A stretch of 64,000 bases of DNA. It comes from Magnolia sinica (lineage: Eukaryota > Streptophyta > Magnoliopsida > Magnoliales > Magnoliaceae). The stretch spans positions 44,437,001 to 44,501,000 of the forward strand of contig NC_080588.1 of the NCBI RefSeq assembly GCF_029962835.1, read 5' to 3'. The notes beneath the pieces were generated by a model, which saw nothing but the letters and a program-made list of their open reading frames with translations, was not told where the DNA came from and made no database searches. A program made the position numbers and the translations under genes. Below, piece by piece: positions 1 through 64,000 of this stretch. Numbering within the stretch: the stretch's first letter is position 1; each line of letters starts with the position of its first letter.

Positions 1-899
1 CATGTTACTCTAAATCACAAGACACATTCAATTTGTCTTCTATAAGATGTACTAAAATTTTTTATTGTTAGTATGTGAATCATTGATAGATGGTGAGAGT
101 CAAGTCTAGGGAACGTTATCCACCTTAAAAGAATAAAAGAACTAGTTAAAAAATAGGAGATCGATAAAAAGGTTATGTATTATAAAAAAAAAGAAGAAAA
201 GAATAAAAAAATGCAAAAATAAAGAATGACTGTCAATATAAAATCAAAAAATGGAAAAACAAAGATAAGGGGATAAATTCGGAATCAGTAATTTTGAGTT
301 TTAAACTGATCTTGAAGTGATGAGCATAACTAACATGATGAATTGATAGTATTCGTACAGGAAGTAAGTTAACTTTCACTAAGCATATTGAAAAACTTGA
401 TATGTAAATTATGCTTTGATTTAATGGACAAAGAACTTATTTGATTAGTTGCTTATGTGATTGGGTTCCAGTTTTCAAAATCTCACTTTCGTATCTTATA
501 TCTACCCATTCATACTTGAGTGCACAAAAGATTGTTTTCTGAAAAAGGTTTTGGACATTGAGCATTGAGGTTTATTTTATGCATACTTTGCTTGGGACTA
601 GCAAAATGCTAGTTGGGGATTGTGTTGAGGATCAAATATTACATATTATCCCCCATTTATATCTTGGTTTTATGAATATGATACTGCTTAATGTCCTATT
701 TTACTCATGTTTGTGTTGTAAGGTGAATTTAAGAGCTTAGATTGGAAAAGATGCGAAAAGCATGAATTTGACGATCAAAGATCACCAAGGCAAAAAATGG
801 ATCCTAGGAGACAAAGATTGAAGATTTCAAGGTCCTAAGATTAAGAAAACCAAGTGGAGAAGGAAAGAAATCGAAAGAATAAGTGCAGTATTCACATTG

Positions 900-1275
900 A
901 TTGTGTCATCGATCACTGTTCGATGACATCGAAGCTACCATTCAATGACATCAAACATGGGTTGATGACATTGAAATTATGAAAGAAAATTGAGTTGGTT
1001 ACTGGACAAATTGAAGACATTTTTCGATGACTCAAAGCCTTATTCAATGACATCAAACTTTTTGTGGATTTTCGATAAAACTCGCTGGACTATTTTGGAC
1101 ACATTATCAATTCCTTGAACAATGCTTGATGACATCGAAAACACCTTGATAACATCAAAGGTAGGTTTGATAACATAGAAGACTACGTAGTATGGATGAA
1201 GTTACATAGCGCAGAAAAAGCATGTATAAAAGTCACCTTCGATGACATTGAAGGCAGTTCGATGTCATTGAACCA
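900..1275 (+). promoter_or_regulatory. Palindrome array TTCGATGACATCGAA upstream of A3 TATA box
   Basis: About ten intact or decayed copies of TTCGATGACATCGAA, a 15-bp dyad around one central base, for example 919-933. The array ends about 95 bp before TATAAATA. Same block as in A1 but more decayed. Confidence 0.75.
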
Positions 1276-1368
1276 CTTATGCAAGTTGCGCAGAATTACG
1301 CGAAGTGCGTAAATTTGAGACAACTTCTGGATTTTTCTGAGGTAGTGCGAAAGGAGGTGTTGCACAAC

Positions 1369-1376
1369 TATAAATA
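1369..1376 (+). promoter_or_regulatory. TATA box of A3 LTR
   Basis: TATAAATA followed by AGAGTTCCCAGGC. It sits at the same place as the A1 box (19731-19738), so transcription would start about 30 bp downstream. Confidence 0.7.
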
Positions 1377-2159
1377 AGAGTTCCCAGGCCATCCCTGGAC
1401 ATCTACGTAGGGTTTAGAGGAGCAAAACACAAGGGTGGAGAGCCGTCGCCAAGTGTTTTTCTTCTTTCTTTCTTAGTTTTCATGTTTTCTTCTAGGGTTT
1501 TAGATTCAATCATATTTATGGTTGGCTAAAACATTTAGCTAGGGCTAAGAGGTGAAGCTTGTAGTAACATGGGATGTTTTTATTGTTTTGATTCATGTTT
1601 ATGTTGAACTTACTTTAATTCTAGTTTGATATTTAAGGAATACTTTCAGTTTTTAATGATTTATTGTGACTTAAATTATAGTAGATCTACAATAGCTTTG
1701 AGTATCTTCTTTTCCCGTTTTGAGATTATGGGATTGGTAAATCCTATTGTTTGCCATTATCACATGAGCATGGTTTGGTAATAAAATCCCTGCCAATTAT
1801 CATAATTCTACTCTTTTGAGAATCAGGTCAAAGGAAGTTCAGATTTGATCTTAATTGCTATATCTTCCAATTGGATATGATAATACTCTAATTCCAATTG
1901 TGTTACTTGAATCAAGTAAGGAATCAGCCTAATTACTACAAGTGGATCCTTGGAAACCCTAGTTCCCAACTTTAAATTTACAAGTTTTAATTACTTTAAT
2001 CACAATTACTTTCTTAATTACTTCAAAATTAGATTCACATCTTCTTCTAGTTCTAGTTCTACTTAATTTCAAAAACGTACAAGTTCAGTCCATGTAGATT
2101 CGACCTCAGTCTTATTGAGATTATTATTACATCGTGACCCTATACTTAGGGTTGTGAAT

Positions 2160-4287
2160 AGGAATCTGAGTGTTTACATCTATGACGGGCTGAGTGTCCA
2201 AAACAATAAAATCTATTGGATAGTAGAATTTATCAACTTGGACTAGTACATCCTCAATTATCCCTCTTGGTATATGAACTGAATGATTAACAAGTTGTAG
2301 TGTGGTCCTGGTGGGTTTTAATTTACCAAGTCCAAGCTATTTGTAGACTGAGTAAGGGATCAGATTTACACTTGCCCCTAAGTCAAGAAGTGCATGCTTA
2401 ATCCGATGATTTCTAATTATATAAGTGATAGTTAGACTACCAGGATCCTTGTAGTTTTGTGGCACATCTTAGTTAAGTATAGCACTCAATTTCTCTATTT
2501 TAGAGATCTTCTTTTGTATGTTTTGTTGTCTTTCGGTTGTGCATAGATCTTTCAGGAACTTGGCATAAGAGGGAATTTGTTTAATGACATCCAACAGAGT
2601 GATATTGACTTTCACCTGTTTAAGCACCTCTAAAATGTCCTGAGTATTGGCCAAAGGCTTAGGTGAAATCAACCGTTATGGGAACAGTGCAACTGGCTTA
2701 TAATTGTGTATCCGGTTCTTTCTCATGTGGGACGTTGCTAAATCCATCATTCTTCTTAGATTCTTTCGAGTCCTTAGGCTTTTCAACCCTTATCATGATA
2801 ATTTTGTCTCTTTTTTTTCCACTTCTAAGGGTGGCGACGGATTTATCTTATTCAACATGTTGGTCCAAAAAGCTCGGGTTACTTATTTCACATTGCGATT
2901 TCGGATTAGGGAGAGGTTAGGTTGGAACGGTCTCTTTCTCCCTAATCGATAGGTGTGACTCAATCCTTTAAATGGACCTGAAATGCTTGTAAAGTGTTTT
3001 GATTGAAGAGAATTTGGTTTTGAATATGTTTGAGAACCGAATCCTCTTGGGGTCTTTGCTGAATTGAAATTTGTGGAAAGGCCCCTTCAGAATTTCTATT
3101 TGTACTAGCCATTTGACCATTCCTCCAACTGAAGTTGGGATGGTTTCTCTAACTAGGATTATAAGTATTTGAGATGGAGGTGATGAACGACCTTTGATAG
3201 TTGTTTACGACATTCAATTCCCCATGTAACAACTCTTGAAATGCAGGAATGGTAGGACATTCCTATGTTAAATGTATGTTACTGGTACAAATACCATATA
3301 CAACTTCAACTGTTTCCTCGGGTTTGACTGTCTCTACTTTCTTGAGTTTCATTGCCTCAATCTTTTGTATGAGATTAGCCGCCATTGCACTCATTTCGTC
3401 TTCTTACTGTAAGATGTACATTCCTTCCTTTTCTCTTAATTGATTGGGCCTAGAAGTTGTGGCTTTTGAGGAGGTGTCCCATGATTGTGCGTTTTTAGCA
3501 AGTGAACCGAAATAGTCCCATGCATCATTGACTTCTTTGTTCACTAATTCTCCATTGCGCATCATCTCTACAAATTGGAGCATTGGCGAAATCAATCCAT
3601 CATAGAAAAAACTTAATGACATGCCAAATTCTGTATCTATGACATGGGCAAGAGTTTAAAAGATTTTTAAATCTCTCCCAACTTTGGAAGAAGGTCTCTT
3701 CCTCTTTTTGGGTGAAATTCATTATTGATCTCCTAGGGTGTTGGTCTTGTGAACCGGGAAGAACTTTTTAAGGAACTCCTGGGTCATCTCAACCCATGTC
3801 CATATCGATCTAGCCTGTAAGGTATGAAGCCATGACTCAGCCTTTTCCTTCAAAGAGAAAGGAAATAATTTAAGTATTACAATATCATCAGTCATGTCTA
3901 GAAAGTGCAAGGTTGTTAAGATCTCATCAAATTCTTTGAGATGTAGAAAAGCACTTTCAGAATCAAGTCCATGAAACTTCGGAATGAGTTGGATCACTCC
4001 CGGTTTGAAGTCCACGTTTCTTACATTGTGTAGGAACATGACGTAAGAAGGTGTACTTGCCCTTGTTGGTTGGAGATAATCTCTCAACATTATTGATCAA
4101 GGAGCATTATGCACCTCATTCTCATCTTGATGTTCCTCAACAAGATGAGTGGTTGATTTGCGGCCATGATTTCTATTGGTTCAGGAGATCTTAGATGATG
4201 TCTAATTCGGCTATGGATAGTCAATCCTTTGACCAATCCTCCTTCACTTAAGAGACATTGAGTGTTGTCACGAACACACTTGGGCAT
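2160..4287 (-). pseudogene. gag: Athila-type gag-protease, decayed
   Basis: The ATG at 4287 opens a 65-codon frame (start MPKCVRDNTQCLL), then 4090-3722, 3622-3404 and 2672-2469 continue in changing frames. The same peptides occur in A1 gag: HLKEFDE near 3935 and SLKEKAESWLHT near 3850 belong to the Retrotrans_gag core, and PTIPAFQE follows a degraded zinc-knuckle-like stretch near 3260. At 2672-2469 the region before protease matches A1 around 22600 (LLDVIKQIPSYAKFL). Homology continues to 2160, where A3 cuts it just after the protease active-site region. Several frameshifts and stops make it non-functional. One codon that is TAA in A1 gag is still CAA here. Confidence 0.85.
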
Positions 4288-4548
4288 GAAACACTCTCAG
4301 CCGCCCTCAAGTTCTAAAAGTAAGACTAATAAAAAAGAGAAACTACAAAAATAAGAAAAATTAGAAAGAGAGAAGGTTAGAAAGAAGTTACCAGATTGGA
4401 GTTGCTATGTTAGATTTCTACAAAACAAAAAATAAAATTAGTTCTAAAATATATTTAGAAATCCAAACTAAGAAGAACAGAGCAGAAAGTAATCTTAATC
4501 CTAACTAATTCCAATACTAATCAATTCAAGAAAAGCAATCAACCGAAG

Positions 4549-4566
4549 TCTCAGGCAACGGCCCCA
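4549..4566 (-). other. Primer binding site of A2 (tRNA-Asp type)
   Basis: On the minus strand TGGGGCCGTTGCCTGAGA, three mismatches from the 18-base complement of plant tRNA-Asp 3' end. It lies 6 bp from the LTR end at 4573, the usual position. Confidence 0.75.
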
Positions 4567-4960
4567 AAAACTTGTTCACAACCCTAAAAGCTAGACTACA
4601 CTGTAGTCATAATCTCGGTGAGACCGAGGTCAAATCCATAGGGGCTTACTATATGTGTACTTTCTGAATAATTTATCAAAGATAAAGGGAAAACTATAAA
4701 AGTTCCCTTGTTTGTCAATTGACTTGACAATTTAGTTGTAAAGTCAAGTGAGCCCCACATTGAAGACATGAGAAAAGGTTCAAGGCATTTCCAAAGGTAA
4801 ATTAAGGTTCACAACCCATGACCAGAACATCCCAGTTAATAAACCCTTTAAATGGTCAAATCTTACCCAAAACCAACTAAGAAAATACTTTGGTAAGTTT
4901 GGAAGAAGTAAAACAAAGTTGCAAGTTAATCTATAAAAGATCATAAAAAAATCTACAACT

Positions 4961-5550
4961 GTTGATGACATCGAACATACTTCGATGACATCGAAAATGT
5001 GCCCCAAAATGTCCAGCAACCAAACTCATATACCTAGAGATATTCACGATGACATTGAACTTACAAGTTCAATGACATCAAACCTATTTCGATGACATCG
5101 AAAAATAGGCACTCAAAGTTCTAGCAACCTCAAAAGGAAAATTTGAAAAAATGCTCGATGACTCGAACTGTGTTTGATGACATCAAATTTCAAAATTCGA
5201 TGACATTGAACTAAACTTCGATGACATCAAAAAATGGACCAAGATGTCTAGAGATTTTTTAAAAGAAAATTACTTAAAACTTTGATGACATTGAGTTGCA
5301 TTCGATGACATCGAAATTCAAACTTTGATAACATTGAAGAACTTTCGACGACATTGAAAAAGTGAACCAAATTGTCCAACAAGCTCCAAGCATTTTTCAG
5401 AGAAAATTCCTATGAGATCGAGCTAGCATTTGATGACACCTTCGATGGCATCGAAGGCCACTCGATGACATCGAATAGAACTATCTAGCACTCATATGAA
5501 AATCTTAATGCAGGGATTCGATAACATTAAAGCCCTTCGATGACGTCGAA
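4961..5550 (+). promoter_or_regulatory. Palindrome array TTCGATGACATCGAA in copia solo LTR
   Basis: At least 17 copies, many perfect. Start positions 5281, 5301, 5324, 5344 give spacings 20-23-20; 5045, 5068, 5088 give 23-20; 5154, 5173, 5196, 5217 give 19-23-21. Blocks are separated by 64-66 bp linkers containing GTCCAGCAACC, making a higher-order unit of about 127 bp. The array ends 43 bp before the TATA box. Confidence 0.85.
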
Positions 5551-5593
5551 TCCTGACAGATTTTTTCCCATTTCTTTGTCTTTGGGATTTTTG

Positions 5594-5602
5594 TATATAA
5601 AT
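5594..5602 (+). promoter_or_regulatory. TATA box of copia solo LTR
   Basis: TATATAAAT immediately downstream of the array, followed by a G-rich then purine-rich leader. Confidence 0.7.
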
Positions 5603-7279
5603 TTGGGGGCTTATTTCCTTAGTTCAGTAGTAAGAAAAAGAGGGAGATTTGAGAGAGTTATTACTAGAAGAAAACTACCTACCCTCTTACATCTCTTTTC
5701 CTCATGGGAGTCCGTCTTTCAATCATATCTTAAATGCTATCATTGAAAATCGATAGATTGGATTGAAAAATGAACTCCAGCATTCAAGGATCTTCCAACA
5801 ACTCATTTATTGGTAAATCTTTGAGCTGGAATCCATTGAATGCCTAACCTTGGAGAATCTCATCTAGACTTAAAGATCCACATTTAATAGATAAGATTCA
5901 CCAAATACCTTGATGAAACACCCAATGACTTTCATTGGAGCATCTACTACTATCATCTGTCGCAGTTTAAGGGAGCTGAAGACTCTTCTTCATAAGGAAT
6001 GTCATCATCAACATGTGCTAAAAGGGGGCTCACTCACTTACAAGTATCTAGTGTCCATTGTGTCTGAAACCTCTTACTTATGTAGGAGTTGGTTTCAGAG
6101 TTTGTATTGTCAAACTTGCTAAGACCTTTCATAGGCCTCTGACAGGAGAATACGTGTTGTCTTTCTATAGGACCTATTACCTTATGTAGGCATAGTGTAG
6201 TGTCCTTGTGTAGGACCTACTGCCTTGTGTAGGCACCTAAGGTTTCCTTATATAGTCTCTTTAGTTTAACCTTGTGTAGGTTGTAAAGGTTTATGGTTAA
6301 CCTAATTTAAAACCATTCCATAGTGAAATCTAGTATACTCTAGGAGAGAGTGTGTCTGCTGAGAGTAGAGTAGGCACATAGTTAAACCACTATATATCGT
6401 TGTGTTTGAATGAATGCTTGTGGATGTGTTTTTATTATTTGATGATTATATTTAGATTATACACATTACATGTTTGATAAAATGTAGAGAAGATGTATTT
6501 CACTATGTTAGTTTTTTTTTATAAATTAATCATGCTTGTTAATGTTTAAAGAACTTAATATTTACAGTAAGTAGGATTAATCATTTTGAAAAGTACTATT
6601 CACCCCCTCCAGGACACTTGGACATAATTTCATACTTCAATTAGCGATTTAGCTACAATTTTAAACTAAAGCACCAATGATCCACTTATAGCCATCTCAA
6701 TGCTACCTTGATTCAATAATAATACAATTGGAATCGAAGTCCTATCATATCTAGTCGGATGATAGAGTAGTTAAAATATAATGGAATTCTTAGCTTTCAT
6801 GCTATTAGTTCTCTCATATAGCACTAATGTAATGATCGTAGGGAATTCAAAGCATCTACCATGCCCTAGAGATGAGGTAGATCATGAAATTTTACAGATT
6901 ACTGTAAAATAGGTAAGAAAATATTAAAAGCTTCCCAAGCATCCATAGTAATTAGAGTCAACAATAGATCATAGTAAACTGAAAATAAATGAAAGTTCAA
7001 CAAAAACTTGAATTAAAGTAAAATAAGCATTAAAATAAACTAGAAGCTTCACCTCTTAGCTCTAGCTAAGAGATTAGTTAACCATAGACATGATTAAACT
7101 AAAACTCTTAAAGAAAAAACATGAAAAGCTAACTAGAAAAGAAAGAAAGAAGAAGAAGATCTCTTAAAGCAGCACCACTCCTTGCTCTACTCTTCCTATC
7201 CTAATTCATGCTTAGAAGAACTTAGAAATCTACTTTATATATATTCTTTGCTCGAAATCAACTTCAATTTATGCAGGTT

Positions 7280-7685
7280 ATGTAGTTTCGATGGGACTTT
7301 GATGGAATCAAAATTTGATTGAAGTGTTTGATTTGAATTTGGAAATTGACAACAACCAACTTTTGAATTCTACATAAGTCAAGGAGATCGCCCGACCTTC
7401 GATGACATCAAAGTAGCTTCGATGTCATCAAACATGTGCTCGATGGGATCAAAAAATGACCCAAACTATCCAGCAAGTTCGCCCCAAAATTTATGATAAA
7501 TTTAATGTCATTGAACTGACTTCAATGACATCGAACTGCTTTTCGATGGGATCGAGAATTTCACCAAATTGTCTAGCAACCAAACTTAATTTTTCTCTGA
7601 TTTTCCAATGTGATCATGGCTCCTACGACGGCATTAAACACTTACTTTGATGACATCCAAGTTGTGTTCGATGTCATCAAACTGT
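7280..7685 (-). promoter_or_regulatory. Palindrome array in A2 LTR
   Basis: Degenerate copies of TTCGATGACATCGAA with linkers such as ATTGTCTAGCAACCAAACTT near 7567. It lies upstream, in minus-strand sense, of the TATATATA box at about 7234-7245. Confidence 0.75.
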
Positions 7686-8029
7686 CAAGTTTAGCAGTTC
7701 CAGAATTCTGCACTTTGCAATCTTAATTTTCTTCCTTCTTCACTTAATTTCCTTAGATCATGGACTCTTGAAATCTTCAATCTTGACCTCTAAAGATCCA
7801 TTACTTGTCTTGGTAATTTTTTAGCATCAAATCCATGCTTTTAACATCATTTTCATCTTAGGATCTCAAAATCACCTTTCAATAGAAAACATGTAGAAAT
7901 AGACCGATTAAGCAGAATCATGTTTATAAAACCATGGAATAAATAGGGGAAATATGCAATATTTCACACTCAACAAGCGGTGAGAATCATTATCACCTTC
8001 ACTTCACGTGTGTATTCCACTTGAGCCTT

Positions 8030-8463
8030 GGATCTGCCTCATTTTAGGGATTATATCTTAAAATGATACGAAAAAAATGGATGGACTGTGTGGATAAGAC
8101 CCATACATTACGGTGCCCACTCAAAACTTTTGCCCATTCCTAGATGGAGACGGGAGGGGGTAGGACATGATACGTATCCCCAGTGGGAATCAGATTGCTT
8201 CTTATTCCCACCCATCTCTAGCCACGAATGGGAATATTTGTGTAGGGGGCCACCATGATGTATCTGTTTATCCACGTCATCCACTCCTTTTCTCAGATCA
8301 TTTTAAGGTAGGAAAATAAGAATGGGGCAGATTTAACAGTCAAGTGGACAGTACATTAATGCTGTGTGGCCCACTTGACCATTAGATCTGCCCCATTCTT
8401 GATCTCATACCTTAAAATGATCTAAGAAAAGAGATCGACAACTTGTTCGTGGCTAGAGATGGG
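8030..8463. mobile_element. MITE cluster: half copy plus foldback element
   Basis: 8211-8463 is a foldback. The left end CCCATCTCTAGCCACGAA (8211-8228) is exactly inverted at 8446-8463, and inner arms around 8299-8351 and 8362-8425 (GATCATTTTAAGG, GAATGGGGCAGAT) are near-complementary. 8030-8170 looks like half of a related copy (TTAAAATGAT, GGATGGACTGTGTGGAT). No coding capacity. The style, including TCCACNCCGTCCATCC-like phrases, resembles plant hAT-type MITEs. I could not identify a clean 8-bp duplication, so the superfamily is tentative. Confidence 0.6.
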
Positions 8464-8759
8464 AGTAGGACACAATTTGCTTACAAGTTTATTGATGTTA
8501 AATGATGAAAGAGAGTGTTATATATGATTGTAGTCACCACTAGCCAATAATTTTGATTCAACAATCAACTAGACCCTACATAAACATTTGGATAGACAAT
8601 TTGAAAATTCATTGCCCTAAAATGATTCTTTGATTCACGACTAAAGATGCCGGTTAAGGAACCTCCATTGTACAAACGTACAGTCTCTACTTCACAAGAT
8701 CTCACGAATTGATGAGAATTAAGACTAGTTCTTATGCACTAATGAAACAAAGAGTGTGC

Positions 8760-9150
8760 GATGTAGTGATAAATGCAATGCCTACGACAAGCTGCAATCT
8801 TGGTTGGATAAATCCTCCTTGACTCTTCCACTTGCCGAAGTGATTAACCAATCAATCCAAGTTTCTATTAGGCAAGATCCAACTATGTCAGCAAGCAACA
8901 GGGAATACGTTTGAAGTGATCGGGTGTTGAGTGCTATATTGTAAAGCCATGTATATAAAATTATATATATGATGTGGTGTTGAATGCAATGCCTATAATG
9001 GGGTATTGCCTCAGCTAGACAAATCTGCCTTGACTATTCTCATCGCCAAAGCATAAACTAATTGGTCAGAGTTCTGATGAGCAGGGTCCGATTATATCGG
9101 CAAGCTGAAGAGAATACATTTTAAATGATTAGGTGCATGATGTTATGCAA
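8760..9150. repeat. Two degenerate tandem copies, about 200 bp each
   Basis: Copy 1 (about 8760-8945) and copy 2 (about 8978-9150) share phrases in the same order: AATGCAATGCCTA, CTTGACT, the GCAAG/GCAGG..TCCRA..AT block, GGGAATAC/GAGAATAC and a terminal GGTG. No ORF. Probably part of an old noncoding or LTR-like sequence. Confidence 0.55.
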
Positions 9151-9166
9151 TGCAATGTAGATGTAG

Positions 9167-10969
9167 ATATATGAAATGATAAGGGCGTGAGAAGGGAATG
9201 TGCATTGCACGGTGCTAATGTAGAAATATTCGAAGTTGATTTACAGGGCGGGATTGACGGGAATGTTGCGAGGATTGGGTTGAATGGCTAGGATTAGGGT
9301 CTTGGTGGCTCAAGGGACCTGGGATTTGGCTGGACTAGGCTATCCTGGGTTGGACTCCTTCCTATCACTCTTACTTCTCCTTAGTGGAGGGATGAACGGA
9401 TGTCTCCTGGATGTTCAAGATCCCCTGGAATGCCCTTAAGAATTTAGGATCCTTTTAGACTATCGAAATGTGAAGGGGACGGGGCTATTTATAACCCCTA
9501 GACTTGTTTTTCTTATAATTCTTAAGCTGTCCAGGGTCTAAAATGGCCTATATAGCTAAGATTCAAGATCGCCATGTGGCATGATTTAGATGGGTAGATC
9601 GACTAGTAAAAGTGTGATTTTAGGCTTAAGGGAGGGGTACAAAGGTCTTTACACCTCTCCACATGATTGCACCTTGCTCCCAGGAGACCTCCGCATGCTT
9701 TGGAGACCCCTAGCCAAGATAAGGGGTCTACCATGTGGCTGGCGCCACCCAAGCACGTGGTTTCCCCTATTTTGGCAAATGGTCTCCCACAAGTGTATGG
9801 GAGCTCCAGTCTTCTAAGTGTTAGGTGGTTGCCTCTCCAAATTTTCTTTATAGACTGTGGGCTAGGCCTTAGGTTTGGTGGTGTTAGTTTTGAGCTCATT
9901 TTGACTAGGTGAGTTGACTAGGTGAGCTAACTTGGTGAACTGACTTGGCGAGTTACCTTGGTGAGTTGAGTTATGGAGTTCCTGGTTTTAGTTCCCTAGG
10001 GTTTAGGACTTTAAAGCTAGGGTTTAGGTTTCTGGAGTTAGGATTTTTATAGTTGAGCCACTGAATGGGGTTCAACTGGGTAGACTGCATAGATTGGATT
10101 AGGGTTCCTAAGGCTTAAGCTCTTAGGTTAGGGTTTAGTGGCCTTTGTTCAATCCAATCAACTTGTTGGCCTGGGGTGGGGTGTCTATAGATGCCCCGCT
10201 TTGGCAGAAGTTATGTGCAATCGAATGCCAAAGTGGACACCTCACTTTAACTCCCTAAAACTCGACACACAAGTATGGAAACTCAGATCCCAAATTTGAG
10301 GGTGTTAACTAAATAATGTATGAATGCTTCATTACCAACTCTCTCAAGCCTTGGCTTTTGTGGCTTGAGTATACTACCCTTGCTACAGAAACCTGAGTGT
10401 TACACTTAGGGAAAATTCACATGTGGGTGTGTCTATAATGTTTACACATAGTCAGATTACATTCATTCACAATTAATGATGAAAGTAGCATTCTCAGTAG
10501 CATCAACGATGAGTAGGGGCAACTATGCCAGGGAATAACAGGGTTAATATCTACTAGATATAATCCAAAAATGGTATCCACCCAAATGGGGACTATACAA
10601 ACCACAATATGAACAAATGTACAAGTTGCAAAACTAACAAAAGAAAGGGACTGAAAATATACTAGTTGAGCTTGTAAAGCTCAGCCATATTAAAACAGGG
10701 CTCCTCATATTTAAGCTCCTCACCAAGCTCTATGAAAGTGCCCCTAAGAACACTAACATCCAAAACTATGCTTGAGCCATCTTCTATATGTCAAATATAA
10801 AGATGACAGAGGCCAACACTAACACAAAGATTTCATGCACGACATATTAGTTAAGCATACTTTCCATTAGAAGTAACAAATTTCATCATGTAAGCCATAC
10901 ATGTTATCCTATTACAAATGGAACATGATAACACAACAGGCATTTCACAAGATAAGTCTTAGTTAAATG
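9167..10969. other. Unassigned sequence with a 13-bp tandem repeat
   Basis: No supported gene; short ORFs on both strands at 9590-9912 overlap each other and match nothing I recognise. Positions 9902-9966 hold five tandem copies of a 13-mer (TGACTAGGTGAGT and variants). A phrase near 10170-10200 (GGTGTCTATAGATGCCCC) has the look of a retroelement LTR border, but I could not pair it with a second end. Confidence 0.5.
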
Positions 10970-12491
10970 TGTAAGTTCTTATATGTTTAACACACATAAA
11001 GGTTGTCAAATTTTGTGAGACAAAGTGATACTGGTCAGATCGCAAGTACAGTTAGATTACAACTACTCTACATGCCTGAAGATCAACTCAAGATTAGCTT
11101 ATCATCTCAAGAATACGTCTCTTGGTTTTAAGTCTAGATGATCTCTATATTGGCTAACCAACAGATGATATAAACCTAGAAAGACCTTAGGTTAAGTTCT
11201 TTTAAAAATTCATTCATTTTTTAGTTATCTATAGTATATTTGCTTTGGAGTTTGGCTAGCCTAACTTCTGGTTCATCTAGCCTAACTTCTTCGGCTAACC
11301 TAACTTCAGGTTCAGGCTACAAATCAAACTCTGTTGAAAATTTGGCCAGCCTAACTTTTGGTTCAGCTAACCTAACTTGAAATTCAGGCAACTCGAGTGA
11401 AGTTTGGGATAAGTTCTAGCAATGTAAATTTTTAAATTTTGCAAGAATTCTGCAAGCCGATTTGGACATTCAGCTAGCTGAATTTCACCTCAAGCAAGCC
11501 AAATTTTGGATAAATCTTATCTCACGCAATCTAATAGCCGTTGGAACGAATTTGATGGAATCTAGCTAGCTGAACCTATTCTTAGGCTAGCCGAATTTCC
11601 AATCCATTTTCCTATAATTAGAGGCCTTCTCTCATTCTAAACAACAATGAAAAATCACTCCAAACATTTTGCAAGTGAGAGAGAAGCTCTGGTCCTCGGC
11701 AAGAATATTGTTCGATATTAATAGACTCTTATTAAGCTTATCCAATTCTCTTTTTCAAGATTATCCCAATTTCATTTTTAGAGAGTAGTCTATATTTCTA
11801 TTGAGATTTAAGAGAAGTGAATTAGTAGCATTAAGATTTTCATTTTTCAAAATACTTTAAGACCCTATACTCTTTCTGTTGAGTGAATACTACCTCCTCT
11901 ACATATAGGGAAGAAGATCTCTACTACAAGATTCTACTACATCTTCAAATCTACGTTTGAAGATAAGTATTTAAATTTATTTCATTTTAGGTTATTCTGA
12001 ATAGCTTGTGAAAATCTCAGTGGGTTGATTTGTGATAGCCTGTGAAAATCATAAAAGGGGTTTTATTGTGGTGAACCTGTGAAAATCACAAGGAACTGTA
12101 TTAGGTTGTTAAGGTGAACCTGTGAAAACCTCGAAATAGTGAAAGCCAAAATTACGAGGGTAGTAATTTTAAGAGTGTAGTCGGTGTGGTTTTTAAAGCA
12201 TCGAACCACTATAACTCCTTGTGCCTCTGTTGTGAATTCTTTATTCTTTTTTATGGTGAATGTTGTATCTTCTCTTGTTAGTTTGAAAGGTTAATTTTAA
12301 AGACATTTGTGAAATAAAGTTGTCCTACCTAATATTTTAGGTGAAGATTATCGTACGAATTATTTAAAATCAAGGTTTTAATACATGGGTGATTGAGATT
12401 TTATATTCTTTATATATTCTGCTTGTATTTCAATTTTTGGCATTGTCCTATTCACCCCCTCCCTCTAGGGCATCGATAGCTCATCTTTTCA
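10970..12491 (+). mobile_element. Solo LTR of a second Sirevirus-like copia family
   Basis: Starts TGTAAGTTCTTATAT and shares GGTTGTCAAATTTTGTG near its start with the minus-strand solo LTR at 57563-59479. It ends TCACCCCCTCCCTCTAGGGC...CTTTTCA. Flanks AAATG (10965-10969) and AAATC (12492-12496) are a 4/5 match for a target duplication. Inside: palindrome array 11250-11600, TATA-like TATAATTA at 11613-11620, and a leader with repeated CCTGTGAAAATC phrases typical of Sirevirus LTRs. 1522 bp. Confidence 0.78.
11250..11600 (+). promoter_or_regulatory. GGCTAGCC-core palindrome array
   Basis: Copies of a palindrome with core GGCTAGCC or AGCTAGCT; the best is TTCAGCTAGCTGAA at 11469-11482. Approximate centres at 11257, 11278, 11296, 11318; then 11347, 11368, 11389; 11475, 11496; 11567, 11588. 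Most spacings are 21 bp. Lies directly upstream of the TATA-like box. Confidence 0.75.
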
Positions 12492-12589
12492 AAATCCATG
12501 GATGCAGAAAATTCACTTAAGCTTGGGGATGCATATCCAGTTGGCAATTGTTGGTAGAACAAATAGACATTGGCTCGAATAGCAAAATC

Positions 12590-12850
12590 AATAGGCGAGT
12601 TCCAATGGTGAATGACCAGATGAAGACCTAGATAAGCCACCCAGTAATTTCTAAGTGATGAATGGGCTGACGATGACTCGAATGAGTTAACCAACGAGTT
12701 CTAAATGGTGAACGGCCAGGTGATGACTCGAATGACTCACCTAACAAGTTCTAAATGATGAACGGCCTGGTGATGACTCAAATGAGTAACCCAACAATTT
12801 CTAAATGGTGAACGACCTAACGATGACTCGAATGAGTCAAACAACGGGTT
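12590..12850. repeat. 50-bp tandem repeat, about five copies
   Basis: The phrase CTAAATGGTG or a variant recurs at 12651, 12701, 12751 and 12801, exactly 50 bp apart, with a degenerate earlier copy near 12601. Each unit also contains GATGACTCGAATGAGT. It starts about 100 bp after the end of the copia solo LTR. Confidence 0.85.
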
Positions 12851-13399
12851 TTAAAACAATAGTACATGATACTCAAATTATCTTTCCCTCATAAGTCTAA
12901 TGTGGACATACATGTAACAAAAGGTGGAATTAAAAACCCAGATTATATAACTTTTATAAATGAGTAAAAGTGATAATCCAAGCCACATAGCCAATTCATA
13001 TAAGTGGCAGTTTAATTTGCACAAACAATTTAGAAAATGAGCAATTTAAACCACATAACAATTTAGAACTTTCACAATTTCATAATTAAGCACCAATTGT
13101 CACATTTCCATGATTCTAAGCATATTGACAATCTAGCACATGTAACTCATGGGATTAGCATACCATAATTTATAATCAAGTCATTTATACCAAAATTTCA
13201 CATTTTAATATGGGAAGCAAGAGCTATATATATATATATATATATATGAAAGATAATACTGAATTCAAGATGTCGGGGAAAACTTGAGGGGAGATCATCA
13301 CCTTAGAAGTGGAAGTCCTTGGTTTTAATGTGTCCTGGGGATATAAAATTTGATAAAATTCTCCAAACCCTAAGTTAATCACAAATTTATCGTTAATAA
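12851..13399. other. AT-rich noncoding DNA with (TA)n
   Basis: No gene seen. A simple (TA)n tract occupies about 13225-13247. May belong to the LTR that ends at 14549, whose left border I cannot place. Confidence 0.5.
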
Positions 13400-13872
13400 C
13401 TCCAATTTTATCATAATTAAACTTCCAATAAGGGTTTAAGAATTTACCTACCTCAACTTGAACGATCCTTAACTCGATTTAGTGAATGGGGCCTAAGCTC
13501 GGTGTAAAACCGAAGCCTTCACAGGGTCATCCTCCAATATGGCTACTGCACAAGAATAAGCCATTTCTAATAGACTATCGAGACCCCAAAACCTGACATG
13601 CATAAACCCTAATGTTAGAACTTCTAAGATTCAGAGGAATACGAAGGTTTTCTAACCTAACTAGCTTCAAATGGCTCAGAAATTGGGAAAAAAAAGCATA
13701 AGCACGGCTAAAAGACCTATTACCTAGCAGATGAGGGTGAATATGACCCTAGATCGAAGGTTTTCGCCCTGGGGAAAGACTCTAGATAGCTCACATGACC
13801 CGATTGTGGAGATGAGCAACCCAAATTGGAAGACCAACTTTTCTAGTCTCACTTTCTCTCTTGATTTCTCCT

Positions 13873-13913
<41 letters not shown>

Positions 13914-14549
13914 CCCTGGGTTTTAAATGGATTGCACAAATGGGGAAAGATGAGTATTTATACCCCCAAGGTATTCCCTAAAATGGCAGCTTTCTTGTGA
14001 GATTTTCACAACTTAATGTGGTTTGTTGGTCGGACCGACTGGGACCAACAAAACATGGTTTCTTGTTGTTTTCTGCCTACTTAGGTTAATCAAACCACTA
14101 GGTGTGTTGGTTGAACCAAAAGAGCCTTGATTTCTCATATACTCGAATCCTTTTCACTACTTTAGAGTCCCAGGGAGTGATCATGAAAGTCTATTCAATA
14201 ACTCATTCCTCTTTAAAATTGAAATTTTACGAAAAGCTTACTATTTTTAATTATTTTAGGTTGGATACATCTCTTTCATCTTAGGATTTTAGTATGTGAT
14301 GTCTTCTTGTGATTTTCCTCTTATCATGTCAAGAATCATCGGGAAATTTTAGAATATGACTTACTATTTTTAGTAGATTTTACTATTTTGGGTAAGTTTG
14401 GGTTTTTAGAAATAAGGTTTCACCTATGATCTATGACTTTCAAGTTTTAAACGTGTGTGCACAAATACGACTACATGATTATTTGAAAAATTTCTAAGTA
14501 ACACTCAAGGAGTTCTAATACCTAAGTATTTGAAGGCCAGGGTATTACA
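13400..14549 (-). repeat. Probable gypsy-type LTR, left border uncertain
   Basis: The right end reads TGTAATACCCTGGCCTTC on the minus strand, a typical start for Del/Tekay-like LTRs. A minus-strand TATAAATA (13955-13962) is followed by a (GA)n leader tract (about 13876-13910). Upstream of the box are GGTCGGACC (centre 14032) and TTGGTTGAACCAA (centre 14113). No matching partner LTR is in the window. Confidence 0.5.
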
Positions 14550-17500
14550 TCCACCTTGCTAGCTAGTCATGGATGTAGTCTGGATTCATTGTCTGCCTTT
14601 GTGTCTGACTTAGCAGATTGTTCAGAAATAGATAACTTGTACATACCACGAGAGTTTAGAAAAAATGTTATGATTGTCCCTATGCTTTTTATGGCATTAT
14701 GGGCAACCGATCGCAACCCTTTCACTCCCAATCGGTACTGGTATCGAAGTGTATCTGGAAAGTAGTGCCCATGCATTTTTTGTGGCCATACAGGGATCCA
14801 ACTAGTGACTAGATCTAGAATGTCCATTTCTTCCCTGATCACCCCAGGATTACTTGTTTTAGTTGATAATTAAAGTGGTAAGTTGCCCTACACTTTTTAC
14901 GGCCTTACGGGAACTCACTATGCCGACGTGGATTTCATTAGGTTTTACAAGCATGTAGGACTAAGTATGTGTAGGTGACATTTCTCATGTTATCTTATGG
15001 TTTCAACATTTAGATTACAATTTACCTTTTCCACCATTTGTGGTTTCTTCTTACTAGGCTTGGCATATCATCCATTCTTACATTAGCATTTAGTACGAAA
15101 TTTTAACACTGGAGTTCAGTTTGACCAGATTTTGTGTGCATGTGGATCCGATGACCCCAGAAAAATTATGAGTCATCAGATCTTATTTAATTTTCTGTTG
15201 GCCCCCACCTAGAGGTATGGAAGAACCCTTAGTGCCTTAGACACTTTTCGCTACCTTTAAAAATGTTTTTGATATTTTTGGAAATTGCCCCACCCTGAGG
15301 ATACTCCATGGGGGTTTTGTTGCAACATGATTTTGTAAATAGTCACGCTTGATTAGTCATCATCACTAGGGGTGCCTATGGGATTCTTAACAAGCTGGTT
15401 TTTAATGAAAACATGCAAGGGGTTAATTTGTCTTTTGGTGGCTGGATGCATATGATTAATCTCGGACTTGATGGGGACTTTTGGTGGTTGTGGCCAAAAT
15501 CTCAGACCCACTAAGGACTATCCTGGAAATCCAACCCTGATGATCAAAAATGTTTTTATTATTGATGTTGGTCTGATTAGCGGCCATGACTAAGATTTTG
15601 ATTTATTAAACGTGGTTCATTGGTTCCATTTTCTCAAGGTGTGATCAGATTTGTGGGGGATTTTTTGTAGCTAAAACTCCTTTAGGGAGGATGAGCATTT
15701 TGTTTGCCAAGCTCAGAGTGGACTTTTGCTCAAAAATTTTGGAGAAAAGTTCTCCAAAATTTTTTTAAAGATATTTTGGTCCCTCAGGTGGCACATCAAT
15801 GGTCTTAGTCACAACCAATTTTGAAGAATTCTAGAAGAAGATCAGACATTTGAACCATGAAACGATGGTCACAATTACAATTTTGAATTTTGAAGATCTG
15901 GAGCATTGGGTTGCAAATCAATGGTTGCAATTACAAACCGTTTTTACTGAAGAATTTTTCAAAAAAAATTGGAGAGAGAAGGAAGAAGAAAAGAAAGATG
16001 TGAAGAAAGGAAGAGACAAGGAGAGGAACATGTTGAAATGGGCCGACTCACTGAGTTTTACCGAAACGGGACAAGTGCTACGAGTCCAACAAGCTGCTTG
16101 ACATTCCAGTGGGAAGAAAAAGAGAAAATGAGAAAGGGAAGAAAGGAAGTAGAAAAGAAAGAACAAGGAGAAGAAGAAAGAAAAGAAAAGAAAGAGAGAT
16201 GAGGGTGAGTCGAGTTAGGGTCCCTTGTCGAGTTTTCGGCTCAACTCGGTGCGTGGTGAGTCAAGTTGGTCTGGTCTTATCCAACCACTCTGCTGGATAG
16301 GGATCAGGTTAAAAGAAATGTAAGAGGAAGATGCAAGAGAGAAAGAGAGATGGAGAGTAGTGGGGGTTCGTTGTTTACCTTTGAGTCGACTTAACCGAGT
16401 CGGACTGTCTCAGGACCGAACTTTACCTAATTAGGTCTATTGTTGTGTCCTTGGATGTGAGTTTTAGGAGGAAGAAGAAAGAAGAACAAGGAGAAAGAGA
16501 AAGAGGCCATGAGTCACTACCGAGTCGACTTAGTGGGTTGTGTCAAAATCCAGTGGTAGCTCCAACCTGAGTTAGTCTAATCAGGTCAAGCAATGCTGTG
16601 ATTTCACTGGTGGCAACGATAACCAATTAGAAAAGCTCTCTGAATCGTTCACATGGAGTTTAACCGAGTTCAGTTGAGTTGAGCTTCCAAGTCGACTAAT
16701 GTGAGTTAACTCTTTCTTCCCAAATTAGACTCTTTTGATTTTCCAATAATTGATATTATCATAATTATTATGATTACTAAACATGATTAGCCATAAGTAC
16801 ACTATTTGCGCTAATATTAGTTATTATAAATAAAATTAAAATTATTAGATATTAGTATTTTATTCATCACTCTAAAATATTATCATTAATAGTAGATTGT
16901 ATTATTTATTACCATTGTGATGATTATTATTACTGTGGTAGCTAACATTAATTATATTGTTAATGTTAATAATTATTTTATAATTACCCATATTATTAAC
17001 ATTGTGCTTAATTACACATCTATTATAGTTCAACACCTAGAATCTAAGCCTAGAACTAAACTCTAGGATAAAAGCCTAAATCCAATAAATCCAAACCCTA
17101 GGTTATAATCTTAATCATAGATAGTCTACAGAGCCTAAATCTAACCATACAGTTTTACCATTTATGGTAGGATTCGACTCTAAGGGAGTGTGCACTTCCT
17201 AACAACACTAGTTGGTGATTTAACTCGTAAGGTGATGACTTCTTCTCCTTGGGCTTTCCTCTTTCATGTCAGCCTAAGTGATAGTTTTCATTTTATTTTT
17301 GACTGATAATTGATATCTCTATTTCATGATTACTTGTGCTAGTTATTAGAATTGATCTTCAAATTATATGCTCAACATTTAGCTTGTATAAACACTTACA
17401 TATTGCACTTGAATATCTTCTCATACTTATGGATTGTCTATGAAACTTGAACCGCTATGTCATTTGTAAAAACTCAACTTATTTACGTATATCCAGATTG

Positions 17501-18290
17501 GATGTGACTTGATTAATTGTGATGATGATGGACCCTCAATCTAGTAGCCATTTTGTGTATTGTATTAAATGAAATTTTGTTGTGGACTTACTATCTTGTG
17601 GATCGTTTGTGCTTATGTGGATTTGATTAATATTTGCCTATGTGGCTTCGATTGAATATTTGCCTTTTGTGGTTTTGTTGGATTATGTTCATATAAGCTC
17701 GCGATGGTAAGTCCCGGTTGCTAAACTATGATGGGTCATTAGTTGAGGAGGTTACCATTACACATCCTAATGATGGAGTCTCATGAGCCGGGGATGGTAT
17801 TATGGGAAATTATGCTCAAGTTGTCGGCCTATGTTGGGTGATGAGCCACCCATAGTGACCTTTGAGCTTTCTTAAATTGGTTGTTTACAATTAAAATAAT
17901 AACAGTTAGGCTAATCATGAATTCAAAGCATAGGAGTGTTGATGAGTGGGAAATTCTAAATGTTATAGCATGTGCCTTTGTCATGGTATCATTTTGCTAG
18001 CTCCCAAACCACCAACAATTGACCCCATTTTGGTGAGCTAGTCACTATGCATGTACTTGATGCATTTTTACTAGTGACTGGCCACATGTATGGGTTTTGC
18101 CCAAAAGCCAACTGGATTGGCATCCTTAGTTGATACGCATTCACGCATCCATGCATTTAAATAAGATTGTATTTAAAGTGATTTATAAGATTTCTTATTT
18201 ATACTATACTTAACTAATGTGGTGGTGTGTAATCTTGAGGAGACTTCACACTAAGCAGGCCACTCATTTTTTGAATATATAACCGTACAA
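14550..18290. other. Unassigned noncoding DNA, probably decayed retroelement
   Basis: No coding similarity seen on either strand. 14680-14915 repeats a phrase like CTTTTTATGGCATTATGGG three times. 15960-16200 and 16310-16500 are purine-rich, which produces spurious Lys/Glu/Arg ORFs. 16230-16700 has several GAGTCGACTT-like words. 16740-17030 is very AT-rich. 17690-17880 (GAGCCGGGGATGGTATTATG) resembles gypsy LTR text. Confidence 0.45.
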
Positions 18291-18463
18291 ATGTGTAGGT
18301 GATTTAAAAGACACTTATGTTCAGACTGATGAGGGGCAGGATACAGATATCAGGGATGCCTAGCCTTATTTGTTCTACGAGAAGCTGCGCGATCTTGTAG
18401 CTCAAGTCTAGCAATATTTTATTCTATTTCATGTGTAGGTGATTTAAAAGACACTTATGTTCA
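18291..18463. repeat. Perfect 33-bp direct repeat
   Basis: Positions 18291-18323 and 18431-18463 are identical (both begin ATGTGTAGGTGATTTAAAAG) and flank 107 bp. Too long for a transposon target duplication; most easily a local duplication during break repair. Confidence 0.85.
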
Positions 18464-19193
18464 TTCATGTAATTGTTTGCATTGAGACATTGGTTTATAT
18501 AAGCCCTATGGGCAGCCGCTCGTATATTATGAATATCGAAACCTTCTACACTTCTTTCCTTGCTTCCTCCTCTCTCTCTCTCTCTCCCCCTCTACTGTGT
18601 GTGTTCAAAGACATTTGGATCCAACCAGACCCGACTCAAAACCGGAATGACTCGGTCAGAGACTCGACAACTCAGCTTAGTGTGAAGATCACGCATAGCT
18701 TCCTTTGACTTTGGCTTCCATATTCTATTCATTAATGGATATTAGTTAATCTATAGTAATTGATTGATGTTCAAATGGGCTTCCCAATGGATGGATCAAA
18801 TCTTAGATCAATAACTCCACCCAATGGTGTGGTTGACGTTTCTCGATGAGGAAGATGATGGACAACAATGGCGGAATTTCTCTTGTTGCTTCTTTCTTCA
18901 ATCCAACCATGTTGGACGGTCCCTATGGATGCAATGGAGCTTGTGGATGTATTGAATCAAAGGTTTGGAGAGCTTTGGGTGATGGGTTCAGAGATGGGAG
19001 ATGACGACCAATTTTTTTCTAGAGCTACTATAAGAAATGGAGAACTCAAACTCGGCGAATACCTCCTTTTATGGCATGCCCAAACGTTTTTAGACTATTA
19101 GATTGAAAGAAGATGCTATGGATGGATACATATGTCAAGCTTTTAGAAACAGAAAATAACAAGAAGGTTTTTATGTTCATCTCCAGCAGGAAA
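18464..19193 (+). other. Pre-insertion flank of A1 with a short unrecognised ORF
   Basis: Contains a short CT-rich tract (about 18570-18595) and a 77-codon ORF at 18868-19101. The ORF starts with a hydrophobic run (MAEFLLLLLSS) and then an acidic middle. I recognise no domain, and there is no partner exon on the other side of A1 (48602 onward). The last five bases, GGAAA, are the A1 target site. Could be a gene fragment or chance. Confidence 0.3.
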
Positions 19194-19489
19194 TGTTGAG
19201 GGTCAAATATTGCATATTATACCCCATTTATTTCTTACTTTTACAAACATAATATGGCTTAATGGTATATTTTACATGTGTTTATGCTGTAAAGTGAATT
19301 TAAGAGCTTAGATTGAAAAGAATGCTAAAAGCATGGATTTAATGCTCAAGAATCATCAAGCAAAGAATGGATATTTGGAGAACAAGATGGAAGATTTCAA
19401 GACCCCAAGGTTCAAGAAAATCAAGTGGAAAAGGAAGGAAGTGCAGAAAGTAGTGTAGAAATTGGTGCAAAAAATCACAGGATTTGAGC

Positions 19490-19673
19490 TTAGATGTCAT
19501 CGAAGGCAGTTCGATGACATCGAATCCAGTCTGTCGTTGACATCGAAGGCTGTTCGATGACATCGAAGAATTACAGGAAAAACAAGTTTGGTCACTAGAC
19601 AATTTGGATACATTATTCGATGACATCGAAGCTAGTCTGTTGATGACATCGAAGGCTGTTCGATGACATCGAA
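19490..19673 (+). promoter_or_regulatory. Palindrome array in A1 LTR
   Basis: Seven copies of TTCGATGACATCGAA or close variants starting at 19490, 19510, 19533, 19553, 19616, 19639 and 19659. Spacings are 20, 23, 20, 63, 23, 20. The 63-bp gap contains AAGTTTGGTCACTAGACAAT, the reverse complement of the linker in the copia solo LTR. The last copy ends 57 bp before TATAAATA. Confidence 0.85.
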
Positions 19674-19730
19674 CCGGTTATGTGAAATGCGTAAATTTGA
19701 TCCAGTTTTGTGATTTTGTGGAACTTTGCC

Positions 19731-19738
19731 TATAAATA
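19731..19738 (+). promoter_or_regulatory. TATA box of A1 5' LTR
   Basis: TATAAATA followed by GGTGTTCC. The matching site in the 3' LTR has decayed to TTTAAACA (28003-28010). Confidence 0.75.
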
Positions 19739-20613
19739 GGTGTTCCTAGGCACTTTTTGGGATATTTAGGGCTTGGAGTAGTAGACCAAAAGGGTGGAGC
19801 CGCTTCTTAAGAGTTTTTCTTCTCCTCAGTTTTTAATGCTTTCTTCTATGGTTTTTAATTCAATCATGTCTATGGTTGGGTAGATCCCTTAGATAGGGCT
19901 AAGGGGTGAAGCTTATAGCATGGTTGGGATATTTTTCTTATTTGATTCTTGTTATTATTGAACTCCTTTTATTCTAATTTAATATTTAAGGAATACTTTT
20001 AGTGTTTAATGGTTTGTTGTGACTAAAATTACAATGGATCTACAATAGCTTGAAGTATTTTCTTTTTCTATTCAGAGTTTGTGAAAATAGAAAATCCTAT
20101 TGTTCTCTATCATCCCTTGGGCATGGCTGAATGATGGAATCTCTTCTATTCTTCACAAATCTCCTATGATAGTTGTTGGATCGGTATATCTTGTTGTCTA
20201 CCATTGTCTCCTGGGCATGGTCAAGTGATTGAATCACTTCCAATCTTCACAACGTTCATACATTGAGAATTAGGTTAATGGAGATTTAGACCTGATCTTA
20301 TTAAATATCTTCCAATTGGATAGGATGGGACTCCGATTCCAATTGAGTGCCTTGAATCGAATAAGGCAACATCCTAATAGCTGCAAGCGGATCCTTAGAA
20401 TCCCTAGTTCCCACTTTTAAATTACTTAAGTTCTTAATAAACACTTCACAATTACTCTATGTACTTTCCTGATTTAGGTTAGATCTTCTCCTAGTTTTGA
20501 TTCTAATTACTTTTAGAATAGACACACAAGATTAGTCCATGTGGATTCGACATCGGTCTCACTGAGATTATTACTATATCGCGACCCTACACTTGGGGTT
20601 GTGAACAGGTTTT

Positions 20614-20631
20614 TAGTGCCGTTGCCAGGGA
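20614..20631 (+). other. Primer binding site of A1 (tRNA-Asp type)
   Basis: TAGTGCCGTTGCCAGGGA, three transitions away from the complement of the plant tRNA-Asp 3' end (TGGCGCCGTTGCCGGGGA), 6 bp after the LTR. This is the usual Athila primer. Confidence 0.85.
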
Positions 20632-20999
20632 TTAACGGCTGTGTATTTCTGAGATTTACTAGCTTTAGAATTACGTTAAGATTATGCTTTTCTGGATTAT
20701 TTTAGAAACTTTTTTTTAGAAACTAATTTACTTTGCTAAATTATTTTTAGAAACTTTCTAATTTTAGGATTTCTTCTATTTTTAGAAACTTACTTTCTAA
20801 TTCTAGGTTTAGGAACTTTCCAATTTTAGAATTTCTGTTTTTAGAAACTAACTTGTTTTGTTTTGTTTTGCAGGATCTTAATTTAGGAACTTCTAATTTA
20901 ATAACTTCTTTCTAATTCTCTCTCTCTTTCTATTTCTATATTTCCCTTCTCTCTTTTAGGTTTAGGTTAGAATCTGAAATTAAGGGTTAAGAGTGTTTC

Positions 21000-22330
21000 A
21001 TGCCCAAGTGGGTTCGTGACAACACTTAATGTCTTTTGAGTGAAGGAAGATTGGTCGAGGGGTTATCTATCCATCACAGGATTAAACACCACTTGAGATC
21101 CTCAGAGTTAATTGAAGTGATGGCTGCAAATCAACCGGGAAGCCAACCTCAGGTAGTCCTGGATGAGAATGAGATGCATCAAGCACCCCCCCCTTGTACT
21201 TTCGAGATTATTTACAATCAGCAGGGGTGAGCATGCCCTCATGTATGGATTTTTCAGAAAATACGGGACACATGGATATTAAGCCAAGGGTGATTCAACT
21301 CCTAAAATTTCATGGATTTGAATCTAAAATTCCATATTTGCACTTGAAAGAGTTTGATGAGATGATAGCCACTTTCTTGAGGACACGGTCAGATTAAAAC
21401 TTTTTCCCTTTTCTTTGAAAGAGAAAGCTAAGACATGGTTGCATTCACCATGTCCTAGATCTATTAGCACATGGAATGACATGATAAGGGAGTTCATAAA
21501 GTAATTTTGTCCACATCATAATATGAACACCCTTAGAAAGTCAATCATGAACTTCGCCCAGAAGGAAGATGAAACATTCTTCCAATGTTGGAAAAGGTTC
21601 AAGGATCTTATCAGTTCATGCCCACAACACGGTTTTGAAACATGGCGCATTACATACTTTTTCTATGATGATCTGACATCTTCCATGCACCAATTAGTTG
21701 AGACAATGTACAATAGAGAATTCATGAATAAAAATGTCGATGATGTATGGGACTAATTGGACAGACTTGCGAAAAATGTACAATCATGGGACACTTACCC
21801 AAAATCAAGCACCACTTCTAGGCCCACCTAATCAAAGGATAGGGGCAGAATACACCTTCTGAAAGGGGATGATGATATCAATGCTAAAGTGTCTAATCTC
21901 ATAAGGAAATTTGTTGACATGGAACTAAAAAAGGATAAGATTAATGAAACTGTTTGTGGTATTTATGCTTGCAACGTTCACACAATTGAAAATTGTCCAA
22001 CAATACCTGCATTCCAAGAGATGTTGAATAAACAATCTAATGCCGTGAATAATTACCAAAGACTTTCAATGGACCTACCTCTAATACATACAATCCTAAT
22101 TGAAGAAATCATCCAAACTTCAGTTAGAGGAATGGACAAACTTTTACCCCTCAGTGTTTCTATAATCAATTTCCAAATCAAGTGAAACCTCAAGAAGAAC
22201 CGGTTCAAAATTCCACATAAACTCAAGAGCTTACTCAAGTAATACAAGAACTTACAAACTATATGTAAAAGATGAATTCACGCGTTATAGTTATAGAGAG
22301 GGGGATGCTTCCTGTTCAACCTCTCCCAAA
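21000..22330 (+). pseudogene. gag: A1 gag, decayed
   Basis: The ATG at 21000 opens MPKWVRDNT and then hits TAA where A2 still has CAA. The frame resumes (LLSEGRLVEGLSIHHRIKHH), then HLKEFDEM near 21345 and the Retrotrans_gag core with SLKEKAKTWLH near 21415 and EDETFFQCWKRF near 21575. A degraded zinc-knuckle-like stretch (CNVHTIENC) lies near 21974, followed by PAFQEML. Gag packages element RNA into particles in the cytoplasm. Several stops and frame changes make it non-functional; it is homologous along its length to the minus-strand gag of A2. Confidence 0.88.
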
Positions 22331-22569
22331 CCCAAACCGTAATACAAAATAAGTGATCCAATCTCTTCAAATCAAATTGAGTAAGATAAGTCTATCACCA
22401 CTCTTAGGAGTGGGAAGATATTTGACAAATCCATTCTAGTAAGGGTAGAAAAGTCTAAAGACTTGGAACAGGACAATGATGATAGACCTAGTACTGCTCT
22501 ACAAGAATTAGAACCGGAACTTCAAGGCAAGCCAATTTCACCATTCCCCTAATGATTGGTTGCACTAAA

Positions 22570-23180
22570 ACCTCTTTCTAACTCTTAAGACATTTTAGAG
22601 GAGTTGAAACAAGTGAAGGTCAATATTCCTCTACTTGATGTTGTAAAATAAATACCTTCATATGCCAAATTTCTGAAAGATTTATGTATGACTAAAAGAT
22701 GACAAAGTATCAAAAGGAAAACTTTTTTGACAGAAAAAGTGAGTGCCATCCTAAAGGAGGACGTGCCATAAAGGTACAAAGATCTATGTACCCTGACCAT
22801 CGCTTGCGTAATTGGGAACCATCGGATTGAGCATGCACTTCTTGACTTAGGAGCGAGCGCAAATCTGATCCTATACTCAATCTATGAGTAACTGGGTCTA
22901 GGTGAATTAAAACCCACCCAAACTACATTACAACTCGCTAATCGCTCAGTTCGTGTACCGAGAGGGATAATTGTGGATGTGTTAGTCTAGCTTGACAGAT
23001 TCTACTACCTGGTAGATTTTATCGTCTTGGATACTTAACCCATTGTGGACATGAGCACTGAATTTCCTGTCATTCTTGGTCGCCCATTCCTTGCCACTTC
23101 AAATGTAATCATTAATTGCAAGAATGGAGTCATGAGTTTGTCTTTTGGAAATATGACATTGGAGTTAAATATTTTTTTCA
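22570..23180 (+). pseudogene. A1 protease region, decayed
   Basis: Contains the Athila-type aspartic protease site D-L-G-A-S (Asp codon 22844-22846), then VPRGIIVDVLV near 22957 and the downstream flap-like VILGRPFLATSNVIIN near 23070. The family normally reads DLGAS rather than DTG or DSG, so the site itself is intact. The upstream part (ELKQVKVNIPLLDVVK) matches A2 at 2672-2469. In-frame stops near 22650, 22890, 22990 and 23039 break the frame. Confidence 0.85.
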
Positions 23181-23530
23181 ATACAGGCAAACAGGTAAAG
23201 GATATGATGATGCCCATAATGTTAACTTGATTGATTCTTTTGTGGAGGATAGAACTTTAATGACCTTATCCTCTGAGCCTCTAGAGACGTGCTTGGCCCA
23301 CTCCCATGATTTAGATGATGATATCATGAGAGATATAGGTGCCATGCTTGATACTATGCCATTACTTGAAGTTAACCAGTAGAGGCCACAATTCGAGGAA
23401 TTGCCCCAAACTGATGTAATGTCTCTACCGTCTAGCCTCAAGGCACCGAAGTTTGACCTAAAACCTTTGCCATCTGATTTGAAATATATCTATTTAGGTC
23501 AAGATGAGACATACCCGGTACTGACGTCAT
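23181..23530 (+). pseudogene. A1 protease-RT linker
   Basis: An 88-codon frame around 23116-23382 and its continuation encode an acidic spacer (SSEPLETCLAHSHDLDDDIM) before PKFDLKPLPSDLKY, the usual lead-in to Athila RT. One stop at 23380. The same spacer survives in N1 at 56738-56481, where no RT follows. Confidence 0.75.
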
Positions 23531-23559
23531 TCCACCTTGAGTAAGAATAGGAGAGTATG

Positions 23560-24540
23560 CTCATCTCTACTCTCATTGAGCATAAGGGAGCCCTTGGATG
23601 GTTGATTGCGGATCTCAAGGAAATTGACCCTTCGATTTGTACTCACCACATTTATCTAGAGGATAATGCGAAGACCTCTCAGTAATCACAACATAAACTA
23701 AATGCAAACATGAAGGAAGTGGGTAAGGCCAAGGTTCTTAAACTATTGGATGTGGGTATCATATACCCTATATCTGATAGTCAGTGGGTGAGTCCAACTC
23801 AGGTGGTTCCTAATAAGTTTGGAATCACCGTTGTAGAAAATACCAATAATGAACTCATGCCAACCAAAGTTACTACTGGTTGGAGAATGTGCATTGACTA
23901 CAGGAAATTGAATACCGTCATAAGGAAAGACCACTTCCCTTTACCCTTCATTGATCAAATCTTGAAAAGGTTTGCTGGTCATTCCTATTATTATTTCTTT
24001 GACGAGTATTCGGGCTATAACTAGATAGAGATAGCCCCTAAAGATGAAGAAAAGACCACGTTCACATGTCCTTTTGGCACCTTTGCTTATCGAAGGACGC
24101 CATTTGGACTGTGTAATGCCCCCACCACTTTTCAGCGATGTATGATGAGTATTTTTTCTGACATGGTGGGCAATATCTAGAGGTCTTCATGAATGACTTC
24201 TCTATCTTTGATCCATCTTTCAGCGATTGCTTCAAAAAATCTTAAATGTTTGTTAAAAAGATGTGAAGAAAAGAATTTGGTACTAAATTAGGAGAAGTAT
24301 CATTTTATGGTTCGTAAAGGAAATGTCCTTGGACATATCATCTCGTCCAAAGGAATCGAGGTTGATAAGGGTAAAATTGATCTTATCTCTAACCTACCTC
24401 CACCCAAGAACATATGAGATGTGCGATCCTTCTTAGGATATGCCAGTTTTTATAGGAGATTCATAAAGGACTTTAGTCACCTCTCTCATCCTTTATATAA
24501 TTTACTTCAAAAGGATGCACCATACTATTAGACTGAGCAA
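23560..24540 (+). pseudogene. A1 reverse transcriptase, decayed
   Basis: Longest open part is 23710-24024 (104 codons): EVLKLL-type finger region, GWRMCIDYRKLN, RKDHFPLPFIDQ. Then TFTCPFGTFAYRR and PFGLCNAPTTFQR near 24060-24140. The catalytic motif, normally F-M-D-D in Athila, reads F-M-N-D (24186-24197), so the first Asp is lost through G to A. Then GNVLGHIIS and [10 protein letters not shown]. Copies element RNA into DNA in the family; here dead by stops, a frameshift near 24180 and the active-site change. Confidence 0.9.
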
Positions 24541-25020
24541 TGTCAGTAAGCTTTTACTAAGCTCAAGGACATGTTAACCATTACACCTATCATGCAGCCA
24601 CCTGACTGGAGCCTTCCTTTTGAACTTATGTGCGATGCATCTGACTATGCTTTTGGGGCAATTTTAGGCCAAAGAAAAGAAAAGAAGCCCTATGTTATAC
24701 ACTACACAAGTAAAATCCTAAATCCTGCCTAAGTGAATTACTCAACTATAGAGAAGGAACTCTTAGTCGTAGTGTTTGCTTTAGACAAATTTAGATCCTA
24801 CTTGATTAGATCCAAGATCGTCATTTACATAGATCATGCGACGCTCAAGTATCTTCTTTCTAAGAATGATGCTAAGCCTGCCTGATAAGATGGATCGTCT
24901 TACTCTAAGAATTTGATTTAGAAATAAAAGATAAAAAGGGAGTAGAGAACGTAGTGGCTGACCATCTTTCTCTTGTTGATCTCTCTGATTCCCTTGAGAG
25001 AACACATATAAATAACATGT
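24541..25020 (+). pseudogene. A1 RNase H, decayed
   Basis: FELMCDASDYAFGAILGQR (near 24625) carries the first catalytic Asp, KYTSKILN-like HYTSKILNPA follows near 24705, then STIEKELLVVVFALDKFR and KYLLSKNDAKP near 24850. Stops at 24732 and around 24885 plus a frame shift. Degrades the RNA strand after copying in the family. Confidence 0.85.
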
Positions 25021-26340
25021 TCCCTAACGAGTAATTGTTCAAAGTCTTCCATTCACCTTGGTTTGATGATATTGCAAATTATCTTACCACAAGTTTCACG
25101 CCAACACATTGGACTACGCAAGATAAGAAAAAATTCTTCACCAAGGTTCGTAAGTTCTTCTAGGATGATCTATATTTGTTTAAATATTGTCTAGACCAAA
25201 TCTTAAGGAGATGTATGCCAGACAATGAATACCAAAGTGTTATCTCCTTCTGTCATTCACAGGCCTATGGTGGTCACTTTTCTACTAAAAAGACCACAAC
25301 TAAAATTTTATAGTGTGGCTTTTACTGGCCCATTATCTTCAGGGACACTCATGATTTTTGCAAAGCTTATGAGCGTTGTCAGAAATTGGGAGCACTATCC
25401 CGTTGAAATATGATGCCCTTGAACCCTATTCTGATCATTGAGGCATTTGATTGTTGGGGCATCGATTTCATGGGACCATTCCCCCAATCTTTTAGAAATT
25501 TATATATTTTGCTCACCGTCGACTATGTCACTAAATGGGTCGATGCGATTCCATGCCGGAATAATGATCATCAAATGGTTATTAAGATTTTAAAAGAGAA
25601 CATCCTTTCTCGGTTCAAAACACCTTGAGCCATCATTAGTGATGGGGGCTCACATTTTTATAATAAGCTATTCATGAACTTAATGAAGAAATATGGCATC
25701 TCTTACAAAGTGAGCACTCCATACCACCCACAAACAAGTGGGCAACATGAGATTTCTAATAGGTAAATTAAACACATTTTGAAAAAGACGGTTTACCCTG
25801 ACCATAAGGATTGGTTAATCTGATTGATTGATGCTTGATGTGCTTACCATACTACATTTAAAACCCTTATTGGAATGTCTCCCTTTAGACTTGTCTATGG
25901 GAAGAATTACCACTTGCCTGTGGAGTTGGAACATAGAGCCTACTAGGCGATTAAAAAATTGAATTTCAATCTGGACAATGCTGGCTCACTACGCAAACTT
26001 CAGTTGAATGAACTTGAAGAACTCCAGAATGATGCGTACGAGAACTCGAGAAATTACAAGGACAGGATAAAAGTATTTAATGACTAACATATTCTTCAAA
26101 AATCATTTACACTAGGTTAGAAAGTCCTCTTGTACAATTCTCAATTACATCTCTTTCCAAAAAAACTCCGATCTCATTCGACCGGCCCCTATTATTAGTG
26201 TATATCTTCATGGGGCTGTCGAGATTCAGAATCCATCCAATGGTAAGGATTTTAAGGTAAATGGACATTAACTAAAGCCATTTGTTGAGAAATTTGATTC
26301 AGAGGACATGTCCATAGCTCTGAATGATCTTGTTTACTAG
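25021..26340 (+). pseudogene. A1 integrase, decayed
   Basis: Zinc-binding His/Cys region at 25240-25400 (HSQAYGGHF, then HDFCKAYERCQKLG, one Cys changed to Tyr). Catalytic triad in one frame: Asp 25464-25466 (GIDFMGPF), Asp 25641-25643 (SDGGSHF), Glu 25749-25751 (GQHEISNR); the last two are 36 codons apart, the DD35E spacing. C-terminal region: [20 protein letters not shown] near 25878, then NGKDFKVNGH near 26240. Stops at 25626, 25764, 25821 and others. No env-like ORF follows. Confidence 0.9.
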
Positions 26341-27488
26341 GATTGATCTCCTAGTTTGACAAAGGTGTAGTTAGGTTTACTACTTTCTGCTATTTAAGAT
26401 AGTTTATTTTCCACTGTTTTAGGATAGTTTGCTTTCACTGTTTAAGATACTTTGCTTTTTAGTTGTTTACTTCTTATGTTAACCCATTTTATGCTGAGAT
26501 CCGTAAAAAAGCTTCCATTTCCTTCTTTCAGGTACTATCTTTCCAACACCATCTTCGTTATTTTCATTGCCTCTTTTGCATTTACATGATTATTTCTTAT
26601 ACATTAAGAATAATGTCAAATTTTTGTAGGGGGATGTGGGGGATTAGGTGACCTAATCAGTGTTTTCTCAGTTTCGAGCAAAAATTTTGTAAATTTTTCA
26701 AGGTTTTAAGTTGAAATCTATTTGGAAAACAAGAAATTTTGTATTTAAGAATGCGTTAAGTATGATGAGATAAGAGAATGGATTTTAAATTGTGGGAGCT
26801 TAATCATCTAAGAAAAAGTTTGAATATCATATTAATCGAAACCACAAGACACGTTTAATTTGCTTTCTTTGAATGTGCTTGAGTTTCTAATTGTTAGTAT
26901 GTAGATCATTATTAGATATTGAGAATTCAATCTGGTGAAGCTTGTCCACCGTAAAAGATGGAAGACCAGTTAAAAAATAGGAGATTGACAAAGAGGTCAT
27001 AAAGAATGAAGAATAACAACATCTTTAAGGGGAATGGAAAATGCCTTTGAAAAGGATATAATGTCTAGAAAAAAAGAGGAATTAATAATGATGACCGTCG
27101 ATATAAAATTAAAAAATTAGAAAAAGAATGGAAAAGGGGATAGGTCTAAAATCGGTACTTGAGCTTTCAATTAATCTTATTATGATGAACATGGCTAACA
27201 TTACGAAACAAAAGTTATTTTCTGAGAAGTAAATTGATCTTTCACCAAGCACATAGGAAAACTTGATATTTGAACTTTCATTCTGATTAAAGTGATAAAG
27301 AACCTATTTGATTGATTGCATAGTTGATTTGGCTCTAAGTTTTCAAAATCCCACTATCTCACTTAATTTTACTCATTCATACTTGATTGCACAAAAGATT
27401 ATTTTTTGAAAAAGGAGTTCGAACTTGAGATTGGAAATTATTAATCGCATATTTAGCTCGGGACTAGCAAAATGTTGGTTGGGAGTTG
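26341..27488 (+). other. A1 3' noncoding region
   Basis: No ORF of note. T-rich start with repeated AGGATAGTTTGCTTT-like phrases, an internal purine tract GTAGGGGGATGTGGGGG (26627-26643) overlapping a 17-bp palindrome, then A/G-rich sequence matching A3 1-622 and parts of N1. The likely polypurine tract, TTGGTTGGGAGT, precedes the LTR. Confidence 0.7.
26642..26658. promoter_or_regulatory. 17-bp palindrome after an internal purine tract
   Basis: GATTAGGTGACCTAATC is a perfect dyad around one central base. The same site, GATTAGGTAACCTAATC, is kept in N1 at 55472-55488 at the equivalent place. Function unknown. Confidence 0.6.
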
Positions 27489-28041
27489 CATTGAGGATCA
27501 AATTTTGCATATTATCCCCCATTTATTTCTTGGTTTTACAAACATAATATGGCTTAATGGTATATTTTACATGTGTTTGTGTTGCAAGGTTAATTTAAGA
27601 GCTTGGATTGAAAAGAATGCTAAAAGTATGGATTTAATGCTTAAGAATCATCAAGAAAAGAATGGATCTTTAGAGACCAAGATGGAAGATTTCAAGACCC
27701 CAAGATTCAAGAAAATCAAGTGGAAAAGGAAGGAAGTGCAGAAAGTAGTGCAGAAATTGGTGCAGAAAATTACAGGATTTGAGCTTAGATGTAATCGAAG
27801 GCAGTTTGATGACATCGAAGCTAGTCTGTCGATGACATCGAAGGTTGTTCGATGACATCGAAGAATTACAGGAAAAACAAGTTTAGTTGCTGGACAAATT
27901 GGATACATTATTTGCTTACATTGAAGTCTGTTCGATGACATCGAACCAGTTACGCAGAATGCGTAAATTTGATTCGGTTTTGAGATTTCAGGGAACTTTT
28001 CCTTTAAACAAAGGTTCCTAAGAACTTTTTGGGATATCTTA
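27489..28041 (+). repeat. 3' LTR of A1, left part
   Basis: Aligns to the first part of the 5' LTR; the first two bases are CA instead of TG. Palindromes near 27790-27944. The TATA box has decayed. Ends in the G2 target site TCTTA (28037-28041); the other half starts after TTTTA (47750-47754). Confidence 0.88.
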
Positions 28042-29846
28042 TGTCACGCCTTAAAATCGGAAACCAGGCTCACAGAATTTCGATCACCGAATCTGGCGCC
28101 GACAGCCTCCGTAGTGCCCCTTTCTCGACTCCTAGCACTCATATGCCAAATTTCGATCCTAGGATCCTACAAGGAGGATTTTCAATATGATTTTTTTTAT
28201 AATGGAGCATAACCAAGTCACAAAACAACATCACTACATCGCAATGGACCTCATATACATCACATTCAGCCCCACAAAAAGGCCTCACATACATCTCATT
28301 GGGCCTCACTCATGGTCCTTATTTAAATCACATTGGGCCTCAACCCATAGGCCTCAAATACATCACAATGGGCCTCATATACATCAAGTGAGTCACATCA
28401 CATGGGCCACACCAATGGGCCTCATATACATCAAGTGGGCTGCACCAATGGGCCTCGTATACATCAAGTGGGCCACATCAATGGGCCACGCCATCTACAC
28501 CATTCATCTATTTTAAGAGGTTATTTTAGAGCATTACCCAAATGAATCATAATGGAAGATCATCTAGACCATACCACAAATAACATTGGAGATAATGTTT
28601 TCCACCGTTAGAATTCCCGTGACCCACCATAACATTTATTTTACAATCTGTTCATGAGGCCACAAAGACTTGAATTAAGAGGAAAACAAATTCCATATTA
28701 ATCTAGAACTTCTGGAACCCCAAGTGGGTTTCAATGGTAGGCGTTCAACCCTCCACTGGTTTTTCACAGTGTGGTCCATCTTATAGGCAGATGTGTCTTA
28801 TTTTTAGTCTCAAGCCTTAAGACGAGCTCACTAGTTGGATGGACAGTTTGGATGTAACACAAACATCAATGGGAACCATAGATGTACGGTTGGGATATAA
28901 CACATATCTCATGATAAGGGACCCACGGAACCTACAGATGTCAATACGGCAACTATCTCCCACCGTCCAGACAGTGGACAGTGTGGATGAAACACGTCCA
29001 TTAAGGTGGGCCCAGTAGATGGATGGCGTAGACATAAAATACATACATTACGGTGGCTCCCATGTACGCATTACAAAGAGAATGAGATAGATTCAAATTT
29101 CAGGTGGGACCCATAAAACTTGCAAACATCATACAGCAGCTATATAGCTAATGTGAGGCTACTAGCCCACCGTCCAGATGGACGGTCTGGATTTCACACA
29201 TGCCTCGATCAAACCCACAGACTTGCTGACATCAATATGACAGCTGTGGTGATGGGTTGTCCATCAGATGAACGGCTGGGATATAACACATCCCTCATGA
29301 TTAACCACAAAACTTGGTGACATACGCATAGCAGCCGTTGGGCAGCTGGCCCAAGGGCCGAACAGTTTGGATATACTCATACCTCATGATCAGACCACTG
29401 CCGGCCCATCAGCAGATAGACAGTCTGGATTTAAGACATATACATCAGCGATGGGCCTTACATAAGATGGATAGCGTGGTTGTAAAATAGATGAGAGACG
29501 TGGATGTAAAACAGGTGGATGGCGTGGAATAGACCACATAAATCATGTGGGCCCCACGAAACTTACTAATGTCCGTCAGCCAAACATATGGACGGTTGGG
29601 ATATACAATACATGCATCCTTGTGGGGTCCACATCCCTGGACGGTGGCGTGGATATAACATATATCTGGGTGGGTCCCACACGTGTGGCCCGCCTGCATT
29701 AGGATGAAGCTGACATTCATGTTTTCCTTCCATCCAGGGTCCGCTCAAGGACAGCAGCAAGGTGCTACTGCTGGACGGCTAACAAGGTGGACTTGTTTGG
29801 TGGATAGTGTAGATAAAATTCATGCATCATGGTGGGTCGAAAACAG

Positions 29847-29892
<46 letters not shown>

Positions 29893-30702
29893 GACGGTGA
29901 TGGAGGGATCTTCGCCAATATGAGCTCCTTTCTATGACACAATGCATACATCAAGATAGGTCCCACCACATTTGGGCCCTCAAATCAAAAACAAATTCAA
30001 CGGTGAAAATCCTAAGATCAACCACCTAAGATGCTCTTCTTTAGCTCCTTGGAATGCTAAGCTCCTAAGCTCATCCTTTAAGGCTGGATGATGAGGTTTG
30101 AAGGGTTAGATTGAGAGATTTTGTGGTAGGAAGTGGGCCACACACTTAGCTTATTTTCTCTCCTTAGGATTCTTCTCTCATGGTTGCTTGGGAAATGGTA
30201 GAGAATGGAGTAAAATGAGAGAGGGGTAGGCTTGTGTAAGAAGGATGGGATGAGAGGAATGGGTAGTGTAAGAGAGAAATGGGTGTCTGTAAGAGAGAGT
30301 TGACTTATGGGGTTGAGGTGGCATGGGGTATGGGTTGCTTGTCTTTGTTGGTAAGAAAGTGATGGGAGAGGCATGAATTATGTACTTGACTAGTACTCGA
30401 TTGATTAATGTGATTGGTTGTAGAGATTCTCTCGGAATTCACAACGCGTGGCATTTCTTTGAAATATACGCAGGCCCACAACTCCTGGCCTAGGTATCGC
30501 ATCGGTGCGTAAGACGCAGCGTTGGAACCGCAACGACAGTGCGATCGTGATGGTACAAGTTTCAAATCGAGCCGACTCAGATATATGAGATGTGACTTAA
30601 AGTCACATGCAAATGCTTATTATAGGTCGCAGGTTGCTGTAGTTTGATAAGGATGATTGTGGGAGTCTACAAAATAGTACGGACTAAGATACGGGTCTTA
30701 CA
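28042..30702 (-). repeat. G2 LTR-a (3' LTR)
   Basis: Plus-strand ends TGTCACGCC and GGGTCTTACA. 28340-28500 has short tandem units around GGGCCTCATATACATCAAG spaced about 32 bp. 28820-29700 has degenerate units around GGACGGTCTGGAT and AACACATNCATCA. (GA)n at about 29847-29898. 2661 bp. In two samples against LTR-b I counted roughly 15-19 percent differences. Confidence 0.9.
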
Positions 30703-30716
30703 GCTCTCCCCTCCTA
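30703..30716 (-). other. G2 polypurine tract
   Basis: Minus strand TTAGGAGGGGAGAGC directly before LTR-a. The equivalent tract before LTR-b is at 47062-47075. Confidence 0.7.
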
Positions 30717-30839
30717 ATAAAAATTTCATCCTCAAAATTTACACAATCATCACAACTACGTATAACTCATAAGGGAATAGGAAACATAACATCATATATA
30801 ATTAAAACACAATACAATATACAATCAAACATCAAAGAG

Positions 30840-32200
30840 ATGAGGATAACGCTCATGAATCTTAGCCTCACGCTCCCAAGATGCCTCATCCACACTATGA
30901 TGACCCCACTGCACCATCACTAAACGAATGACCTTAGTTCAAAGGACTTACTCCTTCCGATCAAGGATACGAACTGGCTGCTCAATGTAAAAATCATCCT
31001 TACGAACCTCTAATGGCTGCCAACCAATAACGGGAATGATGTTTGACCCACATTTCTGCAACATAGAGACAGAAAATGTTGTGGAGGCTAGACAACTGAG
31101 ATGGCAAGGCAAGCCGATAAGCCACAATGTTAATGCGCTCACTGATCTTAAAAGGTCCTATAAATCTCAAGGCAAGCTTGCCCTTCTCTCCAAAATAAAC
31201 CAACCCTTAGTGGGTGAGAGCTTGAGATACACATGGTCTCCAACAGCAAACTCCAAGGGACGACGTCGACGATTAGAAAAACTCTTCTACCGGCTTTAAG
31301 TTATGTGCATCCTTAGCCTGATGATGTCGATGACCTCTGATGTCTCCTGCACAAGCTCAAGACATAGGAGACATCACTCTTCAACCTCGATCCAACAAAT
31401 TGAAGATCTGCATGGTCTACCATATAATGCCTCAAAAGGAGCCATGCTAATAGTCACCTGATAGTTGTTGTTGTATACGAACTCAGCCAATTGCAGGTGC
31501 TCGTTCTAGCTACCCGAGAAGTCAATCACGCAAGCCCGGAGAATATCCCTAAGGATCTGGTTGACCCTCTCGGTTTACCAATCGGTCTATGGATGATATG
31601 CGGTGTTGAGCTGCAAGACAGAACCCATCTCCGTCTGGAAGCTCCTCCAAAACTGAGACATGAACCTCGGGTCTTGATTAGAAATGATTGAAAATGGAAT
31701 GCCGTGCAGTCTCACAATCTCCTCATTGAATAACCTAGCAAGTTAGTCCAAAGTCTAGGTCGCACGAATCACAAGAAAATACACCGACTTCGTCATATGA
31801 TCGATGACAACCCAGATGGCATCGTGACCATGTTCAGTCCTCAGAAAACATATGATAAAATCAGTGGATACATGATCCCACTTCCACAATGGGACTCTCA
31901 ACGGCTGCAAAGGACCAAGGGATCTCTGATGATTGGCCTTAACATGCTCACACGTGTTACACTCGACCACAAAACTGGCTATCTGGTGCTTCAACCCTAC
32001 CCAAAAATACTAATGCCTCATATCGCGATACATCTTCGTCGAGCCAAGGTGGATAGAAAATCGCGATCGATGTGCCTCAGTCATAAAATCTCTGCGTAAC
32101 TCAAGAATATCCAGGACACATAATTGGCCTCTGAAGCAAAGTCCACCATCAGAACCAATCTATCAATCTGACCGACTCTCAGATGCTGCCTCTACATAAT
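30840..32200 (-). pseudogene. G2 integrase, decayed
   Basis: 31994-31755 carries CNTCEHVKANHQRS (zinc Cys pair), then WKWDHVSTDFI with the first core Asp and AIWVVIDHMTKS. The C-terminal part at 31203-31000 has LALRFIGPFKISERI and VAYRLALP, the region before a chromodomain in chromoviruses; 30960-31140 continues into HDDFYIEQPVRILDRKE-like text in another frame, matching the chromodomain-leading segment of this lineage. Broken by stops and frameshifts. Confidence 0.85.
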
Positions 32201-33547
32201 AACTCTACAACGACTCATCTGCCTACTGAGCCTCAATCACCCTTGTGATAAGAGATGGTTGAATCGACAGGCTTGATAATTGCACAATAGAAGACTGTAA
32301 GTCGATCTCAAAGTCGAATGCTAACATATCCTCAAGCATCTTCCACTCATGAATCATCATATATGCCACCAGGCCTCGTGGCTGACGGTTGAGAGCATCG
32401 ACCACCACATTCACCTTATTCGGGTGGTACTGAAGATCAAAATCAAAGTCCTTTAGGAGCTCCATGTAACGCCTCTGCTTCATGTTCAGCTTAGACTAAG
32501 AGAATAAATACTTTAAGCTCTTATGGTCGAAGAAGAGCTCGAACTTAACCCCATAGAGATAGTGCCTCCACACTTTCAATGCGAAGACAACTGCTGCCAG
32601 CTCCAAATCATGCGTGGGGTAGTTCAGCTCATGGACCATGAGCTGGTGGGATGCTAAGCCACCGGCTTCCAGTGCTGCATCAGGACAACACCCAAGCCAA
32701 CTCGCGAGGCATCGGTAAATAAAACAAATCCATCACTCCCAGAGGGAAGAGTGAGGACAGGAGTGGATGTGAGGCGATCTTTCTATTCCACAAATGCCTA
32801 CTCACATGCATCACTCCAAATGAACTCGGTGCCCTTTCGAGTCAACCTGGTCAACTAGGCTGCAATACAGGAGAATCCCTCAATAAAATGTCGGTAGTAT
32901 CCCACCAAACTAAGGAAACTGCGGATCTCAAACGTATTCGCGGGCTGGCCCCACTAGCACATGGCAGGGGTCCACTGCGATGCCCTCCTTCGTCACCACG
33001 AGAACGAAAAACTTTACCTCCTCTTGCCAGAATTCACACTTTTCCAGCTTCGCATAAAGACGGTGTGCACGGAGGATTTGCAAGGTAATCTCTAAGTGTT
33101 GCTCATGCTCCTCACGGGTCCTCGAATATATCAAGATGTTGTCGATGAACCCCACAATAAACTGATCAAGATATGAATTAAAGACCTCGTTCATCAACTA
33201 CATAAATACGATGGGTGCATTGGTTAGTTCAAAGGACATGACCTGGAACTCAAAATGACCGCAGCACATCCTAAATGTTGTCTTCGGGATATCCTCCTCA
33301 TGGACCCGAATCTAATGATAACTGAAACGCAGATCAATCTTTGAAAAGGACTGTGCACCATGCAGTTGATTAAATAAATCATCGATTCTCGGGAGTGGAT
33401 ACTTGTTCTTGATTGTGACCTTATTGAGCTCGTGGTAGTCCACGCAAAGCCTCAACGAGCCATCCTTCTTATTCACGAAGAGTACCGGCTCTCCCATGGC
33501 GAACTACTTGGACGGATAAAGCCTAACTCGCCCAACTCATCCAATAG
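32201..33547 (-). pseudogene. G2 reverse transcriptase-RNase H, 5' truncated
   Basis: Begins inside the RT fingers ([10 protein letters not shown] at about 33520) directly at the C1 border. A frameshift follows in P-W-G, then 33497-33312 ([31 protein letters not shown]). The catalytic motif reads F-I-D-N at 33138-33149 instead of F-I-D-D. The RNase H tail at 32483-32223 has the family-typical DFDLQYHPNKVNVVVDALNR. N-terminal RT, protease and the end of gag are missing. Non-functional. Confidence 0.9.
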
Positions 33548-34929
33548 CCACACAACTACTCCACTCCTAATATCTACTCCCTCGGGATATTAGCGTTCAC
33601 TAATCAAATAGGTTTTTCAAGCTTCACATAAAACCTTCACAATTGTGTTTTAAGTGGGCTACATAACCACAACCCCACACTCTAAGATTTTCTAGCTGAT
33701 CTCAGAAAAAAACAAATGAAATAAAATTACAGAAAAGGAAACACTTATCTATATAAAGATTTTGAAGTAGCCCAATAGAACCAACTTGATGATGACGTAT
33801 ATGTTCAACGTTCAGTCCCACAAGTGTATAGGGTTCTAGGTCTAGATGATTTTTAATTTAAATTAACTTAGGCTAGCTTGATTTGATTTCGATCTAAAGA
33901 AAGGGTAAATTAAATGTCCCTTTTCAATATTAGATTAGAATAGAGATCTAAAATCTAATAATAAGAGCTACTTATAAAGAATCTAAAATATGCACAAAAT
34001 AGCTTAGAATGAACACAAAATTATCTCAGAGTGATTGCTTAAAAATAATTAAAATTGAATAAAAAACTCTGAAATTCGAGTACTATTTCTAAGTGAAAAA
34101 TCTGTTCGCTTCGACTAGCCTTAAGTCCAATAGATTTTCAAAAATTCTGGCGCAATAAGATTTGACAAGTGCTTGACTAGCCTTGTGGGTCCCATGACTG
34201 GTCGAGTGGCCTGCTCGACTGGTCGTGGACTACACACGACTAGTCGAGTGGGGCCAGAATGCTTGCTTTAATTTGAGTCGAGCCCTGTACGATTGGTCAA
34301 GCATTGTTCACTCGACTAGTCGAGCAGTTTCTAGGACTGGTCGAGGACCAACAGAAAAAATTCTGAAAAATTGTAATAAATCCTTGACTGGTCGAGAAAA
34401 TTTTAGGACTGGTTGAGCCAGTGTTAGGGCGAGTCGAATAAACAACCTATTAACTTATAAAATGACCGATACCAATTACGAAATGAATGTAACATGCCCT
34501 AAGGTCAATCTAGGTCATTCATACCTTACTTGTGAGATAGACATTGGAACCATCAAACTATCGATCACATTGGCAACTTTAATTTTTGCGATATTTGAAG
34601 CTTCAACTCAACGTATCAAACTTAGTCTTCAATTAGGACTTGATTTCTTGGACGTTTTTTGTTACAGAGCTTGAACCGCAATATTGCGATTGGGTTCTTG
34701 AAAGTTGAGTCTTCAACCAACACTTGAAACTCATACACTTTCTTCAACTTGAAGATCTCGGCAAGTTCGACGTAGATTTCAGCAAGAATAATTCAACACT
34801 ATCATTGAAGGTTCAAAGAAAATCAAAGCACAAGCTTGATATATAAAATACATAAGCATGACACAAACTTGAATTAGTTTGGAACACCAAAATTTGACTA
34901 AACTTAGGATTTCCAACATAGCAATTTCA
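33548..34929 (-). repeat. C1 3' LTR, truncated
   Basis: Aligns with 42268-43672. The minus-strand start is TGAAATTGCTATGTTGGAAA. The TATA position (34084-34091) reads TATTTCTA on the plus strand, so the box is lost. Palindromes lie at about 34110-34440. Confidence 0.88.
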
Positions 34930-35400
34930 ATCTCTCCCTTTGTCAAATTTGTGATAAAAAAAATATGAGTCATGCAATAGATATTCAATAAGAACACATT
35001 CTCAATAAAGAATCATGCACCATTTAGTCAATAATTGATCAACAACATATGATCAATAAAGAATCATGCACCATCTGTGCACACCATGCAACTCTCCCCC
35101 TTAATCCATTACACCCTTTAAACCCGGAAAAGAAAATTCATATCAAATCAAGCTTATTCCCCACAATATTCTCCACCTTTTTGTCACAACATGACAAAGG
35201 AAAGAAATAGATGATAGATGATAAATGTAGATGATAAGAGAGTAAATAAGATAGAAAAGAACATGATAAAAAGATTAATATTAGATAACCATTAAGTATC
35301 ATGTCACAAGAGGTAAGTAGTTCAAGTAGTAATCATTCAAACTCACAGACGATAAAGAGATTTAAAAGATATTAATATAGAACCAATGCAAATGGAACAA
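34930..35400 (-). other. C1 polypurine tracts and 3' noncoding region
   Basis: The minus-strand tract ACAAAGGGAGAGAT abuts the LTR, and further CTCCCCC or TTCCCCAC tracts (plus strand) occur near 35091 and 35152. C2 has the same series at 51101, 51210 and 51340. Multiple tracts before the 3' LTR are a described Sirevirus habit. Confidence 0.7.
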
Positions 35401-36519
35401 CTAGTCAGATCCTGATGAAGGAGCAGGAATAGATGGATCAATCTTATGTAAACCCCTATTGATGCGCCTCATATATTTGCGCATATATTTGAAATGCAAT
35501 TGTTGGGTTACATGAATCTGAGCCACCTGTTTCTCAAGACAATGCAGTCTCTTATCAAAATCAGAAGGCTGACAATCAGAATCAGCCTCATAATCTGAAT
35601 CTAGCGCATTAAACAAATCATCCATGTTTATATCTTCTTATGGCAAAGCATCATCTTCTTCAACTTCTTCACCTCCTCCAGCATCCCCAACAACTTGACC
35701 AGGTTCCAGGCCCAGGTTCATCTTGTTGATATTTGAATTATTGAAGGGATGAAGATTAATGGAGCCTTCTCCAACAGGTATAGCTACCAAAGCATGGGTA
35801 GCTACGGCAGTCATAAGATAAGCAAAAGGAATATCACTTTGACCGGGATGGAAATGAAATTGAATGATAAGATGACAGATGAGAGAAGGAAGACATATAT
35901 GGATACCAGACACAACGGAATTCATAATATGGGACATGAAAGAAGTCAACTCAGTCATGTTACCTGAGCGAGGATACACATTTGAAATGATGAAGGACCC
36001 TGTATGTGGGTAACGTAAATTTGGAACTAAGCGCAATACTGTCATTCCACTCCGCATCCATGTTGTAAAGAACTCTTCTATTCAAACGTTTACATTCTCA
36101 GAAGGTCTAGAGGTCGAAGTAGATATGGGAACTCTGTCGTCAACAACAGGTATATACATGATAGAAGAAATCAAATGATGGTCTACTTCGATCAGACCTT
36201 CTCTAGTTGACACAATAAACGTCAAATTCTCTTAAGAAAAATCAGTAATATAAGTATACAAAGCCCGCGCAATGGACCGGTATGCCGAACCGCCCCAAGA
36301 TAATATGTTCTCCCATCCTACAGCTTGAAGAAGGTGGATGATGTTAAAGCGTTCAATATGATCAACATTAACAATACGCTCAACAATGACATTCCTACAT
36401 CGGATATCCCGCACATACTCGGGGTCCTCTTCAGGTGACCAAAGATGATGCACTGAAATAGGTGTGGAACGAGATGAAGAGGGACCACGAACGGTTCTCT
36501 TTCTATTTCGCCCTTCCAT
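35401..36519 (-). pseudogene. C1 accessory (env-position) ORF, about 372 codons
   Basis: One continuous minus-strand frame from ATG 36519 (MEGRNRKRTVRG) to TAG 35401, interrupted only by stops at 36234-36232, near 36080 and at 35640-35638. It has a basic start, a middle with NIIHLLQAVGWENI and a conserved core near 35950-35780 (GIHICLPSLICHLIIQF, IPFAYLMTAVATHAL), an acidic stretch (EEVEEDD) and a C-terminal part with a coiled-coil-like segment (CLEKQVAQIHVTQ). C2 encodes the same protein. The core resembles the plant 'putative plant transposon protein' families. No signal peptide or clear membrane span, so it is not an obvious envelope protein. Function unknown. Confidence 0.75.
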
Positions 36520-36782
36520 AGCAATAACAACTTAAGGAAAATAAGGATTGCAAAAAAGGAGAGAGAATTCAAAGGAATTCAGATTTTTAGGTAGAAACCC
36601 TTTCAAACCACCATAAAACTTGAAACAAAATGTAAAATCAAGTTATAGGAAAATAAATGAACTCAAATCTACAAGGAAATTGAAAATGAAGCACTAACCG
36701 AAGAGGAATCGAAGATGGGTTTGATCGGTCATGGTAGGGCTTGTTAGAGAAGAAAAACAAAGTGAAGAAAATGTGTTTTTCC

Positions 36783-36880
36783 CATATAAAAGGCAAAACC
36801 CGAGTTCTACGACTGGCCGTGTACATACTCGACAGGTCAAGCCACGACTGGTCAAGGGTGTACTCGACTAGTCATGTACC
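36783..36880 (-). promoter_or_regulatory. Candidate internal promoter of the C1 accessory ORF
   Basis: Four copies of the LTR palindrome (ACGACTGGCCGT, ACTCGACAGGTC, ACGACTGGTCAAG, CTCGACTAGTC) with centres at about 36814, 36834, 36849 and 36869 (spacing 20, 15, 20). They are followed on the minus strand by the TATA-like CCTTTTATATGGG (36782-36793). The ORF ATG is 260 bp further. C2 keeps the same geometry. Confidence 0.55.
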
Positions 36881-37004
36881 ACTGAAAATTTACAATTTTG
36901 CATCTATTTAAATTAAAAAAATTAAAATAAAAAATATATACATTATGATACAAATAGGCACAAATCATCCGTTCATATTGCACATATCAAGATCAAATTT
37001 TAAT

Positions 37005-37690
37005 TTTACAAACCTGTTTTTGTCAAGTGGTTTTGTGAATATGTCTGCAAGTTTATTCTCAGTCTGAATATATTCTAATGAAACTATCTTATCCTCCACC
37101 AATTCACGAATATAATGATATCTAATTTCAATATCCTTGGTTCATGAATGCTGAATTGGATTTTTAGAAATATTAATTGTGCTTGAATTGTCACAATATA
37201 AAACCATAGATTCTTGCGCAAATCCATAATCGCCTAGCATTCTCTTCATCCACAGAGGCTGAATGCATGCATTACTAGTAGCAATATGTTCAGTCTCAGT
37301 TGTGGAGAGTAATACGGAACTTTATTTCTTACTTAGCCAAGAAACCAAACAGTTCCTGATATAGAAACAACCACTGCTAGTCAATTTACGATCATCAATG
37401 TTACCAACCCAATCAGCATACTTGTAACCAGCTAATTGCACACTAGTATCATGTGGATACTAGAGATCAATATTAGTTGAACTAGCGACATATCAAAAAA
37501 TGTGCTTAACAGCAATCAGGTGGGACTCTTTAGGGTCTGATTGATATCTAGCACAAATTCCTACGTTAAAAGCAATATCAGGTCGGCTCATAGTTAAATA
37601 AAGTAAACTACCTATCATACTTCGATACAAATTTAGATCCACACTCTTGCCTGTTAAATCCTTAGAGAGTTTTAAAGTAGTACTCATTGG
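37005..37690 (-). pseudogene. C1 RNase H
   Basis: Copia-type RNase H: STTETEHIA near 37300, LYCDNSSTINISKNPIQH near 37195, YHYIRELVEDKIVSLEYI near 37110, and LADIFTKPLDKNRF near 37025. The upstream part 37687-37493 (SMIGSLLYLTMSRPDIAFNV) links RT to RNase H. Scattered stops, for example near 37324. Matches C2 at 63103-63800. Confidence 0.9.
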
Positions 37691-38480
37691 AGTATCAAAA
37701 TTTTTCCCACTCTCAAATCTGAACTTTTTAACTAAGTTTAAAGCATATTTGGTTTAAGAGATAAAGAATCCATCAGGGAGCTATTTGACTTGCAACCCTA
37801 GGAAATAGTTTAGTTCTCCAACCATGCTCATTTCAAATTTAGATTTCATAAGATTTGCAGACTCAATAGTCATGTTAGCACAGGTAGATCCATAGATAAT
37901 GTCATCAACATAGATTTGTACTATTAGTATATGATCATTATGTTTCTTAACAAATAATGTTTTATCTACACTCTCCATAACAAAGTAACGACTTAACAAG
38001 AATTTAGTCAATTTCTCGTACCATGCCCTGGGAGCCTATTTCAGACCATAGAGTGCCTTTTTCAGGCGATAGACATTATTAGCATGCTTAGGGTCTTCAA
38101 AACCCCTTGGTTGTTCAACGTACACTTCTTCATGAAAATCGCCGTTTAAGAACGCACTCTTTACATCCATTTGATATATTTTGAATTTTTTAAAGCACAC
38201 AATAGATATAAATAGTCTGATTGATTCAAGACAAGCTACTGGGGTAAAGGTCTCATCATAATCAATGCCTTCAATTTGAGTGTACCCTTGTACAACCAGC
38301 ATAGCCTTGTTTCTAATAATATTACCAAGTTCATCAGACTTATTTTTGAAAATCTATTTTGTTTTAATAATGTGTTTATGTTTTGGTCTTGGAACTAAGT
38401 ACCTAATATCATTTTTACAAACTGATTGAGCTCTTCTTAAATTGCTACAATCTAGTTTTCATCAGTAAGGGCTTCTTTTA
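37691..38480 (-). pseudogene. C1 reverse transcriptase
   Basis: RVT_2-type RT. 38302-38036 has [36 protein letters not shown] and LKKALYGLK. 38011-37781 has the catalytic Y-V-D-D (37901-37912) intact, then GELNYFLGLQVK. A TAG replaces the Gln or Trp between the two open parts near 38030. Best preserved enzyme of the window. Confidence 0.92.
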
Positions 38481-39540
38481 TATTAACCGATTCTATCTGA
38501 GATGTAAATCACACGTAGTTACACATATCTTCTAGTTGTTTACAAGTGCGCACACTAGTGAGAGGGTTTTCAAGGATTTAATCAGATGAATGGTCTTTAA
38601 CTGTCTGCAGTTTAGTGTTATTTTAACTTGATTAAAGTTTGGTTTATCAAACAAAAGGACATTATCTTCTGAACTTGAGACAGGTGTATTCAAGTGATCA
38701 TTATAACCACATTAATGGACTCTTGAATTACACTAGTCTTCTTGTTAAGAACTCGATATGCTCGACTATTCAGAGCATACCCTAAAAATATTCCTTCATC
38801 ACTTTTGGTGTCAAATTTACCCAGATTTTCTCAGTCATGCAAGATTTATCACTTGCTACTGAAAACTTGAAAGTATTTGGCAGTAGGCTTCTTATCAAAC
38901 CACATTTCATAAGTCATTTTACTATTTGATTTTCTAGTATAAACACGGTTAATTATATAACAAGCAATATTTATGGCTTCAGCCCAAAGATTTTTAGGAA
39001 GCTTCATATTATTTAGTATTACATGTGTCATTTCCTGAAGCACTCTATTTTTCCTTTCTACTACCCCATTTTGTTATGCTGTTTTGGGTGCAGAATATTC
39101 ATGCGATATTCCCTGGTCACTGTAAAATTTCTTAAAACTACTATTTTCAAACTCAGAACCATGATCACTACGGATCTTAATGACTTGTGATTCTTTTTCA
39201 GTTTGGATACGTTTAAGTACCTGTTTTACTTCGTCGAGAGTTTATGATTTCTCTCTTAAGAAGACTACCCAAGTATACCCAGTAAAGTCATCTACAATGA
39301 CCAGAATATACTTCTTACCACCTCAACTCTCCGTTCTAGTTGGTCTAATGAGATCCATGTGGAGAGGTTTGAGTGGTTTAGATGTGGCGTTGGAGTTCAC
39401 CTTTTTGTGAGCACTCCTAGTTTGTTTACTAATCTATCACTCGCCACATATTTTATCCACTTTCTTTATTTTGGGTAGATCTCTTACCAATTCACTTTTG
39501 CTCAATCTATACAAGTTGCAGTAGTGTACATGTCCAGGCA
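38481..39540 (-). pseudogene. C1 integrase
   Basis: Pre-integrase motif ELWHKCLD near 39555, then the core: ILVIVDDFTGYTW (first Asp, near 39285), IKIRSDHGSEFENSSF (second Asp, near 39170), NGVVERKNR (Glu, near 39055). C-terminal part at 39043-38849 (MLQEMTHVILNNMKLP, AINIACYIINRVY). All three catalytic residues are readable but in changing frames and with stops. Confidence 0.88.
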
Positions 39541-40101
39541 CTTATGCCATAATTCAGTCTCATCGATTTGGACCATGTAACACAATAGCTTAGATGAGCT
39601 TGAGTCATTGACTATGTAGCAGTTCTCAAAAGTTATGTGACCAGTTAATATTACAGAACCATTCTTATTTAAAATTTCACATCTTTGGTTGGTAAATTTT
39701 ACACTATGATTATTATCACATATTTGAGAGATGCTTAATAGATTATATTTTAAACCTTTTACATATAAAATATTCTCAAATAGAGGGAGGTTAAAGAGTT
39801 GAACCGTACCTTGGCCAACAATTCTGTAGTTGCGACCATCGTCAAATGTGATTGAACCATCAGTCATGTTTTTAAGACTGGTGAACAAACCATTGTCACC
39901 TGTCATATGTCTGGAGTAACCACTATCTAGGTACCACTTTGAATGGCTCGAATCCTTGAAAGCGGTGTGGGCAACTAAACAAGCAACCTTATGAACCCAT
40001 TTCATTATAGTTTTAGGTTTAGGAGCATAGTTGGTCTTCTTATGTTTACAGTTGTTATAAGTCCTACCCATTGAGTTAGATTTTAAGAGCTCCTTAAGCA
40101 A
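39541..40101 (-). pseudogene. C1 protease and pre-integrase region
   Basis: A 199-codon open frame (40101-39502). WYLDSGYSRHMTG carries the protease site D-S-G (39927-39919); the family usually has Cys where Tyr stands here. Then GQGTVQLFNLPLFENILYV and LLSISQICD, typical of Sirevirus polyproteins. Confidence 0.9.
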
Positions 40102-41743
40102 GTTTAAAATTTTCTCAACTAAAGGATAACGATTCTGATTCTTATATTTAATATGGTTGCTTTTATGTTTTAAAGTCTAAAAAGTTTTAGTATTTTTAGA
40201 ATTAACTTGATTCAGACTTTTCCCTTTTGAGTTAGAAGACTCCCCTTTAACAAATTTAGGTGGAGTATTCTTATAACGAGGAATACTTTTATCATGGCCT
40301 AATCCAGATCGATCGCCACATTTTCTAGATCTAGATAAAAAAATTTCTAATTTAGGATTACCTTGGGCATACCTCCATGTGTCCTTCAAACTCAAAAGCG
40401 AAGAGACTTCTAGTTTTAGCTTTTCATTTTCAAATTGTAAGTTTTTAACTTGGGACATTTTGAAATCTAAGTCGCACTTAGTTTTTTCAAAGCAGTCTAA
40501 AAAGTGTGATTTTTCTAAGACTAGATTATCAAAATTCTCTTTTAGTTTTGAAAACTATTCTTTCTGGAGTTTTAACTTTACAGCTATCTTACAACTTTTC
40601 CTATATAGGGCATTATAAGCATCTTGAAGGTCTTCTTCATTTTCATGATCACTACCCAGATTTTATTCACTAGTTGAATCATCATTATCTAAGAAAGTGA
40701 ACTTGGCTAGAGTCATTAGGGCTTTAACATCATTAGCCGACTCAATTTCAGAATCTTCTGACTTAAAAGATACTTCAAAGCAGGAAGATTCATCCCATGT
40801 AGCCAACATACCTTTCTTTTTAGACTTGTCCTTCTTAGGACATTTGTTTGCTAGATGCCCATATTCATGGCAGTTGTAGCATTGGCTGTCTTTTAGAGAT
40901 TTTTAATTTTTAGACCTAGATCTTTTCTTTTCAATAGGTTTTTGCAAATCAACTCTCTTTTTACTTTTGAAAATCTTGTAAAACTTTTTGGCTAAAAGGG
41001 CCATATCATCTTCAGAAGTTTCTAAATCAGAATTATTATTATTTTCATGAGAAATAATTTTAGAAGACTTGAGGGTGATTGACTTACCTTTGGGGGCCTT
41101 AAAATTTAAATCATAGGTGTGAAGAGACCCAACTAACTCTTCAACCCTCATATTATTTGTATCACGAAGTTCCTAGATCGCGATCACTTTTGAATTGAAC
41201 CGATCAGGCAACGAGCGTAGTATCTGTGCAAAGACTTTACTTTTTGGGATCCTATCACTAAGACCCCACATAGAGTTGACAATTTCATTCAATCTTATAT
41301 AGAAGTTCATGAAAGTTTCACTTTCTTCCAAACGTATTTCCTCAATTTTGGTTGTGAGGATTTGAACTTTAGATTTCTTGACAATTGTTATACCCTCGTG
41401 TGTCATTTTCAAAAATATCTTAGGCTTGCTTTGCAGTATCACAGGATATAATTCTTTTAAATTCTTTTAAATCACAACTAATAGTATTTAAAGCCTTTGC
41501 ATTGTCACTACTGTCACTTTTCTGAAGAGTTGTCCAAGAAAAATAAGGTGAAAGTTATACAATTATAGATCCATCAGTACTAGTCACTTAAGTGGTAGGA
41601 GGGGTCCAATTGGTCACTGTGGCTTGCCACATGCTCTCATCCATGGACTTTAAAACGATCCTTATTCTGGCTTTCCAATAGGCATAATTGGAGCCATCAA
41701 ATGGTGGAGGCCTAGTGATTGAGAAGCTATCAAAATTTGACAT
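40102..41743 (-). pseudogene. gag: C1 gag
   Basis: ATG at 41743 (MSNFDSFSITRPPPFDGSN, near-standard Sirevirus gag start). Then ORFs 41442-41173 (RLEESETFMNFYIRLNEIVN, a UBN2-type gag core) and 41151-40903. The zinc knuckle C-Y-N-C-H-E-Y-G-H-L-A-N-K-C at 40881-40840 is a complete CX2CX4HX4C. A Lys/Ser-rich coiled-coil-like tail follows (40458-40177). Stops near 41590, 41420 and 41160. Confidence 0.9.
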
Positions 41744-41810
41744 CTTAAAAAGCTCAGATCGATTAGCTCAAGAATTTAATCCAAATAACAAAAATAAAAC
41801 AAGCTATTAG

Positions 41811-41822
41811 GCTCTGATACCA
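41811..41822 (-). other. Primer binding site of C1 (initiator-Met tRNA)
   Basis: Minus strand TGGTATCAGAGC, perfect 12-base match, directly at the LTR end. Confidence 0.9.
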
Positions 41823-42803
41823 CTTAAAAAGGCTGATCTAAATGTCCTAAAGGTTGGGGGGTGAATAGGACAATACCAAATTTAAAAATAAAGTGCGAAA
41901 ATAAAGACTTAATAAGCAGTTAATAGCACAATAGAAAGCAACCTCTAAAATCAACTATTGAGAGGTTGATACAAACTTTGTTCTAAGGACAACCTGACAC
42001 CAAAAACCTACGGTTTATGGTAGGACAACCGTACTAGAATGTGGGTGAGTATCAAAAACTTAAATTCAAATGTAGGTGAAAGAAATAAGAACTAATCTAT
42101 TACAACATTCATTACACAATGCTTGAAAAATAAAGATTACAACATTCACATCCACAAATACATCCCACGATCTTAAACGACAAAATGATAAAGAAATAAA
42201 CCAAACACCCACCAAACACCAGAGAATTATAGTGGTTCGTGTGTGTACACCAACTGTCTGAAAATATCCACACAACTACTCCACTCCTAATATCCACTCC
42301 CTTGGGATATTAGCGTTCACTAATCAAATAGGTTTTTCAAGGTTCACCTAAGACCTTCACAATTGTGTTTTAAGTGGGCTCACATAACCACAATGCCACA
42401 CTCCGAGATTTTCTGGCTAATCTTAGAAAAAATAAATGAAATGAAATTACAAAAAAGGAAACACTTATCTGTATGAAGATTCTGAAGTAGCCTGCTAGAA
42501 CCAACTTGATAACGACGTAGATGTTCAACGTTCAATCCCACAAGTGTATAGGGTTCTAGGTCTAGATGATTTTTAATTTAAATCAACCTGGGCTAACATG
42601 ATTTGATTTCGATCTCAAGAAAGGGTAAATCAAATGTCCCTTTTCAAAATCAAATTGGAATAGAGATCTAAAATCAAATAATAAGAATTACTTATAAAGA
42701 ATCTAAAATATACACAAAATAGCTTAGAATGAACACAAAATTATCTCAGAGTGATTGCTTAAAAATAATTAGAATTGAATAGAAAACTCTAAAATTCAAG
42801 TGC

Positions 42804-42811
42804 TATTTATA
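42804..42811 (-). promoter_or_regulatory. TATA box of C1 5' LTR
   Basis: TATAAATA on the minus strand, followed by GCACTTGAATTT. Confidence 0.75.
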
Positions 42812-42824
42812 GGTGAAAAATTTG

Positions 42825-43185
42825 TTCACTCGACTGGCCTTAGGTTTGCTTCAACTGGCCTTAGGTCCAACAGATTTTCAAAAATTCTAGCACGATAAGA
42901 TTTGACAAGTGCTCGACTGGCCTTGTGGGTCCCATGATTGGTCGAGTGGCCTACTCGATTGGTCATGGACTACACACGACTGGTCGAGTGGGGCCAGAAT
43001 GCTTGCTGTAATTTGAGTCAAGCCCTGCATGACCAATCGAGTATTGTTCACTCGACTGGTCGAGTAATTTCCACGACTGGTCAAGGACCAATAGAAAAAA
43101 TTCTAAAAAATTGTAACAAATCCTGGACTGGTCAAGAAAATTCTAGGACTGGTCGAGCTAGTGCTAGGGCTAGTCGAAAAAAACA
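42825..43185 (-). promoter_or_regulatory. CTCGACTGGTCGAG palindrome array in C1 5' LTR
   Basis: About twelve copies; perfect at 43051-43064. Centres at 42918, 42939, 42960, 42981 (21-bp steps), 43034 (inverted), 43057, 43078, then 43129, 43150, 43171 (21-bp steps). The array begins 17 bp upstream of the TATA box on the minus strand. Confidence 0.85.
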
Positions 43186-43672
43186 ACCTATTAACCTATA
43201 AAATGACCGATACCAAGTACGAAATGAACGCAATATGCCCTAAGGTCAATCTAGGTCATTCATACCTTACTTGTGAGATAGAACGTGTGAACCATCAAAC
43301 TATCAATCATATCGACAACTTTAATCTTTGTGATATTCGAAGCTTCAACTCAACGTATCAAACTTAGTCTTCAATTAGGACTTGAGTTCTTGGACGTTTT
43401 CGGTTACAGAACTTGAACTGCAATATTGCAATTGGGTTCTTGAAAGTTGAGTCTTCAACCAACACTTGAAACTCATACACTTTCTTCAGCTTGAAGATCT
43501 CGGCAAGTTCGACGTAGATATCAGCAAGATTGATTCAGCACAATCGTTGAAGATTCAAAGCAAATCAAAAGCACAAGCTTCATACATAAAACACATAAGC
43601 ATGACACAAACTCGAATTGGTTTGGCACACCAAAATTTGACTAAACTTACGGTTTCCAACATAGCAATTTCA

Positions 43673-44179
43673 CACTGTCTTGTCCCCTTAGACCAGAGTC
43701 TTAAACTCTAATGCGGGCTGCTGTCGAACATGCTTGGGAAAGAACTTCGGGTTGAACCAGTCAAAAAAATCCACCCACGTCCACTCAAAATCGGCCGCTA
43801 CCGCTCGGGCGACTAGTGCCCACTAATGCTAAGCCTCGCCTTGGAGAAAAAATACAGTTAACGGAACCCGCTGCTGGGTCATACATCTCATAGTGTCGAA
43901 TATCTTCTCCACCTCACAACGCCATATCTCTGCTGCAGCAAGGTCTGGCTCACCCCGAAAGCACAGCAAATCATGCTGTCGGAAGTCTCAAAGAAGGGCA
44001 CTCACGCACTCTTGCTCTACTTGGGTTGGAGTAACAGCGGGTTGTCTGCCTTGCCCTTAAAGGATAGTAGTCATCACCTGCAGCATCTCCTGCTGATCTG
44101 CAGTCTCGGGTGCTGTAGGGATTGTTTTGGTCTCAGACGAGGGAGCGAGAGTCGCTTAGGTCGCTCTCCTAGGTGGCAT
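43673..44179 (-). pseudogene. gag: G2 gag, N-terminal part
   Basis: ATG at 44179 (MPPRRAT), then stops, then DLLCFRGEPDLAAAEIWRCE, VEKIFDTMRCMTQQRVPLTV near 43900 and FFDWFNPKFFPKHVRQQ near 43750. This is the Retrotrans_gag core of Del/Tekay-type elements. Cut at 43673 by C1; the rest of gag, protease and the first part of RT are absent on the far side (33547), so about 2 kb was lost. Confidence 0.85.
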
Positions 44180-44338
44180 GTCCTATAAGAAGGAACTAGG
44201 GCCTATCAACCTTGAGAACCCTCGAAGGTATACACGTTAAGGGCCTATGTCAAAAATCGCTAAGTTATTCAAACTCGGGACCTATTGATTCTAAGTTGAT
44301 AGCAGATAATGATGTGATTCCAGCTATTCCCAAGTTAT

Positions 44339-44350
44339 GCTCTGATACCA
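44339..44350 (-). other. Primer binding site of G2 (initiator-Met tRNA)
   Basis: Minus strand TGGTATCAGAGC, continuing ATAACTTGG, 5 bp from LTR-b. Confidence 0.88.
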
Positions 44351-44355
44351 ACTTT

Positions 44356-47061
44356 TGTCACGCCCCAAGCTCGGAAACTGGGCTCACAGAATTCCCAATC
44401 ACCGAATTTGGTGCCGACAGCCTTCATAGTGCCCCATTCTCGGCTCCTGGCACTCATATGCCAGATTACAATCCTAGGATCCTACAAGGAGAATTTTTAA
44501 TATCATTTTTTTTGTAATGGAGCATAATCACAAGCATAACAAAGTCACAAAACAACATCACCACATCGCAATGGACGTCATATACATCACATTCGACCCC
44601 ACACAAAGGCCTCACATACATCTCATTGGGCCTCACTCATGGTCCTTATATACATCACATTGGGTCTCAACCTATGGGCCTCAAATACATCACAATGGGC
44701 CTCAGATACATTAAGTGGGTCACATCACATGGGCGGCACCAATGGGCCTCATATACATCAAGTGGGCCACACCAATGAGCCTCATATACATTAAGTGGGC
44801 CGCATCAATGGGTTGCACCAATGGGCCTTATATACATCAAGTGGGCCACATCAATGGGCCGCGCCATCTACACCGTTCATCTCTTTTAAGAGGTTATTTT
44901 AGAGCATTACCTAAATGAATCATAACGGAAGATCATCTGGACCATACCACAGATAACAATGAAGATAATGTTTTCCACCGTTAGAATTCCCACGGCCCAC
45001 CATAACATTTATTTTCCAATCTGTTCATGAGGCCACAAAGACCTGAATTAAGAGGAAAACAAATTTCATATTAATTCAGAACTTCTGGAACCCCAAGAGG
45101 GTTTCAATGGTAGGTGTTCAACCCTCCTCTAGTTTTTTGCAGTGTGGTCCATCTAATTGGCAGTTGTGTCTTATTTTTAGTTTCAAGCCTTAAGATGAGC
45201 TCACTAGCTGGATGGACAGTTTGGATGTAACACATACATCAATAGGAACCATAGATGTATAGTTGGGATATAACACATATCTCATGATAAGGGACCCACG
45301 GAACCTGCAGACGTTAATTTGGTAGCTATCTCCCACCGTCCAGACAGTGGACAGTGTGGATGAAACACATCTATCAAGGTGGGCCTAGAAGATGGATGGC
45401 GTGGACATAAAATACATACATTATGGTGGGTCCCACGTACGCATAACAAAGAGAATGAGATAGATTCAAATTTCAGGTGGGACCGACAGAACTTGCAGAC
45501 GTCAAACAATAGCTACATAGCTGGTGTGAGGCTGCTGGCCCACCGTCTAGATGGACGGTTTAGATTTCACACATGCCTTGATCAGACCCATGGACTTGCT
45601 GACATGAATACAACAACTATGGTGCTAGGCCATCCATCTGATGAACGACCAGGATATAACACATCCCTCATGATTAACCACAAAACTTACTGACGTACAT
45701 ACAGTAGCTGATGGGCTACTGGCCCAGCGACTGAATAGTTTAGATATACTCATACCTCATGATCAGACCGCTGCTGGCCCACCAATAGATAGACGGTCTG
45801 GATTTAAGACATATACATTAGTGGTGGGCCTCACGTAAGATGGACAGTGCGGATGTAAAATAGATGAGCGGCGTGGATGTAAAATAGGTGGACGGCATGG
45901 AATACACCACATAAATCATGTGGGCCACATGGAACTTGCTAACGTCCGTCAACCAAACAGATGGACGGTAGGGATATACAATAGACACATCCTTGTGGGG
46001 TCCACATCGCTGGACGGTGGCATGGATATAACATATATATCTGGGGGGTTCCACTCATGTGGCCCACCTACATTAGGATGAAGCTAATATTCGTGTTTTC
46101 CCTCCATTCAGGGCATGCTCAAGGACGGTAACAAGGTGCTGCTGCTGGACAGCCAACAGGATGGACCTGCTTGGTGGATGGCGTAGATAAAATTCATGCA
46201 TCATGGTGGGCCGCAAACAAAGGAGAAAGAGGGGGGGGAGGAGGGGGGGGGGATGACAGTGATGGAGGGATCTCCGCCATATGATCTCCCTTCTATGATA
46301 CAATGCATACATCAAGATGGGTCCCACCACCTGTAGGCCCTCAAATAATAAAAAAATCAATGGTGAAAATCCTAAGATCAGCCACCTAAGGTGCTCTTCT
46401 TTAGCTCCTTGGAATGCTAAGCTCCTAAGCTCACCCTTTAAGGGAGGATGATGAAGTTTGAAGGGTTAGATTGAGAAGTTTTGGGGTAGGAAGTGGGCCA
46501 CACACTTAGCTTAGTTTCTCTCCTTGGGATTCTTCTTCATGGTTACTTGGGAAATGGTAGAGAATGGAGTGAAATAATAGAGGAGTGGGGTTATGTAAGA
46601 TGGATGGGATGAGAGGAATGGGTAGTGTAAGAGAGGGATGGGTGTATGTAAGAGAGAGTTGACTTATGGGGGTGAGGTAACATGGGGTATGGGTTAAGTG
46701 TATTTGTTGGTAAGAAAGGGATGGAAGAGGCATGGGTTGTGATCTTGACTAATACTTAATTGATTGATGTGATGGCTTGTAGAGATTCTCTCAAAATTCG
46801 CAACGCACAGTGTTTCTTTGAAATATATGCGAGCCCACAACTCCTGGCTCGGGTATCGCATCGGTGCGCAAGATGCGACGTTGAAACCGTAGCGATAATG
46901 CAGTCGTGATTGTACAAGTTTTGAGTTAAGTCAACTTAGATCTACTGGATGTGACTTAGGGTCGCGTACAAACACTGATTATAGGTCACGGGTTGGTGGA
47001 ATTCGACAGGGATGATCGCGGGAGTCTACAGAATGGTACGGACTAGGATACGGGCCTTACA
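44356..47061 (-). repeat. G2 LTR-b (5' LTR of the internal region)
   Basis: Plus-strand ends TGTCACGCC and GGGCCTTACA; aligns over its length with LTR-a. A G-rich tract at 46223-46252 replaces the (GA)n tract of LTR-a. 2706 bp. Confidence 0.9.
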
Positions 47062-47497
47062 TCTCTCCTCTCCTAATAAAAATTTCATCCTAAAAATTTA
47101 CACTATCATCACAACTAAGCATAACTCATAAGGGAATAGGAAACATAACATCATATATAATCAAAACACAATACAAGATACAATCAAACATCGAAGAGAT
47201 GGGGATAACGCTCGTGAATCTAAATCTCACACTCCTAAGATGCCTCATCCACACTATGATGACCCCATTGCACCTTCACGAAGGGAATGACCTTGGTCCG
47301 GAGGACCTGCTCCTCCGATTAAGGATACGAACGGACTGCTAATGTAAAAAGCGTCCTCACGAACTTCCAACGGCTTTCAATCAATAATGGGAACGATGTC
47401 TGACCCACACTTCTGCAACATAGAGACATGAAAAATGTTGTAGACACCAGACAACTAAGATGGCAAGGCAAGCCGATAAGCCATGGCGCTAACACGT
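47062..47497 (-). pseudogene. G2 integrase-end remnant of a second copy
   Basis: Aligns with 30703-31140: polypurine tract, noncoding tail, and the end of integrase (RLALPSQLS-like reading). It breaks off at about 47497 and joins LTR-c. Shows that a second internal region once lay left of LTR-b in element order. Confidence 0.8.
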
Positions 47498-47749
47498 TGC
47501 ATTTTGTTGAAATATATGTGGCCCCACAACTCCTGGCCTGGGTATCGCATAGGTACGCAAGGCCCGGCATTGGAACCGTAGCGACGGTGCAGTCATGATG
47601 GTATAAGTTTTGAGTCGAGTCGACTCAGATTTACGGAATGCAACTTAAGGTTGCCACAAACCCTGATTATAGGTCACGGGTTGCCAGAATTCGACAGGGA
47701 TGATCGCGGGAGTCCATAGAATGGTACGGACTAGGATACGGGCCTTACA
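47498..47749 (-). repeat. G2 LTR-c, first 250 bp only
   Basis: Aligns with the last plus-strand 250 bp of LTR-b (TTGAAATATA to GGCCTTACA). Its outer end is the insertion border with TTTTA. Confidence 0.85.
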
Positions 47750-47754
47750 TTTTA

Positions 47755-48596
47755 GGTTTGGAGGAGCAGAGCAAAAGGGTGGAGCCGCTTCCCACGAGTT
47801 TCTCTTCTCTTTTCCTTAGTTTTTAATGCTTTCTTCTAGGATTTTTAATTCAATCATGTCTATGGTTGGCTAGATCCCTTAGCTAGGGCTAAGGGGTGAA
47901 GCTTGTAGCATGGATCGGATGTTTTTCTTGTTTGATTCTTGTTATTGTTGAACTCCTTTGATTCTAGTTTGATATTTAAGGAATAGTTTTAGTGTTTAAT
48001 GGTTTGTTATGACTAAAATTATAATATATCTGCAATAGCTTGAAGTATTTTCTTTTTCTGTTTGGAATTTGTGGAAATAGAAATCCTATTGTTCTCCATC
48101 GTCCCTTGGGCATGGCTGAGTGATGGAATCTCTTTTATTCTTAACAAATCTCCCATAATAGTTGTTGGATTAGTATATCCTATTGTCTACCATTATCTCC
48201 TGAGCATGGTCAAGTGATTTAATCACTTCCAATCTTCACAACGTTCATCCGTTGGGAATTATGTCGATGAAGATTCAGACCTGATCTTATTGAATATCTT
48301 CTAATTGGATAGGATAGGACTCTGATTCCAATTGAGTGCATTGAATCGAGTAAGGAAGCATCCTAATAGCTGCAAGTGGATCCCTGGAATCCCTAATTCC
48401 CACTTTTAAATTACTTGAGTTCTTAATAAACACTTCATAATTACTCTCTCTACTTTCCTGATTTAGGTTAGATCTTCTCCTAGTTTTGATTCTAATTACA
48501 TTCAGAATAGACATACAAGATTAGTCCCAGTGGATTCGACCTCGGTCTCACCGAGATTATTACTACATCACGACCCTACACTTGGGGTTGTGAACA
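47755..48596 (+). repeat. 3' LTR of A1, right part
   Basis: Continues the LTR broken at 28041 (GGTTTGGAGGAGCAGAGC, compare 19775) to TTGGGGTTGTGAACA, followed by the GGAAA duplication. Confidence 0.92.
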
Positions 48597-48601
48597 GGAA
48601 A

Positions 48602-49365
48602 CCTTAGTCCTTGCGAACCTACTTTGAATGGTTGAGATTCACTGTGAATGGATGGCTGAGATTGAGGGAGATGCGCTGTAACATCCTGAGTTTTAACGGC
48701 CCGAGTACATACTCGTGCCCGAGAATTCCAGGTGTTAATAATGTAAAAATTGAATGGTTCAAAATCTCACCTTGTCTTTTTCTATTTATATAAATCATGT
48801 CCAATAACATTTACGAAGGTAACCATTCACGAGAATAAAATCGACTGTGTTTATTATTCCATTAGAGTAAAAAGCGTATAAATAATTCTTTAGTGCCCTC
48901 ACAATGGGAGCTTATTACATTATCAAAGTTTGTAGTGGATAATAAATAAAACAATTTGTGGTGTTATCCTTTTTTTTTCTTTTTAAAAGAATCTTTCATA
49001 GAATTATTATCGGCCGTATCATCAACCTGTAATTCACCTGTAATATCTCTATGGTTGGAGAGGGTCAATACCCTACACATAGTGATGGTTATCCTTTACG
49101 ATTAACAAAAATTCGAGAGATTCATAAGAATAATGTGAGGATTCTGAAACATCTTGTACTCCACTATGAGTGGTATCAATATGCACAACCAATCTACATA
49201 AATACATGCCTAGCATAATGTGTGCGGTTCATCATACGTAGTGGTCATCAAAATGTGAAATATAGTTTATAGAATACCCAGCTCACCCCGCATCCCATAC
49301 TACGGAGATTCATCGGCATGTCTAACATTAATGTGGATTTATGCGAACGTTTAAAGGCGACATAA
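48602..49365. other. Unassigned sequence between A1 and C2
   Basis: No ORF of note. TGTAACATCCTGAGTTTTAA near 48688 resembles the start of a gypsy LTR but no partner is visible. The rest is AT-rich. This is the continuation of 18464-19193 before A1 inserted. Confidence 0.45.
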
Positions 49366-51100
49366 CTAAAAAGGGTGAGCTCTTAGTCCTAGGGGTTGAA
49401 TAAGACTCTGCCAAATAAAAAAAATGTAAAATATAAATGCAGATAGCTGAAACAAATAACAACCTCAATTGTAATAGTATTGAGAGGTTGATACTAACGT
49501 TATTCAAAGGACTACCTTAGACCGAAAACCAAAGTTTATGGTAGGACAACCTGATTTTTTGAATTCAGTAAGGATCAAAAACTTCAACTAAGACAAGAAG
49601 CAATTGAAACAAATCTAGCTATTACAACATTCACCACAAGTACATGAAATAAATATAAGCATTCACCACACATAAATCACATACATCATCACCCACCAAA
49701 CTCCAAGAATTATAATGGTTCGGTGTGTACACCAACTGTTCTAAAACAGCCACACCTACTACATTCTCAAGAAGCACAACCCACATGATATTGGCTTTCA
49801 CTATGAAAGAAGGTTTTCCAAGGTTCACCTTAAAACCTTTACAATTGCGTTTTCAAGGGGCTACCACAATTAAAAACCCCACGCTGAGATTTTCTGGCTA
49901 TCTCAATCAAAACCACAGTAGAGATTTTCTGGCAATCTCACAAACCAAAAGCTATAAATGAAATACTTATATGAAGATTCTCTTTTGATGTAGCCTAGTA
50001 GAACCTCTTCTTTGAAGATGAAGATGTTCAATGTTCAATCACACAAATGAAAGGGTTCTAAGTCTAAATGAATTTTAAATTAATCCAACCATGGGCTACT
50101 TTGATTCAATTTCTTGGATCTCAAAAGGGGTAGATCAGAATTCTGTTTTATCAAATCAGATTGAAATAGCAAGAGATCAAGAAATTAGAAATCAAAAGGC
50201 TATAGAAAGAATCTTAAATTACCGTACAATAGCTTGATGATCATAGGGACTTATCTCTCATAGTGGTGGCTTGAATTGGCTTGGAATGAATGAAAAAAGA
50301 TGAGAAAGGTTCTCTATTTATAGGCTGAAAAAAGGTTCCCTCGACTGGTCTAAGGTTAGCCTCGATTGGTCCTAGGAGCAATTAAATTTTAAAAATTCTG
50401 ATGCGATCGGATAAAACTAACCATTGACTGGTCAAGTGGGGGCTCAAAATGGTTGCTAAAGTTTGAGTTGAGCCTGGCTTGACTAATCGAGCCAGTCTCC
50501 ACGACTGGTCGATTAGGGTGCTTGACTGGTCGATTAGGGTGCTTGACTAGTCGAGGACCTACCAGAAAATTCTAAATTTTGAATTTAAATCTGAACTGGT
50601 CGAGAAAAATCCTAGACTGGTCGAGCTAGAGCCTAGACTAGTCGAACATTAACTTGGACTAGTCGAAGCAAAGCCTATAATAAGCAGAATGACCCAAATT
50701 AAATGTGCAATATGAATGACCTAAACCTAAGGTCTTTCTAGGGTGATTTATGCTTGAAATGTTGAACATTGAACTTGTAGCTTTGGTAGATCTTCTTCTT
50801 GAAGAATTTGAAGCTTGAACTTGTATACTTGAAACTTGATCTTTTTCTTGACTATGAAGTGTACTTGAACTTGATCTTGCATTTGAAGTAGCACTTGAAC
50901 TTGGTCTAGAACTTGAACATGTAATTGAACTTGGTCTTGAACTTGAAGTTAATGTTGGACATGAAGTTGATGTAGATAGAACGGTCTTCATGGCTTGTAA
51001 CACATCTTCGTATGAAGGTGAACTTTCCATCATTCTAAAGTGGTTTGTAACTACAAAATTTGACAATACAAGGTGCTTGATATACAACATAGCACTTACA
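49366..51100 (-). repeat. C2 3' LTR
   Basis: Minus-strand start TGTAAGTGCTATGTTG after the purine tract AAGGGGGAGAT. The other end is placed by alignment to C1 (CTAAAAAGGGTGAG). TATAAATA at 50322-50315; palindrome array at about 50336-50665. About 1.74 kb. Confidence 0.85.
50336..50665 (-). promoter_or_regulatory. Palindrome array in C2 LTR
   Basis: Copies of CTCGACTGGTCGAG with centres at 50346 and 50367 (21 bp), then 50484 (inverted), 50506, 50527 and 50548 (22, 21, 21 bp). Starts about 15 bp upstream of TATAAATA (50322-50315). Confidence 0.8.
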
Positions 51101-51556
51101 ATCTCCCCCTTGGTCAAATTTTTGACAAAACCAACTTAGAAGATTTCACAATAATACACAAGTCCACAAACATCACAACTCCACTTCATGATATGACACT
51201 CTTTCAAAAAACTCCCCCTCAATCTGAGCTTGGTGACTTATAGAGCACCTGTATTAATAAATACATATTTCCAAAAAAAAAAAGCAACTCTACACCATAC
51301 ATCATATAATCTCATGAACACAACCACAAAACTACTAAATTCTCCCCCTTTTTTGTCACAACTTGACAAAGGAAGATAAATAATAGAGAGCAAACATAAC
51401 TGTGATTACAATAATAACAGAGAGTAGTAGAAAAAGAGTTAAAGTTAAGAGCATAATTAAACAAAGTATCAAAAACAGAAAGTTATACATAACAAGTCCA
51501 AAAAGAAGTGAAAGTTAAATTTTAACATTAATACATGCCCAAAATATCAAGAAAAA

Positions 51557-52532
51557 CTAGTCCGATCTAAATGAAGAAGGAGGTGGAATGAATGGATTAA
51601 TCTAATGCAGTCCCTTAGTTATGCATCGAGAATACTTACGCATATATTTTATTTGACTATCCTGGGATATTTTCAATGCATCTACCTTCTCCTCTGAAGT
51701 GCGAAGGCGCTCATCATACTCAAGTGGCTGATGATCAGGATCAGCCTCAAAATCATCGGATTCTCACTCATTAAATATATCTTCCATCATGGTGTCGGTT
51801 GGTAACGCATCTTCTTCTTCAACTTCCTCTGCTTCCCCATCCCTTTAACTAGGATTGAGCTTCAGGTTCATCTTGTTTATATTTAAATTACTGAATGGAA
51901 GAAGCGAAATAGGAGCTTCACTAGGTAGCATGACCACGTTACAATGCAAAGCTAAGGTGGTCATCAAGTAAGCAAATGGGATATAGTTATGGCCCGGGTG
52001 AAGACGAAATTGAATAATAATGTAACAGATCAAAGAAGGAAGACAAATAGGAATACCCGACACAATGGAGTGAATAATACGAACTATAAATGATGTTAAT
52101 TCAGCTTTGTTGTCAAATTGGGGATAGACATTTGAAATAAAAATGCGTTGCAAAACCCTGTATTTGGGCAACATTGGGTTGGCCCGGAGCGCATTTCCCG
52201 CACTCCATTCTGAGTCCATGTTACATAATTTGTGGGTTAGTGTATGCTTTTTCGACTCAGTCAACCTTTCAGCTAAGGTCAGTATTGGAATACCATCATC
52301 ACTTACATTAACATCAAGTAAGCCTGAAATTAAGTAACAATCGACTTTAAATGATCCTTCTCTAAAGAAAATTTTGAAAGTCAATTCATTAAGAGATATA
52401 TCGCTGATGCAAACAAACATCCCTTATGTAATGGAGCAGTATGTTAGTCCGCCCCAATTCAAGATGCTCTCCCAACCTATAGCGGTAAGGAGGGGAAGAA
52501 TCTGAAATTAAGCAAGGTGATTTGAATTGACT
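51557..52532 (-). pseudogene. C2 accessory ORF, C-terminal part
   Basis: The open frame 52420-51845 (191 codons) has the conserved core (IPICLPSLICYIIIQF, IPFAYLMTTLAL) and INKMNLKL. It continues through a stop near 51845 to an acidic and coiled-coil-like tail ending at TAG 51557. Joined to the N-terminal part at 62664-62520 the gene would be about 1.12 kb, the same as in C1. Interrupted by N1. Confidence 0.8.
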
Positions 52533-53329
52533 TAATGTGGTAATAATATCGGTAAGACTAAGGTCAAATGCACAAGGACTGAACCTTGTACGCAATCTGA
52601 AAGTAACTAGAACTAGAACTAGAAGAAGATGTAATTTAAAGCAGGAAAATTAAGAGAGTAATTGTGAATAGATTAATTAAAAACTAATAAATTTAAAGGT
52701 GGTAACTAGGGTGCCAAGGATCCACTTGTAGCAATTGGGAAGCTACCTTGCAGTGATTCAAGGACATAACTGGAATCAGAGTCCTAACCTATCCAATTGG
52801 TAAGAAGAGATTTGTCAAATCTCTGAACTTCTCATGGATCTAATCATCAATGGATGCGAATAGTGAAGATTTGGAAGTGATTCTGTCACCTAACCATGCC
52901 CAGGAGACAAGGTGAACAACAGCAATTTACCAATACTATAACCAATCATAGGAGAATTGTGAAAGTTAGGAAGGATTCTGTCACCCTACCATGCCCTAGG
53001 GATGATTGTGAACAACAAGATTTCCTAATTTCACAATTTCAATTCAATAAAAAGAAGATATTTCAAGCTATCACAGATCTATTGTAATTTAAGTCACAAC
53101 AAACCATTAAACACTAAAAATATTCCTTCATAATCAAACTAGAATCCAAGAGAGTTCAATAAAACATGAATCAAAACAAAGCAAACATCCCAATCACACT
53201 ACAAGCTTCACCTCTTAGCCCTAGCTAAGAGGTTTAGCCAAACGTGACTAAACTAAAATCTCAGGAAAACATAAAAGAAAAACTGAAGAAGAAAGAAGGA
53301 GGAGAAGCAAACTCATGGTTGCCATTCAC

Positions 53330-53373
<44 letters not shown>

Positions 53374-54649
53374 CTCTTCCACGTCCAAAGATGTGCCTCT
53401 CTACGTTCTCCCTCTCTCTCTCTCATAAGCCTACAAGGAGGTCGGTTGGAGAAGTTGGTAGTCGAGTTAGTGGAGAGGATTGCGTAAGAACTTACGCAGC
53501 AACATACTTGTGTGTGAAAGAAAAATGCAAACAGTTTGCGTTTGATGGAGATTTTGGGACAGTGGTCATCCCATCCTTTGTTTGGCCTTCATAGGGATGG
53601 TTGTGGCCCACTTGTGAATCTTCTGGATGGTCTAGATCGTCGAAATGATCGATGATCATGGCCCACAAGTTCCCAAAATTCTGAATTTTCATGTAAGCAG
53701 GCCATGCACACGAGAGTTGCGCTGAGCTCTTGGTGGGCCCCCACAATGGTGTTTTGGAGAAATCCTCCCTATCCATTAAATTCCTGGTGAGATTTTAGTC
53801 AGAAATGAGTGGTTTTGGTCAAGTTTTGCTACGGCCCACTGTATCAAATCATGTTACCATTCATCCTGCGTATGACGGTGATCTGCCTGTGTGTGCGTGC
53901 ATGGCAGCATATGTGTTCCATGGGAATGGTCGGCAACACCCCTAGAAATAATGAACGGTCCAGATCATCAATTGGATGATCATGGTGGGCCATCTCGACT
54001 CCCAGTGGACAGATGCCTGCATAAGAGGAAAAGCTTTCCTCTCCTACGCGGGAGAGCTTGGTTCAAACTGGTTTTGACCGATTTTGTGATCCAGTGCAAT
54101 TCTAGTATAGCCACTCAAGGTGGGGTCCATAATGATGTAGTGTGAGATATCTACACTGTCCATCTACTTTCTCATCTAATTTAAGGGGTTGAGACTAAAA
54201 TTGAAGCATATCCAGATATCAGGTGGGCCCCGAATCAGTGATTTAGTGGCTGATCTATCCATTGGGCCACTTCCACAAAGATCCAATGGCTGAAATTTTA
54301 CGTGTACAGTTACTTTACGATCCTCAGGGCAGATATAAAGTTTCAACCCAAACAGATTGAGGGAACCATGCGATCATGCATTCAGGATGATTTCAGGCCT
54401 CTTTATCTTCAATCACTTAATTTTCTCGAATCTTTGCCGTGTGAATTCTTCAATCTCGGCCCCCTAAGATCCATCTCTTGCTTTGGTGATTCTTGAGCGT
54501 TAAATCCATGCCTTTTGTACCCTTTTTCAATCCAAGCTCTTAGATTCACCTTGCAACAAAAACATGATTAAAATAGAACGTTGAGCATTATCATATTCAT
54601 AAAACTAAGCAATAACTGGGGTCTAATATGTAATATTTGACCCTCAACA
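52533..54649 (-). repeat. N1 3' LTR
   Basis: The minus-strand start TGTTGAGGGTCAAATATT at 54649 is shared with A1. (TC)n at about 53333-53371. The U3 part (53600-54300) holds MITE-like phrases (GATCATCAATTGGATGATCATGG, cut here to GATCATGGTGGGCC, and AAGGTGGGGTCCA) instead of the palindrome array. Confidence 0.85.
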
Positions 54650-56087
54650 AAATCTCCAACCAGCATTTTGCTAGTCCTGAGCAAAATATGCGAAAAGTAT
54701 TTTAAGAATTATAGGACAATCTCCATAAACTCAAGTGATTTTTGAAAAACAATCCAGATGCATTAATGTTGGGCATTATCTTCTCCTAAACTCAAGTGCA
54801 CGGTAAACTTCATGGCCAAGTTCAAAGTATTAATCCATCAATTAGAACAATTCTAAACATTGAGTTCCATGGGTGCATAGTGTAACTTCAACTTATCACA
54901 ACTAAAGGTCCGATCATCAATTTTCATGATAACATTGATAAAAACAAGCATTCCGAATAACCAAACCTAAAACGAAACTTGCGTTACAGTTTAGCCTTTT
55001 TATTCTTCCAGCTTTTGATTTTTCCATCGATGGCTTCACATTGTGTCAACCTTTTTAAATATCTTTAACAGGTAGTCGTTCTTTCAATGACAACTATTTT
55101 TTAACTGGGTATTCACCCTTTTTTATATTCATTGAACATGATGGACAAATTCCCCAGGTCGGTTCCTTCCATGCTTTGTGATTACTAAGATAATAATTCA
55201 ATATCAAACTGAAGCTTCAATGTGTAAGCTAGGTGTGACATGTGAAATCATGACTCAATAAATCTTTAAAATTTCTAATCACAGACTAATAATTCGAACT
55301 TAATTGTGAAATCCAATAGATAAATGAATCCAAGAGTCATAAATTACCAACATTACATATCTTATACTTCTATATCAAAGATGGCCTTTAAAATCACTTC
55401 GAATTCACAAGAATTTTCAAAAAAAATTTTATAAAAAATTCACAATTTTTACTCAAGACTAAGAAAATACTGATTAGGTAACCTAATCTCCCATCCCCAA
55501 CCTAAAATCTACATTGTCCTTAATGTAAAAGATATAAGCATACAATGCATGTGAGACAACGAAGTTGAAGGAGAATTGATGGAAAAATAGTACCTGAAGA
55601 AGGAATCAAGAGGCTTTTTCCAAAGAGATCTCAACGTGAAAGTGGGTCAGCACAAGAGTGAAACCAACAAAAAGCAAACTATCCTAGAGCAACTTGGAAA
55701 GCAAAGTATCCTAACAGCATAAAGCCGACTATCCTATAACGACATAAAGTAAACTACCCTAGTCCTATGAAAGCATGAAACTAATCCTAAACTAGGAAAG
55801 CAAGGCAAAAGCTACTCAGTCATGCCACAAGGTTCCTCTTCCGGCCAATGTCTTGATAAATTTCTCAGTAGGTTTCTTAACAAGATCATCTAAAAGCCCT
55901 TTTTGTAATAGGCTTGGATGCCCTGGAGCATGAATTTTTAGAGAAATTTATAAACCTCAGCATAAAATTGTCATTGAATCGCTTGAGTTATCCAAAGTAT
56001 ATATGACTCACCTATGATAGAGAAAGTTTCAGGGTTAGTACCCCATGGTGAATCGGAGATTACAAGTAGATAAAATTCAAGAAAATT
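54650..56087 (-). other. N1 3' internal region
   Basis: Noncoding. 55800-55960 retains text of the integrase end and the AGGATAGTTTGCTTT-like tail of A1 26270-26470. 55472-55488 is the conserved palindrome. 54650-55440 corresponds to A1 26700-27488. Confidence 0.7.
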
Positions 56088-57233
56088 CTAAGAAGATGAT
56101 GTAGTCTTGACACATTCCAAAGTTTCAGACTCCGATTCGATTTTCAACTCTTCGTCTTTTAATGATAAACATTCAGGATCTGGGGAAGGAGGGGCTTCAG
56201 AATAAGGGTTCTCTCGGTTAGTGACAACTACTGAGGTATTGATTTGCAAGGCATCCACTATTTCTTTTATCATAAGATCATCTGAATCTGCAAAGTGTGT
56301 CAAGCAATCGTCCAAAAAGTTGAAAATTTTGGCTGATAGTGACTTATTTTCCTCATTAAATTTTGTGATAATCTGCCTAAGGATTCCATCATCTTTGGAA
56401 GTAGATGGAAGCATGATCTCTTGCTCTTGCCCTGCACAGACATATTAAAAATCATCAGGTGAAAAATTGATGTGAAGACTTTATCCATTGGTACTACTCA
56501 GTAAAGGCACTGTATTATCAAGGGTTGACAACTCAGATGGTGGCCTCAATTGGGTAGTTTCAACTTCTAGGGTCATATCGAGTGACTCATCCATCTCCCT
56601 AATCATATCATTATTCAACTTAGGGGAGTGGTCTAAACATGTCTCACAAGAATTAGAAGGGTCGGTTGAAAGGGGCTCATTCTCCATATTTAAATCAGTC
56701 ATGCCAGTTAGGTAGAGTAAATCATTATGGTCAACCACTTCCTGTACCCCTTGATCATTGACCTAGACCAAACTTGAGATTGATTCCAGAGGAATTTGGG
56801 CTGCACATTCATGATCGTTATCCCAATATTCATCATCTTTCAATTCAGTGCAGTACACACTTGGGATGGGATTGCTTCCTTCACATTCTACTCCTATCTT
56901 GGGTTAAGGTTCGAATAAACTAACCTCTCCCTCATCATTGAAACCAAGCGTATCATGTGAGTGAAGTGTGTCATCATCATTATATTTGAAAGACACCCAC
57001 GTCTCTTGATCATTCTTTTGAACAGTCATCGAGATTGACTCTTCGGGAAATTGAACCATATGGTCATTAACATAATCTAACTCTTCATTCTGAATTCCAC
57101 AGTTCTTTAAAAGCGAGTTAGGATCACTTTCCTCGCATTGTATTTCTGGAATGAATAATGGTTGAGATGAACGAGCCTCCAATGTCTCATCGATGCGCAA
57201 TACAAGTGCTTCTATCATTTTTCGAAGGCTCAA
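56088..57233 (-). pseudogene. N1 acidic reading frame
   Basis: Three open stretches (57233-56904, 56738-56481, 56414-56088) lie in one frame of about 382 codons broken by four stops (near 56906, 56766, 56481 and 56450). The product would be very acidic and Ser/Asp/Glu rich. The middle part (CETCLDHSPKLNNDMIRE) is homologous to the A1 protease-RT linker (near 23290). No enzyme motif is present. Its preservation as one frame while RT is gone is the point of interest. Confidence 0.65.
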
Positions 57234-57557
57234 AAAATCATATATGTACCTTGAAGTGACTCATCTTAAATTGTTTCTGATTGGGTTTCAAAGGTAGAGC
57301 ACCCAAGAGGATTATCATTATGATGCATTGTTGATTCAATTCCCAATTTTGATATTTCCACTGATCATAAGTAGGGAGTTGGGAATGAAGAATTGGATTG
57401 GGTTGAGGCTAGGGTGAACTAGCCTCCATTAGCCTATCAAGGCATGATTTAAGCTCTTCTAGTAATTTTCTCATGTCTGAAGAAGAGTCTGTGTCACTCT
57501 AACATGACTCCTCTTGGATCGATTTTGGCTGGATCACAGAGGTAGAAGACCCAAGGG
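57234..57557 (-). pseudogene. N1 coding region, part next to the solo LTR
   Basis: On the minus strand reads through LRKLLEELKSCLDRLMEA-like and YDQWKYQNWELNQQ text with stops. It continues the region at 59485-59600 (YDPYDYNQWRHQYWK) on the other side of the solo LTR; the two Trp/Tyr motifs look like an internal duplication. Confidence 0.5.
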
Positions 57558-57562
57558 AACTG

Positions 57563-59479
57563 TGAAATGGCCAAGCTAAATGTCCTAAAGGGGGGGGGGG
57601 GGGGTGAATAGGACAATGCCAAATTTAAATAATAACAACGGAATATAAATGAATAAAAGATATCACTATTAACAAATCACTATATTGGAATGTAAAGCAA
57701 CCTCAAAAAGAGAGATTGATATCAATGTTGTTCTAAGGACAACCTTACACCATAAAAACCAAAGGTTTATGGCAGGACAACCTTATTTCTAGAACAAATT
57801 GAATATCAAAAACTCAAAAAGAAAGGAAACAAATGAAATAGCAAGAAATAAATTCTAAACTATTACAACATTCCTCACAATGCTTAAAATATAAATCTTA
57901 CAATAATCACATTCACATATACGTCCCACAAATCTGAATGATCAAAGATAGAAAAAATAAATCACACATCCATAAAACACAAAGAGTTATAGTGGTTCGC
58001 CTGTGTGTACACCAACTATTAAAAAAATAGCCACACAGATTGCTACTCCACTCCTGATATCCTCACATAGGGGATATTAGTGTTCACTATCAAAATAGGT
58101 TTTCATAGGTTCACCCAAAACCTTCACAATTGTGTCTTTTTAGAAAAGGGCTTACACAATTCAAAAACCCTCACTTCTGAGTTTTCTGGCTCTCCTCAGA
58201 TAACCAACATAATGAGATTTTTCTGGCTTAATCTCAAATAAAACCAAAATGGAAATTTATATAAATGTAAAATACCTGGATTTCTCCTTTTGTTGCAGCC
58301 CGGAAGAACCAATCGAAGTAGAAGATCGAATGTACAAGTTTAAAGTCCAATACTCACTTTAAAATGGTTCTAGGTTCTAATTGATTTTAAATTAAACCAG
58401 TTGGGCTAACTATATTTGATTTTGATTCCAAGAAGAAGGAATATCACAATTCCTCTTTTCAATTAAGATTGGAATGTAAAAACAAAATCAAATTAATAAA
58501 GCTAACAAAAGAGAATATAAATTATGCACAGAGTAGCTTAAAATGAACACAAACTTATCTTAGAGTAATCCCTTGATTTTACTTAAATTGAGTTATCAAT
58601 CTCTGAAATTCGTGCTCTATTTATAATTGCAGAAACTCGGCTACGACTGGTCCAGAGGACACTACGACTGGTCGTAGGAGAGATGGATTTTTGAATTTTT
58701 TTAGTACAATCGAATAAAACCATTCTACGACTGGTCGTAGGGTGTCTACGACTGGTCGTAGGCCCTCTACGACTGGTCGTAGCATACCCACGATTGGTCG
58801 TAGGACTCAAAGATTGGTTGTTGTAGTTTGAGTCGTAGAACCAGGACTGGTTGTAGGACGAGTCAACACTGTTCACACGACCGGTTGAACAAAGTCCAGG
58901 GCTGGTCATGGACAAACAAAAAATTTTAAAAATTTGCAACCAACTTAGGACTGGTCTTGGAATTTCTTAGACTAATCGAGGCAGTGCTACGACTAGTCGA
59001 ACAAGGTTCAAGACTAGTCTTAGAACAGTCCAATTCCATGTAAAATGATTCAATTAAATTATGTATTCAAAATGACCTACCCTAATGACAATCTAAGGTC
59101 AATCATACATTGAAAGTGAGGTATGAACATCGAGACTTCATATCTTCAGATGATAGATGACCTTTGAAGATTGTGAAGCTTGAGATCTTTGAACTTGATG
59201 TAGCACTGAACAGGAGATCTTCTATAGCTTGAATAACAATTCATCTTGTGTTGTACACTGACTTGAATCTTGAACAAGATCACTTCTACTATTGTAGCTT
59301 GTACTTGCATTTCTTGAAGTAGTTTGAAGTAGTTCTTCTTTCTTGACTTGAAGTAAAATGCTTAGAGTGGTGATGCAATGTCTTGAACATTTATAATAAT
59401 GAACTATGCAAGACATAGATTGAGGTTTTGGCACCACAAAATTTGACAACCAAAGGAGCATAAAACCATAGCACTTACA
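57563..59479 (-). mobile_element. Solo LTR of a Sirevirus-like copia element in N1
   Basis: Perfect duplication AACTG (57558-57562 and 59480-59484). Minus-strand TGTAAGTGCTATGG...GGCCATTTCA. GGTTGTCAAATTTTGTGG is shared with the LTR at 10970. A run of 15 G at 57590-57604 marks the TTCACCCCC end block. TATAAATA at 58625-58618. 1917 bp. Confidence 0.92.
58634..59035 (-). promoter_or_regulatory. CTACGACTGGTCGTAG palindrome array
   Basis: About fourteen copies, four perfect 16-mers at 58662, 58725, 58746 and 58767; the last three are exactly 21 bp apart. Copies decay toward 59035. The array starts about 9 bp upstream of the minus-strand TATAAATA. Confidence 0.88.
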
Positions 59480-59484
59480 AACTG

Positions 59485-60345
59485 TCACTATGATGTATTG
59501 CTGGTTCATCTTTCCAATATTGATGTCTCCATTGATTATAGTCATACGGGTCATAGGTGGGAGAATCTTGTGGTTGTTAATACATATTATCACCCATAAT
59601 ATAATTACGCATTATTTTCTTCTTGTCGATGGGTGATAATAATTCTCACTCCCATAATTCAGACAACCCCAACATTCACATACTGCTTCCATAATCCGTG
59701 GAGGGTAATTATTCTCCTGCATATGATCACATAAGGACTTATTAACCAGTGGAGCATTATATTCTGATCAGTTCTTAATGATGGTTTTAGAAAAAATTTG
59801 AGACACAAGTTGATTTCTATCATAATCATCATACTTTCCTCCCCAATATCTATTATCCATCTTAACATACTGATGTACCCACTCTTACATGGTAAAACCC
59901 TAACTTTGAATCTAATCCTAAAAATAAAAGAGAAATCCTATAGCAATATGGAAGTATGTAAAGGAGAAGTTAGAAGGAAGTTAACATATTAGAGGAGATC
60001 AATGTTAGGATCTTGCAAAAGAAAACAAAACAAGTTAGTTTCTAAAATTAGAAAGTTTTTAAAAACAAAAATAGAAAGAGGAGTTAGTTTCTAAAACGAA
60101 CAGTTTCTAAAAAAAAAAATAGAAAATAGAAAGTTTCTAAAAAGATAAAAAGGAAGTTTCTAAAATTAAATTAGGAAAGTTTCTAAACCTAGAATTAGAA
60201 AGTCAGTTAGTTTCTTTTTAAAAAAAAAATCTTAAAATTAGAAAGTTTCTAAAAATAGAAAACAAAACCTAATCCTAGAAGTAGAAAAACACTAATCTTA
60301 AACTAATTTCAAAACTAACTAATCTCAGAAAAATGCAACCGTCAA
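59485..60345 (-). pseudogene. N1 leader and gag-like start
   Basis: 60000-60340 is a leader of repeated GAAAGTTTCTAAAAA-like phrases, as in A1 20690-20880. 59596-59485 reads MGDNMY, a stop, then QPQDSPTYDPYDYNQW. I do not recognise the product with certainty; it lies where gag would be. Confidence 0.5.
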
Positions 60346-60363
60346 TCCCCGGCAATGGTGCCA
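60346..60363 (-). other. Primer binding site of N1 (tRNA-Asp type)
   Basis: Minus strand TGGCACCATTGCCGGGGA, two transitions from the perfect complement, 6 bp from the LTR. Confidence 0.88.
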
Positions 60364-60369
60364 AAAACT

Positions 60370-61179
60370 TATTCACCACCCCAAGTATAGGGTCACGATG
60401 TAGTAATAATCTTGGTAAGATCGAGGTCAAATGCATAGGGACTGAACCTTATACGTAATCTGAAAGTAACTAGAACTAGAACTAGAAGAAGATGCAATCT
60501 AAACCAGGAAAATTAAGAGAGTCATTGTGAATAGATTAATTAAAAACTAATAAATTTAAAGGTGGTAACTAGGGAGCCAAGGATCCACTTGTAGCAATTG
60601 GGAAGCTACCTTGTAATGATTCAAGTACACAACTATAATCAGAGTCCTATCCTATCCAATTGGTAAGAAGAGATTTGTCAGATCTCAAAACTTCTCATAG
60701 ATCCAATCATCAATGGATGCGAATAGTGAAGATTTGGAAGTGATTCCGTCACCTAACCATGCCCAGGAAACAAGGTAAACAACAACAATTTACCAATACC
60801 ACGACCAATTATAGGAAAATTGTGAAAGTTAGGAAGGATTCCGTCACCCTACCATGCCCTAGGGATGATAGTGAACAACAGGATTTCCTAATTTCATAAT
60901 CTCAACTCAAGGAAAAGAAGATATTTCAAGCTATCGCAGATCTATTGTAATTTAAGTCACAACAAACCATTAAACATTAAAAATATTTCTTCATAATCAA
61001 ACTAGAATCCAAGAGAGTTCAATAAAACATGAATCAAAACAAAGTAAACATCTCAATCATACTACAAGCTTCACCTCTTAGCCCTAGCTAAGAAGTTTAG
61101 CCAGACGTGACTAAACTAAAATCTCAAGAAAACATAAAAGAAAAACTAAAGAAGAAAGGAGAAACAAATTCCTCGCTGT

Positions 61180-61235
<56 letters not shown>

Positions 61236-62519
61236 TCTTCCATGTCTAAAGATGTGTCTCTCCATGTTCTCTCTCTCTTTTATAAGGCTACAAGGAGGTT
61301 GGTTGGAGAAGTCGGTGGTGGAGTCGGTGGAGAGGATTGCGTAAGAACTTGCACAGCAACAAACTTGCGTGTGAAAGAAAAAGGCAAACAGTTTGCATTT
61401 GGTGGAGATTTTGGGACACTGGTCATCTCATCCTCTATTTGGCCTTCATGTTGATGGTCGTGGCCCTCTTGTGCATCTTGTGGATGGTCCAGATCATTGA
61501 AACGATCGCTGATCGTGGCCTACAAGTTCCCAGAATTCCCAATTTTCATAGATGTAGGCCATGCGCATGGGAGCTGCGTTGAGCTCTCGGTGGGCCCCAC
61601 AGTGGTGTTTTCGGAGAAATCCACCTCGTCCATTGAAGTCCTGACAAGATTTCGATCGAAAATGGGTGGTTGTGGTCGAGTTTTGGTGCGGCCCACTATA
61701 TTAAATCAGGCTGTTGTTCATCATGCGTTTGATGGTGATTTGCCTATGTGTGTGTGCATGGCAGCATATGGGTTCCATGGGTAAGGTCGGCGCCCACTGG
61801 ATAAAATGAACAGTCCAGATCATCAATTGGATGATTATGGTGGGTCATCTCGACTCCCAGCAGACAGATGCCTGCATAAGAGGAAAATCTTTCCTCTCTT
61901 GTCGGGAGAGCTCAGGTCAAACTAGTTTTTACCAATTTTATGATCTAGTGCAATGCCGGTATACATGTGCTAATGTACACGCCACTCAAGGTGGGGTCCA
62001 CAGTGATGTAGTGTGAGATATTTACACCGTCCATCTGCTTTCTCATCTAATTTAAGGGGTTAAGACCAAAATTGAAGCATATCCAGATATCAGGTGGGCC
62101 CCAATCAATGATTAATGGATGATCTATCCATTGGAACACTTCCACAAAGATCCACTGGCTAAAATTTTATGTATACGGTTACTTTATGATCCTCAGGCCA
62201 TTTATAAAGTTTCAACCCAAACGAGTGGTGGGAACCCTATGATCTTACATTTAGGACAATTTTTAGGCCTCTTTATCTTCATTCACTTGATTTTCTCGGA
62301 TCTTTGCTGTGTGAATTCTTCAATCTCAGTCCCCTAAGATCCATCCTTTGCTTTGATGATTCTTGAGCGTTAAATCTATGCCTTTAGTACCGTTTTTCAA
62401 TCCAAGCTCTTAAATTCACCTTGCAATAAAAGCAGGATTAAAATAGAACGTTGAACATTATCATGTTCGTAAAACCAAGCAATAATTAGTGTCTAATATG
62501 CAATATTTGACCCTCAACA
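60370..62519 (-). repeat. N1 5' LTR
   Basis: 2150 bp. Minus-strand start TGTTGAGGGTCAAATATTGC at 62519. TATAAAAG at 61284-61277 followed by a (GA)n leader (plus strand 61182-61233). The other end reads TATTCACC on the plus strand, one base from TG. Confidence 0.88.
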
Positions 62520-62664
62520 CCAACCGCTCAACAATAACCTCGCGATGACGAAGATCCCGCACATACTTGGGATCCTATTCGTGAGGACGAAGGGTTCGCA
62601 CCCTAATTGGAGTGGATCGAGAAGAGGAAGTTCTAGTAGCTTTCTTCTTAGGTCATCCTTCTAT
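62520..62664 (-). pseudogene. C2 accessory ORF, N-terminal part
   Basis: Aligns with C1 36519-36350; the start codon position reads ATA instead of ATG. Cut by N1 at 62520. Upstream a good donor site (TTG before GTAAGTGC, about 62837) suggests a leader intron before the ORF. Confidence 0.7.
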
Positions 62665-62920
62665 TGCAAGATAAAAAGATAGAAATGCAACAAAAAAAAT
62701 AAGGATTTCAAACCCAACAGATTTTTAACTAAAAATCCTTAGAAATCACTAGAAAAGCTCAAATCAACCTAAGAATCTAGCAATATATGATCCAAAGAAC
62801 CCAAATATAAAAGGAAAAATAAAATAAAGCACTTACCAAGAACTAATCGAAGATGGGTTCGACGGTTTGGAGAGCAGGCAAGTGAGGAAGATGAGAAAAT
62901 GGGTGAAAAAGTGATTTTCT

Positions 62921-63028
62921 CACTCATAAAGGGGTCCCAACCGTGCAACTCGATCGGTTGAGTACATACTCGACCCATCGAGCCACAACTAGTCAAGTAT
63001 GTGCTCGACTAGTCGTGCAACCTCTAAA
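62921..63028 (-). promoter_or_regulatory. Candidate internal promoter of the C2 accessory ORF
   Basis: Four decayed palindromes (CTCGATCGGTTGAG, CTCGACCCATCGAG, AACTAGTCAAG, CTCGACTAGTCG) with centres at about 62955, 62975, 62990 and 63010: spacing 20, 15, 20 as in C1. A degenerate TATA-like site (CCTTTATGAG) sits at the C1 TATA position. Confidence 0.5.
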
Positions 63029-63102
63029 AATTTAAATTTATTCAAAATTATTTGCATAAAAATATATGAAATAAAAAACTAAAACATGCAAACATAATAA
63101 AG

Positions 63103-64000
63103 TCAGTTAGAATTACACATACCAATATCCATTTTCAACTTAGAAAACCTATTCCTATCAAGTGGTATAGTAAATATGTCCACAAGCTGATTTTCTATTT
63201 GAACGTATTCCAATGAAATGATTTTATCTTCTACTAATTCCCGAATATAATGATATTGAAAGTCAATATGTTTGGTACGGGAATGTTGGATGGGATTTTT
63301 AGAAATATTAATTGTGTTAGAGTTATCGCAATAAAATATCATTGTATCTTGCGCAATATCATAATCATTGAGCATTCTTTTCATCCACATAAGCTGGGTA
63401 CAAGCATTTCTGCCTATAATATATTTAGCCTCAGTTGTGGATAATGATACGGAACTCTGTTTCTTGCTATGCCGGGAAACTAAACAATTCCCAACATAAA
63501 AACATCCACCACTAGTAGATTTTTTATCATCTATGTTCCTAGCCCAGTTAACATCCGTATATCCAGCTAATTGAACATTAGTATCATATGGATACTAGAG
63601 GCCTAGATTAGCCATACTTATGACATATCTAATAATATACTTGACTGCAATAAGATGAGATTCCTTAGGATCTAATTAATATCTAGTGCAGATACCTACA
63701 CTGAATGTTATATCAAGTCGACTCGCATTAAGTATAGCAAACTACCAATCATCCTACGATATAACCGAGGATCTACACTTTTACCTGTTGTATCCTTTGA
63801 AAGCTTAAGAGTCATACTCATAGAAGTATCAAATTTTTTGCCATTTTAAAATCCAAATTTCTTAACTAGGTTTAAAGCATACTTGGTTTGAGAAATGAAG
63901 ATACCGCCTTCTAATTATTTAACTTGTAGACCTAAAAAGTAGTTCAATTCCCCCACCATACTCATTTTGAACTTGGATTTCATCAACTCTACAAACTCAA
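63103..64000 (-). pseudogene. C2 RNase H and RT end, runs off window
   Basis: 63390-63103 has YCDNSNTINISKNPIQH, YHYIRELVEDKIISLEYV and LVDIFTIPLDRNRF. Upstream 63420-64000 aligns with C1 37310-37860 (SLLYL-type connection, MSMVGELNYFLGLQVK near 63930). Frameshifts near 63735 and 63840. Confidence 0.88.

Follow-up and report, generated by a model that had tools for sequence, protein, structure and literature searches.

Palindrome arrays and retrotransposons in the window

The window, by which the whole analysed stretch of 64,000 nucleotides from Magnolia sinica is meant, is a nest of LTR retrotransposons. Towards its right end lies an LTR with an array of palindromes next to a promoter box:

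57563 to 59674 (approximate boundaries), minus strand: LTR carrying array A, with a C-rich integrase signal at 57598-57609
58641 to 59022, minus strand: palindrome array A of the CTACGACTGGTCGTAG type, four exact and several degenerate copies, located by motif scan
58618 to 58625, minus strand: TATAAATA promoter box of this LTR, whose first T and the centre of the nearest palindrome, a degenerate one, are 23.5 bp apart

Exact copies of CTACGACTGGTCGTAG start at 58662, 58725, 58746 and 58767, and degenerate ones at 58641, 58788, 58841, 58945 and 58987. The earlier note had reported three perfect copies exactly 21 bp apart. This spacing holds for the copies at 58725, 58746 and 58767, and a fourth exact copy (58662) lies 63 bp (3 x 21) away, but the palindrome is perfect in its 7-bp arms only, as its TG centre is asymmetric. 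The position claimed for the copies, just upstream of TATAAATA, holds with a correction: the LTR lies on the minus strand with the box at 58625-58618, the nearest copy being degenerate and the perfect ones farther upstream. Since no primer-binding site adjoins the LTR at up to two mismatches, it is probably solo. A repeat search at the settings used returned no inverted repeat pairs around it.

Motif-free detection yielded 10 palindromes at 58630-59040, two of which are shadows between neighbouring copies, compared to a mean of 1.9 and a maximum of 5 in 40 dinucleotide shuffles. Of the 12 stretches tested in this way, 8 had more palindromes than any of their shuffles, the exceptions being B3, B2 and both envelope-side arrays. 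Genome-wide, the exact CTACGACTGGTCGTAG 16-mer occurs 6461 times (3318 + 3143; 1.84-Gb genome) and its backwards control not once. A chance origin of array A is ruled out by this count together with the shuffle test.

Further arrays were located in other LTRs of the window:

33543 to 43672, minus strand: Sirevirus-type Ty1/copia element, recognised by its LTRs, PBS, gag-pol domains and PPT
42849 to 43165, minus strand: array B (CTCGACTGGTCGAG type) in the 5' LTR of this element, with TATAAATA at 42804-42811, 24.5 bp from the last palindrome
34193 to 34397, minus strand: array B (CTCGACTGGTCGAG type) in the 3' LTR of this element, located by motif scan
50340 to 50670, minus strand: array B2 (CTCGACTGGTCGAG type) in the 3' LTR of a relative (50-52 kb / 63 kb), with TATAAATA at 50315-50322, 24.5 bp from the last palindrome
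11254 to 11593, plus strand: array D (TTCGGCYAGCCGAA, GGCTAGCC type) in the LTR with an integrase signal at 12450
4961 to 5550, plus strand: array C, with 17 copies of TTCGATGACATCGAA, within an inserted LTR at about 4674-6640, with an integrase signal at 6598 and TATATAAA at 5594-5601

The scanned pieces of the element at 33543-43672 hold Retrotran_gag_2, Pol_BBD and RVT_2 in that order, which is the order of a Ty1/copia gag-pol, and an exact PBS, TGGTATCAGAGC, lies at 41811-41822. Its envelope-position ORFs gave a weak match to Transposase_32 below the cut-off. The PPT AGGGGGAG occurs once exactly (35094) and in one-mismatch variants at 34932 and 35171; the relative has multiple exact PPTs, at 51103, 51212 and 51342. 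In both, a conserved TATA box is preceded by a cluster of palindromic RMs, a Sirevirus character. The scanned part of the 3' LTR of 33543-43672 (34.1-34.4 kb) contains no match to TATAAATA, and its LTRs no poly-C integrase signal at up to one mismatch; the signal is present in the LTRs at 6598, 12450 and 57598. The LTR at 4674-6640 is probably solo, and its exact integrase signal and its similarity to integrase-signal LTRs suggest that it belongs to a Sirevirus. No relatives of the RT pieces of both elements were detected in viral contigs. That other LTRs have a comparable design, as proposed earlier, is borne out by the arrays of the CTCGACTGGTCGAG, TTCGATGACATCGAA and GGCTAGCC types, which were found at their places in the window, those of the CTCGACTGGTCGAG type extending by motif over 34193-34396, 42912-43157 and 50340-50646; the earlier labels C1, C2 and A1 were assigned to window arrays by motif alone.

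Palindrome classes and their distribution

The palindromes fall into class AB, TCGACNNGTCGA, with variable outer arms, class C, TTCGATGNCATCGAA, and class D, TTCGGCNAGCCGAA. By its motif, each class keeps two CGs 8-9 bp apart per palindrome, and the bases at the centre vary by class with the symmetry preserved. Judged from these motifs, all three appear to vary a single TTCG...CGAA frame.

The array design is real and widespread. Arrays of class AB or C with four or more copies are present in 7 of 20 hand-picked 10-kb stretches (L029, L031, L033, L036, L040, L041 and L042), which were taken at round coordinates from 18 contigs with their content not known beforehand, and a shuffled control of 10 of the 20 stretches gave 0 rows. 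Among LTR pieces at exact integrase signals on contig C1 (n=20), the best motif was AB in 13, C in L062, D in L053, C-like in L055 and unclear in L065. Automatic search recovered no array in L056, L067 and L068; as all 20 pieces had been trimmed to a set distance from the signal, it may have missed arrays.

Other palindrome rows were also encountered. Those of L031 near 6096 and L036 near 7926 passed the same filter, have irregular spacing and are probably CACTA-like, as read from their terminal sequence. A row of CTCGAGCTCGAG in L034 has gaps of 12/12/51/251/66, and one in L043 has gaps of 239/30/358.

Promoter geometry

At 30 of 51 AB array ends (either strand), the last palindrome centre and the first T of the TATA box are 24.5 bp apart, the ends counted being those with a TATA box within 130 bp. 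The AB LTRs of the window have this distance at 23.5, 24.5 and 24.5 bp in three LTRs that are 67-70% alike. Class C distances are 51, 52, 64, 65, 104 and 105 bp. A common array-TATA phase for all classes was not found (AB 24.5 vs C 51-105 bp). Short arrays also stand before the envelope-position ORFs of two elements:

36807 to 36876, minus strand: four palindromes preceding the envelope-position ORF at a spacing of 20-15-20, with TTTATATG 24.5 bp after the last
62949 to 63017, minus strand: four matching palindromes in the second element, spacing 20-15-20, with TTTATG 25.5 bp after the last

Both envelope-side arrays thus place a TTTAT box at these distances past the last palindrome, and their 15-bp gap is off-phase.

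Spacing of the palindromes

An adjacent spacing of 20-23 bp is common to classes AB, C and D. Gaps were collected from 67 loci and the window, a sample that is not random because 27 of the 67 loci were chosen for holding the array A palindrome. AB forms 54 arrays with three or more copies, and 185 of their 377 adjacent gaps measure exactly 21 bp; those of up to 23 bp (n=217) comprise 201 at 20-23 and 16 at 14-19, and none falls at 24-27 bp. The 12 class C arrays have 64 of 65 short gaps at 20-23 bp and the remaining one at 19. The class D scan, at up to four mismatches, admits AB sites and gives no usable gap counts. Exact TTCGATGNCATCGAA pairs at 15-45 bp number 942 genome-wide (backwards control 0); among the 50 listed of these, all from contig C1, 42 are spaced at 20-24 bp and 8 at 40-44, with none at 25-39. 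The 20-23 bp peak that the earlier note had set against random or slippage-only spacing is present in these pairs.

The dominance of exactly 21 bp among the AB gaps is also what slippage or unequal exchange by itself would produce, by repeated duplication of a 21-bp unit that hands on its spacing without any selection for helical phase. This explanation can be confronted with longer distances. Exact TTCGATGNCATCGAA pairs number 120 at 46-76 bp and 1018 at 77-107 bp genome-wide (backwards controls 0), and 50 pairs were listed per range, from contig C1 for 15-45 and 77-107 bp and from C1-C7 for 46-76 bp. Those listed at 46-76 bp cluster at 51-55 (7), 61-67 (24) and 69-76 (16), with 3 at 46 that speak against the comb, and those at 77-107 bp at 80-85 (20), 93-99 (9) and 102-107 (21). 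Over 15-107 bp, the 150 listed pairs have a best period of 10.40 bp (8-30 bp scanned; V 0.62), and 134 lie no more than a quarter turn from whole turns (75 expected). Thirty are nearest to odd turns (5, 7 or 9), in the clusters at 51-55, 69-76 and 93-99, where a 21-bp unit predicts none. At 46-76 bp, moreover, the listed pairs have no 21-bp comb (V(21) 0.07; 10.5 bp gives V 0.52), which again speaks against slippage as the only cause. The range of 77-107 bp alone has its best period at 20.70 (V 0.62; 10.4 gives V 0.59), and 70 of the 100 listed pairs at 46-107 bp are nearest to even turns, so that inheritance of the two-turn (21-bp) unit contributes.

The listed pairs are related by descent and their p-values therefore overstate independence. 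When each spacing value is counted once, so that shared descent weighs much less, class C gives V 0.42 at 10.48 bp over 15-107 bp (p<=0.0002 vs uniform values), with p 0.0009 at 46-76 and 0.04 at 77-107 bp; for AB at 46-76 bp, p is 0.01. Exact AB pairs at 46-76 bp number 4041 genome-wide (backwards control 0), and the 50 listed of them, from contig C1, are spaced at 52-54 (5), 58 (2), 62-66 (38) and 72-76 (5), with a best period of 10.64 and 47/50 within a quarter turn at 10.5 bp (46/50 at 10.4). Long AB gaps in the fetched loci fit weakly, 108/160 lying within a quarter turn at 10.5 bp and 93/160 at 10.4 (80 expected), because the off-phase gaps 49, 70 and 33/34 recur by descent. Long class C gaps in the fetched loci fit in 28/34 at 10.4 and 25/34 at 10.5. 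A jitter test on long gaps only, with 15 representatives from 25 arrays of at least five palindromes (one four-palindrome array was dropped), gave a combined p of 5e-4 for the 10.0-10.8 bp band (0.002 in a shorter rerun); single arrays reached p<0.05 in 3/15, all of class C, and p was 0.02 in a single control band of the nine, 11.8-12.7 bp.

For class C, the helical pitch thus describes the spacing better than a repeat unit of constant length does, and support from AB is mixed. The common helical phasing put forward in the earlier note survives as a 10.4-bp comb of class C at 46-107 bp and fails for the AB gaps of 49, 70 and 34 bp and the envelope-side 20-15-20 arrays. The same off-phase gaps rule out helical phasing of every array.

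Turnover and symmetry of the arrays

Linkers of neighbouring equal AB units are identical at 0.39 of positions vs 0.30+-0.03 for random pairing (44 distinct pairs), with their length kept, and the palindromes of the same neighbours at 0.83, a value raised by the selection of good matches. Class C units vary in length from 20 to 24 bp. Such near-random linkers and variable units are, like the odd-turn clusters, at variance with slippage only, and so are the palindrome arrays of CACTA-like elements in the same genome, whose gaps are irregular (37/27/38/27/61 and 33/77/84/75/34). Consistent with slippage are gap ladders common to array copies by descent, 60-70-bp spacers that recur as higher-order units, and the gain and loss of blocks of 15-24 bp. 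On this evidence, slippage as the sole cause of the spacing is considered unlikely.

In 11 LTRs of one AB subfamily, mutation of the array runs at 2.4-3.4 times the rate seen in the LTR past the TATA box, with 0.11-0.16 vs 0.047 substitutions per site and 1.7-1.8 vs 0.72 indels per 100 bp per sequence. Palindromes are slightly better kept than linkers (0.111 vs 0.134), and indels in linkers are no rarer than in long gaps. Purifying selection on spacing among recent copies was not seen in this subfamily. Given the fast turnover among recent copies, the comb looks maintained in the long term and not in each fossil copy.

Half-sites covary at +-3, where 0.67 of 263 distinct array sites are complementary vs 0.56+-0.03 when shuffled; covariation of the same sites is weak at +-2 (0.56 vs 0.50+-0.03) and absent beyond +-3. 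Isolated sites (n=27) are complementary at +-3 in 0.48 vs 0.28+-0.08. The 132 sites without a CG at +-1 have no excess at +-3 (0.57 vs 0.54), and this loss would agree with selection on the CG pair of each palindrome, its two CG sites being about one turn apart on average and serving methylation readers or escape from methylation. The two CGs at 8-9 bp in all three classes point the same way, as do the CpG islands formed by RM clusters in Sireviruses (PMC2829016). It is difficult to reconcile with symmetric changes at the non-CG flank +-3 among all distinct array sites and with central bases that depend on class and yet retain symmetry, and selection on the CG pairs is thus judged very unlikely.

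Class C arrays in Gypsy LTRs

Class C was also found in LTRs of a second type:

20700 to 27400, plus strand: Gypsy internal domain with Retrotrans_gag, RVT_1, RT_RNaseH, Integrase_H2C2 and rve in order, the gag, H2C2 and rve matches being below the Pfam cut-off
19490 to 19673, plus strand: array C (TTCGATGACATCGAA type) in the 5' LTR (about 19190-20693) of the Gypsy element, with TATAAATA 65 bp after the last centre
27785 to 27945, plus strand: array C (TTCGATGACATCGAA type) in the 3' LTR (27491-28041) of that element, located by motif scan
919 to 1272, plus strand: array C (TTCGATGACATCGAA type) in a Gypsy-type LTR at about 615-2164, from motif scan and LTR relatedness
7398 to 7681, minus strand: array C (TTCGATGACATCGAA type) in a Gypsy-type LTR (about 7980 to 4450) into which the LTR at 4674-6640 is inserted
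52535 to 54693, minus strand: LTR that belongs to this Gypsy clade but lacks class C sites, paired with 60283-62520

The element at 19190-48600 has RT, RNase H and integrase in the order of Ty3/Gypsy, and its 3' LTR resumes at 47751-48598 after a nested insertion. A class C array also lies in the related Gypsy LTR of L042. The pair 52535-54693 / 60283-62520 contains no class C site at up to four mismatches; its ends align with the class C Gypsy LTRs, but not its middle, the expected place of the array. The claim that each element family has its own site oversimplifies matters, since class C is found in both Gypsy and integrase-signal LTRs and all three classes seem to share one frame.

With the palindromes removed, the LTR at 4674-6640 matches Gypsy spacers in inverted orientation in 3 of 4 comparisons, the scores being 40 vs 24.4+-3.4 and 32 vs 19.6+-2.8 (0/200 shuffles each) and 34 vs 23.1+-2.7 (p 0.005); in the third, the score was as good without inversion (32, p 0.005). 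The inverted comparison with the L042 spacer was not significant (p 0.11). L062, a second integrase-signal LTR, gave an inverted match in 2 of 4 (0/200; p 0.01) and two failures. Altogether, 5/8 inverted and 1/8 same-orientation comparisons reached p 0.01. It is conceivable, as a tentative reading, that the phased palindromes and the spacer site AGTTTGGTTGCTRGACA form one module that was exchanged between Sireviruses of Ty1/copia and elements of Ty3/Gypsy and functions whichever way round it lies, i.e. a transferable U3 cassette for one putative DNA-binding factor. The crossing of superfamilies would depend on the integrase signal of the 4674-type LTR.

The orientation of the spacers bears as well on a role in RNA, in which the transcribed array of the 3' LTR would fold into long stems for packaging or dimerisation, or feed silencing small RNAs. 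The array folds better than its shuffles (z -7.8; 0/100 as good), and maize small RNAs are in excess at Sirevirus palindrome regions (PMC5311732, PMC10760457). However, arrays of identical palindromes always fold well, and a comb with the pitch of DNA is not expected from RNA structure. The arrays lie directly upstream of TATA and at an equal distance from a TATA-like box before the envelope-position ORF, and the Gypsy spacer is mostly inverted relative to transcription. An RNA role is therefore regarded as improbable.

A putative dimeric protein on one face of the DNA

The observed sequence, symmetry and position of the palindromes, their geometry to TATA and a spacing comb that is strongest in class C lead, on balance, to a moderately favoured reading of the arrays as promoter-proximal LTR sites for a putative dimeric DNA-binding protein on one DNA face. 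This reading is weakened by the fast mutation of the arrays, by the off-phase gaps, by the TATA distances that depend on class and by the common descent of the copies. Each palindrome would be a two-fold symmetric candidate site of 13-16 bp for one protein dimer; symmetry and phase suggest the dimeric state. As neighbouring sites are mostly whole helical turns apart, two above all and also 4 to 10, the bound dimers would come to lie on one face of the DNA. There they could bind cooperatively by contacting each other, or touch the transcription machinery at TATA, 24.5 bp (AB) or 51-105 bp (C) downstream, and an activating role may be supposed. The module before the envelope-position ORF might constitute a second promoter driving that gene.

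A host protein is likelier than one of the element's own because the Gypsy family and the integrase-signal LTRs use the same site. If an element-encoded, sequence-specific protein, a VANC-like anti-silencing factor or an auto-activator, bound the arrays and coevolved with them, the two kinds of element would have to rely on a protein that only one of them encodes. Arrays of non-coding motifs that turn over together resemble VANDAL/VANC targets (PMC5735166, PMC10398659), and the module precedes the element's own envelope-position ORF. Against this, no transcription-factor-type domain was recognised in the element ORF pieces scanned, and the word stem 'palindrom' is absent from both VANC papers (PMC5735166, PMC10398659). 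An element-encoded protein is held to be highly improbable.

The whole-turn rule leads to a prediction, namely a dimer whose binding on one DNA face should be disturbed by the insertion of half a turn, and the rule may serve as a fingerprint for the factor. If Copia and Gypsy elements truly share the module, LTR promoters would evolve by cassette exchange across superfamilies, and such exchange, if true, would explain a common control of unrelated retrotransposons.

Comparison with known systems

Palindrome repeats in Sirevirus LTRs, which the earlier note took as known, are described in PMC2829016 as RM boxes, family-specific multi-copy palindromes upstream of TATA in the upper half of the LTR. 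They have a CGG-CCG core, with Tnd-1 as an exception, and form CpG islands, and no single factor with a common binding site was identifiable on them (accessible part of PMC2829016). The present arrays resemble them in their multi-copy palindromes upstream of TATA, in the extra copies before the envelope gene, in elements with the PPT AGGGGGAG and, for the LTRs at 6598, 12450 and 57598, in the poly-C integrase signal. They differ from the published core in that AB and C have CGA-TCG, only TTCGGCCAGCCGAA of class D fitting it. The boxes are called Sirevirus-specific from a comparison among Ty1/copia elements (accessible part of PMC2829016), whereas class C lies here also in LTRs with the Gypsy domain order. 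As far as the accessible part of that paper goes, helical spacing of RMs is not described; the words periodic and spaced are absent from the paper, helical stands once, in the title of a reference, and 21 bp once, as the distance from the integrase signal to the LTR end.

The palindrome region of maize Sirevirus LTRs is variable and rapidly evolving (PMC5311732). Its palindrome-rich, fast-evolving cis region with strong predicted folding is like the present arrays (PMC5311732, PMC10760457); the accessible text of this work emphasises silencing and describes no helical-turn spacing.

The terminal repeats of the CACTA-like elements L036 and L031 of the same genome likewise consist of multi-copy palindromes near transposon ends, but their gaps are irregular, unlike those of the LTR arrays. 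VANDALs are DNA transposons. The motifs of their VANC targets all point the same way, neither palindromes nor helical phasing being described for them in the accessible text, and the protein that binds them is known (PMC5735166, PMC10398659). Titles and abstracts searched for retrotransposons, Sirevirus and Athila contained no report of helical phasing of LTR palindromes. Compared to these systems, the helical spacing and the presence of the arrays in Ty3/Gypsy LTRs look new.

RNA folding and paired arrays

Read as RNA from the minus strand, the palindrome array at 58634-59035 of the window yields a fold with a z of -7.8 versus shuffles. In contig C1 of the searched genome, arrays of the same class (AB) also occur as pairs, two examples of which, among the places listed, are:

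13650114 and 13653238, paired AB arrays
7253110 and 7257592, paired AB arrays

The partners lie only 3-5 kb from each other, which suggests that they belong to short elements, possibly non-autonomous ones, that carry this promoter array too.

Other repeats

Further repeats and a domain fragment were found in the window:

12604-12855, tandem repeat, 50-bp unit x4, directly past the class D LTR
28038-31124 and 44352-47483, direct repeat pair, ~3.1 kb each, 85% identical
32928-33197, RVT_1 fragment

The ~3.1-kb repeats, separated by 16.3 kb, flank the copia element and sit inserted within the Gypsy LTR.

Another variant palindrome, TTCGATTAATCGAA/TTCGATATATCGAA, recurs with a spacing of 19 bp on contig C1 (4012292-4012324 and 10833431-10833463). 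Among the hand-picked 10-kb stretches, repeated palindromes of other kinds with irregular gaps were seen in L034 near 3200-3510 (CTCGAGCTCGAG) and in L043 near 404 (TGCGCGGCTCGCGCA). Dense, irregularly spaced palindromic repeats were likewise observed in L036 at ~7740-8130 (ACGGTCATGGACCGT) and L031 at ~6050-6340 (ACGGATAAAATCCGT), two regions that, judging from their sequence, are CACTA-like terminal regions.
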